From Rhodothermales bacterium (GTDB lineage Bacteria; Bacteroidota; Rhodothermia; Rhodothermales; Bin80): a DNA stretch of 51,616 bases. The notes beneath the pieces were generated by a model that saw nothing but the letters and a program-made list of their open reading frames with translations, made no database searches and was not told the DNA's origin. This document shows positions 1 through 51,616 of the stretch, one piece after another; within the stretch, counting starts at the first letter, position 1, and the number at the start of each line of letters is the position of its first letter. The stretch lies in the NCBI GenBank assembly GCA_022821385.1, contig JAJEDR010000016.1:1-51616 (forward strand). Direction: 5' to 3'. The position numbers were made by a program, and so were the translations under genes.

Positions 1-2
1 GC

Positions 3-356
3 TTTACGCCGAGTCTGACCGGCCTCACCCCCGGCGAGCACGGGTTCCACGTGCATGTGAACCCCAGTTGCGGGATGGCTGGACAGGACGCGGGCGGCCA
101 CTACGACCCGCAGAATACCGGGCGTCACGAAGGTCCCAACGGGGATGGTCATCTCGGAGACCTGCCGACGTTGTCGGTCAACTCTTCCGGTGCCGCGACC
201 ACTCCGGTGGTCGCTCCCCGAGTGAGGGTGCGCGATCTTGACGGCCGTTCGCTGATGATTCACGCAGGCGGCGACAACTACTCCGACACGCCCGCGGCAC
301 TTGGCGGCGGCGGCGCGCGGGTGGCCTGCGGGGTGGTGCCGAACATAGGGATGTAG
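3..356 (+). CDS. sodC: Cu/Zn superoxide dismutase, 3' part only
   Basis: Dismutates superoxide to peroxide and oxygen, normally in the periplasm or as a lipoprotein. The reading frame is open from base 3 with no start, so the 5' end lies outside the window. The visible 117 residues hold the copper-ligand signature GFHVHVNPSCG near the beginning, a GGHYDP and GHLGDLP metal-binding loop, the MIHAGGDNYSD segment that carries the late His and Asp residues, and the C-terminal GGGARVACGV with the disulfide cysteine. These are the standard landmarks of bacterial SodC in the right order. About one third of a typical protein is missing. The gene ends 339 bases before the next gene, and nothing shows an operon. 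Confidence 0.93.
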   Translation, partial: FTPSLTGLTPGEHGFHVHVNPSCGMAGQDAGGHYDPQNTGRHEGPNGDGHLGDLPTLSVNSSGAATTPVVAPRVRVRDLDGRSLMIHAGGDNYSDTPAALGGGGARVACGVVPNIGM

Positions 357-695
357 TCCAACCTTCATTAAGTTTACGGCGTATCGGGGTCGTAGTCCTG
401 TCAAACAAGGATGCACGGTTGATGTGCAACTTTGGATCTTAAAGTAGGACTATTCCAGCCGATTAAGCTACATTCGCATCAGTTCACCTATCAACCAGCG
501 AGAATTGCTCTGTGCAAAACCACACATATTCTCTCACATCTGGATTCCTCATCGACCGTAAGGGCGGTAGCCCCCGTCTCGACAGCAAACCTGTCAAAGC
601 TAATATTAATAGTTTCCTGCCGATGCTGTGTATGGAAAGTGGTTTCGTCCGACTGAACCTGGTTTAGTTTTCGACCCCAAGCTATCCTTAGCGCA
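357..695. other. Intergenic region, no gene seen
   Basis: About 340 bases between sodC and the next gene. Short open frames occur on both strands, but none has a recognisable family motif or compositional signature. No clear terminator was found. Confidence 0.5.
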
Positions 696-1727
696 ATGAA
701 CCGCAACACGCTCCCTATCATCACGATTCTCCTGGTGGCTTGCTCTACCCTACACATATACGCCCAGGAAAAACCACCTCTTCAGTTCAAGCATTTTGAG
801 AGAATTCGAGCGATCAAGCTAGATAATCCAGATACGCCGCTGATAGGTATGATTGAGCACATTGATGTTGATTCAAATAGTCGGTTGCTCATAACCGACT
901 GGCAGGGAAAGCAAACCTTATTGTTTGATTCAACCGGTACGCTGCAAGCTTCGCTGGATCCGTCGACTTGTCATCCGGCGTTTCCTTTTGATCCTAGTGC
1001 TGCTACGTTTGGGAATGATGAATTCATTTTCGTCAAAAACGGTTCGGCAGGCTATTGGGGCTACCAATTCACGGCCGAAGGAGTATGCCTGGGGCGTGCT
1101 GATCCCAGTTTCAGCAGTCCTAGGTTCATTGACGTTGATCCAGACGGGATCATCTACGGTGTGGGTGCGGGACCTCCGACAGAGAGAATGTTGAAACTTA
1201 TGAACTCCGCTGGTAAAGTGCTAGCGGAATTTCCACTACCACCGGTTAAGTTTCCCAACGCCGAATCTCACTATGCTCACGGTGGCCTCATTGCTGATGG
1301 AACGCATATCTTCTACGCTTCGGCTGGCACTCTTGATATACTGAAACTAGATCCGAACGGCAAACTGGTAGATAGAATCTCCGAGCGTAATTCATGGTTC
1401 CGTTCACTCAATAAAGATTTACCGGCTGATGCTGGGCAAGTGTTTTCGGCCTTGAAGGACATTCGAGGGACGACCATATGGAATTTTTTCGAACTTACTG
1501 ATCAGACCATCATGGTTCAGTATTTTAACCGTGATGGTGAAACTGGATACCAGGTTTTCACCAAGGAAGGTGTGCTGCTTGCTGAAGAACTCGGCCTGAA
1601 CACCCTATTCCTTCATGGAGGAAATGGTGTCGTTTACACGATGGGTCAATCTGACTTTGACAGCCGCGGAGAGTTGCCCAACCCACCCCTTGAGGTTTAT
1701 CGGTTTATTTCACCTCAACCCAGGTAA
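696..1727 (+). CDS. Secreted six-bladed beta-propeller-like protein
   Basis: A 343-residue protein beginning with a signal peptide (positively charged MNR, a hydrophobic stretch, then AQE around residue 24), so exported. The body has repeated beta-strand units of the NHL / six-bladed propeller type: IDVDSNSRLLITDWQGKQ, FIDVDPDGIIYGVGAG and LKLDPNGKLVDRI, each following the pattern hydrophobic-x-D-x-x-G/N-x-hydrophobic. The family is common in Bacteroidota as periplasmic or surface proteins; substrates are mostly unknown. A cysteine at residue 16 (LLVACS) may make it a lipoprotein, but the following AQ suggests signal peptidase I instead. It is a distant relative of the propellers at 11950, 26343, 28311, 31973 and 50175 in this window. 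No conserved neighbour suggests a role. Confidence 0.82.
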   Translation: MNRNTLPIITILLVACSTLHIYAQEKPPLQFKHFERIRAIKLDNPDTPLIGMIEHIDVDSNSRLLITDWQGKQTLLFDSTGTLQASLDPSTCHPAFPFDPSAATFGNDEFIFVKNGSAGYWGYQFTAEGVCLGRADPSFSSPRFIDVDPDGIIYGVGAGPPTERMLKLMNSAGKVLAEFPLPPVKFPNAESHYAHGGLIADGTHIFYASAGTLDILKLDPNGKLVDRISERNSWFRSLNKDLPADAGQVFSALKDIRGTTIWNFFELTDQTIMVQYFNRDGETGYQVFTKEGVLLAEELGLNTLFLHGGNGVVYTMGQSDFDSRGELPNPPLEVYRFISPQPR

Positions 1728-1778
1728 TTATGTTGTTTTCCATAAAAGCTGAAATATCAATCAATTGGTGTCCAAGCC

Positions 1779-2093
1779 GTGCTCCTGGTCTTGGGGCTTG
1801 GTTATCTGTCAAATATGGGAGACCCAGGGTCGGTAGATCCGGTTGCTGTTCTTAGCCCAGAAGCAGATGTCTCCACATTAGACTCGCTGAGATTAGTTCT
1901 CGAGGAACATAAGCCCCCGAAATTTTGTGCTCATAGTGTAGTGTCCGACCAGCAAGACAATATCAGTATGCTGGCCCAGAGTTGATCATTCCGATTACAG
2001 GGACCGCTTGTGTTCAGAGGCAGGTCGAAAATTCAGGAAAAGGAAATCATATTCTTGAGTACTATGGCCACTCACGTATAGAGGTCCCATTCT
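1779..2093 (+). pseudogene. Possible degenerate beta-propeller gene
   Basis: From a GTG at 1779 a 68-residue frame starts with a hydrophobic segment (LLVLGLGYLSNMG), then an extended region and VVSDQQDNISML, which resembles the first blade strand of the propeller proteins here. It stops at 1985. A second frame from 1982 carries SADGIYVHSA, again blade-like, and runs into the 3' end of the channel gene. This could be a frameshifted, truncated propeller gene downstream of the intact one at 696. The resemblance is weak and short, and chance is possible. Confidence 0.25.
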
Positions 2094-2918
2094 TTAGTGC
2101 TGATGGAATTTATGTCCACAGTGCTTGCAATAGGCTGCACCTTTCTCCAGTTTCGTTTCCTTACAGCGCACGCATGGTATCGTTCGCTTGATATGTCGAC
2201 CAGCAATACTGATTGACATGACGATGATCGCATAACCTATTATCATGACCAAAGCCGCAAAAAATTTCCCCAGCGGCGTTTGCGGGGAGATATCCCCGTA
2301 TCCGACGGTCGTTAGCGTAACCACTGCCCAATACATACTGAGAGGAATGTCGGTAAAACCATTCTCCGGGCCCTCAATCAAATAGACTACGGCACCAATG
2401 GTCGTTACTAGAAGTGCCAGTGCTAGCACGAATACCCATACCCGTTTCCAGCTTTCCTGGAGCAAAAAAAGCAAATGGATTCCGGCTCTGCTGTACTGAA
2501 CCAGTTTCAGTACACGAAAAACACGCATTAAGCGCAGAATTCTGATCACAATCAACGCCTGTGCGCCGGGCAGAAGAAGACTTAAATAAGTCGGAATCAC
2601 TGCAATTAGATCAATCACACCGAAAAAGCTACGGGCATATTTCCCGGGATACCTGGCGCTGTATAGTCGAAGCACATACTCCACCGTGAAGGCTATCGTG
2701 AACATCCACTCGAGACCTATCAGCAAATCCTGATGACGATACCGCACCGTATCGATGCTCTCGAGCATGACGGCTACTACGCTTGCTACGATGAGAATAA
2801 AGAGAACGATGTCGGTCCACCTCCCCCGTGGAGTTCCGCTCTCAAACAAAATTTCGTGAAGAAGCGCACGACGAGAGCTCCCTGCAGATTGCCCTGCCTT
2901 ATTTTCCTGTTCTTCCAC
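2094..2918 (-). CDS. Voltage-gated potassium channel with C-terminal zinc ribbon
   Basis: A six-transmembrane ion channel of 274 residues. The selectivity filter TTVGYGD is at residues 203-209, between the pore helix and S6. S4 is visible as RILRLMRVFRVLKLVQY (about 126-142), with arginines or lysines roughly every third position, so it should sense voltage. S1 begins near residue 35. After S6 the protein does not have the usual RCK/TrkA-N ligand-binding domain. It ends in a short ribbon with CxxC at 249/252 and CxxC at 264/267 (CVRC, CKHCGHKF), which should bind zinc. The N-terminus is charged and cytosolic. The start overlaps the end of the upstream NUDIX gene by 20 bases, so the two are probably co-transcribed. 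KvAP-like bacterial channels are the nearest known type. Confidence 0.93.
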   Translation of the reverse strand: MEEQENKAGQSAGSSRRALLHEILFESGTPRGRWTDIVLFILIVASVVAVMLESIDTVRYRHQDLLIGLEWMFTIAFTVEYVLRLYSARYPGKYARSFFGVIDLIAVIPTYLSLLLPGAQALIVIRILRLMRVFRVLKLVQYSRAGIHLLFLLQESWKRVWVFVLALALLVTTIGAVVYLIEGPENGFTDIPLSMYWAVVTLTTVGYGDISPQTPLGKFFAALVMIIGYAIIVMSISIAGRHIKRTIPCVRCKETKLEKGAAYCKHCGHKFHQH

Positions 2919-3462
2919 TTTTCAAGTATAGCTCGTAGTGATAAAGTGCGGCTATGATGATGCCATGTCGGAGTATTCCGGCAGTTATGAGTCTCGGCAC
3001 CTCGTGCACATTAACCAGATTAATGATAATATCTTCGCCTGGATCCAGTTTTTGCCTGCCTGTCGGCGTTGCATCTCTGGCCAGAAAAAAATGACACCGA
3101 TTCGTCGTGATCGCGGGATTGGGAGCCATTGAGCCTATTGGATCAAGCGTTTTTGACACGTAACCTGTTTCTTCCCGGAGTTCACGCCTGGCAGCTTCCC
3201 GGGGCAGCTCACCCGGATCAACGATACCCCCTGGTAACTCCAGTTCAACGGTCCCCGTGCCCGGTCGCCATTGTTTAATGCAAATAAGCTCACCGCTGGT
3301 AGTTACCGGGACAATTGTAACCCAGTCTGGCGTGTCTAACACAAAAAACTTGTGCGTGCGCCCGGTTCGAGGTGACACGCAGTCGTCCTGGCGCACCTTG
3401 AAAACCTTAAAATCGCCAAGATACTTTCGTTCCATGCATTTCCATGATTGATCCATTGGCAT
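2899..3462 (-). CDS. NUDIX hydrolase, ADP-ribose pyrophosphatase-like
   Basis: A 187-residue cytosolic hydrolase that should cleave nucleoside diphosphates linked to another moiety. The complete NUDIX box (G-x5-E-x7-REUxEExGU) spans about residues 79-102: GGIVDPGELPREAARREL followed by REETGYV. The preceding strand (ICIKQWRPG) and the following GSMAPNPAITT loop with late acidic residues are typical of the ADP-ribose pyrophosphatase subgroup; the exact substrate cannot be set from sequence alone. Three nearby Met codons (residues 1, 3 and 10) leave the start uncertain. Its last codons overlap the channel gene, suggesting an operon with NUDIX first. An ADP-ribose-type enzyme beside an ion channel recalls the eukaryotic TRPM2 channel-NUDIX fusion, but here they are separate proteins and no link is shown. 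Confidence 0.92.
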   Translation of the reverse strand: MPMDQSWKCMERKYLGDFKVFKVRQDDCVSPRTGRTHKFFVLDTPDWVTIVPVTTSGELICIKQWRPGTGTVELELPGGIVDPGELPREAARRELREETGYVSKTLDPIGSMAPNPAITTNRCHFFLARDATPTGRQKLDPGEDIIINLVNVHEVPRLITAGILRHGIIIAALYHYELYLKSGRTGK

Positions 3463-4113
3463 TCTTTTCAGCTTCGAAAAAGCATCTGGTCACCATCAGT
3501 TTTGCCGTGACGTCTAGTAGTCTTGCTATGGTAATACGATTTCATCATGTCAGAATGCGGGCATGTTCCGGTCTATCGTTCTTCTCAATCCTATTCTATT
3601 GCCGTACCCCCTGGTTCTGTTGACGATCAACTCAATAGTTAACCTTCGAAGGTGCAAACTTAAAAGTCATTGTGATTATTTCCAATGCCTACCCTAATGT
3701 CGTGTTTTCTATCATCATTAACGACTGCACCATGCATCGGACTCAGATATTAATTCGTCCGACAGCTGATCTGTGCCATTAACACGTCATATTTTTCTGC
3801 CTTTCATTGAGCAATCACATCGGCTGTATATGTTACAGCCGACTCCTCAGTTCTCCTTCCAAATTTATCCAGAAAAACGAGAAATATTTTTGAGCTGACC
3901 GGCGTGGCTACTTTCATTGACACGGACCCTGGCTGATTTAGCTTTTCCTTCACGACCTGTGTGATCGGTGATATACGGGCCGGACTCATTTTGGGTGGCT
4001 ATTTCCGATATTTTCCACCAAAGGAGGCCTATTGAAAGTGCGGCGAATCAGATGGGTACACTGACGCCAGCAGCCGCACATACAAGTCTCAAAGATTACG
4101 TACCGCAATATTA
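3463..4113. other. Long non-coding region
   Basis: About 650 AT-rich bases upstream of the NUDIX gene. The only frame with any protein-like look is a 61-codon one on the minus strand (3804-3989), with no known motif. It holds whatever promoter drives the NUDIX/channel pair, but no box could be assigned with confidence. Confidence 0.4.
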
Positions 4114-4281
4114 TTAAAAAATCAATTTTATGACTTCAAACAAGGGCCATGCAAGAAGGATTGCCATGACCCAAGCCATAAGCGTGCGGCTGCTGCTTTG
4201 CCGTGGGAATTCATAGCCGCAATAGGGACATACCTCCGGCTTATGGGCCACCTCAATGGCGCATGACGGACACTCTTCCAT
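4114..4281 (-). CDS. 55-residue zinc-ribbon single-pass membrane protein
   Basis: A short gene found by reading the minus strand. It starts ATG at 4281 and ends TAA at 4114, followed by a second in-frame stop. The N-terminal half is a zinc ribbon: MEECPSC (CxxC at residues 4/7), then CPYCGYEFP (CxxC at 18/21). The C-terminal half is one hydrophobic helix, about residues 33-52 (LMAWVMAILLAWPLFEVIKL). Four correctly spaced cysteines followed by a membrane segment make a chance open frame unlikely. Small double-ribbon membrane proteins are widespread but mostly uncharacterised. Its ribbon recalls the C-terminal ribbon of the channel encoded at 2094-2918. It lies divergent to the GNAT gene. Function unknown. 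Confidence 0.7.
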   Translation of the reverse strand: MEECPSCAIEVAHKPEVCPYCGYEFPRQSSSRTLMAWVMAILLAWPLFEVIKLIF

Positions 4282-4397
4282 CAAAATTCAATTTAGTGAG
4301 TTTAACGTGTGTATGAACGCATCATAAATCTTTTGCGTTCACATGGAACACATACATGTTTTACGCTTAGACGGCCGACTAACATTCGGCTATATCA

Positions 4398-4988
4398 GTG
4401 ATCAGCAACCTCCCCATAGAACTTCCTGTTGTAGAAGATTCGGCATCTGTCGAAATTTACATTGCTACGCCCGAACATTTTCGGTTTGCCCACGAAATAT
4501 GCCTTCTGATAAAGGAGGCGGCGGCGCAGCGCGGTACCGGTATAGCCAGGCGGGCCCCAGAGTATATTCGGGAAAAAATGGCAGAAGGCAAGGCAGTAAT
4601 TGCACTTGGGGACAATGAGGTGGCCGGTTTTTGCTACATTGAGACGTGGGACCACGGCAATTATGCGGTCAACTCAGGTCTGATCGTTTCCCCACAGTTC
4701 CGTAAAAAAGGAATTGCCCGTCGTATCAAGCGTAAAGCCTTTGAGCTTTCAAGGACGCTTTACCCGGAGGCCAAGTTGTTTGGCATCACGACCAGTCTTG
4801 CTGTCATGAAGATCAACTCGGATCTAGGGTATGAGCCGGTGACGTTCAGCGAACTCACCAATGATGACGAGTTCTGGCAGGGCTGCCAAAGCTGCCCCAA
4901 TTACGATGTCCTTGAGCGAATGAAGCGTAAAATGTGCCTCTGCACCGGTATGCTTTTCGACCCGAACAAAGGTCCCTCCCAGAAATAG
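4398..4988 (+). CDS. GNAT acetyltransferase, arginine-biosynthesis type
   Basis: A 196-residue GNAT-fold acyltransferase. The acetyl-CoA pyrophosphate loop is visible as QFRKKGIARRI, and the core contains FRFAHEICLLIKEAA, RGTGIARR and ITTSLAVMKINSDLGYEPV, ending with a cysteine-rich tail (CQSCPNYD, KMCLCTGM). This arrangement matches the GNAT protein that in many Bacteroidota begins the arginine gene cluster and is thought to supply the N-acylation step of arginine synthesis; that role is from family knowledge. Here no arg genes are adjacent. Instead the gene sits 7 bases before priA, so the two may share a transcript. The N-terminus before residue 18 is variable, so a later start is possible. 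Confidence 0.88.
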   Translation: MISNLPIELPVVEDSASVEIYIATPEHFRFAHEICLLIKEAAAQRGTGIARRAPEYIREKMAEGKAVIALGDNEVAGFCYIETWDHGNYAVNSGLIVSPQFRKKGIARRIKRKAFELSRTLYPEAKLFGITTSLAVMKINSDLGYEPVTFSELTNDDEFWQGCQSCPNYDVLERMKRKMCLCTGMLFDPNKGPSQK

Positions 4989-4995
4989 CGCACCA

Positions 4996-7464
4996 ATGTT
5001 GCGCACTGTTCGTGTTGCACTACCAATTCCCGTAGTCAAGGAGTATACCTATGAACTGCCGGGGGTACTTGAAGCATCAGTGAGCATAGGCTCCCTGGTC
5101 CTGGTTCCGGTGCGCACACGTCTCTATACGGCAATTGTGACTGAACTGGATGTAGTCGTTCGTCCAGAAGTAAACCTCAGAAGGGTAAGGGACGTCGTCA
5201 GTGACGAACCGGTCGTAAACGCTGAATTGCTTGAGCTTACGCGCTGGATAGCCCGCTACTATCTGTGTGCCTGGGGGGAAGCTCTCCACGCAGCGCTTCC
5301 GGCAGGCATGCGGACAAGGGAAAAAGTCATCTTTTATCTGGACTCCGAATCGCGTGCAGCCTGGGAAAACATTACTTACGGCCTTTATGAGTATATGGTA
5401 AAAAACCGCAGGGCAACCGCTGCTCGACTCAAACGGGTCGGCCTGCGTATCTCTGAAGAGGAGCTTACAACAGCAGCAAAACAGGGAGCTCTACAGCGCA
5501 GAGTTGAACTTGAGAACCCGAAGGTGCGAGCGAAGATGGACAAATTCATATCGCTCGCACATGCATTCAGGACGGCCGCTGCACTGCGTGACCTGCTTCC
5601 CCAGCTTCGCGGTACGAAACAAAAGGCCGTAATTCAGGAATTGATTCGTTGCGTGGAATCCGGGAATACAGAACCATCACTGGCTGATGTGCGACAAAAC
5701 AGTAAAGCCGGTCTCCAGACCATTATAACACTTGAACAGCGGGGCATCATTTCGATTATTGAAAAGAGGGTATTCAGGATCCCGGAATGGATGCGAGCTG
5801 CGGCCATCTCACCCAGCAAAGCGCCGGTATTCCATAAATCCCAGGCCAGGGCCGTGGAGGTTCTGCACGAAGCCATTGAGACACAGGAGTATCGCACTTA
5901 CGTTTTGCACGGTGTAACAGGGAGTGGAAAGACTGAAGTCTATCTGGCGGCACTCGAAAAAACGTTCGCCCTTAATCGTACCGCTATAGTACTTGTGCCC
6001 GAAATCTCACTCACCCCGCAAACCGTACAACGCTTCCGTAGTCGCTTTGGAAATACTGTCGCGGTCTTGCATTCTCGTATGGCTCCGGGTGAACGGTACG
6101 ATGTCTGGGACCAGATTCGTGCTGATCGCTACCGTGTCGTGATCGGTCCCCGGTCCGCGATATTGGCGCCGATACAGAACCTTGGCCTGATCATCGTGGA
6201 TGAAGAACACGATGAATCTTATAAGCAGATGGATCCTGCTCCACGTTACCATGCAAGAGATGTAGCCGTCATGCGTGCAAAAATGCGTCAGGCCGTTTGC
6301 ATACTTGGCTCCGCAACCCCTTCCCTGGAAAGCCTGACCAACGTAAAGCAGGGGAAGTACACACTTCTTACTATGCCGGATCGCGTACCTACCCAAGGGC
6401 GCTCTGCGGCAGCTCTTCCGGGTATTCGAGTGATTGACCTCTGTGAGGAGCGCGATAATAATGGACTCTATGGTGCCTTGTCGACACCCCTCATCCGGGC
6501 TATTGGATCTCGTCTAGAGCGCAAAGAGCAGGTAATTTTATTGCAGAATCGTCGTGGGTTCGCACCGATATTTGAGTGCCAGAACTGTGGATTTGTACCT
6601 CAGTGCATAGCCTGCAGTGTATCCATGACCTACCATCAGGTTAAGCAGCAGTTGAAATGTCATTACTGTGGATTCGTACGTAATCCACCTGTCAGTTGTC
6701 CCAAATGTGGTGCAGCTGCATTTGCTCCACTGGGCAGTGGTACACAGCGTGTTTTCCAGGATCTCAGCGAACTTTTCACGGATGCCCGGATCCTGCGTAT
6801 GGATCGTGACAGTACGCAGAGCAAAAATGCTCATCACGAAATCCTGAACGCTTTTGCAAAAAATGAGGCAGACATCCTGATTGGTACCCAAATGGTCGCC
6901 AAGGGACTGGACTTTGGTCGCGTAACGCTGGTTGGTGTGATCAACTGTGATGTAGGGCTTCGTCTTCCAGATTTTCGGAGCGAGGAACGCACATTTCAAT
7001 TACTGATGCAAGTCGCTGGAAGAGCAGGCAGAGCCGATTTACCCGGAGAGGTTCTGTTGCAAACGCGGCGCCCGAGACATCCAATTTTTTCGTTCCTGAA
7101 GGCACACGACTTTGATGGCTATGCCCAAAAGCTGGTGAAGGAACGGGCGACGCTGGGTTATCCGCCGTTTGGACGAATCGTGGGCGTCCAGATTCGAGGT
7201 GCGCCCAAGCGGAAAGTTGAACGTCTGGCGGAAAAATGGCGGGAGTTGCTCTTTGAGCAATTACCATCCACCGTATCTGTACTGGGGCCTGAGCAGCCGT
7301 ATATTGAGCGCGTTGAACATCAGTATCGCTATTTTCTGATTGTCAAGGCACCCAAAACATACCGTAATCTGCACGAGGATGTGCGCACGGTGATGAGAAT
7401 GGCACCGTCATCTATGCCCAATCTTTACGCGTCCGTTAACGTTGATGCGCTCGAGCAAGTCTGA
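4996..7464 (+). CDS. priA: Primosomal protein N' (replication restart helicase)
   Basis: PriA is a 3'-5' superfamily 2 helicase that recognises stalled forks and reloads the replisome. The 822-residue protein has the N-terminal DNA-binding domain from MLRTVRVALPIPVVKEYTYELPG, Walker A GVTGSGKTE near residue 306, the DEEH box (VDEEHDESYK) near residue 401, GSATPSLES, and the eight-cysteine zinc region (CQNCGF, CIAC, CHYCGF, CPKCG) at about residues 528-574. The late helicase motifs QMVAKGLDF and QVAGRAGR follow. Length and motif order are normal. The ATG at 4996 places the family N-terminus exactly and lies 7 bases after the GNAT gene. The stop is followed within 45 bases by the SRP RNA gene. 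Confidence 0.98.
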   Translation: MLRTVRVALPIPVVKEYTYELPGVLEASVSIGSLVLVPVRTRLYTAIVTELDVVVRPEVNLRRVRDVVSDEPVVNAELLELTRWIARYYLCAWGEALHAALPAGMRTREKVIFYLDSESRAAWENITYGLYEYMVKNRRATAARLKRVGLRISEEELTTAAKQGALQRRVELENPKVRAKMDKFISLAHAFRTAAALRDLLPQLRGTKQKAVIQELIRCVESGNTEPSLADVRQNSKAGLQTIITLEQRGIISIIEKRVFRIPEWMRAAAISPSKAPVFHKSQARAVEVLHEAIETQEYRTYVLHGVTGSGKTEVYLAALEKTFALNRTAIVLVPEISLTPQTVQRFRSRFGNTVAVLHSRMAPGERYDVWDQIRADRYRVVIGPRSAILAPIQNLGLIIVDEEHDESYKQMDPAPRYHARDVAVMRAKMRQAVCILGSATPSLESLTNVKQGKYTLLTMPDRVPTQGRSAAALPGIRVIDLCEERDNNGLYGALSTPLIRAIGSRLERKEQVILLQNRRGFAPIFECQNCGFVPQCIACSVSMTYHQVKQQLKCHYCGFVRNPPVSCPKCGAAAFAPLGSGTQRVFQDLSELFTDARILRMDRDSTQSKNAHHEILNAFAKNEADILIGTQMVAKGLDFGRVTLVGVINCDVGLRLPDFRSEERTFQLLMQVAGRAGRADLPGEVLLQTRRPRHPIFSFLKAHDFDGYAQKLVKERATLGYPPFGRIVGVQIRGAPKRKVERLAEKWRELLFEQLPSTVSVLGPEQPYIERVEHQYRYFLIVKAPKTYRNLHEDVRTVMRMAPSSMPNLYASVNVDALEQV

Positions 7465-7506
7465 TTATGCAGGAACCGTCATAGGTATGGATGGTAAACC
7501 GGCCCG

Positions 7507-7607
7507 AAGGGTGAGTCCCGCACGGTCAGCTCCCTCTGAACCCCGTCAGGGCCGGAAGGCAGCAGCGGTAAGAGGTCGAAGCGACGCGATGCGGGTAGCT
7601 TACCCTT
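7507..7607 (+). ncRNA. ffs: Small signal recognition particle RNA (4.5S type)
   Basis: The SRP RNA scaffold binds Ffh and pairs with the FtsY receptor during co-translational membrane targeting. The conserved apical domain is plain: CCCCGTCAGGGCCGGAAGG followed by CAGCAGCGG, with the GGAA tetraloop at about 7553-7556. The two arms pair: AAGGGTGAG at 7507 with CTTACCCTT ending at 7607, then CCCGC with GCGGG. This gives a hairpin of about 101 nt without the Alu domain. The closing stem runs into CTTCTTTTTT, so the RNA's own stem plus the T-run can end transcription. It lies between priA and yajC. Ends are estimated from pairing. Confidence 0.95.
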
Positions 7608-7615
7608 CTTTTTTA
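7608..7615 (+). terminator. T-run after SRP RNA stem
   Basis: The base-paired 3' end of the SRP RNA is followed directly by a run of mostly thymines, the arrangement of an intrinsic terminator. It would separate the RNA from yajC 17 bases further on, so yajC may need its own promoter or read-through. Confidence 0.5.
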
Positions 7616-7631
7616 TAACTCCTTGATTCCA

Positions 7632-7949
7632 ATGTTATTCATGTACTGGTCAATCGCAGTAATACTCCAAGAGTCATCAGGCTCCCCCGGCTTTGGAGGT
7701 CTCCAGATGTTTCTGCCGCTTCTTCTCATCTTCGTCGTCTTCTACCTCTTCATCATCAGGCCCCAGCAGAAGCGCGAGAAAAAACGCAAGGCGATGATAG
7801 AAGCTGTTAAAAGAGGAAACAAGGTCGTGACCGCTGGTGGAATCCATGGAAAGGTTCACCAAGTAGACGAAAGCAGCGTTTTGTTGGATGTAGATGGAGG
7901 AGTCAAGCTTCGTATCGAAAAGAATTCTCTTGCCTCGGTAAATACCTGA
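7632..7949 (+). CDS. yajC: Sec translocase accessory subunit YajC
   Basis: YajC is a small inner-membrane protein that associates with SecDF-YidC and the SecYEG channel. The protein has one hydrophobic helix (LQMFLPLLLIFVVFYLFII) followed directly by the family signature RPQQKREKKRK. A cytosolic domain comes next with VKRGNKVVTAGGIHGKV, near identical in layout to other YajC proteins, and it ends IEKNSLASV. ATG at 7632 is preferred over a TTG nine bases earlier; another ATG at 7641 is possible. It begins just after the SRP RNA gene, so two parts of the protein-targeting pathway are neighbours. ribBA follows after 10 bases, probably on one transcript. Confidence 0.95.
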   Translation: MLFMYWSIAVILQESSGSPGFGGLQMFLPLLLIFVVFYLFIIRPQQKREKKRKAMIEAVKRGNKVVTAGGIHGKVHQVDESSVLLDVDGGVKLRIEKNSLASVNT

Positions 7950-7959
7950 GCGATTCCTG

Positions 7960-9213
7960 ATGGGGGCTCCGGGCACAAGTGCCTTTGATTCAATTGAGTC
8001 TGCTGTTGCGGATATACGCGCTGGCCGCTTAGTGATCGTGGTAGATGACGAGGACCGCGAAAATGAGGGGGATTTCGTAGGGGCTGCTGCCACTGTTACT
8101 CCTGAGCTCGTGAATTTCATGGCCAGGGAGGGGCGTGGACTCATCTGCACCCCCATGGGTGCGGAGCGTGCGTCCGAGCTTGATCTCGAGCTGATGGTGG
8201 AAAAAAACACCAGCCTCTACAGTACCCCATTTACCGTATCGGTGGACTATTCCCACGGAACATCCACGGGCATTAGTGCAGCTGATCGGGCAGCGACTAT
8301 TCGGGCACTTGCGGACCCCAAGTCGACGGCGGCCGATTTTGCGCGGCCAGGACATGTCTTTCCATTGATTGCCCGCGACGGTGGTGTTCTGCGCAGAACA
8401 GGGCATACAGAAGCAACAGTTGATCTTGTTCGGCTTGCTGATATGCCTCCCGTGGGAGTACTTGTCGAGATTATGAATTCGGACGGTACGATGGCACGGA
8501 CGCCTGAGTTGTTGCGCATAGCCGACGAGCACAACATGCGAATCGTGACCGTCAGTGATCTTGTGGCTTTCCGTATGACAAGACGTTCCCTGATTCGTCG
8601 TGCAGCTTCGGTTCGGCTTCCAACGGAGTATGGCAATTTTAATCTGATAGCCTTCGAGGATGCATCAAACGGTGACATCCATCTAGCTCTGCTGATGGGC
8701 TCGTGGACGGAAGATGAAGCTGTTCTGACTCGAGTGCACTCACAGTGCGTGACTGGTGATCTGTTCGGATCTATTCGGTGCGATTGTGGAGATCAACTGC
8801 ATACTGCGATACGAAGTGTGGCGGCCGAAGGTAAAGGCGTAGTACTTTATATGAAGCAGGAAGGACGCGGAATCGGTCTTCTGAATAAACTCCGTGCCTA
8901 CGAATTGCAGGATCAGCAGGGGCTGGATACAGTCGAGGCCAATAAGGCGCTGGGTTTTGACATGGATCACCGGGATTACGGCATTGGTTGCCAGATTCTC
9001 CGCAATCTAGGCATACGCAAGTTAAAGCTAATGACCAATAACCCGACCAAGCGTGTGGGATTGGACGGGTATGGGCTGGAGATTGTTGACTGCGTGCCGA
9101 TTGAAGTTCCTGCCAATGAGGAAAATGCGAGTTACCTGCGCACAAAACGTGACCGAATGGGACACGTTTTACCGAGTCTGTCCCAATCTGAATCAGCGCG
9201 GCGCACACTCTAG
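7960..9213 (+). CDS. ribBA: Bifunctional riboflavin enzyme RibBA
   Basis: Fuses 3,4-dihydroxy-2-butanone-4-phosphate synthase (RibB, residues about 8-208) with GTP cyclohydrolase II (RibA, about 209-405), giving both entry precursors of riboflavin. In RibB the acidic loop DDEDRENEGDF and the HGTSTGISAADRA segment are intact, as is the RTGHTEATVDL strand. In RibA the zinc site is C263, C274 and C276 within CVTGDLFGSIRCDCGD, followed by QEGRGIGLLNKLRAY and the NNPTKR motif. Length (417) is normal. No FMN riboswitch is present, since yajC ends only 10 bases upstream. The C-terminal dozen residues (SQSESARR) are a non-conserved tail. Confidence 0.97.
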   Translation: MGAPGTSAFDSIESAVADIRAGRLVIVVDDEDRENEGDFVGAAATVTPELVNFMAREGRGLICTPMGAERASELDLELMVEKNTSLYSTPFTVSVDYSHGTSTGISAADRAATIRALADPKSTAADFARPGHVFPLIARDGGVLRRTGHTEATVDLVRLADMPPVGVLVEIMNSDGTMARTPELLRIADEHNMRIVTVSDLVAFRMTRRSLIRRAASVRLPTEYGNFNLIAFEDASNGDIHLALLMGSWTEDEAVLTRVHSQCVTGDLFGSIRCDCGDQLHTAIRSVAAEGKGVVLYMKQEGRGIGLLNKLRAYELQDQQGLDTVEANKALGFDMDHRDYGIGCQILRNLGIRKLKLMTNNPTKRVGLDGYGLEIVDCVPIEVPANEENASYLRTKRDRMGHVLPSLSQSESARRTL

Positions 9214-9504
9214 CCTCGCTGATCTGACGGATTATCCAACCGAACTTGTGACGGGGGGCACGTTGCTATTGTTATCGCCTGACCAATTCGTCAGAGACGT
9301 GGCGGGTAAGTATATTAGGGTGGGGTTAAGCTGGCAGACTACTTTTGTTTGCAGACATAGTCCCCATCACATACTCATACAGCGGAGAATCATCCTGAGT
9401 CTGTGTTGGGCCGGTTATGTGTTGGTAGGCCAGCTGTTGTTAACTCCAAGTTTGTCAGTCATATTGTTTTAGTGTAGATTTTTTGTCTCATATTCCCAAT
9501 TCCC

Positions 9505-11340
9505 ATGCTCGCATATCGCATACAATTACTCGTTCTATGCTGTGTTATCGCTGTACCTGTGCAGGCACAGCGCACGGCCAAACCTGTTTTACATGGCCGT
9601 CACTGGGTCGCCATTACTGGTAAGCCCTTAGGGGCTACTGCTGGGGCTATGATGTTCGCGCGAGGAGGTAACGCCGTTGATGCGGCTTGTGCTATGCTGG
9701 GCGCAACCAGCACAATGTGGGATGTCCTGAGCTGGGGTGGAGAAACGCAGGCAATTATATATGATCCCAATCAGAAAAAGGTGCTCGGCATCAATGCCTT
9801 GGGAGTAGCACCAACGGGTGCCACAACCGACTTCTTTAAAGATCAGGAGCTCAATTATCCTCCAGAATATGGCCCACTGGCAGCTGTTACGCCCGGCACG
9901 CCTGGCGGATTGATGGTTATGCTCGCCGAGTATGGCACCTTGAGTCTGAAGGATGTCCTTGAACCTAGTATTCAGATGGCTGAGGGATACCCGATTGAGG
10001 GATCAGCCGTACGTTCCATTGAAAGCCACGCCGAGCGCATTGCTGAATGGCCCTATTCAGAGTCGGTTTATTTGCCGAACACGGAGGATGAAAATCAGGC
10101 ACCAAGGGAAGGGCAGATATTTGTCCAATCCGATCTAGCCGAAACGCTGCGTAAGCTTGTCGAAGCAGAAACCACTGCGCTTGAAGCAGGAAAGTCACGA
10201 AAGGAAGCGATATATGCTGCCTATGACCGTTTCTATCGGGGAGATATTGCCGAAGAGCTCGTACGTGGAACCCAGGAACAGGGTGGGTTGATTACTATGG
10301 AAGACCTGGATCGCTGGCAGGTTTACATTGAAGAACCGGTTGTGACAGACTATAAAGGAATCCAGGTCTACAAGCTCACTTCCTGGGTACAGGGCCCGGT
10401 CATGCTTCAAGCACTCAACATGCTTGAAAACATGGATCTGCAAGAAATGGGCTACAACAGTACACGATACATTCATCTCTTGTATCAGGTAATGAACATG
10501 GCATTTGCCGATCGGGATTTCTATTACGGCGATCCCTATTTCCCTCCTGCCGAGCCAATGGAGGGACTGTTGTCCAAGGCCTATGCTAAGGCGCGTCTGG
10601 AAACAATCAATTGGGAGGCAAATGATCCTGCGGTTAAACCTGGAGATCCATACCCATTTCAAGGAGAAGAGAACCCCTATTTGCACTACCTGGAAGAATG
10701 GTCAGAAGACATGGATGAGGGATATGGCAGTGATGTTTCATATGAGTCAGACTTCTATGCCGGAACAACTTCCATTCAAGCCGCAGATGCTGAAGGCTGG
10801 GTCGTGTCCATCACGCCGAGCGGTGGCTGGATTCCTGCGGTTATCGCAGGCGAAACAGGTATTGGTCTGAGCCAGCGCATGCAAAGCTTTGTCCTGAATC
10901 CCGCGGAAAATCCATACAACCTGCCTGAACCGGGCAAACGCCCGCGCGCGACGCTCACGCCAGGAATGGCACTTAAAGATGGATTCCCCTATCTCTCGTT
11001 TGCAGTACAGGGTGGGGACAGCCAGGATCAGAATCTGCTCCAGTTTTTCCTGAATGTTGTTGAGTTCGATATGAATGTACAGGAGGCTGTGGAAGCCGCC
11101 AATATCAACAGCTTCCAGATGCGAGGATCCTTCGGTGAACACGAGATTCGTCCAGGACGTCTCTTGCTGCATGATGGAGTATCTGATTGGGTGCGCCGGG
11201 AGCTTCGCGACATGAACTATACATTAACCTTCAGCTCGCGTACTAGTGGACCGATCACCGCTATTGAGTTCGATCGCAATCACGGCACGATGTGGGGCGG
11301 TGCAAGCGATCACGGTGATGATTATGGCATCGCCTGGTAA
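9505..11340 (+). CDS. Gamma-glutamyltransferase-family protein, divergent active site
   Basis: A 611-residue secreted member of the N-terminal-nucleophile GGT family; relatives cleave gamma-glutamyl bonds of glutathione or other amides. It has a signal peptide (MLAYRIQLLVLCCVIAVPVQAQ), the large-subunit GGNAVDAA motif near residue 55, TPGTPGGL, and the predicted self-cleavage site before Thr421 in AGTTSIQAADAEGW. Known GGTs usually read TTHxSVVD here; this protein has TTSIQAAD, lacking the His and the usual Ser. The region equivalent to the GGGG oxyanion loop is also changed (SWGGETQAII). The later PRATLTPGMALKDG and GGDSQDQNLLQF are standard. It may therefore have another substrate or slow maturation; that is inference. 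No operon partner. Confidence 0.88.
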   Translation: MLAYRIQLLVLCCVIAVPVQAQRTAKPVLHGRHWVAITGKPLGATAGAMMFARGGNAVDAACAMLGATSTMWDVLSWGGETQAIIYDPNQKKVLGINALGVAPTGATTDFFKDQELNYPPEYGPLAAVTPGTPGGLMVMLAEYGTLSLKDVLEPSIQMAEGYPIEGSAVRSIESHAERIAEWPYSESVYLPNTEDENQAPREGQIFVQSDLAETLRKLVEAETTALEAGKSRKEAIYAAYDRFYRGDIAEELVRGTQEQGGLITMEDLDRWQVYIEEPVVTDYKGIQVYKLTSWVQGPVMLQALNMLENMDLQEMGYNSTRYIHLLYQVMNMAFADRDFYYGDPYFPPAEPMEGLLSKAYAKARLETINWEANDPAVKPGDPYPFQGEENPYLHYLEEWSEDMDEGYGSDVSYESDFYAGTTSIQAADAEGWVVSITPSGGWIPAVIAGETGIGLSQRMQSFVLNPAENPYNLPEPGKRPRATLTPGMALKDGFPYLSFAVQGGDSQDQNLLQFFLNVVEFDMNVQEAVEAANINSFQMRGSFGEHEIRPGRLLLHDGVSDWVRRELRDMNYTLTFSSRTSGPITAIEFDRNHGTMWGGASDHGDDYGIAW

Positions 11341-11949
11341 GGGATGCCAAAAGGTTCACGTGCTGCAAGAAATGTGCAATCTGACGGTAATATCGTGTTA
11401 AGCGATAAACCTCCTTAGTGCCCATGATTGCGCGGATGCAGGGTATGATTTCCGCGGTCGGTGCATCTCGAAAGATGGGTCAGGCTTTCTGGCGTCATGC
11501 TGCTCGCTCCGCGGCACCCATTACCATTCGGTCTACCAGCACGCTGATAGGAGAGTGGATGGAAACGCGCGTGTACACACAGAGAACGTCTGGTATGAAC
11601 AAACGTGTCAAGATCAGGTGCTGCGCCTCCACTGAGATGGGAAAAGTGGGATTCAATACCTTCATGTGATTGGGAAGATGGTGCGTGAACCGAGGCATTG
11701 ACGATTGTCGCTGCCGTGCAGATCTTTTCCCATCATCCGTTCCGAACGGCCTATGACGCCCTCGAACGCACGCGTACGGCGTCCACTCAGGCGGACAAAG
11801 TGTATTTGGTGGCAAAGGAGCGTGGGTCAGGGGTTGGGGCCGCATTGGATTGGGTTTCAGACTTCGGCGGAACGATCTTGTGAGTGGCGAAAAGCAGTGT
11901 GAGCGTGGCCAAGAATGACAATACGAAGCACACCGCTGGTTGCCAATGC
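11341..11949. other. Intergenic region without recognisable gene
   Basis: About 600 bases between the GGT-family gene and a convergent lipoprotein gene. Several open frames of 60-116 codons overlap on both strands but none shows a motif, signal peptide or family resemblance. It may be decayed coding sequence; no source gene could be named. Confidence 0.4.
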
Positions 11950-13008
11950 TTATTCTTCGCCGGATTGGGGCGGAATCAACCTGTATCTAATTAAGATGGG
12001 ATTCCCTTCCTCGCCATCAGGTAGCGACTCGTGTTCCCCTTCAGTGTATAAATGGCCGTTACCAGCGGATATTGGCCACACGTGTGAAATCGTGCTGCGA
12101 CCCGGGAATAGGCTCTTGTTGCTGACCACGCTTAGCCCAATCAAGGGACCAGGATCTTCGATCCATCTTGTCCACTTCCGGTCTAATCCAATGAAAGCTA
12201 CCATTCGGGTGGATTTATCAAGCGCAAATACGGCAATGGCCGAAGGATACTCAAGTATTTGCTCTATAGGCGGTATTTCAGACACATCATCTGGCCGCCG
12301 CCGGAAGAAGTCCGGTTGATGCCGAATCCGGCTGCTGTCTACCCGTACTGGCCACGAATCCATGTCCTCGATATAGAGATAATGCGCACTATCGTCAAAG
12401 CACTCAAGAGATCTCCCCGGCATTCCTTGCATGGTCCGGTTCAACATGATGAGCCGAGGTGAGCGGATCGGAATATCCGTCAAATGTTCTAATGCTGGGT
12501 CGTACACGCTTATTGATGGTTTTCCTCCAGGAACCCCCTTTAGCAGGAAAATTGAATCCCCCTGCGTACAAATAGATTTTGAGAGATCATTCCACATCCT
12601 GGTTCCAGCCAGGCAATCACCGCCCCGGTCAAATACTGCACCTCCCCTGCCACGGCCCATCACCACAATACGTCCGCCGCTGATAAAGCGTGAACTCTTA
12701 GGCTGAAAACCAGCTTCGTCGGGGACACAATCGGGAGCGGAGTATGACATCATGTGCACTCCTGTTGCGGAAAATAAATGCGTACTACGACCCATTTCGT
12801 CAGTGACAAGTAAATTTCCGGCTTCGTCAACATCAATGAAAGTGTAATGACCCATTAGCACTGACGCATCAAGTCTAATGGTGTCAGCCGGCTGAAACAA
12901 CTCACTAAACGGCACCATTTTCGGATGTGCTACACGAATCTCAGACTCCTCCGAACCGCACCCTATCCCAATCAGGGCAATAACCATAAACGTGATTGGA
13001 TTACGCAT
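11950..13008 (-). CDS. Beta-propeller lipoprotein
   Basis: A 352-residue exported protein with a lipoprotein signal (MRNPITFMVIALIGIGCGSEE; lipobox IGIGC, Cys17), so probably anchored in the outer membrane. Blade-like strands follow: FIDVDEAGNLLVTDEMGRSTHLFS, then SGGRIVVMGRGRGGAVF and later SNKSLFPG. The FxDVDxxGNLLVTD element is the same as in the propeller protein at 696 (HIDVDSNSRLLITD), so the two belong to one family, though overall they are quite diverged. It lacks the GEGPGEF motif seen in the tandem array and at 50175. The gene is alone, convergent with nothing close. Ligand unknown. Confidence 0.82.
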   Translation of the reverse strand: MRNPITFMVIALIGIGCGSEESEIRVAHPKMVPFSELFQPADTIRLDASVLMGHYTFIDVDEAGNLLVTDEMGRSTHLFSATGVHMMSYSAPDCVPDEAGFQPKSSRFISGGRIVVMGRGRGGAVFDRGGDCLAGTRMWNDLSKSICTQGDSIFLLKGVPGGKPSISVYDPALEHLTDIPIRSPRLIMLNRTMQGMPGRSLECFDDSAHYLYIEDMDSWPVRVDSSRIRHQPDFFRRRPDDVSEIPPIEQILEYPSAIAVFALDKSTRMVAFIGLDRKWTRWIEDPGPLIGLSVVSNKSLFPGRSTISHVWPISAGNGHLYTEGEHESLPDGEEGNPILIRYRLIPPQSGEE

Positions 13009-13270
13009 CTGTGGGGTCTATGGGGTTACAACAATCTCGAAATCAGCAGGACTCATCAAGTCCTGTTACAACCGCATTTAAGCGGCGGTTAGGATGATAA
13101 AGGGTCTCACTCACTATGTACCTCTGCTTGAGATGGTGTATAGCGACGACTCGTTTGAAAAGGTAACTTTCAACTAAATAGAGTCGGTGATGCATAATAT
13201 ACCAAGGCATCAATGCTATGGCCAACGATATTCGTCCAAGAATTCCGCACCGACTTGATTAATGACGTAT
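13009..13270. other. Intergenic spacer with small perfect hairpin
   Basis: A 262-base spacer between two minus-strand genes. CAGGACT (13047-13053) and AGTCCTG (13059-13065) form a perfect 7-bp stem with a 5-base loop. No T-run follows on either strand, so its role is unclear. Confidence 0.35.
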
Positions 13271-16240
13271 TCACGCTTGCTTCAGGCGGTGGAGTGCTTT
13301 TTGGTTCTGTCCATGGACGGAGGGTTCATTGCACCAGAGCCAGCGCAATGTGTCTATGATTGCGGGAGCAGCCTCGTTGGCCAAGTTAAGCATCTCGAGA
13401 ACCGCGTGATCAATTTGATTTCGCACTTCATCTGCGTGGGCCTGACAAGCAGGAAGCAGAGGTTCCTTGGACAGACGGTCAAATACAACTGCGGCCTGTT
13501 CTAACTGACGTGCCGAGATCTGATCAAGCCTTGGACAGGGGATACTAGCCAATGCTTTTACCTGCGTCGTTGACCGCCCGCTCTGTGTTCGTTGGCCCTG
13601 TGTCCAGTGAACCAGGAAACCAAACGTAGAATTGGCCCACAGGGCAAAAGCCTTGAGCACATGCGGATCATCGTGCTGCAGTGAAGTCCATGCTCGTCCA
13701 CCCATGCCAAGATGGGTTGTTACGGCTGCTAGGAGTGTCTGAGAGGTCCAGCGCATATTTCGCGCATAGAACAGTGTACTGCGAGATGCACGCATCGCTT
13801 CCCGCTTCGCCTCCGAACCTATGCCAGGAGGAGACATCCCCTTATGGGTCAGCGGTACAAGAAGTTGCTTCTGTGTACTGCTGTCGGCTCGCCAGAGTGC
13901 ACGATCGGATCCTATGGCATCCACCGAATTGAACACCGGCACGAATTCAAAAGCACCACGCGGGTCTCTACCGGGCAAATGTCCTATCAAATCATGTGTT
14001 GGACCAACCTCGAAAAGTTCTCCAATAGAGCACATTGGCACATCAAGGGGGATGACATGACCATTAAAGTGGAGGACGCCTTCAAGGAGCGTATTTGCTG
14101 CTGCTACAAGGTCGGCATGTAAAACTCCCAGCGGGTTCCAGGGAGCGCCGTCTCCCCTCGTGGTGAACGCACACATCTGCCCTATCTCATCATTTCCTAC
14201 CCGGACCGCGTAGCTGCCCCCGGACTCCTGGGCTTTTCTGAGCGTAGAACGGATTGAACGGGCGACCTCACCGGCCTCTCCCGCCCGTAAAACAGGAGCC
14301 CGTAATGTCACACAGTGCACCGCTGCCGAAGGTGGCGTATCCGCATGATGATTCGCCGTACGTTTCGTTCCTACAAATAACATCTCCTCCATCCCCGTGT
14401 CAGCGGATAGCGCCCGCCGTCCCAAAGCCTTGCCGCTCGCCACTGCGATAACCACAATATCGGTGAACTCCCGCGTGATCATTTGCCGCGTCACTGCCCA
14501 CGATTCCGCAAACGCCGCAGACAGCGGCAGCACAAACCCAATCCGGCCGCCTGGTTTACATTTTTGGTGCGCCAGCACAAGAAAGGATGCCGCCAATCCC
14601 GCCTGATTGTTCACCGGCGCGTCCCGAACCAAAAGCTTCCAGCGCCGCTGGCATGCCGTGCGTTCAGCACGCGATAACCCCGCAATGTCAAATACACTCT
14701 GACCACCCCGTGTTCGCGAATACGGAGGATTCATCAGAATCCAATCCATCGAAATATCCGGTACACTGACCGAGTTCTCTTCACCATTGCCGTTACCCAT
14801 AGACCTGCCCGCACCTACGTTGAACAGATCCACCACCTGCTGCGCAGCAAAATATTCCAGCGATCCTGTCTGACCTTTCTCCCCGCCAACATTTACCCAG
14901 CCAATCTGGGTGTCTCCATACGGATCCCCATATCCCAATGCCGCCAGTGAGGAGGTCGTCAAATGGGCTGCAATCGGGCTTACATCGGCCCCGATCAAAC
15001 CGCCTTCCATCGCCGCCGCGTGTAGATGCCGCAGACTCTCCATGCTCCCGCCGGTCTGCTCGTGAATAGTGGCCACACGGTGGTACCCTGCACGCAGAAG
15101 TGTACCGGTTCCGCAGGCCAGATCACTCAGATACCGCTTCCTGAAAAGGTCTGGATCCGCCCACTCCTCCGCGGTTAGCATTGAAGGATCAATCGTCAGA
15201 TTCGCCAGCAGTTCGGCAGTGGCTGACTGGGTGTAGAACGCGGCGGCCGTTTTTCGATCCTCACTCAGCTTAGGAAACAGCTCCGCACCAATATTGATGT
15301 GAAGTCCCAACTGAGCGGTCTCAATCTCCATAACCGCTTCAATCAGCTTCCTGAGCATCCGGGAGGTACCCCCGGGATCAAACTTGCTTGCCAACTCAAA
15401 GACTTCAATCGCCGGCTCAAAAACAGAATTCCAGTTGTGTCGGTTAATGGTCCGCCAGACTTCAATCTGTGCAAGCACATTAGGTGCAGAACGTCCTGTA
15501 AAATCTATGAAAGGTGCACCCACAACACCCTGTGCGGCAAGTCGCTGCTGCGTTAAAAGGGCATTCAACCACAACACGACTGTGGTTCGTAAACCCTTTA
15601 GCGGTGAGCGTTGGTGCAGATGACCAGCAATCTGCTGCTGTCCTCCGTCTGGTAGCGTCGCTTCAAGTCCATTGGCCGCTGCTTCCACCAGCAGCGCCAC
15701 ACGGTCTCCGACAGATCTTACCTCCTCACGCGGCAGTCCCGCCGCAGACAGAAGTGTCGCAAGATCAAACACGTTACCCGTAATAAACCCGTCCTGCGGC
15801 CACCTCCGCTCATGGGTGCCTGTAATAGTGGTCTGGCCTCTACTCTCCAATAGCTGATGAACTGCATACGCAAGCGGTGCCCCCTCCAACAGCATATCCG
15901 CAATATTGAACCCATGCGCCTTGCGGAAACGCTGCGGAATATACAATGCAATAGCGGTGCCGATCCTGGCGCGGCGCATTCGGGTCTCAAGCCCCAGTCT
16001 TGCAACGGCATCCCGGTCCGCATCCAAGGCTCCAAATGAACTCTCTATCACGACCGGCGGGAAAATCCCGTCATCAATCAAAATGTCGGGACGCAGTCCA
16101 GAACCCTTGTCGGTATGCAGGAGCCGGGTCTCTTCGACTTTGATGCATTCCGGCTTCGCTGACCAACGAGCGCAGGCCTTTCGAAGCGCACGGCCAAGTG
16201 CCTGGTTGAAGGTTTCCTCTATGGTATGCCCATTTCCCAT
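13271..16240 (-). CDS. Solitary N6-adenine DNA methyltransferase with nuclease-like N-terminus
   Basis: A 989-residue class I methyltransferase that should transfer a methyl group from S-adenosylmethionine to adenine. Residues 333-348 (AAFYTQSATAELLANL) match the helical segment before the catalytic domain in type I/IIG enzymes. Motif I is DLACGTGTLL (373-382) and catalytic motif IV is NPPYSR (504-509). Both are intact, so it is probably active. Residues 51-70 (PDILIDDG...VVIESSFG) resemble the core of a PD-(D/E)XK nuclease, but the expected lysine after the Glu is Ser. The C-terminal third (SIGELFEVGPTHDLIG onward) likely serves target recognition. No helicase, specificity subunit or separate nuclease adjoins, so it appears to be an orphan or degenerate type IIG enzyme. 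A defence role cannot be claimed from context. Confidence 0.86.
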   Translation of the reverse strand: MGNGHTIEETFNQALGRALRKACARWSAKPECIKVEETRLLHTDKGSGLRPDILIDDGIFPPVVIESSFGALDADRDAVARLGLETRMRRARIGTAIALYIPQRFRKAHGFNIADMLLEGAPLAYAVHQLLESRGQTTITGTHERRWPQDGFITGNVFDLATLLSAAGLPREEVRSVGDRVALLVEAAANGLEATLPDGGQQQIAGHLHQRSPLKGLRTTVVLWLNALLTQQRLAAQGVVGAPFIDFTGRSAPNVLAQIEVWRTINRHNWNSVFEPAIEVFELASKFDPGGTSRMLRKLIEAVMEIETAQLGLHINIGAELFPKLSEDRKTAAAFYTQSATAELLANLTIDPSMLTAEEWADPDLFRKRYLSDLACGTGTLLRAGYHRVATIHEQTGGSMESLRHLHAAAMEGGLIGADVSPIAAHLTTSSLAALGYGDPYGDTQIGWVNVGGEKGQTGSLEYFAAQQVVDLFNVGAGRSMGNGNGEENSVSVPDISMDWILMNPPYSRTRGGQSVFDIAGLSRAERTACQRRWKLLVRDAPVNNQAGLAASFLVLAHQKCKPGGRIGFVLPLSAAFAESWAVTRQMITREFTDIVVIAVASGKALGRRALSADTGMEEMLFVGTKRTANHHADTPPSAAVHCVTLRAPVLRAGEAGEVARSIRSTLRKAQESGGSYAVRVGNDEIGQMCAFTTRGDGAPWNPLGVLHADLVAAANTLLEGVLHFNGHVIPLDVPMCSIGELFEVGPTHDLIGHLPGRDPRGAFEFVPVFNSVDAIGSDRALWRADSSTQKQLLVPLTHKGMSPPGIGSEAKREAMRASRSTLFYARNMRWTSQTLLAAVTTHLGMGGRAWTSLQHDDPHVLKAFALWANSTFGFLVHWTQGQRTQSGRSTTQVKALASIPCPRLDQISARQLEQAAVVFDRLSKEPLLPACQAHADEVRNQIDHAVLEMLNLANEAAPAIIDTLRWLWCNEPSVHGQNQKALHRLKQA

Positions 16241-16299
16241 TCTTGCTAACTTGAATTCTTTGCGTCTTCAGCCCAAGGTAAGTGAACTTAACAACAGGC

Positions 16300-16707
16300 T
16301 CATGTAATGGGATCTCTCATTGTTACATCCGGCAGGTTCCTCAGCACAGACTCCTCTCCCCCTGGAACATAGACGACAATCAGTTTGAGCACAGAGGATC
16401 CCGTATTCTCGGTTCCATGGTAGATGCCGCGCGGGACAAAGATGCAAGTGCCCGGGGTGATTTTGATCGGTTTTCGATCATCCAGCATTTGTGTGGCCTC
16501 TCCCTCCACTACATAAATAATCTCGTCAGCATTGGGGTGATTATGTCGTTCATGACCAGTGCCCGGCTGGACTTCAACAGATGCGAATGTCAATGCATTA
16601 GCGCCTGAGGTCTTCGGTTCGCTAAGCAAACAAATGTCCCCCCATGGAAAGGCCAGGGTCTGGACGCTTTCAGGTTGGGTTACAGTGCACTTGCCGATTT
16701 TTTCCAT
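16300..16707 (-). CDS. Single-domain cupin protein
   Basis: A 135-residue beta-barrel protein. Cupin motif 1 is GTGHERHNHPNADEIIYVVEGE, with the His-x-His and Glu metal ligands at about residues 56-63. Motif 2 is PRGIYHGTENTG, giving the last His near residue 95. All four ligands are present, so a divalent metal is likely bound. Such small cupins can be enzymes or sugar/small-molecule sensors; the reaction is not evident. Its start lies inside the end of the Tm-1-like gene (28-base overlap), so the two are translationally coupled and probably work on one substrate. Confidence 0.9.
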   Translation of the reverse strand: MEKIGKCTVTQPESVQTLAFPWGDICLLSEPKTSGANALTFASVEVQPGTGHERHNHPNADEIIYVVEGEATQMLDDRKPIKITPGTCIFVPRGIYHGTENTGSSVLKLIVVYVPGGEESVLRNLPDVTMRDPIT

Positions 16708-17918
16708 TGCAGATTGTGGATTAGTTCGTCCGAGATTGCATCCGCAAACTCGGGGTCGTTAATATGGAGATCATATTCCTTGACTGTCACAGAGGAATTA
16801 CAGTTTGCATGAAGTGATGCAAAAAGCGCTTTATTGGATTCGGGAGCGAAGAAAATCTCTTTTGGTGCATCCAGCATACTGACTCCCCTGAGTGGTATCA
16901 TCAGCGTAACCGGAGCCCGTGCGCGGCTGAGCCTAGTTCCTATCTCCTTTCCAATCTTAGCACATTCATCTGGACTGGTCCGCATCAGAGTGACGTTAGC
17001 ATTGTGGGGGTGAAGCGTTCGCTCTCTGAATGCTGCAGGCACAGTTTCAAGCGCCCAATAATTAACCATATCCAGTGCTCCGCAGGAAACCACCTGGGGT
17101 GTGCCAGCGACAATTGCAGCTTCCAGTCGTCGGGGACCGGCACTCAGCACACCGCCTACCACCTCATCGCACCATTCAGTGGTGGTGACATCCGCAACGC
17201 CTTCAAAAAATCCATCCGCAATAAGTTTTTCCATTGCCCGGCCACCACTACCTGTCGCATGAAAAACCACTACCTCAAACCCTGATTTCTCCAGACGCTC
17301 ACGCAATCGCGTGACACAAGGTGTGGTCACGCCAAACATTGTCGCCGCAATCAAGGGCCGCTCATCATCACGCTCTGGCATTTTATGCGCGGCCATACCA
17401 CAAACTGCATCAGCAGCATTCTTGATGATCACCCTGCTTATCCGATTCAATCCTGCTATATCCGCGACGGAGTACATCATAGCGATATCGCTCTCGCCCA
17501 TATAGGGCGCCACATCACCGGAAGCAAGTGTAGATACCATCACTTTGGGAAGTCCCACCGGGAGCGCCCGCATGACAGCCGTCCCTACTGCGGTCCCTCC
17601 AGAACCACCGAGTGCCAAAACGCCTGCCAATTGCGAGGACATATTCCTCGCCAGGTTCACGGCACCGCGTGTCAATGATTCCAAGGCATAGCTGCGACTA
17701 CCCCTTTCTCTCAGAGCTAGAATATCTTCGCCACCGGCCTTAGCAACCTCGCCTGCGGAAATGTCCGGCTCGTATTGCGGCTGCCCCATTACCCCCACAT
17801 CCATCAGAATGGGATGCAGGCCTCTCGACCGAATAATATCCCGTGCGTAAGCATATTCTTCTCCCTTGGTGTCCAAGGTGCCAACCAGCAGGATTCTTGG
17901 AGACTTGGAGTCCGTCAT
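16680..17918 (-). CDS. Tm-1-like ATP-binding protein (UPF0261)
   Basis: A 412-residue cytosolic protein of the family related to the N-terminal half of tomato Tm-1. It begins RILLVGTLDTKGEEYAYARD, a strong family signature, then MDVGVMGQP, VLALGGSGGTAVGTAVMRALP (glycine-rich, nucleotide-binding, about residues 100-120), KVMVSTLASGDVAPYMGESDI and VVVFHATGSGGRAMEKLI. The C-terminal half contains NAHVT-like HNANVTLMRT and the PLRGVSMLDAP loop. Members bind ATP; their reaction in bacteria is poorly defined, and the fold suggests phosphorylation or ligation of a small carbon substrate. The gene is first in a two-gene operon with the cupin, overlapping by 28 bases. Confidence 0.94.
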   Translation of the reverse strand: MTDSKSPRILLVGTLDTKGEEYAYARDIIRSRGLHPILMDVGVMGQPQYEPDISAGEVAKAGGEDILALRERGSRSYALESLTRGAVNLARNMSSQLAGVLALGGSGGTAVGTAVMRALPVGLPKVMVSTLASGDVAPYMGESDIAMMYSVADIAGLNRISRVIIKNAADAVCGMAAHKMPERDDERPLIAATMFGVTTPCVTRLRERLEKSGFEVVVFHATGSGGRAMEKLIADGFFEGVADVTTTEWCDEVVGGVLSAGPRRLEAAIVAGTPQVVSCGALDMVNYWALETVPAAFRERTLHPHNANVTLMRTSPDECAKIGKEIGTRLSRARAPVTLMIPLRGVSMLDAPKEIFFAPESNKALFASLHANCNSSVTVKEYDLHINDPEFADAISDELIHNLQWKKSASAL

Positions 17919-18030
17919 GGCGGTCTAAAGCTTAGCGAACTGCAAACAAAATAACGACAATAGCCCCTTAAGGAAATCATTATGTGAGTGTAACCACATT
18001 TTTCTAAGAACTACCCCTGTGAAGCAGTTC

Positions 18031-18291
18031 TTAGAAAATTTCAAGCATGATTTGCAGTTCCTCTGTGTCCAGCTCTATAGCCTGGTGATCGTCGCTCAGA
18101 CGGAAATCCGTGATACTACTCGGTATAAACTCCTTCGGTGTGTTCATCCGGAAAAGCGTATCAGCAACCACGTACCAGTCTTCTCTGGTCAAATGTACCA
18201 CCGCCTCATTGCCATTAGCAACCATCGGGGCATATTGTAAGACTTTCTCCAGATGTGTGATACCTTGTTTCTGGTGCAGATTGGGATCCAT
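18031..18291 (-). CDS. Small hypothetical protein, 86 residues
   Basis: Not recognised. The sequence is acidic and soluble, without a signal peptide or membrane segment. It contains EKVLQYAPMVANGNEAVVHLTREDWYVVADTL, then FIPSSITDFRLSDDHQAIELD and a hydrophobic-acidic end. The composition and mixed helix/strand pattern look like a real protein rather than a shadow frame, and no longer frame competes on either strand. It lies 113 bases downstream of the Tm-1-like start, pointing away from thyA. No Shine-Dalgarno sequence is visible, as is common in this window. Confidence 0.5.
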   Translation of the reverse strand: MDPNLHQKQGITHLEKVLQYAPMVANGNEAVVHLTREDWYVVADTLFRMNTPKEFIPSSITDFRLSDDHQAIELDTEELQIMLEIF

Positions 18292-18421
18292 ACTTCAGTC
18301 GAATAATGCAGTGATCGTATTGAGAATTCTTACTGGGACTAGTGGTACGCAGTAAAGTGATTTATTGCCGTCCAGCTTTCTGAGCTGTGAACCTAAATTA
18401 CATAATCCGTAGCTCTGGGGG

Positions 18422-18448
18422 GCCGGTGTACTTGCGCAGTACACCGGC
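18422..18448. repeat. Perfect 11-bp inverted repeat (hairpin)
   Basis: GCCGGTGTACT (18422-18432), loop TGCGC, AGTACACCGGC (18438-18448). The stem is GC-rich and perfect. It is not followed by a T-run, so it is not a standard intrinsic terminator on either strand. It may be a structured RNA element, a protein-binding site or a terminator of another kind. Confidence 0.75.
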
Positions 18449-18995
18449 AGGTGTTGTACTTGATCAGGGTTGATAATCCTGTTGTCTCACAAGCCTGGAT
18501 GTGAAAATTCAATCGCTGAGCAAAATACCCCTTTTGGTGAGACCGTCAACGCTGGACATCAAGGTGAGGCCATGGACGCTAAGTACTGCCTGGTATGATC
18601 CGGGATAGTTATTAACCGGATGCTGTACGGTGCGGGCTTAAGCGAGCAAATATTGTTTTTGCGCTATTGTTCAGAATGGAAATGGCCCCAAGCAAAATTG
18701 ATTTCTATGTGATTCAGAATGGAGGTGCCTGCTGACGGGTGGATAACGATTCTCTTGTCGCTGCAATAGTGTGCTTTTTGGGCAAGACGCAAAACGTTTT
18801 AGGACTTGCAGATATAGTGCTGAAGCAGTACGGTCTTTCTTGTGAATGTATACCGTATTCTTGGTCATGCACCTCTATTTGTCAACTGGTTGAAAGCCAT
18901 GTTCAAGGAACCTCATAATTGGTGAAATTGGTTTTAATTTGGTCGCATTCATTATGAACGACTTCTGGATTTCGTGGTCACGAAAAAGATCATTT

Positions 18996-19025
18996 TTGAC
19001 TGATGCAAGTTGATTATTCTTATTA
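18996..19025 (+). promoter_or_regulatory. Possible promoter of the thyA operon
   Basis: TTGACT (18996-19001) and TTATTA (19020-19025) are separated by 18 bases and resemble -35 and -10 boxes. Transcription would begin within a few bases of the thyA ATG, giving a nearly leaderless message. The match is modest and this is a guess. Confidence 0.25.
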
Positions 19026-19035
19026 GCTTCTGCGG

Positions 19036-19929
19036 ATGCATCTCTATTTGGACTTGTTGCGGCATGTCATGACGAACGGGCATGAGCGCAGTGATCGCAC
19101 AGGAACTGGAACGGTCAGTGTTTTTGGATATCAGATGCGATTTCCACTGAAGGAGGGGTTTCCGATTTGTACAACTAAACGTGTTTGGTTTCGGGGGTTG
19201 GCGTGCGAATTGCTCTGGTTCCTGTCTGGTTCTACGAATATCAAGCCGCTGGTCGATCAGGGAATCTCAATCTGGACCGCATGGCCGCTGAAGTATTATC
19301 TCGAGTATCGTAAGCTTCCGGTTCCACCGTCGGACTCTGACGAATGGTCAGTGCGTCTTAAAGAGTTTGAAGAACGCATCCGCAAAGAAGAAGGGTTTGC
19401 CGAAAAATGGGGGGATTTGGGTCCTGTTTATGGCAAGCAGTGGCGTTCATTCTCCGGTGTAGACCAGATCGCATCTGTCATGGACTCCCTGCAACGAAAA
19501 CCTTGGAGTCGACGTCATATTGTGAGCGCATGGAATGCAAGAGAAATAGATCGGATGGCACTTCCTCCCTGTCATATGTTCTTCCAGCTTTCCGCCTCCG
19601 AGACCCGACTGTCTTGTCAGCTTTACATTCGATCAAACGATCTCTTCCTGGGAGCTCCGTTCAATATTGCTCAGTACGCGCTCTTAACCCATCTTATAGC
19701 GGAGCAGGCAGGCCTTGAACCAGGGGATTTAGTCTACACTATCGGAGATGCACACATTTATCTGAATCATCTTGATCAAGTAAGGCAGCAACTGAAGCGT
19801 GCTCCTTATCCACTGCCAACTTTGCATATCTTAAGGAAGCCGGCAACATTATTTGATTATGAGTACGCCGACTTCGAACTCAGTGACTATAAGTGTCATC
19901 CGGCCATCAAAGCTCCTGTGGCTGTTTAA
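19036..19929 (+). CDS. thyA: Thymidylate synthase
   Basis: Makes dTMP from dUMP using methylene-tetrahydrofolate, which is oxidised to dihydrofolate. The 297-residue protein starts [26 protein letters not shown], the family N-terminus. The catalytic cysteine is C179 in [10 protein letters not shown], with the RSND dUMP-binding loop ([10 protein letters not shown]) and GDAHIYLNH further on. It is about 30 residues longer than the E. coli enzyme because of an insert at roughly residues 85-125 (rich in E, R and K), as in many longer bacterial forms. It begins a four-gene operon ending in folA, which recycles its dihydrofolate product. Gaps downstream are short (27 bases to the amidase). Confidence 0.98.
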
Positions 19930-19956
19930 TTCTGTCATTGCGAATATTGACCAACG

Positions 19957-20955
19957 ATGAGATCGCGTAACCCCGGGAGTCAACGGCAGGCGTTACTTCG
20001 AGGTGTTTTTGAGGATAATCAGAAACTCGTTGGGCATACTGTCTCAAAACAAAGGAGAACAACAGTATGGTGGTCTATGGGTATATCGCTTCTGGTCATT
20101 GTGATTGCATTGATGGTCGGTGGTATAGAAGAAGACGGTACGGCTGAACCGGTAAGCTCTGTTGAACTACTTACATCTCCTGACCAGCGCGTACTTGCAT
20201 CTCAGGATGAATTTGTAGCGTCCGAGAGCACAACAGACATACCCTTGTCCCGTGTTTATGGTCTTGACGTGAGAACGATCGTACTTGATCCGGGGCATGG
20301 CGGACATGATCCCGGTGCCTCTGGACCGGTTGGCCTGCACGAAAAAACCGTTACACTTGATGTTGCCTTGCGTCTCGCAAGGCGACTGAAGTCTCAAGGC
20401 TATAATGTGGTTCTCACACGACGACAGGATGTTAGCGTGAGCCTCCGGAAAAGGGTCGAAGATGCACGGGCTCACGAGGCAGACCTTTTTGTGTCAATTC
20501 ATGTCAATTCAGTTCCTGTTGACACAGTGGCTTTTATTGAGACTTATTATTTCAGTCCGCGCGGAGATGCTCGCGCGGAGGCTTTGGCTCTTCGGGAGAA
20601 TTTCAATGCTGGCTATAGTGTTGCCCAGTGGCAAAACAGTCTTGAAGCACTAGGACAAACCGTGCGAGATGAAGACAGTCGCCGATTGGCCACGCACATT
20701 CAGAATGCGATGATTTCAACTATGCGCGAAATCAATCCTGGGATTCATGATTGGGGGACGAGATCTGGGCCTTTTACAGTGCTCCTGAACACGAAAGTGC
20801 CGGCAGTACTTGCTGAAATAACCGCAATTTCAATGCCGGAAGAAGAACAAAACTTGCTGGATGATGCTTACCGAGAGCAGTTGGCTATCGGTCTTGAATC
20901 CGGTATTATCTCTTATCTTTCCACAGAGGATAGTTCTATAACATTTGCTAATTAG
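19957..20955 (+). CDS. N-acetylmuramoyl-L-alanine amidase (Amidase_3), membrane-anchored
   Basis: Cleaves the bond between N-acetylmuramic acid and the stem peptide of peptidoglycan; relatives (AmiC type) split septal wall. The 332 residues begin with a basic cytosolic segment, one membrane helix at about 32-50 (SMGISLLVIVIALMVGG), a linker, and then the zinc amidase domain: VLDPGHGGHDPGASG (first zinc His), LHEKTVTLDVALRLA (Glu), SIHVNSVP (second zinc His) and a late PAVLAEITAISM with the catalytic Glu. The ligand set is complete. It is 5 bases from the actin-like gene, and the pairing of a wall hydrolase with a cytosolic filament hints at a morphogenetic unit. Confidence 0.95.
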   Translation: MRSRNPGSQRQALLRGVFEDNQKLVGHTVSKQRRTTVWWSMGISLLVIVIALMVGGIEEDGTAEPVSSVELLTSPDQRVLASQDEFVASESTTDIPLSRVYGLDVRTIVLDPGHGGHDPGASGPVGLHEKTVTLDVALRLARRLKSQGYNVVLTRRQDVSVSLRKRVEDARAHEADLFVSIHVNSVPVDTVAFIETYYFSPRGDARAEALALRENFNAGYSVAQWQNSLEALGQTVRDEDSRRLATHIQNAMISTMREINPGIHDWGTRSGPFTVLLNTKVPAVLAEITAISMPEEEQNLLDDAYREQLAIGLESGIISYLSTEDSSITFAN

Positions 20956-20960
20956 TTTAT

Positions 20961-21986
20961 ATGTCGCATCAATCTGAAACATCCAATAATATTCTGCGCG
21001 TCGGTATTGATCTGGGAACTTCACGAAGTGCCATTGCTGCTGATAATGGCAAGCGCAAGTGGATTCACAGCTATGTCGGCTGGCCCCGTGATTTTATCGC
21101 ACGCAAGTTGCTCAAGCGTGATGTGCTCGTTGGAACGGATGCCATTGAGCATCGGAATTCAGTCAACTTGGTTCGCCCTTTGGAGCACGGTGTAATCAGG
21201 GACGGAACAGCCAAAGACGAAAAGGCTGTTCGTGAACTGATTCGGCATTTGATATCGCTAGCAGAACCAGAGGATGGGCAGAAAATTTATGCTGCCGTTG
21301 GCGTGCCGGCAGAGGCTCTGCGGGTCAATAAGCTCGCAATACGCAATGCTGTGGGTGAATGGGCGGACACTCTGATGCTGGTATCGGAACCGTTTGCGGT
21401 GGCATATAGACTCGGTGCGCTCAATAACGCCTGTATCGTTGACATTGGCGCAGGTACGATTGATTTCTGTGTCATGCATGGCACGATGCCGAGTGATGAG
21501 GATCAGCGCTCAATGCGCGCCGCGGGGGATCATATAGATCAGCAGCTTTACGACCTGTTGTCGGAGCGCTTCGTCAACACACCTATAAGTGAGACTATGG
21601 TGCGTGAATTGAAGGAGAAGCACGCCTCTGTTTCTGGTGCAAGTGAACCCGTAAGGGTCAAACTGCCGATTGCCGGCAAATTTCAGTTACATGACATCAC
21701 CAAAGAGATTTGCCGGGCCTGTGATTCTTTGATACCGGGTATTGCAGAGACCATCATTGATCTACTGAGTACGTACGAACCGATGCTCCAGGAGCGGATC
21801 CGGAACAGTATCTATTTAGCAGGCGGTGGAAGCCAAATTCGTGGCATAACTGAAGCCCTCGCTACTGCCCTGGAGGAGTATGGGCATTTCACGATCACAC
21901 CCATTGAAGATCCGCTGTTCAGTGGTGCCGAAGGGGCCCTGAGTCTGGCGGAAGACATGCCTGAAGAATATTGGGAAAACATGTAA
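20961..21986 (+). CDS. MamK-like actin-family ATPase
   Basis: A 341-residue actin/Hsp70-fold protein that should polymerise with ATP. Phosphate-1 loop is VGIDLGTSRSAIAAD (about residues 14-28), phosphate-2 is IVDIGAGTIDFCVMHGT, and the adenosine motif is YLAGGGSQIRGI. Several segments match MamK, the magnetosome filament protein, better than MreB as I recall these families: VGWPRDFIARKLL, VRPLEHGVI, LVSEPFAVAYRLGALNN, MPSDEDQRSMRAAGDHID and the C-terminal GALSLAEDMPEEYWENM. MreB's membrane-binding N-terminal helix is not evident. No magnetosome genes are in the window. It lies directly after the amidase and 11 bases before folA. It could organise cell shape, division or an intracellular compartment. 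Confidence 0.88.
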   Translation: MSHQSETSNNILRVGIDLGTSRSAIAADNGKRKWIHSYVGWPRDFIARKLLKRDVLVGTDAIEHRNSVNLVRPLEHGVIRDGTAKDEKAVRELIRHLISLAEPEDGQKIYAAVGVPAEALRVNKLAIRNAVGEWADTLMLVSEPFAVAYRLGALNNACIVDIGAGTIDFCVMHGTMPSDEDQRSMRAAGDHIDQQLYDLLSERFVNTPISETMVRELKEKHASVSGASEPVRVKLPIAGKFQLHDITKEICRACDSLIPGIAETIIDLLSTYEPMLQERIRNSIYLAGGGSQIRGITEALATALEEYGHFTITPIEDPLFSGAEGALSLAEDMPEEYWENM

Positions 21987-21997
21987 GACGTCCTCTT

Positions 21998-22501
21998 GTG
22001 ATCATCATTGCCGCACTGGCACGTGAGAATCGCTGTATCGGTCGCAATCTGCGCCTCCCTTGGCATATCTCGGAAGATATGCAGCGCTTTAAGCGACTGA
22101 CGAGTGGTTTCCCGATGATCATGGGACGCCTGACCTGCGAAGGGCTCGTACGTGACTTTGGTGGGCCGCTGCCGAACAGGCGTATGCTTGTACTGACAAG
22201 CAACCCTAACAAAAAAATCCATCCATCCATTGAATCATTTGATTCATTGGAGTCTGCGTTGAAGGGCGTAGAATCTGCCGATCAGGTGTTTATTGCCGGC
22301 GGTGCCAGAGTTTATGAAGAGGGGATTCCCATAGCAGATCGACTTGAGCTAACGCTGATTGACCGCTTCTACGAAGGAGATACTTTTTTTCCGCCTTACG
22401 AGCATCTCATCGGGAAAGAGTTCGCGCTCGTAAAAGAGCGTCCACATGAAGGATTCACTTTCGCCACCTACGACAGGATCCGCCCCTCAAAGGATTATTA
22501 A
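21998..22501 (+). CDS. folA: Dihydrofolate reductase
   Basis: Reduces dihydrofolate to tetrahydrofolate with NADPH. From GTG at 21998 the protein (167 residues) reads VIIIAALARENRCIGRNLRLPWHISEDM, the classic start with the substrate-binding LPW and acidic residue. FKRLTSGFPMIMGRLT and VFIAGGARVYEEGI (NADPH binding) follow, and ELTLIDRFYEGDTFFP gives the C-terminal region. A TTG at 21971 would overlap the actin gene and add nine unconserved residues, so GTG is preferred. As last gene in the thyA operon it completes the dTMP/folate cycle. Its 3' end faces bshA. Confidence 0.96.
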   Translation: MIIIAALARENRCIGRNLRLPWHISEDMQRFKRLTSGFPMIMGRLTCEGLVRDFGGPLPNRRMLVLTSNPNKKIHPSIESFDSLESALKGVESADQVFIAGGARVYEEGIPIADRLELTLIDRFYEGDTFFPPYEHLIGKEFALVKERPHEGFTFATYDRIRPSKDY

Positions 22502-22567
22502 AATTGGGCCAGCTTGTCGGTAATCAAGAATTTCCGACGGGTGCGGTATTGCACGACCAAGCCGTAC

Positions 22568-23725
22568 TTATTCAGGCAGTGAAAAACTCTTGACCTTACG
22601 CTGGACAATTTCTTCGTAATAGGCTTCGTACTGGGAAACGATTGCAGAAGTATTGTAGTGGCGGACAGCATGTTCCCTGGCCCGTTTAGCCATTTGTGCG
22701 TGTAGCTCATCGTTCACTAGCACCTTGGTGCAGGCTCGGGAGAACGCTTCTATGTCACCCACAGGACATAAATAGCCTGCTCCGCTACCTTTTATGAGTT
22801 CCGGTAAACCACCAATATCACTGCATACGACAGGTACACCACAGGCCATTGCTTCCAGCGGAGCAAGTCCGAACGATTCAGATCCACTGGTAAGTAAAAA
22901 CAGGTCGGCAATGGACAGAATCTCTGCGACCGGATCCTGTTTTCCGAGAAACCGCACAGCATCTTGGATTCCTAGATTACGCGCACACAGTTCTGCATTG
23001 GATCGATCCGGGCCATCCCCAACCAAAAGAAGCCTCACTGCCAATCCTTCCTGAAGTATCCGCTTAAACACCTCGATGACGTGAGGGACATTCTTTACGC
23101 GCCGGAAATTCGATACGTGCACCACGACCTTTTGATTAGCCGGACAGATCGCCTTCTTAAAATGCTTTTTGTCCTGTCGGCTGAAGCGTTCTGTATCAAT
23201 GAAGTTGGGGATCACCTTAATGGGAGCCTCCACACCGAAGGCATCATAAGTCTCCTGGCGTAGGAAATTGGACACAGCCGTCACACCGTCCGACGCATTG
23301 ATAGAATAAGTTACCACGGGCGCATAAGAAGCATCCTGGCCGACAATCGTGATATCGGTGCCGTGCAAGGTGGTGACGACAGGCAGGGAGATTGACTGCT
23401 TTTTGAGTATATCTCGTGCCAGAACGGCACTGGTTGCATGTGGTATTGCATAGTGAACATGAAGCAAATCCAGTGCCTCGTACTTAGCAACATCTACCAT
23501 CTTGCTTGTCAGAGACAGTGCGTACGGTGGAAAATCAAAGAGCGGATAACGAGTGACACTCACCTCATGGAAATAGATGTTCTCCGTGATTTTGCTCAGA
23601 CGGAAGGGGAGGGAGTAGGCAATAAAGTGTATTTCGTGACCTCTAGCGGCCAATGCTCTGCCCAATTCGGTGGCTACAACCCCACTTCCACCATAGACAG
23701 GGTAACAAGTGATTCCGATGCGCAT
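22568..23725 (-). CDS. bshA: Bacillithiol glycosyltransferase BshA
   Basis: N-acetyl-alpha-D-glucosaminyl L-malate synthase, first step of bacillithiol synthesis, joining GlcNAc from UDP-GlcNAc to L-malate. A GT4 family enzyme of 385 residues: MRIGITCYPVYGGSGVVATELG is the BshA N-terminus. HVHYAIPHATSA, VVTTLHGTDITIVG, KVIPNFIDTERF and the GT4 Glu-x7-Glu motif in SESFGLAPLEAMACGVPVVCSD follow. The ATG at 23725 is chosen because the family begins MRIGI; an upstream ATG at 23770 would add a non-conserved stretch. The bshB and bshC partners are not in the window. Bacillithiol is the low-molecular-weight thiol of many Bacteroidota. Confidence 0.96.
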   Translation of the reverse strand: MRIGITCYPVYGGSGVVATELGRALAARGHEIHFIAYSLPFRLSKITENIYFHEVSVTRYPLFDFPPYALSLTSKMVDVAKYEALDLLHVHYAIPHATSAVLARDILKKQSISLPVVTTLHGTDITIVGQDASYAPVVTYSINASDGVTAVSNFLRQETYDAFGVEAPIKVIPNFIDTERFSRQDKKHFKKAICPANQKVVVHVSNFRRVKNVPHVIEVFKRILQEGLAVRLLLVGDGPDRSNAELCARNLGIQDAVRFLGKQDPVAEILSIADLFLLTSGSESFGLAPLEAMACGVPVVCSDIGGLPELIKGSGAGYLCPVGDIEAFSRACTKVLVNDELHAQMAKRAREHAVRHYNTSAIVSQYEAYYEEIVQRKVKSFSLPE

Positions 23726-23804
23726 GATGTAGTTTGTATTGTAGAAAACGGAAACCAGTACAGTGAGCACAAGGTTGCACTGTCCGTCATATAAGATCTA
23801 AAAA

Positions 23805-24422
23805 ATGTCCCGATCTGTATTTGTTTTTGTCTTAGGTATGCTCGTTGCTCCTACCGCGATTTCCCAGACCTTTGGTATTAGCGCCGGGGCGAATTTCCAG
23901 CGATTGAATGAAATCAGACTCAATGAACTGGAAACTAAATTTTCAAGCCAAAACGGCTGGCATGTAGGGTTGTGGGCAGAAGTCCCGCTGGGCCCGGCAG
24001 CAGCTTTGCGCGGCGGCGGCCGGTATATGGCAGCCGGGCAGCTATTCGATGGTTTGGAGACCAATTTCCCATCGATACGCGAAAAGTTTGAGGTTTCACT
24101 GGTTGAGCTGTTCCTGTTGCTGCGAATAGGCTTTCCTTCTCAAGTAGTGAGTCCTTACGTATTTGCCGGTCCGGTATTTAGGATCCCAGTCAACACTGAC
24201 CACCAACTCGGCAACGATCTATCACCTCTTTCTTACGCGGGAGAGATCGGAGGTGGTCTCGTTATCAATCTGGGGCCGATAAGCCTGTACCCTGAAGTCG
24301 CTTATGTCTTTGGGCTGACCCGCTTCATTGAAGACGAGTTGGTACTAGAGTTTATCTCCCTAACTGTTGGTGATACACAGCGGCTAAATACGGCAATGTT
24401 ACGTCTGTCGGTTGGACTATAG
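23805..24422 (+). CDS. Outer-membrane beta-barrel protein
   Basis: A 205-residue protein with signal peptide MSRSVFVFVLGMLVAPTAISQ, then alternating amphipathic strands typical of the small 8-stranded porin-like barrels of Bacteroidota (GISAGANFQRL, WHVGLWAEVPLG, AALRGGGRYMAAG, SLVELFLLLRIGF, VSPYVFAGPVFRI, IGGGLVINLGPISLYPEVAYVFGLT). It ends in a strand, MLRLSVGL. The barrel-type proteins may be structural or transport small solutes; nothing more specific is visible. It is divergent from bshA, sharing an 80-base spacer. Confidence 0.85.
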   Translation: MSRSVFVFVLGMLVAPTAISQTFGISAGANFQRLNEIRLNELETKFSSQNGWHVGLWAEVPLGPAAALRGGGRYMAAGQLFDGLETNFPSIREKFEVSLVELFLLLRIGFPSQVVSPYVFAGPVFRIPVNTDHQLGNDLSPLSYAGEIGGGLVINLGPISLYPEVAYVFGLTRFIEDELVLEFISLTVGDTQRLNTAMLRLSVGL

Positions 24423-25038
24423 TAGAATTCCGCTCCTGCTGCCCCAAAAGGTGACGTTCCAAGCAGGTTATCAAGCTTCTCGCAAGGCAGGGACTGGTTG
24501 CAGATCGGTGGGACCAATTGCAGATCTATTCCTCCTCAAGAACCAACTTATCACGGGCTTATGTACGGATGCCATAAACTCAAGCAATGCACCCGCATAC
24601 CGGTCCTACGGCTTAATCTTCATCAGGCACGCCCTACAAAACATGGGCGTTGCTGTGCTGACATACACTCCTAGATTAACTTCACTGAACCTTAACAGCA
24701 ACAAAGTTTTGTCGCTGAACATGAGCAATAACGAAGCTCTCCTGCACATCGAGTTGAACAGGATCCTGAACATAGCCCAAGCCTTCACGGACGCAACGAG
24801 AGCGCTGATTGCTGACATGTGCACCAAAGGAAACAACCCCTACGGCAAACGGCCCGTCGGTCCTACCAAACGATCAATAATACTACATGGCAGGCATCCA
24901 GCGCCGTTGCCCACTTCACCCTGCACCACACCCTTTCCCTACGGCGGAGCGTACTGCCATCCGCCGCCACCAGCGTATGTGCTACAGGAATCTATGAACG
25001 CTCAAGACACACTTACGAGCTCTTCGCCGAAGAGGTAA
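24412..25038 (+). other. Open frame of doubtful status with leucine-rich-like segment
   Basis: A 208-codon frame overlapping the end of the barrel gene by 11 bases. A short stretch near residues 88-115 (LTSLNLNSNKVLSLNMSNNEAL) looks like leucine-rich-repeat sequence, but the rest is compositionally poor and the C-terminal part (PHPPPPAY-like, many Pro/Thr/Ser) reads like non-coding DNA. No signal peptide or proper start context. A decayed leucine-rich-repeat gene or chance are both possible. The stretch is otherwise a 620-base gap between two genes. Confidence 0.2.
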
Positions 25039-25044
25039 CGGAGC

Positions 25045-25902
25045 TTATGCAGTCTCTTTCTTGCGGTTAGCCTTCAGAGAGATATTCGACTCATCCTTCC
25101 ATTCTCTGAGTCCGTTGGCGCTCCGACCGAGGCAGACAGACGCTGCAGCCGATGCTGAGCCAAAGACCCAGTCCTTTGTAAAGCGATAACCATCGTCTGT
25201 CTCCCGCAATGTCTCATCATCGATGAGTTCTAGCCGCTGACGATAGTAGCTGGGCGCTCGTGCTTCGAAAGATGCTACCGGCTCTGCACGCGCAAGCGAT
25301 TTCTGCAGGACCTTGAAACCCGTATTCACTTCGAGGCCTTTCGCGCTACAGCCGAGTCCTTCCAAAAAGTATACCTTATCTGAATCGGGTGTCTCGTCGG
25401 GTTCGAAATACGTTACACCGAGGACAGGAAGGAGGGACAGCAACTCATCCAAGAAACCCTCGATTTCGGCTTCGTCGGCCTCGGAAAGCCGCGGAAGGAG
25501 TGATGCGCTGCTGTTTTCCAGCTTCGATCGCCCATGTTTCTTCGCCAATTCCAACAAACGGGCCTCGAGGTATTTGACCTGCGCCTTGTTCAGAGGCGGT
25601 TCCTTCGCGGTAAAGATGATTGCCTGCTGCCAGAAGTCCTTGTACGCATAGTGCCAGTTGAGGCGTTTCCTGACATGTTCTGCTTCGCCCACATACAGTC
25701 TGGGTAACCGGTCGCCATCCTGGCCGACCAACAGGTAAACACCACTGCGAGAAAACTCGGGTCGCCCCTTCACCTGTGCGTACCTCCCTCGTGGACACAC
25801 GATACCTTGGCCGATCCAGTTTGACTTCTCGACCAGACGCAGTCCCTCCGGAAGCCCTTCGGCCACGAAGATCTGAATCTTAAAGGGGCGCTGTCCAGTC
25901 AT
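25045..25902 (-). CDS. GIY-YIG nuclease-domain protein with DUF4357
   Basis: A 285-residue protein. Residues about 43-110 form a GIY-YIG domain: SGVYLLVGQDG then PRLYVGEAEHVRKRLNWH, giving the GVY and YVG strands and the conserved Arg, followed by a late Glu (KYLEARLLELA). The C-terminus is DUF4357: YRFTKDWVFGSASAAASVCLGRSANGLREWKD. This two-domain architecture is known among putative DNA-modification or mobile-element-linked proteins of unknown role. The start ATG at 25902 is set by GGAAGGGAGA just upstream, one of the few clear Shine-Dalgarno sequences in the window. This and the GC-rich codons suggest a different origin from its neighbours. Confidence 0.9.
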   Translation of the reverse strand: MTGQRPFKIQIFVAEGLPEGLRLVEKSNWIGQGIVCPRGRYAQVKGRPEFSRSGVYLLVGQDGDRLPRLYVGEAEHVRKRLNWHYAYKDFWQQAIIFTAKEPPLNKAQVKYLEARLLELAKKHGRSKLENSSASLLPRLSEADEAEIEGFLDELLSLLPVLGVTYFEPDETPDSDKVYFLEGLGCSAKGLEVNTGFKVLQKSLARAEPVASFEARAPSYYRQRLELIDDETLRETDDGYRFTKDWVFGSASAAASVCLGRSANGLREWKDESNISLKANRKKETA

Positions 25903-25915
25903 TCTCCCTTCCTCA
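25892..25915 (-). promoter_or_regulatory. Strong ribosome-binding site of GIY-YIG gene
   Basis: On the minus strand GAGGAAGGGAGA stands immediately before the ATG at 25902. This decides the start over an upstream ATG at 25953 that adds 17 residues. Most other genes in the window lack such a site. Confidence 0.6.
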
Positions 25916-26342
25916 CCCCGCGGTACGGGTGGGGCGTCCTGCAGGCATCGCATGGCCAGCGGAACCGGTCAGAATTGTTGGAGCCTGTTGCAAAATCCTT
26001 TATTCTCATCTGTTGCCCCGCTAATTTCCGGCTTAACCTGGTTAAATATAGTCGGGTTACGCGACTCATCGGCATGGGTTCGCCGTTTCTTGTGTCGACA
26101 GATGCTTTGTCTCTAGTGAGATCTCTGATTAGTGAATTTCGTCCGCGATCCGCACAGATTTCACGCACCCATTCCACGGCTTCTGTGGTTCACCCGTCCG
26201 AATTCTCGTTTGATAAACAAAGTTTCACACACCTTCTCGGTTCCGTTGAATGGACGGACGCCGGGTTGACCCACGTAGGCTGCCGCCATGAAGAATGCCT
26301 TCCACAAGGCCGGGTCTGCGTCGTCTGTATTTCATACGCAAG
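25903..26342. other. Gap between GIY-YIG gene and propeller array
   Basis: About 440 bases. Overlapping open frames of 90-120 codons on both strands have no recognisable features. From about 26255 to the end it resembles the 3' flanks of the other two array copies (see the repeat entry). Confidence 0.4.
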
Positions 26343-27560
26343 CTAAGAAGGCAACGTGAGGCGATGTATCTGGACGGTTTGGACCCCAAGTTCGGACTCG
26401 TGAAGCAGGAGCACATAGTCAGCTCCGAATTCCTGAACATAACTAGGGGTCTGGGCCATGTGACAAAAGAAATTGCCGTCCGCACCGAAGGCTAGCCATC
26501 CACGATCTTCCCGGGGCCGGTCGTATTGGCGGACCCAGATGCGGCCGTCACGACCGATCCTGACACTGGACATAACTGGGAAAACGTCAGCAACCGGACG
26601 TTCTCGGCTAAGCATGTACCGAGCAGGGCTACGGAGCGTCCGGTAATCCTCGCGCCAGGCACGTATGTCGGCACGCGTAACCTCACGGTTCGGTTCTGGC
26701 CATCGGATGGTCATCTGTAAGTTGAATTCATCGTCTAGAACCTGTATCTCGGGTTTGCTTCCATGTGCCAGCACGATGGTTGATCCCAGCGCGTCAACTT
26801 CGGCGTTTGCTTCAAAGAGCGGGTACAAATAGAGGTTCTCGGGGGCTTCACTGACCGTGCCATAGGTTATGTGGGGAATCTGGGCGAGGTGGCCGACAAG
26901 TTTCCCGTCGGGATTGTGGATTTCCACCACCATCGTGTGTGGAACGTCAAAGCCCGGGGTGTACATCCCTACCTCTCTGGCGTTCACGGTGTACCCGTTT
27001 TCGAGCACGCCCCCAGCCCTTGAACGGTTTTGGTACACCGGATCAAGCAGGATCCTCCGCACGAATTGGCCTTGGGCCGTGAATACAGTGTAGCTCCAAG
27101 GCCGGTAATTTCCCACCCAAAGCGTGTCACCTGCCGTAATCCACAGGGAAGTGGGATTGGTGAACTCACCGGGGCCTTCGCCGCGTTGGCCCATTGATCG
27201 CAGGTGACGCCCTGACGCGTCGAAAACACGAACTTCATAAAGGTCGTTATCAACCACCGCTATGGATCCATCTGACAGACGTCCCGCTCCCCAGATATAA
27301 GAGAACCATTGGTTGTCGTCTTCCTCGTCATCACCGATGACCAAGACGGGTTCTTCACTGAATGTGCATGTCGCCTCCGAACTTGCGGGGATGCTGGTTA
27401 CGATCTGCGCGTTGGAGCTGTCAATGGTCAGGGGTTCAGATAGTGCTTGCCGGGAGCTGTTAACATTCCAGGTTTCGGATGGTGCTTTTTGGGAGCAGGC
27501 ACCGAGGGACAAGGCAAGTGCGACCACAAGGCTTTGTAGACACTGATTAAGTGTAATCAT
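26343..27560 (-). CDS. Beta-propeller lipoprotein, array copy A
   Basis: First (leftmost) of three tandem paralogues, 405 residues. Lipoprotein signal MITLNQCLQSLVVALALSLGAC with lipobox LGAC (Cys22), so membrane-anchored outside the cytoplasm. The propeller begins GRLSDGSIAVVD, EVRVFDASGRHLRSMGQRGEGPGEFTNP, then GDTLWVGN and VFTAQGQFVRRIL, all blade strands of the six-bladed (NHL-like) type. A very conserved stretch near residues 320-365 (ERPVADVFP, GRDGRIWVRQYDRPREDRGW) is shared with copies B and C. Start ATG at 27560 is chosen because it gives the lipoprotein signal; the frame is open for 27 more codons upstream. Copy A lacks the SSSDW insert of B and C near residue 315. Substrate unknown. 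Confidence 0.88.
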   Translation of the reverse strand: MITLNQCLQSLVVALALSLGACSQKAPSETWNVNSSRQALSEPLTIDSSNAQIVTSIPASSEATCTFSEEPVLVIGDDEEDDNQWFSYIWGAGRLSDGSIAVVDNDLYEVRVFDASGRHLRSMGQRGEGPGEFTNPTSLWITAGDTLWVGNYRPWSYTVFTAQGQFVRRILLDPVYQNRSRAGGVLENGYTVNAREVGMYTPGFDVPHTMVVEIHNPDGKLVGHLAQIPHITYGTVSEAPENLYLYPLFEANAEVDALGSTIVLAHGSKPEIQVLDDEFNLQMTIRWPEPNREVTRADIRAWREDYRTLRSPARYMLSRERPVADVFPVMSSVRIGRDGRIWVRQYDRPREDRGWLAFGADGNFFCHMAQTPSYVQEFGADYVLLLHESELGVQTVQIHRLTLPS

Positions 27561-27600
27561 TCTCGCTATCTCGTGTTGGACGAGGATACGGGGGTGTCTG

Positions 27601-27630
27601 ACGACCGCCGAGTGTACAGTCGGTGGTCGT
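27601..27630. repeat. Inverted repeat in leader of array copy A
   Basis: ACGACCGCCGA (27601-27611) and TCGGTGGTCGT (27620-27630) pair at 10 of 11 positions around an 8-base loop. It lies 41 bases upstream of the copy A start. Copy B keeps only the first arm, so the hairpin is not conserved. Confidence 0.6.
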
Positions 27631-27654
27631 ATAAGATTCACCGTGGAAAGTTTA

Positions 27655-27742
27655 CCTGCATTGAAGCGGACTGAACCACAGCGCAGATCTGGTTGACAAA
27701 TAGCAGACTACGCCGCCCTAGTAGGATATGTCTGCAAAATGT
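27655..27742. repeat. Leader repeat, copy A
   Basis: Segment upstream of array copy A starting CCTGCATTGAAGCGG and running to TCTGCAAAATGT. It matches 29621-29709 and, more weakly, 33513-33603. Confidence 0.65.
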
Positions 27743-28310
27743 CGCATGTTTTGTGGTGTGCGACACGTGTGTGCGGAACTGCGTTTTCCAAACGAATTGT
27801 CATCGGACGGTTCAAGTCTATCAGCTGTGGCACATCTATCAGGATAGAAAAACTTTGATTTGCCGAGAGAAACAGGGTCCGTCATGAAAGAAGTAGCTAA
27901 TCCCGATGTTATTGCCATCTGCGGAAAAGATTTCAATCGTCGCCGTAAAATGTTTTCAAGATGCAGTTTTCACGCCAACAAACAAAGCTAGGCTTTGATT
28001 GCATTGCTGGATAAGTTACCATTAAGTACTTATGGACTAATTGAGGAACCACCGTTAGAGCAAAGGCGCAAGATTCGCATGGGGCGTGTGCATGAGATAG
28101 AGACCTGATCTCATAAACACTCCGTGAGTCTGCTGCCTTGGAAAGGACTAAACGAGCGTCTGCAACCAACCGCGCTTCGGCATCTGTGGAGACGCCCCTC
28201 TACTTCTCCGTCCTGCTACATAGAAGATGGGAGCTGACCCACGCAGGTTGCTGCTACGAAGAATACCTTAGACAAGGCTGGGTCCGCAATGTCTGTACTT
28301 CATACGCAGG

Positions 28311-29525
28311 CTAAGAAGGTAACGTGAGACGATGCATCCGGACGGTTTGGACCCCAAGTTCGGACCGATGAAGCAGGAGCACATAGTCGGCTCCGAATTC
28401 CCAAACGCTGCCGGGGGTCTGGGCCATGTGACAAAAGAACTTGCCTTCAGCATCGAAGGCGAGCCATCCACGATCTTCCCGGGGCCGGTCGTATTGGCGA
28501 ACCCAGATGCGGCCGTCACGACCAATCTTAACACTGGACATGGCCGGGAAAACGTCGGCCACTGGCCGTTCCGGGCTAATCCTGTCATCATCATTCTGAT
28601 CCCAGTCCGAAGAACTATAGCGCTCCCGGTAATCCTCGCGATAGGCACGTACGTCCTCGCGCGTAACCTCGCGGTCCGCTTCTGACCAGCGGACGATCAT
28701 TCGCAAGTTGAATTCATCGTCCAGAACCTGTACCTCGGGTTTGCTCCCGTGTGCCAGCACGATGGTTGAACCCAGCGCGTCAACTACGGCTCTTGCTTCG
28801 AAGAGTGGGGAAAAAGCAATGGACTCGGGGGAATCACTGACCTTGCCAAAGGTTCTGTGGGGAATCCGGGCAAGGATGTTGGCAAGTTTCCCGTCGGGAT
28901 TGTGGATCTCCACTATCGCCGTGTCAGGAACGTCAAATTCCGGGGTAAGGATTCCTAACCCTTCCCATCTGACGTTCACGGTGTACTCGTTTTCGAGCAC
29001 GCCTCCAGCTCTTGACGGGTCCGAATACACCGGATCGAGCCTGATCCTTCGAACGAATTGGCCTTGGGATGTGAATACAGTGTAGCTCCAAGGTCGGGTG
29101 TTTCCCACCCAAAGCGTGTCTCCTGCCGTGATCCACAGAATAAAGGGATCAGTGAACTCGCCGGGACCTTCGCCGCGCTGGCCCATCGATCGTAGGTGAC
29201 GCCCCGACGCATCGAATATGCGAACCTCAGCAGACGTGCGATCAACCACCGCAATGGATCCATCCGAAAGACGTCCCGTTCCCCGGATAGAAGTGAAAAA
29301 TTGGTTGTCGTCTTCCTCGTCATCGCCGACGACAAAAGCGGGTTCCTCACTGAATGTACATGTCGCTTCCGAACTTGCGGGGGTGCTGGTTACGATCTGC
29401 GCGCTGGAACTGTCGATGGAGATGTCGGCGGCCCCAGGGTCAACTGATGCTTGCTGGGAGCATGCACCGAGGAGCAAGGCAAGTGCGACCACAAGGCTTC
29501 CAAGGCGCTGTTTGGGTGTAATCAT
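28311..29525 (-). CDS. Beta-propeller lipoprotein, array copy B
   Basis: Second paralogue, 404 residues, signal MITPKQRLGSLVVALALLLGAC (Cys22) then SQQ. The protein is the closest match to copies A and C: GRLSDGSIAVVDRTSAEVRIFD, RSMGQRGEGPGEFTDPFILW, GDTLWVGNTRPW and the late GRDGRIWVRQYDRPREDRGW block. It differs from A by an insert (SSSDWDQNDDDRISPE) that C also has. Codons are like those of its siblings, so these are recent duplicates. It is separated from A by 750 bases and from the phosphoesterase by 863 bases, both mostly repeat flank. Possibly these lipoproteins vary in what they bind; nothing shows the ligand. Confidence 0.88.
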   Translation of the reverse strand: MITPKQRLGSLVVALALLLGACSQQASVDPGAADISIDSSSAQIVTSTPASSEATCTFSEEPAFVVGDDEEDDNQFFTSIRGTGRLSDGSIAVVDRTSAEVRIFDASGRHLRSMGQRGEGPGEFTDPFILWITAGDTLWVGNTRPWSYTVFTSQGQFVRRIRLDPVYSDPSRAGGVLENEYTVNVRWEGLGILTPEFDVPDTAIVEIHNPDGKLANILARIPHRTFGKVSDSPESIAFSPLFEARAVVDALGSTIVLAHGSKPEVQVLDDEFNLRMIVRWSEADREVTREDVRAYREDYRERYSSSDWDQNDDDRISPERPVADVFPAMSSVKIGRDGRIWVRQYDRPREDRGWLAFDAEGKFFCHMAQTPGSVWEFGADYVLLLHRSELGVQTVRMHRLTLPS

Positions 29526-30388
29526 TTTCGTTACCTCGTGCTGGACGGGGATTTGCGGAGCATCTGACGACCACCGAATGTACGGTCAAAGGAGGTCAAA
29601 GGTCCACCTTGGTAAGCTCACCTGCATTGAAGCGGCCAGAGGCACAGCACAGATCTGGTTGACCGATAGCAGGCTACGACGGCTCTGTTAAGATAAGTCT
29701 ACAAAATGTGCAACATTTTGCAGTATGCGACACGTGCGCGCCAAACTTCATTTTCCGAATGACTTGTCGCTAGACAGATTATGCAATTGGCATTTATTCA
29801 TGGCCTATTGGCTAATCGTGGGAGATGCGTTTCACGTAACATTTCAAGTTTAATAGCCATGGCACAACTATCAGCACAGAAAAACCTGATTTGCCGAGAG
29901 AACAGTTTCCATCGTGAAAGGACTAGCCAGTCCAAACTTCAGGGAATTATAACGCAAACTGAATGCTGCATATTTGTGACCAAATTCCTACACTTTATGT
30001 GTCCCGTTCGGGATAGTGGTCGGGCAATAACCAAGCCTGAAAGTACGCGGGGGCTACGTGGGCTTGGTCCTGCTTCGGCAGGTCCGCAACGGGTGCTGAA
30101 ACATTAATGACAACCATGCTGGTTACAGTTTGGCAGGAATTCCCTTAATTTGGCATGTATCATTTCGATCACAACCGGAAATTCGGCCTTGTTCGCAATT
30201 CCATATCATTATGACTTCTGGGCTCAGTTCGAAGAGAATTTGACGCCTGAGTGAGCAGACTAAGCAAGGCAACTTCAATGGAAGCTGCTATTCATGGACG
30301 ACCGTACCTTGAGCTAATAGAGAATGTCCTCACCGGGAGCACGACGGTCATGCGTTCCGAAAACATCAAAGGCTATTGAATCAGGGAG
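29526..30388. other. Non-coding spacer between copy B and phosphoesterase gene
   Basis: 863 bases. The copy B leader runs from 29526 to about 29938, ending near GATTTGCCGAGAGAA, a string also present near 27858 in copy A. From 29940 to 30388 no gene or repeat is recognised. It should include the promoters of the two divergent genes. Confidence 0.5.
29621..29709. repeat. Leader repeat, copy B
   Basis: Counterpart of 27655-27742 upstream of array copy B; begins CCTGCATTGAAGCGG and includes GATCTGGTTGAC. The order and spacing to the start codon (95 bases) equal those of copy A. Confidence 0.65.
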
Positions 30389-31333
30389 ATGGTACTACTA
30401 CAGATATCACGTCGTGAACTGCTGAAGATTGGTACAGCGTGCCTTTTTCTTCGTCCGGGTCGTAGTGCAGCCCAGACCGAATCCGTTTGTCTTGGTGTGA
30501 TAGCAGACCTGCATCATGGATTAGCACCACGGGCGATGGAGCGATTGGAAACGTTCATGCGAGCCGTCGCCGAGCGCAAACCAGATGCCATTCTCCAGTT
30601 GGGGGATTTCAATTTTGGCACTACAGAGAGTGAGGAATGCCTGGACCTCTGGAATTCGTTTGTAGGCCCGGGGTATCACGTACTCGGTAACCATGACATG
30701 GACTTTGTGTCCAAGGATGCTATTGTTCGAAAGTGGGGCATGCCAGGTCGCTACTACTCCTTTGATTTTGGTCCCTACCATGTGGTAGTTCTTGACCGAA
30801 ACAATCTGAAGGCGGATGAAGGTTATACGCCCTACGGCGAAGCTAATTTCTATGTGGATGCCTCTCTGCGCGGCTACGCCGATGACGCTCAGCTTGTTTG
30901 GCTCCGTGATGACCTCGCCAAATCATCTCTTCCAGTAGTGGTTTTCGCACACCAAGGCCTCGGTCTTCCAACCTCCATGCCTGAGGCTAGCAGCGCCATT
31001 GAAGCCGTACTGGAAGAGCACAACAGTAGTGGGGCCGATAGTAAGGTAGTGGCCTGCTTTTGCGGTCATCACCATATTGATCGGCACACGCGCAAGAATG
31101 GCATCCATTATCTGTGGATAAACAGTGCTTCATATTATTGGGTTGGGGCAGAATACGGGAGCATGGCACCATACACGCATGCGCTGTATACGTTTATCAC
31201 TTTCCGTTCCGATGGACTCATGGAAATAGAGGCTAGCCACGCTGACTGGGTAGCTCCCTCTCCCGCTGATCGTGGCTTCCCCGGGGCGAGTGAATTGACG
31301 CCGTTCATTTCCGCCCGGCGCTTGGAGTACTGA
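30389..31333 (+). CDS. Exported calcineurin-like metallophosphoesterase
   Basis: A 314-residue hydrolase with a Tat-type leader SRRELLKIG (residues 7-15), then a hydrophobic stretch and an AQTES cleavage region, so probably exported folded. Metal-binding motifs are in order: VIADLHHG (DxH), LQLGDFNF (GD), HVLGNHDMDF (GNHD), VVVFAHQGLG and CGHHHID (GHxH). All ligands expected for a two-metal phosphoesterase are present. Length and the extra C-terminal strand (WINSASYYWVGAEYG) suit extracellular phosphodiesterase or phosphatase relatives. It is on the opposite strand between propeller copies B and C. CAGGGAG just before the ATG may act as a ribosome site. Confidence 0.9.
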   Translation: MVLLQISRRELLKIGTACLFLRPGRSAAQTESVCLGVIADLHHGLAPRAMERLETFMRAVAERKPDAILQLGDFNFGTTESEECLDLWNSFVGPGYHVLGNHDMDFVSKDAIVRKWGMPGRYYSFDFGPYHVVVLDRNNLKADEGYTPYGEANFYVDASLRGYADDAQLVWLRDDLAKSSLPVVVFAHQGLGLPTSMPEASSAIEAVLEEHNSSGADSKVVACFCGHHHIDRHTRKNGIHYLWINSASYYWVGAEYGSMAPYTHALYTFITFRSDGLMEIEASHADWVAPSPADRGFPGASELTPFISARRLEY

Positions 31334-31972
31334 GCTCTGGCGATCACTGCGGATCATCTAAATCGTGCGTGTGGGTGATGCGCGCATTCTGGTGGCGGTT
31401 ACTGTTTTGAGTCTCAGTTGTGCGCGATCAACACAAGAGCATCCAAACACGCAGTAAGAGCCGCCAGCCTAAGCTGTAGGATCAGCGTGGAGTTGGCTTC
31501 ATGTAGCTCGCCTTAGGCTAATGCAGGTATGCGTGTCCAGCGCCAACGAGAATTTTAGTTTTTCAGGTGATCCATTAAGTGCGTGAGAGCATCAAGATGA
31601 TTCACTAACATCCCTCAAACTGGTTCATCGTTCAGCGGGTAATGCTGTTTTTCAATTTGACGGACGAATAAAATGAAGATCAAGTCGGCCGCCGCGAAGG
31701 CGGGAATTAGCGATCCGGCTGCTCATAGAAAACTCCGTCTCGCCAAGGTTCCGAGCGAGCTGACGACGGACTGCTGAGAAAGACTGTACGCGGGAGCAAT
31801 ACGCCGGACTCAAACGGGAAATATGACGAGATGACAGCCTGATCTCATTAACATTCCCCAAAGGTCCGCGGTCCTGTCGCGTAGAAAGATGCCAACTAAC
31901 TCACGCAGGTTGCTGCCAGGGAGAATACCGTCGACAAGGCTCGGTTTGCATCTTCGGTACTTCATACGCGGG
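31334..31972. other. Spacer between phosphoesterase and copy C
   Basis: 640 bases with no firm gene. A 30-codon frame from GTG at 31365 encodes a short hydrophobic start ending in LSLSCARST then stops at 31457. The right part, about 31840-31972, matches copy B's 3' flank, including CCTGATCTCAT and CTCACGCAGGTTGCTGC. Confidence 0.45.
31365..31457 (+). pseudogene. Possible truncated exported-protein start
   Basis: Thirty codons from GTG: VRVGDARILVAVTVLSLSC then ARSTQEHPNTQ and a stop. It looks like a signal peptide cut short soon after the cysteine, perhaps the remains of a secreted protein gene downstream of the phosphoesterase. The lipobox is imperfect and chance is quite possible. Confidence 0.2.
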
Positions 31973-33166
31973 CTAAGAAGGTGACGTGAGACGATGCATC
32001 CGAACGGTTTCAACTCCAAGTTCGGACTCGTGAAGCAGGAGCACATAGTCGGCTCCAAATTCCCAAACATCGCCGGGGGGCTGGGCCATGTGACAAAAGA
32101 ATTTGCCGTCAGCACCGAAGGCGAGCCATCCACGATCTTCCCGGGGCCGGTCGTATTGGCGGACCCAGATGCGGCCGTCACGACCAACCTTGACACTGGA
32201 CATAGCTGGGAAAGCGTCGGCCACAGGACGCTCTGGGCTAATCATGGCGTCGTCATACTGATTCCAGTCCGAAGAACTATGGCGCTCCCGGTAATCCTCG
32301 TGCCAGGCGCGTATGTCCGCACGCGTAACCTCGCGGTTTGGATCTGACCAGCGGATGATCATTTGTAAGTTGGATTCATCGTCCAGAACCTGTACCTCAG
32401 GTTTGCTACCGTGTGCCAGCACAATGGTTGACCCCAGCGCGTCAACTTCGGCGCCTGCTTCAAAGAGCGGGTAGAACCCGACCCCGGGAGCTTCACTGAC
32501 GTGTCCATAGGTTAGGTGGGGAATCCGGGCGATGTTGCCGATAAACTTCCCATCGGAATCGTGGATCTCTACTATCATCGTGTCTGGAACGTCAAAGTCA
32601 GGGGTGCGCATTCCTACCTGTCTGGCGTTCACAGTGTACCCGTTTTCAAGCACGCCTCCAGCGCTTGACGTTCTCGAATACACCGGATCTAGCACGATCC
32701 TTCGCACGAATTGGCCTTGGGCCGTGAATACAGTGTAGCTCCAAACCCCGGTGTTTCCCACCCAAAGCGTGTCGCCTGCCGCGATCCACAGGATAAAGGG
32801 ATCGGTGAATTCACCGGGGCCTTCGCCGCGCTGGCCCATTGATCGTAGGTGACGCCCCGAAGCGTCGAAAATGCGAACTTCAGCAGACGTGCGATCAACC
32901 ACCGCGATGGATCCATCTGACAGACGCCCTATCCCCCGGATCCAAGAGAACCATTGGCTGTCATCTTCCTCGTCACCGCCGATGACCAAGAGGGGTTCTT
33001 CACTGAGTATGCACGTCGCCTCCGAATGTGCGGGGGTACTGGTTACGATCTGAGCGCCGGAACCATCGGTGGCCTCGGTTTCGGATGGTGCTTGCTGGGA
33101 GCAGGCCCCAAGGAGCAAGACAAGCGCGACCATAAGGCTTCCTAGATACTGATCGGGTGTGGCCAT
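31973..33166 (-). CDS. Beta-propeller lipoprotein, array copy C
   Basis: Third paralogue, 397 residues, signal MATPDQYLGSLMVALVLLLGAC (Cys22). It keeps all shared segments: GRLSDGSIAVVDRTSAEVRIFD, QRGEGPGEFTDPFILW, GDTLWVGNTGVW, VFTAQGQFVRRIVLDPVY and GRDGRIWVRQYDRPREDRGW, and the SSSDW insert of copy B. The short linker after Cys22 is about seven residues shorter than in B. It is the right end of the array. Its immediate leader matches copies A and B for about 60 bases, after which some 250 foreign bases push the rest of the leader repeat away. Confidence 0.88.
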   Translation of the reverse strand: MATPDQYLGSLMVALVLLLGACSQQAPSETEATDGSGAQIVTSTPAHSEATCILSEEPLLVIGGDEEDDSQWFSWIRGIGRLSDGSIAVVDRTSAEVRIFDASGRHLRSMGQRGEGPGEFTDPFILWIAAGDTLWVGNTGVWSYTVFTAQGQFVRRIVLDPVYSRTSSAGGVLENGYTVNARQVGMRTPDFDVPDTMIVEIHDSDGKFIGNIARIPHLTYGHVSEAPGVGFYPLFEAGAEVDALGSTIVLAHGSKPEVQVLDDESNLQMIIRWSDPNREVTRADIRAWHEDYRERHSSSDWNQYDDAMISPERPVADAFPAMSSVKVGRDGRIWVRQYDRPREDRGWLAFGADGKFFCHMAQPPGDVWEFGADYVLLLHESELGVETVRMHRLTSPS

Positions 33167-33629
33167 TTTTGCAATCTCGTGCTGGATGCGGGATTTGAGG
33201 GGCCAGATTCACAAACCGTACATATTAGTCTTAATCGGTAGCAGATATGGCCATTGCTTACACTACATAGCCCGACGGCATTTCCAGCCCGTAAGTTAAG
33301 TGGTGGATCCACAGCGTGCCTTGCGATGGATCCTTGCGGATTCCGGTGGCCGGGGGGCGCGTGGGCGACAATTCGGCTCCACCCTGTGAAAATCCGCATT
33401 TTAGAAAGGCAATTCGGCCTTCATATCCCTTAAGACATTAGTGCCCAACCAAGGGGAAGCTCACAAACGAGTAAGGTAACTGAACAGACGCTTTTTCACT
33501 CGTCTAGCATATCCGCATTGAAGCAGCCCGATGCACAGCACAAAGGTAGCCAACCCAGAGCAGGCTACGACTCCATCGCATCTCGCAGATAAGTCGGATA
33601 CTGCTGACTTCTGGAAGCCAGCAGAGCCC
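33167..33629. other. Expanded leader of array copy C
   Basis: 463 bases without a gene. Starts with the array leader, then about 250 bases not found in A or B, then the leader repeat from 33513. The inserted part contains ACGAGT near 33467 and ACTCGT near 33498, a 6-base inverted repeat. Confidence 0.5.
33513..33603. repeat. Leader repeat, copy C (displaced)
   Basis: Begins CCGCATTGAAGCAGCC and includes CAGGCTACGAC and GATAAGTCGGA, matching the leader repeats at 27655 and 29621. It lies about 345 bases from the copy C start rather than 95. Confidence 0.5.
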
Positions 33630-34301
33630 CTACGGTATGCCAGAGTAAAAGCGGAATCGCCCCTCGTCCAATTGGAAATCACGTGCGGGGGTTATAGGAG
33701 TCCAATCCCTGGCCCACTCAGGAAGTACCTCGGGGTCCATCAGGGATTGTTCGCTGTAAAAATGGAGAACCGCACGAGGGAACGGACGCAACTGATCATC
33801 AGCATGCCGGATGTGATAGGCCAGCGCTAAGGTTTTTTTCCAACCAGGAATCCTTAATGAACTGGGACTCAAATCCAGGCCGATGTAGTAGCTCGACGTA
33901 GGGTAGCTTTCAATGAAGGCACTGAATTGAAATGGATCCAGAACACAACTCCTGTACGAATTGCACCCGCGATGCTCAGATTCAACTCGGTTCCGCACTA
34001 CCCAACCAACTAGTTCCTGCTCGTCATGCCTCTTGCTCTCCGAAAACATTGCCCGAGCCAACCACAAGGTTCCTTCGTCAATATTCCCGGTATGGACAGG
34101 CCTAATGCCCCAAGGATTCAAAAGCGCGGCACGTGTTTCCTCATACGAAGGTGTAGCGAACGGTGAAGGTGACTCACCGGAAACACAAACATTTCCACTT
34201 GAAGGCGGTGCAAGGACAGTCCTCCCAGGCAGCAAGAATGCCGCTAGAAGCACCAACAACGAGCACCAGCCAATAGCCTTTCTCGCGATATACATGTTCA
34301 T
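33630..34301 (-). CDS. Exported cell-wall hydrolase-like protein
   Basis: A 223-residue protein with an N-terminal hydrophobic signal or anchor (WCSLLVLLAAFLLPG). The region LWLARAMFSESKRHDEQELVGWVVRNRVES resembles the opening of SleB/CwlJ-type hydrolases (LARxxYxEAR...VAxVVxNRV), and CVLDPFQFSAF recalls their VVxxxxQFSxF motif. The Glu in FSES is the probable catalytic acid of that family. The pair of motifs supports peptidoglycan cleavage; direct evidence is absent. The 5' end has two Met codons two residues apart. It is convergent to the array and divergent from pdxB, 95 bases away. Confidence 0.68.
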   Translation of the reverse strand: MNMYIARKAIGWCSLLVLLAAFLLPGRTVLAPPSSGNVCVSGESPSPFATPSYEETRAALLNPWGIRPVHTGNIDEGTLWLARAMFSESKRHDEQELVGWVVRNRVESEHRGCNSYRSCVLDPFQFSAFIESYPTSSYYIGLDLSPSSLRIPGWKKTLALAYHIRHADDQLRPFPRAVLHFYSEQSLMDPEVLPEWARDWTPITPARDFQLDEGRFRFYSGIP

Positions 34302-34396
34302 TTACCATATGCAAATAAACCGCCATGACCATCCCAGACACGGGTATGGAATACACGGTAAGTTGCCGTACTACGTAATATTTCAGATTTAGATAC

Positions 34397-35524
34397 ATGT
34401 TTTTGACGGTTGCAGATGAAAATATTCCGCACGTTGGTCAAGCCTTTGCTTCTATAGGGGATGTACGTGTAATGAGTGCTGAATCAATAACTGACGAGGT
34501 CTGTGCCAACGCCGATATACTACTGGTTAGAAGTGTCACACGCGTTGACCAGTCCCTCCTTTCGCAGAGTCGGGTTCGGTTTGTGGGGTCTGCAACCGCC
34601 GGTTTTGATCATATCGATCGGACATATTTACGCAAACGAGGTATCCAGTTCACGCATGCAGCAGGATCGAACGCAGACTCGGTCGTCGAGTATGTTTTGT
34701 CTGCACTCATCCGACTGAGTGCTCTTAAGATGCGTCCACTTGCTGGGCTCACGCTGGGAATCGTGGGCTGTGGCAACATAGGCGGTAGACTTGCAGTGCG
34801 AGCATCTGCTTTTGGCCTTCATGTCCTGAAAAACGATCCCCCGCTAGCCAGTGCCGGCCACTCGGGGTTCGTAGACCTGGAAACTATACTGGCCGAGTCA
34901 GACATCATCACACTGCACGTACCTGGGTCATCAGACACATACCACCTCGTTGAGAAATCTGCTTTGCAATCCATGAAGCCAGGGGTGTGGCTCCTAAACA
35001 CTTCAAGAGGTACGGTAATTGACAACACTGCACTTAGCGAAGTACTTGATACCGGCAGGATTCGCGCTACAGTTCTTGATGTATGGGAGAACGAACCCGC
35101 TCCTGATTTGGAGTTACTGCAAAAAGTGACATTGGGTACGCCTCATATTGCCGGTCATTCAGTGGACGGAAAGCTTCAAGGCACAGTAATGCTCTATAGG
35201 GCAATTACGGATTACTTTGGAATTCAGCCGACCTGGGATTTTGAGCGGGTACTGCAGCGGGATCTGCCTCCTCCAATTTCAGTTGACTCCGAGCCTGGGT
35301 ACACTTGGCTTGATAGTCTAGTCCGGCGTTTGTATGATATCCGGGCAGATGATACCCGGATGCGGGTACTGCTCAACACGCCTCATAATCAGGTAGCTGG
35401 AAAATTCCGCCAGCTTCGACGCAACTACCCTCCGAGGCGGGCTTTTGACAGACATCGGGTTACAGGTATTCCTTCTACCCTCCTGCGAACCGTACGCGAC
35501 GGTCTTTGCGTTGATTGTCAATAG
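34397..35524 (+). CDS. pdxB: Erythronate-4-phosphate dehydrogenase
   Basis: Second step of pyridoxal phosphate synthesis by the DXP-dependent route, oxidising 4-phosphoerythronate with NAD. The 375-residue protein begins TVADENIPHVGQAFASIGDV, the PdxB start. Catalytic residues appear in VRSVTRV, NTSRGTVID (Arg) and HIAGHSVDGK (His), and NAD is bound by GIVGCGNIGGRLA. The C-terminal dimerisation domain (LRTVRDG end) is intact and length equals that of E. coli. It overlaps the end of the opposing era gene by 7 bases. pdxJ of the same pathway lies next to era. Confidence 0.96.
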   Translation: MFLTVADENIPHVGQAFASIGDVRVMSAESITDEVCANADILLVRSVTRVDQSLLSQSRVRFVGSATAGFDHIDRTYLRKRGIQFTHAAGSNADSVVEYVLSALIRLSALKMRPLAGLTLGIVGCGNIGGRLAVRASAFGLHVLKNDPPLASAGHSGFVDLETILAESDIITLHVPGSSDTYHLVEKSALQSMKPGVWLLNTSRGTVIDNTALSEVLDTGRIRATVLDVWENEPAPDLELLQKVTLGTPHIAGHSVDGKLQGTVMLYRAITDYFGIQPTWDFERVLQRDLPPPISVDSEPGYTWLDSLVRRLYDIRADDTRMRVLLNTPHNQVAGKFRQLRRNYPPRRAFDRHRVTGIPSTLLRTVRDGLCVDCQ

Positions 35525-36396
35525 CCAAAGCTTCGCAGGAAGGCCTCGCGGTTGCGCCAGTTTTTTCGCACGCGGACAAACAGTTTCAAGTATACCTTTC
35601 GATCCAGAAAAGCCTCTATGTCCTGGCGCGCCGCGGTCCCGATGCTCTTGAGTGCAGTGCCTCCTGAGCCAATCAGGATACCTTTTTGGCTGTGACGTTC
35701 CACAATAATATCAGCTTCGATCAAGTCCTTTTGCGCAGGGCGTTCGACAAAGTTTACAATCGTGACTGCGACTGAATAGGGCACTTCCTGCCTGAACTTC
35801 TCAAAAACCTTTTCCCTGATAATCTCGGACACAAAGAATCGTTCGGGATGCTCACTGAGCGTTCCGGGGGGATAAAAGGCCGGCCCTGGCAATAGGCGCT
35901 CCCGAATTTCCTGCATGAGTGCAGTCAGTTTGGTGCCCTTCAGTGCACTGATAGGCACGACTGCCTCAAAGGACCTTAAACCCATGTACGCCTCAACCAT
36001 GGGCAGCACGGTCTCCTGCTTCACCAAATCAATTTTATTAATTGCCAGAATAGCCGGGCGATGCACGATACTTTCAAGACTGTGGAAATCAGGTTCGGCT
36101 GCGCGCGCATCAGCCATAAAGACGACCAGATCAGCATCTGATACGGATTCCTTGACCTTCCGCATCATGGACTGATCCAGCCTGGTATTCGGTTGCATGA
36201 TACCTGGCGTGTCCAGAAAAATGATCTGGCAGTCCGGTTCTGTCAGAATCCCCAGTATGCGGTGACGGGTCGTCTGTGCTTTTGGGGTGACAATAGAGAG
36301 TTTCTGTCCCAGAAGGGCGTTCAGCAACGTGCTCTTACCCACATTAGGTTTACCAATCAGAGCAACGTAGCCACTCCTGAAGTCCTCAGGAGACAT
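35518..36396 (-). CDS. era: GTPase Era
   Basis: A GTPase that binds the 3' end of 16S rRNA and acts in 30S subunit assembly. The 292-residue protein reads MSPEDFRSGYVALIGKPNVGKSTLLNALLG, with G1 GKPNVGKST, G2/G3 FLDTPGIMQ, G4 NKIDLV and G5 SALKG. The C-terminal KH domain contains ILIGSGGTALKSIG, ending RSFGY. The frame is open upstream to 36585, but the family start is the ATG at 36396, which overlaps the end of pdxJ by 11 bases. Translational coupling with pdxJ is likely. Confidence 0.97.
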   Translation of the reverse strand: MSPEDFRSGYVALIGKPNVGKSTLLNALLGQKLSIVTPKAQTTRHRILGILTEPDCQIIFLDTPGIMQPNTRLDQSMMRKVKESVSDADLVVFMADARAAEPDFHSLESIVHRPAILAINKIDLVKQETVLPMVEAYMGLRSFEAVVPISALKGTKLTALMQEIRERLLPGPAFYPPGTLSEHPERFFVSEIIREKVFEKFRQEVPYSVAVTIVNFVERPAQKDLIEADIIVERHSQKGILIGSGGTALKSIGTAARQDIEAFLDRKVYLKLFVRVRKNWRNREAFLRSFGY

Positions 36397-37132
36397 GATG
36401 CCCTTTAACCAGTTGGGCCATTTCTGCCACGGCAGCGCCCAGACCCACAAAAACCGAACGTGCAACGATCGCAAATCCGATGGACACCTCGCATACATGA
36501 GGCACCGAGCGTGCAAACAGGTCGTAATTGTTGTAATCCAGCCCATGCCCTGCATGAATCGTGAGACCACACTCGTGTGCCACATCTGCTGCCCGTGCTA
36601 ATTGTTGGACCTCATACAACTGCTCCTCGCCGGCGGCCGCATTTGCAAAATCACCGGTGTGCAGCTCAACGGCCGATGCACCCGTATCGCGAACTGCACG
36701 TATCTGGTCTGGATCCGGGTCAACAAAAAGCGCCACGTCATCAATACCCGCCTGCCGTAGCCGAGCAACCGTATTCGACAGAATGGTTTGATGCCTTATA
36801 ACGTCGAGTCCACACTCGGTAGTGATCTCTTCACGCCGCTCTGGGACAAGTGTAGCCAGATCCGGGTTCGTAGCACAGCAGATCGAGACCATTTCCTCGT
36901 TCGTAGAGAGTTCGAAATCCAGCTTTCCACGGACCACCTGCTTAAGCCGAACCACATCGTGATCCTGTATGTGCCTACGATCCTCCCGCAAATGAAACAC
37001 GATACCGTCTGCGCCGGACGCTTCGCATAAACGTGCAGCCTCCGCGGGATCGGGAAATGCTTCACGGCGGGCATTCCGCAATGTCGCGACATGATCGATA
37101 TTGATCAACAACCTTGTCAAGGATCCATTCAC
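36386..37132 (-). CDS. pdxJ: Pyridoxine 5'-phosphate synthase
   Basis: Condenses 1-deoxyxylulose-5-phosphate with 3-amino-2-oxopropyl phosphate to form pyridoxine 5'-phosphate. The 248-residue TIM barrel starts MNGSLTRLLINIDHVATLRNAR, the family signature, and has DGIVFHLREDRRHIQDHD, FELSTNEEM, ELHTGDFANA and IHAGHGLDYNNY with the conserved His and Glu residues in place. It precedes era on the same transcript (11-base overlap). pdxB is close by on the opposite strand, so two of the pathway enzymes flank era. Confidence 0.97.
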   Translation of the reverse strand: MNGSLTRLLINIDHVATLRNARREAFPDPAEAARLCEASGADGIVFHLREDRRHIQDHDVVRLKQVVRGKLDFELSTNEEMVSICCATNPDLATLVPERREEITTECGLDVIRHQTILSNTVARLRQAGIDDVALFVDPDPDQIRAVRDTGASAVELHTGDFANAAAGEEQLYEVQQLARAADVAHECGLTIHAGHGLDYNNYDLFARSVPHVCEVSIGFAIVARSVFVGLGAAVAEMAQLVKGHHVS

Positions 37133-37296
37133 CGTTTGTCCAACTCAAACGAAACACATAGGCGATGGTTTATACATACGCATTCGTTGTTTATCTTGGT
37201 GAGCAGTATACTCAACCAAACGAGCTGTAGCGAGTTATAGTGCAGCTAGTTAAATAATTCCCTAAATTAAGCCTCCTTAAACGGCTGTATGTAGTA

Positions 37297-37752
37297 ATGG
37301 TCAATAATAACGTTAAGATCGCTATTCAAGCCTTGATGGCTGTCCTGATTGTGGTGCTGGGAATATGGCTTGTTCGTTCAATAACTGAGCCCTGGGAGGC
37401 AGTTGAACGTCAGCAGGCACTGACAGAAATGACGCGTCAGCAAATGACCCACGTTCGAAATGCGCTGACCCGCTTTGAGCGTGCAGAAGGGAACTTCCCC
37501 GGGACGCTTGATTCCCTGGTCATGTGGCTCCAGGCCGATTCGGTAATCTCTGCCAACCCAGATAGCATTTTCGGGACGGGCATCCTGTTGGATTCTCTCA
37601 TATACTCTCCCCGCACAGGCAGTGCGTTCGGGTACAGTCTGAATGATACTGGCCGAGTCGCCATCTATCTGTTGCAGGACCCGGATTCCGAAGACCAGAT
37701 CGGGTCAAATATACCAGACATCACACTTCTGAACGCCGCCAGTTGGGAGTAA
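37297..37752 (+). CDS. Membrane-anchored pseudopilin-like protein
   Basis: Not firmly recognised. A 151-residue protein with one N-terminal membrane helix (residues about 8-27, AIQALMAVLIVVLGIWLV), then a helical region ending MTHVRNALTRFERAEGNFPGTLDSLVMWL. This resembles the pattern of GspG-type pseudopilins, in which a helix is followed by xALxxYxxxxGxYPTxxxLV, but no prepilin cleavage motif (G-F-T-x-x-E) is present. The remainder (GTGILLDSLIYSPRTGSAFGYSL) would form the globular part. No secretion or pilus genes are nearby. It is 95 bases before a type IX secretion cargo. Confidence 0.65.
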   Translation: MVNNNVKIAIQALMAVLIVVLGIWLVRSITEPWEAVERQQALTEMTRQQMTHVRNALTRFERAEGNFPGTLDSLVMWLQADSVISANPDSIFGTGILLDSLIYSPRTGSAFGYSLNDTGRVAIYLLQDPDSEDQIGSNIPDITLLNAASWE

Positions 37753-37847
37753 TCCCTAAATGGCACGAAGGTGATTTATTCCCTAACTTATTACCCCGCG
37801 TTCGCTTACGTGAGGGGAACGGGGTACCTGCCTCAGGACTTGAGGGC

Positions 37848-39485
37848 ATGTTTCGTCGCACAGGTTCCTTATTGTTGCTTCTGCCCGTCTGGACTCTGGT
37901 CCAGATAGCCAGTTCCGTTGCACAGGCGCCAGATGTATGGTATCCCTCTACGTACGAACCAGGAACATCAATCAATCTGTTTGCCAGTTGGAACGGTGTG
38001 TCGGCTGATGAGGGATTCGTGGTCTCACTGCCATCTGAGTGGGGACTAAATGCTGCAACCGGGGTACGTCAGGCTCATCGCCATGTGACCCTTGATGTGG
38101 TGAGCCTTCCTAACGGCCAATTCCTTTTGCTACCCTCAGAACCACTCCGCAGAACTTACGATATTATTCTGCAGGTAGAGACCAGTAAGGATGACACGTT
38201 CTGGAATTCCAGGTTCTCAATAGCCCCCGCGGTGAAGATGGGCTCAACCTATGTGCCCGACGAAGGCCATATTCGCCGGGGCGAGCTGCGCTCCAAATCC
38301 GACGCCAGTCTCGGGTATGCATTGGCCTTCGAAAAGGATTTCAATGCTCTTCATGTCCAGTCGCAGTCACTCGAAATTTTGCTGGGCAGCCATACACTCG
38401 AGTTCTGGATCCGTACGACTGTGCTGGATGCCGTAATTCTATCTACCTGGAATGGGGCAACCGGCATTCCCTATCCGATAGAGGTCATGATTGACCCCCA
38501 GGGACGCATAAGGTATTACCGCAACACGATTGGACATCACGTCACACTGGCCACCGAAATTCCCGTGGCTGACGGTACCTGGCACCACGTTGCCCTGGTT
38601 CATGATGCCGAAACAGATTGGACGCAACTTTATGTGGATGGTGCGGTGGCTGACTCCTTGCTGGATCCGGCCGATATCCATTTAAGTGATACATATCCTC
38701 TTGCTCTGGGTGGACGCGTTGGTGAGCAGGAGATTGAATTCGTTGGTGAGCTTGACGAACTGCGTGTGTGGCCCGCGGCTCGAACTGCGCAGCAGATACA
38801 CGCTACGATGCAACAGGAGTCCCCCCAAGGGAGTGCACTTGCACTTGATTTTGAATCCAGAGAAAGCTTTGGGGCATTTAGAGAGGGAAATGCAATTCGG
38901 TATCGTGTTCCAGGCGGGCCCTCATTTGGTCCACTTGTTCACAGCTTTCGCGGAATTGCCTTTGATGAGGGAGTAACACTTACCTGGAAAGATGAGGATC
39001 CGGCCTCGGAGGCGTTTCTGATTGAGCGCTCGGAAGATGGTCTAGGATTCGAAAGACTCACACGCATTGAATATTCGTCCCTGAACACTCCTTGGTCCTA
39101 CACAGATCTCGAGCCTCCTAGCCGTGTGGTGTTCTATCGCCTAGTTCAAGAGACTCAAAACCGGCCTCCGCGAATAGTGGGAACGATCAAACTTGGTCTG
39201 GCCCCCCAAAGCGAGCCGCCTCCAGCTGAAATTGTGGGGAATTATCCGAACCCATTCAATCCTCGTACTTCAATTACCTATGAGGTTCGGGAATCTCAAC
39301 ATCTGCGACTTTCCATAATTGACCTTTCTGGGCATTTGGTCGCGGTACTGGTTGACAGGCAGCACGAGCCTGGTACGTTTGAATCAAGCTGGGATGCCAA
39401 CGAATGGCCGAGTGGTACGTATTTTGTGCGCCTCCAGGGGCTGAACGGGACCGTCCAGACACGACAAATCCTGCTTACCAAATAA
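37848..39485 (+). CDS. Type IX-secreted protein with LamG-like domain
   Basis: A 545-residue surface or extracellular protein. Signal peptide MFRRTGSLLLLLPVWTLVQIASSVAQ. Central LamG/concanavalin-like fold, about residues 180-325: HTLEFWIRTTV, DGTWHHVALVHDAETDW and LYVDGAVADSLL, then the closing strand GELDELRVW. A fibronectin-like segment follows (GVTLTWKDEDPASEAFLIERSEDG). The last 80 residues are a canonical Por secretion sorting domain: NYPNPFNPRTSITYEV, LRLSIIDLSGHLVAVLVD, WPSGTYFVRLQ and a Lys end. The start at 37848 gives the signal peptide; the frame is open 35 codons further up. Its end is two bases before the next gene. Confidence 0.92.
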   Translation: MFRRTGSLLLLLPVWTLVQIASSVAQAPDVWYPSTYEPGTSINLFASWNGVSADEGFVVSLPSEWGLNAATGVRQAHRHVTLDVVSLPNGQFLLLPSEPLRRTYDIILQVETSKDDTFWNSRFSIAPAVKMGSTYVPDEGHIRRGELRSKSDASLGYALAFEKDFNALHVQSQSLEILLGSHTLEFWIRTTVLDAVILSTWNGATGIPYPIEVMIDPQGRIRYYRNTIGHHVTLATEIPVADGTWHHVALVHDAETDWTQLYVDGAVADSLLDPADIHLSDTYPLALGGRVGEQEIEFVGELDELRVWPAARTAQQIHATMQQESPQGSALALDFESRESFGAFREGNAIRYRVPGGPSFGPLVHSFRGIAFDEGVTLTWKDEDPASEAFLIERSEDGLGFERLTRIEYSSLNTPWSYTDLEPPSRVVFYRLVQETQNRPPRIVGTIKLGLAPQSEPPPAEIVGNYPNPFNPRTSITYEVRESQHLRLSIIDLSGHLVAVLVDRQHEPGTFESSWDANEWPSGTYFVRLQGLNGTVQTRQILLTK

Positions 39486-39487
39486 TC

Positions 39488-40171
39488 ATGAAAATCACCT
39501 ACTTTGGGCACTCCGTGCTGCAAGTGGAAACGAACGACAAGATCTTGCTCTTTGACCCATTCATCACGGGTAATCCTATAGCAGAGAAAATTACAACTGC
39601 TGATTCCCTCTTCCCCGATGTCATTATTTTGACGCATGCCCATTTCGATCATTGGGGGGATACACTGGCGATCGCAGAGCGAACCGGTGCGCAAGTCGTC
39701 GGAAATCACGAAATTACCGAGTATGCTTACAAGCAAGGGCATCAGAACATACAGCCCATGAATACGGGAGGTTCGTGCACATTCGAATGGGGGAAATTGA
39801 CTCAGACGTATGCACGACATTCATCCTCCTTCCCGGACGGTACTTATGGTGGCAACCCCAACGGTTACCTTCTCTTCGCCGAAGAACTTTGTGTGTACAA
39901 TTCGGGCGATACGAGTCCCTTTACAGAAATGGCCTGGATCGGCGAAGACCATGATATAGATTTGGCATTTCTGCCGATTGGCGACCTGTTTACAATGGGG
40001 ACGCAGGGAGCAATAAGAGCAGCGCGCATGCTCAAACCCAATCTCACAATCCCTGTCCACTTTGACACGTATCCACCCATTGAGGCGGATACCGATGCTT
40101 GGCAATCGTCTATGAACGCGATCGGTCTAGCTACTCGTGTACTGAAACCAGGTGAGTCTTTTGATCTTTAG
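39488..40171 (+). CDS. UPF0173 metal-dependent hydrolase
   Basis: A 227-residue metallo-beta-lactamase-fold protein of the YtkL/UPF0173 type. It begins MKITYFGHSVLQVE, the family start, and contains the metal-binding HxHxDH as THAHFDHWGD. It continues with GNHEI, YNSGDTSPFTEM, the DIDLAFLPIGDLFTMG segment and HFDTYP near the end. Its hydrolase substrate is unknown. It follows the T9SS cargo by 2 bases and precedes the phosphatase gene by 9 bases. Confidence 0.95.
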   Translation: MKITYFGHSVLQVETNDKILLFDPFITGNPIAEKITTADSLFPDVIILTHAHFDHWGDTLAIAERTGAQVVGNHEITEYAYKQGHQNIQPMNTGGSCTFEWGKLTQTYARHSSSFPDGTYGGNPNGYLLFAEELCVYNSGDTSPFTEMAWIGEDHDIDLAFLPIGDLFTMGTQGAIRAARMLKPNLTIPVHFDTYPPIEADTDAWQSSMNAIGLATRVLKPGESFDL

Positions 40172-40180
40172 CCTTGGCGC

Positions 40181-41869
40181 ATGAAGAAGACAGCCCCTCG
40201 GGCTGAGCAGGCGCAGCGATACGACCTGCAGGCGCTGTTCCAGACCAGCCAAGCATTGAGCAGTTCTTCGGAGTTGCACTCTTTTCTTGGCAACCTGCTT
40301 CTGACGGCTATGGGAAGGCTGTTGGTTACTCGGGGGATTGCGCTCTTGTACGATCCTGGAGAGCGTAAATGGCATGCAGTTGTGGTCAAAGGAATCCCCG
40401 AGATTAAGGAGGGGGACTACCTTGAGTTGCCGCCATTGACACAGGATGCGGTAGCCTCGGGCAATGCATTGCCTGCTACGCTGCAATCTCTCGGGATCCA
40501 TTTGCTATTGCCCATACGCGAGAAGCACGAAGAAGTCGGCGCTATTGCACTGGGCAGCAAGCTCATCGGCGGACAATTCGAAAAAACAGAGCTTGAATTT
40601 GTGCAGTCGATGGTAAATATGTCTACGGCTGCCGTTCGCAATTCGCTGATTGTGGAAAAGTTGCGGCAAACGAACGTTGATTTGGACAACACCGTACAGC
40701 AGCTCAATACACTTTTCGAGCTGTCCAAAGAGTTCAATGCAACAGTAGACCGTGAGCGGGTATTGAAGATCTTTTCGTTTGCGCTCATGGGCCACATGGT
40801 TGTCCAGAACCATTTGTTTTACCTGAAGCGCCAGGAGAATTCTTTTGAACTGGTTTCAAGTGGAAGAACCAGTACTGATGCCCTCGATCTCGAGTTTCTT
40901 TCGAGCGTTGAAGATCTCATCCGGGCGGAGCCGGGGGATGTACTGGATCAGAACAATATGGCGATTGCCCTGCCAATCCAGCAGCAGGGATCAGTTCATG
41001 GAGTACTATGCCTGGGAGCAAAAATGAACCGGGCACCCTATTACCGCAAAGACATAGAGTTTCTTTATGCTTTGGGCAGTCTGGCAGTGACTTCCATTCA
41101 AAATGCCGAACTAGTAGAAGAGCGTATCGCCAGACAAAGGCTGGAAGAGGAGCTTCGCATGGCCCGCGAGATTCAGCGCAACCTGCTTCCGGCTTCAATT
41201 CCGAAGATACCCGGACTGGAGGTCGCCACGCTCGCTTTGCCGAGCCGGGAGGTTGGAGGAGACTACTTCGATATCGTGTCCATTACCAAAGACCGCACAC
41301 TTTTCATGATTGCGGACGTCACCGGCAAAGGTGCGCCCGCGGCACTCCTGATGGCCAGCATCCACGCGTGCACACACGTTATGCTGCCAATGGACCTAAC
41401 GCTCCAGGAAGCGATTGAACGTACTAATTGCGTCTTATATGAGAATACAGCCGCAGATAAGTTCATAACTGCCTTTGCAGCAATTTATTACCCTGACAGG
41501 TCCATCTCGTTTGTAAACGCTGGACACGAAGCTCCCCTACTCATTCGAGCGAATGGGGAGGTTGAACGTCTTACAGATGGCGGACCACTTCTCGGTATCA
41601 TTCCGGACGTACCATACTTTCCGGGATACATAACGCTGGCTCCCAATGATTTTATTGTGCTTTTTACCGACGGTGTAACCGAAGCCATGGGGGAAGCGAT
41701 GGAAGAGTACACCGAACAGCGGCTTCTGGACCTCCTCACGGCAAACCGCAGTTGCTCGCCAGCTGCCCTTATTGAATTGGTCCAAAACGATATAGAGAAT
41801 TTCACGGGACCCGTTGCAGCGCTTAGTGACGATCGTACTCTGATAATTCTGAAAGCAACCGAAACGTAA
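40181..41869 (+). CDS. GAF-PP2C (SpoIIE/RsbU-like) phosphatase
   Basis: A 562-residue cytosolic regulator. Two GAF-like domains (about residues 15-175 and 190-310) are followed by a coiled segment (ERIARQRLEEELRMAREIQRNLLP) and a PP2C phosphatase of the SpoIIE/RsbU kind, with the metal-binding REVGGDYFDIV, MIADVTGKGAPAALLMA, FVNAGHEAPLLI, IVLFTDGVTEAM and LSDDRTLIIL. All metal-binding aspartates are seen. Such proteins dephosphorylate anti-sigma antagonists in response to signals bound by GAF; no anti-sigma or STAS genes are in the window. It sits in the plus-strand run, 9 bases after UPF0173. Confidence 0.95.
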   Translation: MKKTAPRAEQAQRYDLQALFQTSQALSSSSELHSFLGNLLLTAMGRLLVTRGIALLYDPGERKWHAVVVKGIPEIKEGDYLELPPLTQDAVASGNALPATLQSLGIHLLLPIREKHEEVGAIALGSKLIGGQFEKTELEFVQSMVNMSTAAVRNSLIVEKLRQTNVDLDNTVQQLNTLFELSKEFNATVDRERVLKIFSFALMGHMVVQNHLFYLKRQENSFELVSSGRTSTDALDLEFLSSVEDLIRAEPGDVLDQNNMAIALPIQQQGSVHGVLCLGAKMNRAPYYRKDIEFLYALGSLAVTSIQNAELVEERIARQRLEEELRMAREIQRNLLPASIPKIPGLEVATLALPSREVGGDYFDIVSITKDRTLFMIADVTGKGAPAALLMASIHACTHVMLPMDLTLQEAIERTNCVLYENTAADKFITAFAAIYYPDRSISFVNAGHEAPLLIRANGEVERLTDGGPLLGIIPDVPYFPGYITLAPNDFIVLFTDGVTEAMGEAMEEYTEQRLLDLLTANRSCSPAALIELVQNDIENFTGPVAALSDDRTLIILKATET

Positions 41870-41923
41870 ACGGCAAGCACTTAAGGCTAATCACGCATTG
41901 CACACAAACCAGCCCTACATCAA

Positions 41924-42598
41924 ATGAAATTTTTCATTGACACAGCAGATCTAAACGAAATCCAGGAAGCCAGTGACATGGGAGTCCTGGACGGCGTTAC
42001 AACCAACCCGTCCCTGATGAAACTTGCTGCTGAACGCGCCGGACACCCACTGGATTTTCATGAACACATAGCCCGGATCTGTGACATGGTTCCGGGGGAT
42101 GTCTCCGCCGAAGTCACCGCGGTTGATTTTGACGGGATCATGGCACAGGGGCGCGCATTGGCAGCTATCAGGGATAATGTTGTGGTTAAGGTCCCCCTGA
42201 TCCTGGATGGAATCAAGGCCATTAATGCACTTGCCCAGGAGGGTATCCGGTCCAACTGCACGCTTTGTTTCTCTTCCACACAGGCACTTCTGGCCGCCAA
42301 AGCCGGTGCAGCATACATCAGTCCATTCCTGGGGCGTGTGGATGACATTTCCTCGGACGGCATGAACCTGCTGCAAGAGATCATCCAGATCTACGAGAAT
42401 TATGGCTACGCCACAGAAGTGCTTGCTGCCTCAATTCGCCATCCCATGCACGTCACGCATTCCGCGCTCTTGGGGGCGCATGTAGCCACGATGCCTCTGG
42501 GGGTGATCAAGAAGCTGCTCAAGCATCCCCTCACAGATATTGGGCTTGCAAAATTCATGGGGGACTGGGACGCCTTCAAGCAAAATCAGGCGGGCTAG
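41924..42598 (+). CDS. Transaldolase / fructose-6-phosphate aldolase-type enzyme
   Basis: A 224-residue class I aldolase of the small TalC/FSA type. It starts MKFFIDTADLNEIQEASDMGVLDGVTTNPSLM, has VVVKVPL with the Schiff-base Lys (about residue 86), SNCTLCFSSTQALLAAKAGAAYISPFLGRVDD and LAASIRHPMHV. Transaldolase joins the pentose phosphate pathway; separation from fructose-6-phosphate aldolase activity depends on a Tyr/Phe and Gln position not decided here. The gene lies 54 bases after the phosphatase and 9 bases before the beta-CASP gene. Confidence 0.96.
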   Translation: MKFFIDTADLNEIQEASDMGVLDGVTTNPSLMKLAAERAGHPLDFHEHIARICDMVPGDVSAEVTAVDFDGIMAQGRALAAIRDNVVVKVPLILDGIKAINALAQEGIRSNCTLCFSSTQALLAAKAGAAYISPFLGRVDDISSDGMNLLQEIIQIYENYGYATEVLAASIRHPMHVTHSALLGAHVATMPLGVIKKLLKHPLTDIGLAKFMGDWDAFKQNQAG

Positions 42599-42607
42599 GC
42601 CCACATC

Positions 42608-43975
42608 ATGATAGACTTTATTTCACTCGGCAACGCCAACGACATTGGCGCGAGCTGCCATTACCTTGGCGTTAACGGCACCGGGATTGTTTTGGATGTC
42701 GGTGCAGACCCGAATGAGGACGGCCCCGCCACGTTGCCGGATTTTGTCCCTATAATAAATCGCGAAGTCGATCATGTCTTCGTCACGCATGCACACCACG
42801 ATCATATTGGAAGCCTCCCCGCTTTGAACGAAAAGTGGCCCATGGCGCGGTTGCACCTCACGCCTGCCACACGGACTTTAACCACCTCCATGCTGTATGC
42901 ATCTGCAAGGCTTCAGCAACGAAAGTTTGACGAAGGCTCATCCCCTTTCCGTGCACTGTTTGACGAAGAGGACCTTGAGGATGTTCTTGATGCTTTCCGG
43001 TCGCATCCGTACGACGAATGGTTTGACTTGCAGCCAGGGCACATACGGACTAGGTTCTATTACTCTGGACACCTGCTGGGTGCCACTGGTGTACTTTTGG
43101 CTACTGAGGATGGTCGGCGTATATTTTACACGAGTGATACGTGTGTGCGGAACCAGACGATTATTCCGGGTGGGAGCTATCCCTCAGAGCCGGTTGATGT
43201 ACTCATCATGGAGTCGACCCTCGGTGCTGATCCCGTGGCAGAGACCATCACACGGGAGCAGGAGGAGATACGTTTTGGCGAGCGGCTTGCTGCAGTCCTG
43301 AAGCGGGGCGGAACAGTACTATTACCTGTATTTATGTTGGGGCGAGCACAGGAAATACTGGCACTCCTCGGGCGCTACAAGCACCGAGAGATTATTGATC
43401 CGGAGACGCCCATCTACAGTGCAGGTGGATTACGCGAAGTTTCGCGAATCTATGATGATTCTGCCGATTCTACACCTCGCATTGATTCGGATTTCAAGGT
43501 TTATGGGGTAAAACAGAGACAGTTTCCCCGAAGTCATAAAGCACGACGAAATGCTTTGAACCAGCCCGGGATTCATGTTTTGGCCAGTGGCATGATGATT
43601 GAGCGTACGCTGTCACATCAGGTAGCCGTGGAGCTTCTCGAAGATGAAAAGCACGCTATCTTTTTCGTTGGATTTGCGAAAGAGGATCTTCCCGCAGGCA
43701 AACTTCTTCATGCGGCACAAAGTGGGGCGAAGGGTGTGCTACTAAGTCGTGAGCATGGCATGCAGAAAATAGTGTGTGAAGTAGATCGCTTCCGGTTCAG
43801 CGGGCATGCCAATCGACAGGATCTGGCCAAACTTGCCGTTGAGCTCCAGCCGAAAACGATTATTCTGGTGCACGGAGAAACCAAGGCCCGGCAATGGCTC
43901 GCAGCAACCATTCGTGAGAAATGCCCCAATGCACGCGTACTGACACCGGGCCAGGGCGAACTGTTCACTATCTGA
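42608..43975 (+). CDS. Beta-CASP metallo-beta-lactamase ribonuclease-like protein
   Basis: A 455-residue protein of the MBL/beta-CASP RNA-processing nuclease family. The metal site is THAHHDHIGSLP (HxHxDH), preceded by VLDVGADPNEDG. The GHLLGATGV and SDTCV segments and VLIMESTLGA follow. The beta-CASP insert and late motifs are LLPVFMLGRAQEILAL, LASGMMIERT, FRFSGHANRQDL (His motif) and LVHGETKARQWL. These suggest RNA 3'-processing or decay. It is divergent from RNase J in layout and closer to the YSH1-like branch. It ends the plus-strand run and is convergent to moxR, 21 bases apart. Confidence 0.93.
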   Translation: MIDFISLGNANDIGASCHYLGVNGTGIVLDVGADPNEDGPATLPDFVPIINREVDHVFVTHAHHDHIGSLPALNEKWPMARLHLTPATRTLTTSMLYASARLQQRKFDEGSSPFRALFDEEDLEDVLDAFRSHPYDEWFDLQPGHIRTRFYYSGHLLGATGVLLATEDGRRIFYTSDTCVRNQTIIPGGSYPSEPVDVLIMESTLGADPVAETITREQEEIRFGERLAAVLKRGGTVLLPVFMLGRAQEILALLGRYKHREIIDPETPIYSAGGLREVSRIYDDSADSTPRIDSDFKVYGVKQRQFPRSHKARRNALNQPGIHVLASGMMIERTLSHQVAVELLEDEKHAIFFVGFAKEDLPAGKLLHAAQSGAKGVLLSREHGMQKIVCEVDRFRFSGHANRQDLAKLAVELQPKTIILVHGETKARQWLAATIREKCPNARVLTPGQGELFTI

Positions 43976-43996
43976 TCCGGGGTGAAACCTCCCAGA

Positions 43997-44995
43997 TTAC
44001 GATAGTCCACTCTTGGGTTCGGGAATGTCGTTCAGGAGTTGTTCAATGACCCGCTCAACTGTTATGCCTTCGCTCTCCGCGTAAAAATTTGTCAATACGC
44101 GATGGCGGAGGACCGGATTGGCAAGAGCATGGATGTCTTCAATGGCCACATTGTATCTGCCGCGTAAGGCTGCGCGTACCTTGCCCCCCAGCAGCAAGTA
44201 CTGTGTAGCGCGCAAACCCGCTCCCCAACTCACCCAATTGGAAACAAATTCTAGTGTTCCATTCCTGCCCGGCCTTGTGCTGCGCACGAGATCCACAGCA
44301 AACTGTGCTACGTTTTTGGGGACGAATACCTTGCGAATCTCGCTTTGGAATGCCAGAATATCTGCCCCGGACAATACAGTATCCAGGGATGCCAGTTCGC
44401 GTGTGGTCGTTTCCAGAGCAACCTGCAACTCGTCCTCGGCAGACAGATAATCAATCACAATATTGAACATGAATCGATCCAGTTGCGCTTCCGGCAATGG
44501 GTAAGTGCCCTCAAGCTCAATGGGGTTCTGCGTGGCAAGCACAAAAAAGGGCTTATCCAGCGTATATCTTTCGCCGGCGGCGGTAACTTGGTATTCCTGC
44601 ATTGCTTCCAGTAGCGCCGCCTGTGTCTTGGGAGGCGTACGATTGATCTCGTCTGCAAGGATAATATTGGCAAAGATTGGTCCCTTAACAAACTCAATCG
44701 TTCGTCGACCGGTCGTGCGATCCTCATCCAGCATGTCCATTCCAGTAATGTCTGCCGGCATGAGATCAGGCGTGAACTGAATGCGTTTGTAGGATAAGTC
44801 CAGCACTTCTCCGAGTGACTTGATGAGAAGTGTTTTGGCAAGCCCCGGGACCCCGGTCAGCAGGCAGTGCCCTCCCGAGAAAAGTGCAATCAGGACTTGT
44901 TCAATCACATCATCCTGTCCAATTATACGTCGGCGTACCTGCGACATAATTTGGGATTTGCCTTCGCGCAAACGCTCAAGCGCAGGTTTTTCCAT
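43997..44995 (-). CDS. MoxR-family AAA+ ATPase
   Basis: A chaperone-like AAA+ ATPase of about 332 residues. Walker A is LLTGVPGLAKTLLIKSL, Walker B ILADEINRTPPKTQAALLEAMQE, sensor 1 VLATQNPIELEGTYPLPEAQLDRFMF, and the arginine-rich C-terminal lid follows. MoxR proteins help mature von Willebrand-factor or metal-loaded partners. TTG at 45013 would add six residues; ATG at 44995 is chosen for want of a site before TTG. It is the last gene of an operon with DUF4159 and the TPR protein. The usual partners, DUF58 and VWA proteins, do not follow; a convergent nuclease gene lies there. Confidence 0.95.
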   Translation of the reverse strand: MEKPALERLREGKSQIMSQVRRRIIGQDDVIEQVLIALFSGGHCLLTGVPGLAKTLLIKSLGEVLDLSYKRIQFTPDLMPADITGMDMLDEDRTTGRRTIEFVKGPIFANIILADEINRTPPKTQAALLEAMQEYQVTAAGERYTLDKPFFVLATQNPIELEGTYPLPEAQLDRFMFNIVIDYLSAEDELQVALETTTRELASLDTVLSGADILAFQSEIRKVFVPKNVAQFAVDLVRSTRPGRNGTLEFVSNWVSWGAGLRATQYLLLGGKVRAALRGRYNVAIEDIHALANPVLRHRVLTNFYAESEGITVERVIEQLLNDIPEPKSGLS

Positions 44996-45088
44996 CTCGT
45001 CTATAGCTGTCAAAACAATTAGAGTTTAAGTGAAGCCGTAATACCGACTACGGAATAAAAGGTGGCTAGTTGCCCGCGTGTTGTCAGA

Positions 45089-45820
45089 TCAGTGTGTGAG
45101 CGCATACATCACAAAGTTGATGCCCATTTGGAAGCTGATGGTAGATGCATTCTCGAAATCCCGGTCAGGATATTCCCAACCATCGCCAATATCCTGGTTA
45201 TGGTTCGCCAGTGCCATAAGACGACCACTATCGTCAAAGTATCCCATGTATCGATCCGCGCTAACAGATCCCAAATACCCACTCACCAGTGAGGGGGCGG
45301 CAACCGGATCGACATCAAAGTAGATACTCCATATTGGATGGGTCGCCGGAAGCTCAACCGGCTCGCGATTCGGGAGGACACGTTGCATCTGCTCATAGAG
45401 ATTATACCACTCATAGTCTCCCCGAAAGTCATCAAATAGCAGGAATCCCCCTCTGTTCAGGTATTCACTCAGCTGCTCAACCTCCTCATCGGTCATCTGC
45501 CAGTACCCAGGCTCGCAGAGATATAGAATGGGGTGTTCAAAGATCGCTGGATCCATGAGATCCAGTACTAGATACGGCTCTTCGACATGGATTGTGGTGG
45601 TGCGCTTGAGTGCAATGTAAAAGTTCTGCTCAGCGACCGGATAATCATGCGCCCACATTGGTCCGCCGCCTCGCCCCCATCCCCGGCCGCGCTCACTCAT
45701 TCCTGGTATCTCATATCGCACGCGTACAAACCGGAAGCCGTAGTCAGCTTGCGCGAGGGCTTCTGTGCTGCACAAGACCAGAACCATCATCACCACGATA
45801 GTTGGTATACACCTACTCAT
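45089..45820 (-). CDS. DUF4159 protein, exported
   Basis: A 243-residue protein with signal peptide MSRCIPTIVVMMVLVLCSTEALAQ, followed by a DUF4159 domain: FRFVRVRYE, DYPVAEQNFYIALKRTT, PILYLCEPGYW, LSEYLNRGGFLLFDDFRGDYEW, and a C-terminal region with MGYFDDSGRLMALANHNQDIGDGWEYP. The family is often found beside MoxR and DUF58/VWA proteins, and the glutamine-amidotransferase-like core may bind a small ligand, though function is unproven. It overlaps the end of the TPR gene by 8 bases and precedes moxR by 93 bases. Confidence 0.92.
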   Translation of the reverse strand: MSRCIPTIVVMMVLVLCSTEALAQADYGFRFVRVRYEIPGMSERGRGWGRGGGPMWAHDYPVAEQNFYIALKRTTTIHVEEPYLVLDLMDPAIFEHPILYLCEPGYWQMTDEEVEQLSEYLNRGGFLLFDDFRGDYEWYNLYEQMQRVLPNREPVELPATHPIWSIYFDVDPVAAPSLVSGYLGSVSADRYMGYFDDSGRLMALANHNQDIGDGWEYPDRDFENASTISFQMGINFVMYALTH

Positions 45821-48389
45821 CGCCGTCCACTATTTTCAGTAGAAGTCTCTGTGCTTCGCGGTAACCCGGTGCGATTTCAAGTGACTGAAGTACTGCCCGT
45901 TTTGCCTCGGTCATTTGTCGGTTACGATACAGGCTGGATGCAAGTGCGAACTGTGCCTCGGCGCGATTTACCGGATTGAGCGCTAATATTGCCCGTCGCA
46001 TTTCTACCGCTTGCGCATGTTGGTCCAGATCGGCGTGCAGTTCGGCCAATTGTTCGAGAACCTCCGCGTCATAGGGCTGCGTGTGGCGAGAACGCCTCAA
46101 GTAACTCACGGCGCGGGTTGTATCTGTACGCTGCAGCAAGATACCTGCCAGCTCCACCGCCTGCGCATCTCCATAGGGATACGCTGCAAGGTGATTCTGC
46201 AAGACCTGGGCGAGTTCAGCGATCTGTCCACGTTGCCGATACACTTCTGCTAGCCCTTCATGAGGGTTGCCTGGACCGGTGTAGGCCGAATAGATGTCCA
46301 GAGCCGTGCGGTACGCAGACTCGGCGTCGTCGAGATTGCCCGCTTCAAGGGCTTCTTCTCCTTCAGTCAAGAGATCATAGAAGGAGCTTTCGCCTCTGCC
46401 CGCCAGATAATCCCGCAGGTTTCCACCGTGCAGTTCTTCGGTCAGCATGTCCGGCCATCCCCGAAGTACCGGATCCAGTCGACCCCGTTCCTGATCAAGG
46501 TGTGCCCTAAATGCCTTATCCAGTGCCTCACGTGATACGCCCAATGCGTTTTGTATCGCTGCTGAATCTGATTGCCCACTTGCCAACGACTCCAATAAGC
46601 CCGTTATTGCATCGAATCCATATTCGGCGACGACAAATTCAACGACGCGATAAGCGTGATAATAACTCAAAAGGACCTGCCCCTGGAATGTCGGACGTGT
46701 AAAGCCCCGGTCAATTTCCTCCAGACTGTGTAGCCGGCCCTGATCATACGCGGTAAAGAACTGGAGCTCCAGATCACGTTTCCAGGCTGGGTTCGCACGC
46801 ACTTCCTCATAGACTGAAAGGCCTTCGGTCAACCATCTTGGCACCCGGTAATCACTCAGTCCGACGGTCATTGTGTGTGCCAGCTCATGCCACAGCGTGC
46901 GGGCCCAGTTATACCTTGCCTCTGATATTGCAGCAGGAGTATTGATGGCCACAACATCCCCAAAACACACACCTAGCAGACCGATATGTGGTACTCCTGC
47001 TACGCGAACTGCAAAGTCGTCCGCATCATTATAGGCTTCCAGCAGGATCCGTTCCTCGGGCTCGTATCCGTAGTAGCGCCGCAGAACTTCGTAAGCCTTT
47101 TCGGCTTCGCGCAACATTACGGGACCCAATACATCCCGCTCATCCTCGTGAATGCGAAGCGTAAAATGCTGACTTGTCAGTGTTGCGAACTCATCCAGTG
47201 CATCCAACAGGCTTAGAGTATTGGCTGCGTACAGATTAAAGGCATCCCGATCATAGCTGCGCTCCATGTATGTGCGCGCTGACTCCACCTCTCCCAGGCG
47301 CATGAGTGCAGTTGCGTAGGTTGCGTTCGCAGCAGCATTGCCGGGATCAGACTCGACTGCTTTTTGAGCATAGTTGGCGGCATCGGGGTATCGGAACCGC
47401 AATGCTAAATCCTCACTGATTACGCGATAGAAGGATGTGGGGCGGGTAGTGAGCTCGAGAACGGCGGTTTCTGCCTGACTCACAGATTCAAGCGCTCCTT
47501 GCATATGTTGCGCGGCAGCATAATGCGCCCATGACTCTATACTTCCCGAATTATGATCCAGTGCTTGGCGCGCGACAGTTACTGCTTCGGCGAAATCCCC
47601 ATCCAATAAGAGCAGTTTGGCCTTAAGTGCCAATGCTGGCACAAAATCGTCTGTGATCCGCAGTGCCTGTTCAGCAAGCTCCTCCTTCTGAGCATACGAT
47701 CCGGTGACCTCAGCCAGTTTCACGTATATTTCGGCGCGTCTCGAATTTATTCCTAAAGCTCTTTCGTAGAGATCCTTCGCGAATGCTTCGTCATAGGTAA
47801 TCCTGTACAGGTCTCCATACCACAGTATGACTTGAACGTTATCTGCATCCAGGCGAAGCGCCGTTGAGAAGGCTTCATTGGCTTCGTGGTGATCTCCAAC
47901 GCGCATTGCAGCCCGTGCTCCAATTGCAAGGCCCAAGGCGGTAGTGAACCCTCCTTGTCTCAACCGAGCATTGATTACCGAATACAGGCGTTCGGCCTGA
48001 CGTGAATTGCCTCGCTGTCGGTACAATTCCGCGAGCTCCAGACCCGCGAGCCAGTAGTCATTTTTAGCCTGAATTGCGGCTAAATAGGCCGCTTGAGCTT
48101 CAGTCCAATTGCCCGTGACGGTTTGCAGCCGGCCAATGGCATAGTTCACATACGCTGGCTGAGACGTGCTGCGGAGCATTTGTTGTGCCCGCCGAAGCCC
48201 CGCTTCATAGGCCCCGGTTTGGAGGTAGGTCTCGAAATAGCCCTCAATATTGACACCATACAGGCTATCCGAGAAGGCGGCACGCGCCTCTCGGTAACTC
48301 CCCTCATTCAGCAGAGCATCTGCGTTCTGGGCTTGTGCAACCAACGGAGACAAGCCCAGAAGAACTATCAGGAAGCCGGTTCCTCGCAT
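45813..48389 (-). CDS. TPR protein with gluzincin-type peptidase domain
   Basis: An 858-residue exported protein (signal peptide MRGTGFLIVLLGLSPLVAQAQ). N- and C-terminal parts are tetratricopeptide repeats (for example AEIYVKLAEVTGSYAQKEEL and ALDIYSAYTGPGNPHEGLAE). The middle is a metallopeptidase-like domain (Peptidase_MA type), with the zinc motif HELAH near residue 500 in TLWHELAHTMTVG, then PRWLTEGLSVYEE supplying the third ligand. Both are intact, so activity is likely. Such proteins may trim or bind envelope proteins. It starts 5 bases before the amidohydrolase stop and overlaps the next gene by 8 bases, a tight operon. Confidence 0.93.
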   Translation of the reverse strand: MRGTGFLIVLLGLSPLVAQAQNADALLNEGSYREARAAFSDSLYGVNIEGYFETYLQTGAYEAGLRRAQQMLRSTSQPAYVNYAIGRLQTVTGNWTEAQAAYLAAIQAKNDYWLAGLELAELYRQRGNSRQAERLYSVINARLRQGGFTTALGLAIGARAAMRVGDHHEANEAFSTALRLDADNVQVILWYGDLYRITYDEAFAKDLYERALGINSRRAEIYVKLAEVTGSYAQKEELAEQALRITDDFVPALALKAKLLLLDGDFAEAVTVARQALDHNSGSIESWAHYAAAQHMQGALESVSQAETAVLELTTRPTSFYRVISEDLALRFRYPDAANYAQKAVESDPGNAAANATYATALMRLGEVESARTYMERSYDRDAFNLYAANTLSLLDALDEFATLTSQHFTLRIHEDERDVLGPVMLREAEKAYEVLRRYYGYEPEERILLEAYNDADDFAVRVAGVPHIGLLGVCFGDVVAINTPAAISEARYNWARTLWHELAHTMTVGLSDYRVPRWLTEGLSVYEEVRANPAWKRDLELQFFTAYDQGRLHSLEEIDRGFTRPTFQGQVLLSYYHAYRVVEFVVAEYGFDAITGLLESLASGQSDSAAIQNALGVSREALDKAFRAHLDQERGRLDPVLRGWPDMLTEELHGGNLRDYLAGRGESSFYDLLTEGEEALEAGNLDDAESAYRTALDIYSAYTGPGNPHEGLAEVYRQRGQIAELAQVLQNHLAAYPYGDAQAVELAGILLQRTDTTRAVSYLRRSRHTQPYDAEVLEQLAELHADLDQHAQAVEMRRAILALNPVNRAEAQFALASSLYRNRQMTEAKRAVLQSLEIAPGYREAQRLLLKIVDGDE

Positions 48390-48394
48390 GAAAA

Positions 48395-49711
48395 TCAGTT
48401 AGAGTTACGATTGGCTTCTGCAATGCTTTCCAGGTGTTCGTCCAGTGATGTGCGGGCGTACCAGTTACCGCGCACCATAACCCCGGACAGCTCCTGCAGG
48501 TGCAAGAGGTCCTCAAGGGGGTTGCCATCCACTAGCAAAAGGTCCGCCCGTGCGCCGTCGCTGATCGTTCCAAATGTGTCTTCGTTTGCAAAATATTCAC
48601 CTACAGCCCGTGTACCTGAATGAAGGATCGCATAGTTGGACATTCCCGCATCCACCATACGTTCAAGTTCGCGATGCAAAGAGAATCCGGGTACACTAAA
48701 GAGTTGCGGGGAATCGGTACCCATTAGGATACGGACATCTGCCTCGTGCAGTGCGCGCAACACGCGCATACGGGTACGAATCAACTCCAAAGCCGCGGCT
48801 CTATCATATTGAGGGTTATTCTGCCGTCTCTCAACTGAACGATACCAATTGTCAACAACCGCCGGCGGCATATATTTCAATTCGTCGTACGCGCGCAGGT
48901 CTTCCAGATCAATGACACCAAACAGCACCTCCCAAAGTGCCATGGTCGGCACGATCCAGCCGCCCTTTTCTTTGGTGAGCGCAATAGCATCTTCCAGTGC
49001 TTCGGCCTCTGGGCGGTCCTGTGCTCGGATGTATTCTACATAGCCGTCCACATGGTCGAAGGTCTCCTGTCCCATATTCAGTGCGTGCATCAATCCCACA
49101 TCCGCAGGCACATGGCCACCAAAACGAATCCCTTCTTCGGCCGCTGTACGTGCCATGGCATCAAATTCTGCTTTCGTCATGCCAGTAAGCACTTTCAGCA
49201 GATCCCAGCCTTCTTCCACCTGTGTGCGCACCATGGCGACGGCCTGCTCCGGTGAGTTCACAGAACGGCCGTTGAAACTGGGGCCGGCTAAATAGAGTGT
49301 AGGTGCGATAAGTTCGCTATTGTTTGCGCGCTGCTTAAGTTCCAGCTGTCCGGCGGCGCCTTGCATTCCCCGGACGGTCGTAATTCCGTTGGCCACATAT
49401 AGAAAAAGCACATCTTCGGTGTACTGTTCAGGCTGATCTGGTCGTGGTATGTGACCATGCATTTCTGCAAGGCCCGGCATAAGAAACTTGCCTGTACCAT
49501 CAATCATCTGTGCCCCGAGAGGCACCTCAACATCTGATCCAACAGACAAAATGCGATCGCCCTCAACAAGGACTGTGTGTGCCTCCAGCACCCGATCGCT
49601 GTCCATAGGAAGCACCGTCACATTGGTGAATGCAGTGATTTCCTGTGCGTGTACCAAGCCGCAGGTAAATAACCCGGCGGCAACAAACAACAAGCTTATT
49701 CGCGTTTTCAT
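48395..49711 (-). CDS. Exported amidohydrolase
   Basis: A 438-residue zinc hydrolase of the imidazolonepropionase/prolidase-like amidohydrolase group. It has signal peptide MKTRISLLFVAAGLFTCGLVHAQ, metal-binding MHGHIP (HxH) after LMPGLAE, the second-shell FGGHVPA (His) and ETFDHVDG (His), and the catalytic Asp in ILMGTDSPQLF. Exported relatives degrade imidodipeptides or drugs; the substrate is open. ATG at 49711 gives the signal peptide; an ATG at 49732 adds seven residues. It is first in a four-gene minus-strand operon with the TPR/peptidase gene, so a role in extracellular peptide breakdown is possible. Confidence 0.93.
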   Translation of the reverse strand: MKTRISLLFVAAGLFTCGLVHAQEITAFTNVTVLPMDSDRVLEAHTVLVEGDRILSVGSDVEVPLGAQMIDGTGKFLMPGLAEMHGHIPRPDQPEQYTEDVLFLYVANGITTVRGMQGAAGQLELKQRANNSELIAPTLYLAGPSFNGRSVNSPEQAVAMVRTQVEEGWDLLKVLTGMTKAEFDAMARTAAEEGIRFGGHVPADVGLMHALNMGQETFDHVDGYVEYIRAQDRPEAEALEDAIALTKEKGGWIVPTMALWEVLFGVIDLEDLRAYDELKYMPPAVVDNWYRSVERRQNNPQYDRAAALELIRTRMRVLRALHEADVRILMGTDSPQLFSVPGFSLHRELERMVDAGMSNYAILHSGTRAVGEYFANEDTFGTISDGARADLLLVDGNPLEDLLHLQELSGVMVRGNWYARTSLDEHLESIAEANRNSN

Positions 49712-50174
49712 GTTTCTGAGGGGATAATGCATCGGTGACTACCGTTATTGTCTAGTGTTTGCCCGAGAATTAAATATAGGTCAGTTTAATGTGTTTCAGG
49801 AGGGGTTTCAGTGGGATTTTAGCGGTGCCCTGCGTTGTTTGTTGCGCATATCCGACCTGCCTTGTGTAAGTGGGTCAAGTTTCAGCAGGATTTCAGTTGT
49901 ACCCTGGGTTGCTCGGCCAGTTTTCGATGTCCTGGGGACCCCGTTAACCATATTAGACTCGGGGCTTGATTCAGCGAATTTTGGGGCGTATCGGGTCGAT
50001 TAGGCGTAATTTAATATTTAGATGAAATGGAAACCAATGCATAGGTTAGGAATTCTGGTTGGTCCGCCCCCGACATCATGTCGTGAAGAGGAGAGCGATG
50101 CGCGTATTCGTTTTCTGCTCAAACTGCGCCACTGTGCAGAAAAAGCTCCCCGCCTCCGAGAATGGCGACCAATA
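49712..50174. other. Intergenic region with imperfect direct repeat
   Basis: 463 bases between two divergent genes. An open frame continues upstream of the 50175 start to 50022 but carries no signal or motif. A 37-base unit occurs twice (49804-49840 and 49878-49914), agreeing at 27 positions, including GTTTCAG and CCCTG. No promoter box could be assigned. Confidence 0.5.
49804..49914. repeat. Imperfect direct repeat, two units
   Basis: Two 37-base units at 49804-49840 and 49878-49914, about 73% identical, 74 bases apart. They share GTTTCAG, GGATTT and CCCTGxGTTG. Confidence 0.4.
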
Positions 50175-51296
50175 ATGGCTTGTGCCAGCGGCCTGAGGGT
50201 AATCCCAGTAGCGCTGATCGTCTTCTTCATCACGGTGCTACCCAGTAGCACTTTATTCGGGCAGCCTCGTGCAGAAGAGGCAGAAATTGCATTCACCGAA
50301 ATCCTTCGATTGGGTGAGGACACGGACGAAAACGCTTACCTATTCGGTCGAATCGTGGGCTTGGCTGTGGATTCTAAGGATAGGATCCTGGTTGCAGACT
50401 TACGACCACCATCGGTAGCTGTGTTCTCGTTGGACGGAGAATGGCTTGGTTCTGTCGGTGGGGTGGGCGAGGGTCCAGGAGAATTTGTCACTGTGGGTGG
50501 CGTTTTTGTGAGTCCATCCGACTCAGTTTATGTTATGGATAGCAGGTTAGGGAGCGGATTTCCCCGCTTGAATGTGTACGATCCAACAGATTTCACGTAC
50601 GTGCGCCAGAGTCAATTCGCATACGACGAAGACTGGGGAATCGCAACATCGGCCGTAGGGGTTTCCGATCATGGCCCCATCATGGAGTACAGCACGATCG
50701 TACTACCAGATAACGCAGGGGAGCCCCGACACAGTTACGCCGTTCTTACGTCTTGGGCGGGTGAGCGTATACGCGAACTCGCTCGCCTGCCAGACTTAGG
50801 TCTGTATATTGGTCTCGACCCTGATCGCGGCCCATTTGCGCGGGAAGCCGAGTTTGCCCCTAACTCGGTGTTCGAATTGAGTGCTAGTCAGCTTTTCTAC
50901 TCGGGTTGGAATACGGAAATTGACATCTTGGTGACATCACTGGCCGGTGATTCAGTCCGCACTATCCGGCGACCCCACGATCGTGTACCCTTGAAACGCA
51001 ATTTCCCCGCGTGGTTAGAAAAAGAAGCTCGCGAGATGTACCCTGAGTTCAAGCCTGCGTATAGGTATTTCGTAATTGATGATCAGGATAACATTTGGAT
51101 CAAAGACTACGTTGAGGCTCCTGCCAGCGAAGCACGGTGGCAAGTGCTTGATTCTGAAGGCAGGATGATTGGTCAGGTTCTGCTTCCAAGAACTCTGAGA
51201 TTGTACGTGATTGATACCGCTAACGCACTGGCCTACGGTACCCTGCGTAATGAATCCGGTGAGTATATACTCGTGGTGTACTCGATCGATTTTTGA
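50175..51296 (+). CDS. Secreted six-bladed beta-propeller protein
   Basis: A 373-residue exported protein with signal peptide MACASGLRVIPVALIVFFITVLPSSTLFGQ. Propeller strands include IVGLAVDSKDRILVADLR, VAVFSLDGEWLGSVG, GVGEGPGEFVTVGGVFV and SDSVYVMDSRLGS, and the late YFVIDDQDNIWIKDYVEA. The GEGPGEF motif is the same as in the tandem array (26343-33166), though the rest differs. ATG at 50175 gives the signal peptide; the frame is open for 51 more codons. Ligand unknown. Confidence 0.86.
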   Translation: MACASGLRVIPVALIVFFITVLPSSTLFGQPRAEEAEIAFTEILRLGEDTDENAYLFGRIVGLAVDSKDRILVADLRPPSVAVFSLDGEWLGSVGGVGEGPGEFVTVGGVFVSPSDSVYVMDSRLGSGFPRLNVYDPTDFTYVRQSQFAYDEDWGIATSAVGVSDHGPIMEYSTIVLPDNAGEPRHSYAVLTSWAGERIRELARLPDLGLYIGLDPDRGPFAREAEFAPNSVFELSASQLFYSGWNTEIDILVTSLAGDSVRTIRRPHDRVPLKRNFPAWLEKEAREMYPEFKPAYRYFVIDDQDNIWIKDYVEAPASEARWQVLDSEGRMIGQVLLPRTLRLYVIDTANALAYGTLRNESGEYILVVYSIDF

Positions 51297-51616
51297 CTTA
51301 GCGCCAGGAAGATGGGCCACAGAAACTACTGAGGCTCAGGACCACTGGTGGATTGGGTAGCTGGTACCGATTTCGTAGATATCAAGTGACATAGTGGCAT
51401 GTAGGCTATAGCCACGGTTTTTCGTCCGTAACAGTGCGAATTCGCGGCAGGGATCCCGGTTTCACAGGCCCCCCGCACAGAATCTGTTAACGAATCCAAC
51501 AACGACAGATCGCACGCCACGCGATGGGTCGCGTGGCGGCCTTTATCGCGATGCTCGTCAAGCAGTGCGGACAAGGCGCACACCGATGATAGGAGCGTTG
51601 CCTATATGGGTTGTTG
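51297..51616. other. End region, no gene seen
   Basis: About 320 bases after the last gene. A minus-strand frame (51326-51583) has no recognisable features. It contains a strong hairpin at 51515-51538. Confidence 0.4.
51515..51538. repeat. Perfect 10-bp inverted repeat
   Basis: CGCCACGCGA (51515-51524), loop TGGG, TCGCGTGGCG (51529-51538). Very GC-rich. A short weak T-stretch (CCTTTAT) follows on the plus strand, so it could be a terminator for the propeller gene 220 bases upstream, or an unrelated structured element. Confidence 0.7.

Follow-up and report, generated by a model that had tools for sequence, protein, structure and literature searches.

A MamK-clade actin and a predicted membrane-anchored amidase form a conserved, apparently undescribed two-gene system

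What does an actin that resembles the magnetosome protein MamK do beside a peptidoglycan amidase, with folate and thymidylate genes on either side? The question arises from a stretch of 51,616 nucleotides (hereafter the window), which lies on contig 42 of a 3.39 Mb genome, 98% complete, whose closest named relatives are Rhodothermales/Rhodothermaceae metagenome-assembled genomes. Four genes follow one another on its plus strand: thyA (19036-19929; Pfam Thymidylat_synt, 1.7e-108), an amidase gene (19957-20955; Pfam Amidase_3, 9.5e-46), an actin gene encoding 341 amino acids (20961-21986; Pfam MreB_Mbl, 4.2e-22) and folA (21998-22501; Pfam DHFR_1, 7.5e-40), after which bshA lies on the minus strand. 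A sequence-only reading had taken the four genes as an operon in which a filament and a wall hydrolase are expressed together with dTMP synthesis. Its coordinates and the gap of 5 bases between amidase and actin agree with the list of open reading frames. The gap of 11 bases that it gave between actin and folA holds with the GTG start at 21998, which we propose for folA, and is lost with the alternative TTG start further upstream at 21971, which would make folA overlap the actin gene.

We compared the actin with the NCBIfam profiles of its possible families. It scored 393 bits on MamK (NF040964, cut-off 400), 199 bits on BeeR (NF053558, cut-off 530), 81 bits on MreB (PRK13927, cut-off 293) and 27 bits on FtsA (TIGR01174, cut-off 176). 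Note that the MamK score is just under the cut-off, and that orthologues and other amidase-linked actins scored 397-436 bits on the same profile, many of them above 400. The best matches among solved structures were MamK filament subunits, at about 1e-72; specifically, AMB-1 MamK (PDB 5ljw) aligned to residues 7-340 at 1.6e-72, and Thermotoga MreB aligned at 2.3e-12. Furthermore, the structure model of an orthologue matched the MamK filament subunit with a TM-score of 0.95, the ATPase residues E143 and D161 were conserved in 63 of 63 aligned actins, and all sequence blocks that had been named as typical of MamK are present in the protein. In trees of 69 and 66 rows, the window actin clustered with MamK and apart from MreB (MreB outgroup, 100/100), and it fell in neither the MreB nor the FtsA clade. 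The genome contains four MreB_Mbl matches in all, with its canonical MreB (426 bits on PF06723) on a separate contig. Identity with MreB was rejected by the low score, the tree position and this separate MreB, and identity with FtsA by the low score and the position outside its clade. The earlier assignment as MamK-like rather than MreB or FtsA is thus upheld by profile scores, alignment with solved proteins, trees and fold.

Given that the actin belongs to the same family as MamK, the pair might be regarded as a fragment of a magnetosome gene cluster. However, no magnetosome gene was found within the window, in keeping with the earlier reading that none lies near the actin, and MamM is absent from the genome as examined by profile search (the best match reached 34 bits, the cut-off being 350). 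On the other hand, MamM lies next door in the two reference loci that were checked (L186 and L195). Matches to NF040964 were present in 52 of 398 sampled Pseudomonadota genomes, and at the loci examined among them no amidase was located upstream. In a careful tree, magnetosomal and allied sequences formed one clade (99/85) from which all amidase-linked actins were excluded; the support for the amidase-linked actins as a clade was 31/0 in this tree and 82 in a quick tree, and they may be either a sister clade of the magnetosomal one or the stem from which it arose. In addition to their amidase linkage, at least 13 diagnostic residues separate them from magnetosomal MamK, for example W41, R72, E118 and D190, at which magnetosomal sequences have Y, mostly Y, R and N, respectively. 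The tree position, the diagnostic residues and the lack of MamM together indicate that the protein is a MamK-family actin and not a magnetosomal MamK. The actin is also present across whole non-magnetotactic lineages; we consider a magnetosome remnant extremely improbable and reject it.

We then asked which genes accompany this actin. Orthologues with 57-93% identity occurred in 24 of the 59 genomes searched (the window genome included), and among 394 genomes sampled from the phylum the family was restricted to Rhodothermales. In all 23 orthologous Rhodothermales loci, the amidase gene lay directly upstream of the actin gene on the same strand. When 84,980 species genomes were scanned, at least 453 relatives of the actin were obtained, and the best 80 named loci, chosen by similarity to the Rhodothermales actin, were analysed. 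The amidase was immediately upstream of the actin in 80/80 of these loci as well as in the window. According to their records the 80 loci span about 10 phyla, the host groups being Rhodothermota/Bacteroidota, Thermodesulfobacteriota, Nitrospirota, Pseudomonadota, Acidobacteriota, Myxococcota, Gemmatimonadota, Rokuibacteriota, Binatota, Schekmaniibacteriota and Aminicenantes. Since the loci were selected by actin similarity, the strict pairing applies to this actin clade and not to all MamK relatives; in fact, actins outside the amidase-linked clade had no amidase at the loci examined. When all neighbouring open reading frames of the 81 loci were clustered, amidase and actin were the only genes common to all, followed by thyA (11 loci), folA (9), bshA (9) and EF-G (5). 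The conserved unit is therefore these two genes, and the pairing of a filament protein with a wall hydrolase, as first read from the window, extends far beyond it.

These counts bear on the proposal that the four-gene operon links the supply of DNA precursors with cell shape or division. The order thyA-amidase-actin-folA is kept in the genus of the window and in genera related to it, as had been asked of close relatives, and this conservation speaks for such a coupling. However, thyA and folA together flank the pair almost exclusively in the family to which the window belongs, one near case coming from a different family, and other families and phyla carry the pair in unrelated surroundings. 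Furthermore, folA stays in place in a sister genome of the same family (G012) that has lost the actin. The coupling to dTMP synthesis was therefore rejected, with hardly any probability left to it, and thyA and folA are regarded as lineage-specific neighbours outside the conserved unit. In other Rhodothermales, EF-G was observed upstream of the pair, and at one inspected locus a DNA polymerase III delta' gene followed it.

The amidase consists of an N-terminal tail, one hydrophobic helix and an Amidase_3 domain (all features of the protein are given on the plus strand). The hydrophobic helix, WSMGISLLVIVIALMVGGI (residues 39-57; 20071-20127), was found by a hydropathy scan with a mean of 2.31 over 19 residues, and the median in the amidase set was 2.1. 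The catalytic domain (Pfam span, residues 108-318; 20278-20910) has E. coli AmiA as the nearest solved structure to its fold, and the Zn ligands H114, E129 and H182 together with the catalytic E287 (numbering of the orthologue L039) were invariant in 55 aligned amidases. An alignment with solved amidases located an insertion of about 42 residues (20551-20676, limits approximate) at the site of the AmiA/AmiC autoinhibitory segment; it is colinear with AmiA (8c2o) and skipped in the minimal amidase 4rn7. In AmiA, AmiB and AmiC the insertion holds an autoinhibitory helix, and by analogy the enzyme of the pair is probably autoinhibited as well. The signal peptide and AMIN domain are replaced by a short motif, a basic linker and the hydrophobic helix, from which a membrane-anchored protein with a cytoplasmic tail and a periplasmic catalytic domain is predicted.

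The tail contains the most distinctive feature of the amidase. The first approximately 100 residues are highly divergent among homologues apart from one segment some 17 residues long; the linker, the membrane helix and the periplasmic stalk diverge while this segment stays conserved. In the window it reads RQALLRGVFEDNQKLVG (residues 10-26; 19984-20034), and we regard it as a candidate actin-docking helix. Its consensus is [KR]xx[IL]LRxVYxxN with an invariant N, and the profile over 81 sequences, namely the 78 complete amidases of the first set and three added from Acidobacteriota, is [KR]-x-x-[ILM]-L-[RKQ]-x-[VA]-[YVF]-x-[ED]-N-[LV]. The motif was found in 78/78 amidases with a complete 5' end and in all 22 scorable Rhodothermales loci, and amidases without an actin partner gave two chance matches among 38. 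With a stricter pattern, a single match was obtained in the six frames of the window, inside the amidase, and none in 46 loci of MamK relatives without an amidase. The hydrophobic helix begins a median of 17 residues past the motif, and the linker between them has a median net charge of +5; given this basic linker on the motif side, the motif is predicted to be cytoplasmic. AlphaFold predicted the motif helix at the same place in the L039 amidase. Two individual cases were also observed: a MamK relative at locus L224 has both an amidase and the motif, and the Roseithermus amidase carries the motif twice in tandem.

We next related the motif to the presence of the actin. Acidobacteriota were searched with the amidase as the starting point, and 11 of 11 amidase genes with the motif adjoined a MamK-clade actin, as against 0 of 19 motif-less genes (Fisher p = 1.8e-8, kinship ignored). 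Where Rhodothermales genomes lack the actin, their best amidases were of other, exported types and had no motif. The sister genome G012 retains the order amidase-folA-bshA with the actin cleanly missing, and its amidase has lost the motif together with part of the inserted segment. Note that this co-loss of actin and motif is a single case. In addition, the tree of the amidases is congruent with that of the actins (mirror-tree r = 0.905), and cross-phylum groupings recur in both, indicating that the pair was inherited or transferred together. On this evidence, we are highly confident that amidase and actin act together.

Acting together could also mean that the two proteins are co-expressed for one process without touching each other, with the motif contacting the membrane surface or a different partner. 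Its basic, amphipathic character would allow the motif to lie on the membrane, and a structure prediction gave no sign of docking. Specifically, the amidase and actin of L039 were joined by reading the amidase stop as a residue (99 rows), and the unjoined amidase served as control; the motif helix (residues 11-30) had a pLDDT of 76/65 in the joined chain versus 87/78 for the amidase alone. Because the confidence of the helix was not raised, the model lends no support to docking, and the comparison appears to favour neither docking nor its absence. However, the motif occurs only where the actin is, as seen in Acidobacteriota and in G012, and an invariant N and a fixed spacing exceed what a membrane-surface helix needs. 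We therefore consider co-expression without contact unlikely, and direct docking of the amidase on the actin through the motif the likely arrangement. The motif might also bind something else, such as a lipid or another protein.

Taken together, the two genes probably form a cytoskeletal module for wall remodelling, in which the amidase docks on the actin filament through its motif. The actin would polymerise into MamK-type filaments in the cytoplasm, and the amidase would be held by the inner membrane, exposing its active domain to the periplasm. The short helix of the cytoplasmic tail, which is amphipathic and has the consensus [KR]xx[IL]LRxVYxxN, would bind the filament, and through the tail the amidase would be placed, clustered or gated across the membrane. 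The filament may thereby decide where, and possibly when, the AmiA-type and probably autoinhibited enzyme cuts peptidoglycan. The usual tasks of AmiA, AmiB and AmiC are daughter-cell separation and septal splitting, and by this analogy a septal role of the module can be suggested, tentatively and with slightly less than even chances.

The direction of control might also be the reverse, so that the amidase mainly serves to anchor the filament at the envelope while the cargo or client is something else, for instance an organelle, a pole or the chromosome. Magnetosomal MamK positions its cargo and needs the membrane partners MamJ and MamY to do so (PMC10653835). A protein composed of a tail, a membrane helix and a wall-facing domain would suit anchoring, and no other conserved neighbour points to a particular process. 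However, an anchor alone would not need catalytic residues, so that the invariance of all four in the aligned amidases counts against this explanation, and no conserved cargo gene lies nearby. We regard anchoring as improbable compared with the placement of the amidase by the filament.

The pair is thus a conserved and apparently undescribed two-gene system. Within the open-access papers searched, no relevant description of MamK with an amidase was found, which is weak evidence of novelty. A wider reading, which we advance with some reserve and would put just short of an even chance, is that this widespread system uses a MamK-clade filament to position an amidase directly across the membrane, and that magnetosomal MamK was later recruited from its stock of actins. 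The results suggest that many bacteria may use an actin filament to direct wall cutting from the cytoplasm. Control of the E. coli amidases by FtsEX-EnvC and NlpD has been explained as working from the periplasm; if our reading is true, an actin carrying a hydrolase would be a second, cytoskeletal way to place wall cleavage. Such actin-guided cleavage would occur in many phyla and would not depend on MreB or FtsA, and MamK would gain a function outside magnetosomes as well as a candidate origin. The module is small, with two genes and one motif of 17 residues, and is directly testable.

Among known systems, MamK (NF040964; PDB 5ljv, 5ljw and 5jyg) is like the window actin in full-length alignment, fold, ATPase residues and a DMPEEYW-like C-terminal end, whereas the window actin occurs without magnetosome genes and is always paired with an amidase in the set analysed. 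BeeR, an actin of Verrucomicrobiota that forms three-stranded tubes (PDB 8r2n; PMC11929497), is likewise related to MamK and found in hosts without magnetosomes. Its hallmark is an N-terminal extension of 30-50 residues, and the paper mentions no amidase partner (PMC11929497); the window actin has 11 residues ahead of the first strand, lacks such an extension and remains far below the BeeR cut-off. Bbp ('big bacteria protein') of giant bacteria is another MamK relative outside magnetosomes, with a MamK-like fold and non-magnetotactic hosts in Desulfobacterota and Gammaproteobacteria. Compared by description only, it differs in its neighbours, reported as a hypothetical and a Kelch protein with no mention of an amidase (PMC10580974). 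On the amidase side, E. coli AmiA, AmiB and AmiC share the Amidase_3 fold, the Zn-site residues and the insertion at the autoinhibitory segment. These enzymes are exported and soluble, whereas the window enzyme is predicted to be membrane-anchored, with a cytoplasmic motif and an actin partner. In MreB-RodZ and FtsA-FtsN, an actin homologue is bound by the cytoplasmic end of a membrane protein with one membrane pass; this protein acts on the wall outside and couples the actin to wall enzymes. The amidase-actin pair would have a similar outline, a likeness of layout. However, those systems serve wall synthesis or septal activation, whereas in the window pair the membrane protein would itself be the hydrolase.

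The genome G012, a sister in the window's own family from which the actin gene has gone, retains the amidase without an actin partner (L233, 4975-5910). In this protein the cytoplasmic motif near the N-terminus, the candidate actin-docking helix, has been lost, and the insertion at the place of the AmiA/AmiC autoinhibitory segment is approximately 15 residues shorter. The shortened insertion in this actin-less genome hints that the insertion, too, is tied to the actin. In two loci of Roseithermus sacchariphilus (L049 and L082), a single amidase carries the cytoplasmic motif twice in tandem.

Several other genes were noted on the minus strand of the window. A UPF0261 (Tm-1-like) protein and then a small cupin protein are encoded at 16300-17918, where the two genes overlap by 28 bases; this pair also neighbours the amidase-actin locus in some relatives (cluster 17 in the neighbour-ORF clustering of 81 loci). 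The 989-aa protein at 13271-16240 has DNA methyltransferase motifs (TGTLLRAGYHR and MNPPYSR) and matched no model in a Pfam search; it may be an enzyme of restriction-modification or defence. The interval 26343-29525 encodes a pair of 6-bladed beta-propeller proteins (DUF5128) that lie near each other.

MamK-family actins were also found without an amidase in Desulfobacterota. Two such actins are adjacent in loci L216, L219-L220, L226 and L228-L231, which are probably magnetosome clusters with duplicated MamK. Another amidase-free group (L217-L218, L221-L222 and L225), with a FeoB-like gene upstream of the actin in L217 and coiled-coil-like proteins upstream in L221 and L225, falls on the magnetosomal side of the tree, and its actins could be of the Bbp or Mad type.

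What the first reader, a model, noticed from the sequence alone, without database searches (positions are those of the whole stretch)
26255..33610. Three-copy tandem array of propeller lipoproteins with duplicated flanks
Copies A, B and C share not only coding sequence but also leaders and 3' flanks, so whole units duplicated. Copies B and C carry an insert (SSSDW...) absent from A. Surface lipoprotein arrays like this often diversify for ligand choice or immune evasion; what this one binds is unknown.
Basis: partly seen in the sequence, partly recalled or inferred. Interest (0 to 1): 0.6.

Follow-up and report, generated by a model that had tools for sequence, protein, structure and literature searches.

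The report
Diversifying array of propeller lipoproteins
Three neighbouring copies of a gene for a lipid-anchored, six-bladed propeller protein in a relative of marine-sponge bacteria have diverged mainly on one face of the propeller, which suggests, without proof, that the copies bind different partners.

Summary
The observation largely holds. Genes A (26343-27560), B (28311-29525) and C (31973-33166), all minus strand, are paralogues (76-79% protein, 79-83% DNA identity) sharing 3' flanks and parts of their leaders. They are not strictly tandem: a metallophosphatase gene separates B and C. The "insert" is wrongly polarised: the segment is ancestral (14 of 16 homologues); A and its bin80 orthologue lost it. 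The host genus is a Rhodothermaceae MAG lineage that includes bin80 from the sponge Aplysina aerophoba. At this locus 4 of 10 genus genomes carry copies, 3 are empty, 1 holds unrelated sequence, 2 are undecided. The proteins are six-bladed NHL-like propellers (Pfam DUF5128) with a lipobox but no known Bacteroidota surface-export motif, so surface exposure is unproven. Copies evolve at omega 0.36-0.44, with about 5% of codons at omega about 5 (2dlnL 45.9; null simulations with recombination reach 15.3). Variable residues concentrate on the D-A/B-C loop face (odds ratio 2.9; control sets 1.3-1.5). Unexpectedly, the leaders carry remnants of an IS110-family element's long 3' end. Best reading: paralogous outer-membrane lipoproteins diversifying a ligand-binding face; ligand unknown. 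New member of a known kind.

The parts
26343..27560 (-). Copy A, 405-aa DUF5128 six-bladed propeller lipoprotein (ATG start; an in-frame GTG at 27641 would lengthen it)
   Evidence: orthologue in bin80 88%
28311..29525 (-). Copy B, 404-aa propeller lipoprotein
   Evidence: fold model
31973..33166 (-). Copy C, 397-aa propeller lipoprotein
   Evidence: fold model
26267..26342 (-). Shared 3' flank of A
28210..28310 (-). Shared 3' flank of B
31871..31972 (-). Shared 3' flank of C
27650..27796 (-). Leader of A: outer tip of an IS110-family element's long 3' non-coding end
29624..29760 (-). Leader of B: the same IS-end tip
33300..33571 (-). Leader of C: inner (transposase-proximal) about 270 nt of an IS110-family 3' end; shares a 57-nt core with the tip in B's leader
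27811..27903 (-). Outer leader block shared by A and B, beyond the IS tip
29843..29933 (-). Outer leader block of B, homologous to 27811-27903
26206..26238 (+). 34-column match to the IS-end tip downstream of A, inverted relative to A's leader
30389..31333 (+). Metallophosphoesterase gene between B and C; on other contigs in the relatives searched, so relocated or acquired here
25045..25953 (-). DUF4357 protein with a weak GIY-YIG match, inside the variable locus
   Evidence: not found in the corresponding bin80 locus
23805..24422 (+). Conserved left border of the variable locus: small outer-membrane barrel protein
33630..34301 (-). Conserved right border of the variable locus: putative cell-wall hydrolase (Pfam match below cut-off)

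Best explanation
A, B and C are lipid-anchored six-bladed NHL-like propellers at a variable locus between two conserved genes. They arose by duplication of a whole unit (gene plus 3' flank plus a leader that already held a dead IS110-family end) around the time this small clade of species formed, and are gained, lost and probably recombined. The tethered propeller most likely sits in the outer membrane and binds a partner on the face made by its D-A and B-C loops; the copies are kept because that face has diverged, giving binding proteins of different specificity. Shown: fold class by model, duplication, locus variability, site-specific positive selection, face bias, IS end in the leaders. Inferred: membrane side, that the variable face is the binding face, that ligands differ. 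Unknown: the ligand.
For: Pfam DUF5128 above cut-off for all three; models of B and C give six blades closed by an N-terminal strand, best structural match Brat NHL, Z 20.4 over 262 residues. dN/dS between copies 0.36-0.44, with dN about three times that of the neighbouring genes at similar dS. M2a over M1a 2dlnL 45.9 and M8 over M8a 48.0; 27.7 after dropping columns within 3 of a gap; 36 null simulations with 1, 4 or 12 segments on differently labelled trees reached at most 15.3. All 9 propeller sites with posterior above 0.9 lie on one face in both models (hypergeometric p 0.017); residues varying among A/B/C: 78 of 214 on that face against 20 of 121 on the other (odds ratio 2.9, p 0.0001), control sets 1.3-1.5, not significant. 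Indels between the copies inside the propeller fall in the same class of loops (alignment read).
Against: No ligand, expression or localisation data. No Bacteroidota-type export motif after the cysteine. Models have modest confidence (mean pLDDT 62 and 67, from six similar sequences), and the variable loops are their least certain parts. The face bias of the selected sites loses significance after gap trimming (5 of 5, p 0.105) or on a star tree (7 of 8, p 0.15). One orthologue pair (53 vs 84a) also shows a bias (odds ratio 2.2, p 0.019), so the bias is not special to duplicates. Recombination among copies (PHI p 0.0005, but 0.052 on third positions) violates the single-tree assumption. Most codons are under purifying or near-neutral constraint.
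Confidence: 0.5

Rival explanations
1. Birth-and-death of a relaxed, partly redundant gene family: copies are amplified and decay at a recombination-prone locus, and loop divergence is mostly relaxed constraint without new binding functions.
For: M1a puts 38% of codons at omega 1; a second copy in G008 is frameshifted; the locus is empty in 3 of 10 genomes; 35 DUF5128 matches in the genome imply redundancy.
Against: A class with omega about 5 is needed and survives gap trimming and recombinant-null simulations; A, B and C are all intact; overall dN/dS is well below 1.
Confidence: 0.27
2. Surface antigens diversifying to escape phages, protists or the sponge's recognition, rather than to choose ligands.
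For: One-sided positive selection and recombination between copies fit antigen variation; a congeneric genome comes from a sponge.
Against: No surface-export motif seen; no phase-variation repeats, invertase or silent cassettes noticed in the locus (reading; no dedicated search); divergence is between species and copies, with no strain data.
Confidence: 0.13
3. Periplasmic scaffold or assembly-factor lipoproteins, each serving a different outer-membrane partner; the varying face follows partner proteins.
For: Lipobox without an export motif; the borders are a barrel protein and a putative cell-wall hydrolase.
Against: The borders are present in all 10 genomes, including those whose locus is empty, so they do not need the copies.
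Confidence: 0.1

Closest known systems
Pfam PF17170 (DUF5128, 6-bladed beta-propeller)
   Same: All three copies pass the family cut-off (27-28 bits against 22.9); NHL-type six-bladed fold in models.
   Different: Only 41-47 residues match the profile; no paper naming the family was found in the library held (one search for 'DUF5128', 0 papers).
NHL-domain propellers (Brat, TRIM2/3/71, Thin)
   Same: Best fold matches, Z 17-20; sequence similarity of the first blades down to E 3e-14.
   Different: Eukaryotic and intracellular, some binding RNA (recalled and entry titles); here bacterial, exported and lipidated, 15-19% identity.
BtuG surface lipoproteins (vitamin B12 capture, Bacteroides)
   Same: Propeller tethered by an N-terminal lipid; binds its ligand on one face (passages of PMC10404256; BT1954 among Foldseek hits).
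   Different: BtuG is seven-bladed and pairs with BtuB; here six blades, and no TonB-dependent transporter was recognised among the window ORFs read or scanned.
Bacteroides exported propellers 4RAA (BF0058) and 3S9J (DUF4221)
   Same: Z 17-18 over about 300 residues.
   Different: 9% identity; the entry titles give no function.
IS110 family, IS1111-like organisation (for the leader element)
   Same: Transposases with PF01548 and PF02371 next to the element; short left, long (about 345 nt) right non-coding end, as described for IS1111 (PMC11208160 passages).
   Different: In the array only end fragments remain; no transposase remnant was found.

Membership tests
PF17170 DUF5128 | Score above the curated cut-off | tested here: met
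   28.1, 27.4, 27.1 bits against 22.9
PF17170 DUF5128 | Match over most of the 321-position profile | tested here: not met
   Best stretch covers profile positions 52-98 at most; short matches are usual for this model in the genus, so I take the name as a fold-level label
Six-bladed NHL-like propeller | Six blades with N-terminal strand closure | tested here: met
   DSSP of both models, modest pLDDT; structural matches
Bacterial lipoprotein | Signal peptide with lipobox cysteine | tested here: met
   LGAC at residues 19-22 in A, B and C (sequence; lipobox pattern recalled, no predictor run)
Bacteroidota surface lipoprotein (LES type) | Acidic export motif at +2 to +6 (K-(D/E)2, SDDDD, SDDFE) | tested here: not met
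   CSQKAPSET, CSQQASVDP, CSQQAPSET against passages of PMC5080379; motif unproven for Rhodothermota
Bacteroidota surface lipoprotein (LES type) | Exposure on intact cells | not testable with these tools
   Needs labelling or protease shaving
BtuG-like capture lipoprotein | Seven-bladed propeller | tested here: not met
   Six blades in both models; BtuG2 seven
BtuG-like capture lipoprotein | Linked TonB-dependent transporter | tested here: inconclusive
   None recognised in window ORFs; not every ORF was scanned by HMM
Positively selected paralogue family | Codon class with omega above 1 beyond a recombinant null | tested here: met
   2dlnL 45.9 / 27.7 against null maximum 15.3 in 36 simulations
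Phase- or antigenically variable array | Strain-level variation or switching machinery | not tested
   One genome per species held; no strain data
IS110/IS1111 end (leaders) | Same sequence abuts a DEDD/Transposase_20 gene elsewhere | tested here: met
   L080, L083 (own genome, contig C95), L085; partial gene in L082
IS110/IS1111 end (leaders) | Bridge RNA structure in that end | tested here: inconclusive
   Consensus fold -40.3 kcal/mol but unfavourable covariation term +3.32; 6 of 68 pairs with two-sided changes in 7 sequences

The most novel reading that the evidence does not exclude
An IS110-family element with its bridge-RNA-type end landed upstream of one propeller gene; its ends then served as the repeated handle, by RNA-guided or homologous recombination, for amplifying the gene into an array whose copies became a repertoire of differently specific binding proteins in sponge symbionts.
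Probability: 0.1. Interest if true: 0.65.

Novelty: new member of a known kind. Interest (0 to 1): 0.4.

Why it matters
Propeller lipoproteins of the DUF5128 kind are abundant in this genus (7-49 matches per genome in the 10 searched), and no paper naming the family was found in the library held here. A small set of closely related scaffolds with mapped, one-sided, positively selected positions turns 'what do they bind' into a direct experiment: express three paralogues and compare ligands, then test the listed positions. The IS-end fossil is a marker of how such arrays grow.

Tried and rejected
Assembly artefact: rejected, because the copies are about 20% diverged and A has an orthologue with the same private deletion and N-terminal insertion in bin80.

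B/C-specific insertion: rejected by outgroups.

Simple triplication within this species: rejected; A and bin80's copy 67a group with 100/100 support, so A split from B and C before the two species did.

Known RNA in the leaders: Rfam gave only a chance-level snoRNA match (21.6 bits against gathering 64).

Transposase remnants near the copies: none by tblastn with three IS110 proteins on the window and three of four other array loci; only chance-level hits (E 0.6-0.75) in the fourth, the C115 locus.

Bridge-RNA structure of the IS end: no covariation support.

Papers on propeller lipoproteins of this kind or on diversifying propellers in symbionts: searches listed nothing that I recognised as this family (listings only, papers not read).

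Weak or contrary results are kept in the report: gap-trimmed and star-tree face tests not significant, third-position PHI 0.052, 10-site A/B/C mosaic permutation p 0.10.
Full report
WHAT IS THERE. The window lies on contig C42 of a 3.39-Mb MAG. [quoted passage not shown] abstract start, passages and table row seen). Three minus-strand ORFs, A, B and C, share 76-79% protein identity and 79-83% DNA identity over 1.3-1.5 kb, including 70-100 bp beyond the stop codons; A and B also share about 235 bp of leader and a 93-bp outer block, whereas C shares only a short stretch and a 57-bp core. A metallophosphoesterase gene on the other strand lies between B and C.

PRIVATE INDELS. In an alignment of 16 homologues the SSSDW segment is present in 14 and missing only in A and in bin80's copy 67a, which also share an N-terminal insertion of about 9 residues. 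The segment is therefore ancestral and A's lineage lost it. A and 67a form a clade with 100/100 support; B and C group weakly (84/83 in the protein tree).

THE LOCUS. The border genes (an outer-membrane barrel protein and a putative cell-wall hydrolase) are present in 10 of 10 genus genomes. Between them the window has 9.2 kb with a DUF4357 protein, A, B, the phosphoesterase and C. Bin80 has 8.4 kb with two array copies and three further ORFs whose DUF5128 matches are all below the cut-off. G004 and G008 have copies next to the hydrolase, with the contig ending in or near a second copy; G008's second copy is frameshifted. G001, G002 and G007 have less than 300 bp between the borders; G006 has 3.4 kb without a match to the copies; in G003 and G005 the borders lie on separate contigs with no copy in the flanks held. 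Tally: copies 4 of 10, empty 3, unrelated 1, undecided 2. Of 59 relatives searched, 18 had any match at E 1e-10, many of them only to other members of the large propeller family; full-length copies above 70% identity were listed only in G004, G008 and G009.

AGE AND RATE. Between copies dS is 0.33-0.39 and dN 0.13-0.16. For 10-12 neighbouring genes the combined values against G009, G004 and G008 are dS 0.45, 0.40, 0.38 and dN 0.053, 0.047, 0.043. Duplications are thus about as old as the four-species clade, while amino-acid change is about three times faster than next door. The A/67a pair has dS 0.23, lower than each of the 11 neighbouring genes measured against G009 (0.38-0.58), with low values in the middle of the gene; exchange between species after their split is one reading (inference). 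PHI over the 8 close copies gives p 0.0005, but 0.052 on third positions only; the A/B/C mosaic test gives p 0.10 to 0.003 depending on window size.

SELECTION. A codon-model likelihood written here, on the 8 close full-length copies, gave M0 omega 0.46; M2a beats M1a by 2dlnL 45.9 with about 5% of codons at omega about 5, and M8 beats M8a by 48.0. After dropping columns within three of a gap the value is 27.7, with a star tree 40.7, and in the two halves 16.4 and 25.7. As recombination can inflate this test, I simulated 36 neutral data sets (12 each with 1, 4 and 12 segments, tree labels permuted between segments): the largest 2dlnL was 15.3. The implementation is my own and was checked only against these simulations.

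FOLD AND FACE. Models of B (pLDDT 62, pTM 0.64) and C (67, 0.68) both show six blades closed by an N-terminal strand. Best matches are NHL domains (Brat, Z 20.4 over 262 residues) and Bacteroides exported propellers. Residues varying among A, B and C: 78 of 214 against 20 of 121 (odds ratio 2.9, p 0.0001); without low-confidence loops 47 of 145 against 20 of 121 (p 0.003). Control sets: 97a/97b 1.34 and the four-gene outgroup 1.50, both not significant; orthologues A/67a 1.26, not significant; orthologues 53/84a 2.2, p 0.019. The bias is thus stronger in this clade than in the other sets tested, but it is not confined to duplicates.

THE LEADERS. C's leader matched dispersed places outside the array in five of the ten genus genomes searched (G000, G009, G005, G003, G001; a sixth, G008, matched only in the stretch next to the hydrolase gene). 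Next to several of them lies an IS110-family transposase gene (PF01548 and PF02371; L080, L083 in the window's own genome, L085; partial in L082). The repeated sequence is the roughly 345-nt non-coding stretch after the transposase stop codon; the other end is short. That layout is the one described for IS1111-group elements, which appear to encode the bridge RNA in the long right end (PMC11208160 passages). The leaders of A, B, 67a, 53, the second G004 copy and 84a hold the outer roughly 145 nt and stop at the same outer boundary as the mobile copies; beyond it they resemble each other but not the mobile copies. So the IS end was upstream of an ancestral copy and was duplicated with it. Copies 67b, 115 and the frameshifted G008 copy lack it; 67b and 115 branch before the others in the tree. 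C retains the inner 270 nt. A 34-column match to the tip, inverted, lies just downstream of A. No transposase remains there. Whether the end gives a promoter, an RNA or only homology for duplication is open; the RNA fold had no covariation support.

MECHANISM. Lipobox signal peptides and about 40 low-confidence residues before the propeller suggest a lipid-tethered, exported propeller. Canonical Bacteroidota export motifs are absent after the cysteine (sequence, with PMC5080379 passages), though I found no such motif established for Rhodothermota. BtuG is a precedent for a lipid-anchored propeller capturing a ligand on one face (PMC10404256 passages), but it has seven blades and a partner transporter, so these proteins may work like it without belonging to it. 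I put 0.5 on ligand-face diversification, 0.27 on relaxed birth-and-death, 0.13 on antigen escape and 0.1 on periplasmic partner roles.

Noticed in passing
window 33300-33571; L077-L087: Dispersed IS110-family (IS1111-like) long right ends, several without an adjacent transposase gene in the stretch held (for example L077, L087), hinting at solo or non-autonomous copies carrying a bridge-RNA-type region.
   Followed up: partly
window 20961-21983 (+): Actin-like protein scoring 393 bits against the MamK (magnetosome actin) NCBIfam model, just under its cut-off of 400; found at this conserved locus in several genus genomes.
   Followed up: no
window 30389-31333 (+): Metallophosphoesterase is 92% identical to the copy in G007 although seven neighbouring genes are 62-84% identical: a likely transfer or relocation into the array.
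   Followed up: partly
window 13271-16240 (-): 989-aa protein with an NPPY motif, resembling a restriction-modification methylase by eye, but without Pfam or NCBIfam matches at the thresholds used.
   Followed up: no
window 37848-39485 (+): Laminin-G lectin domain protein with a type IX secretion C-terminal sorting domain.
   Followed up: no
window 696-1727 and 50022-51296: Two more DUF5128-like propellers in the same window (the first below the family cut-off); G000 has 35 such matches in all.
   Followed up: partly
L041 11546-13876: bin80's locus also holds a tandem pair of a second propeller-like subfamily, resembling by eye the window gene at 696-1727.
   Followed up: no
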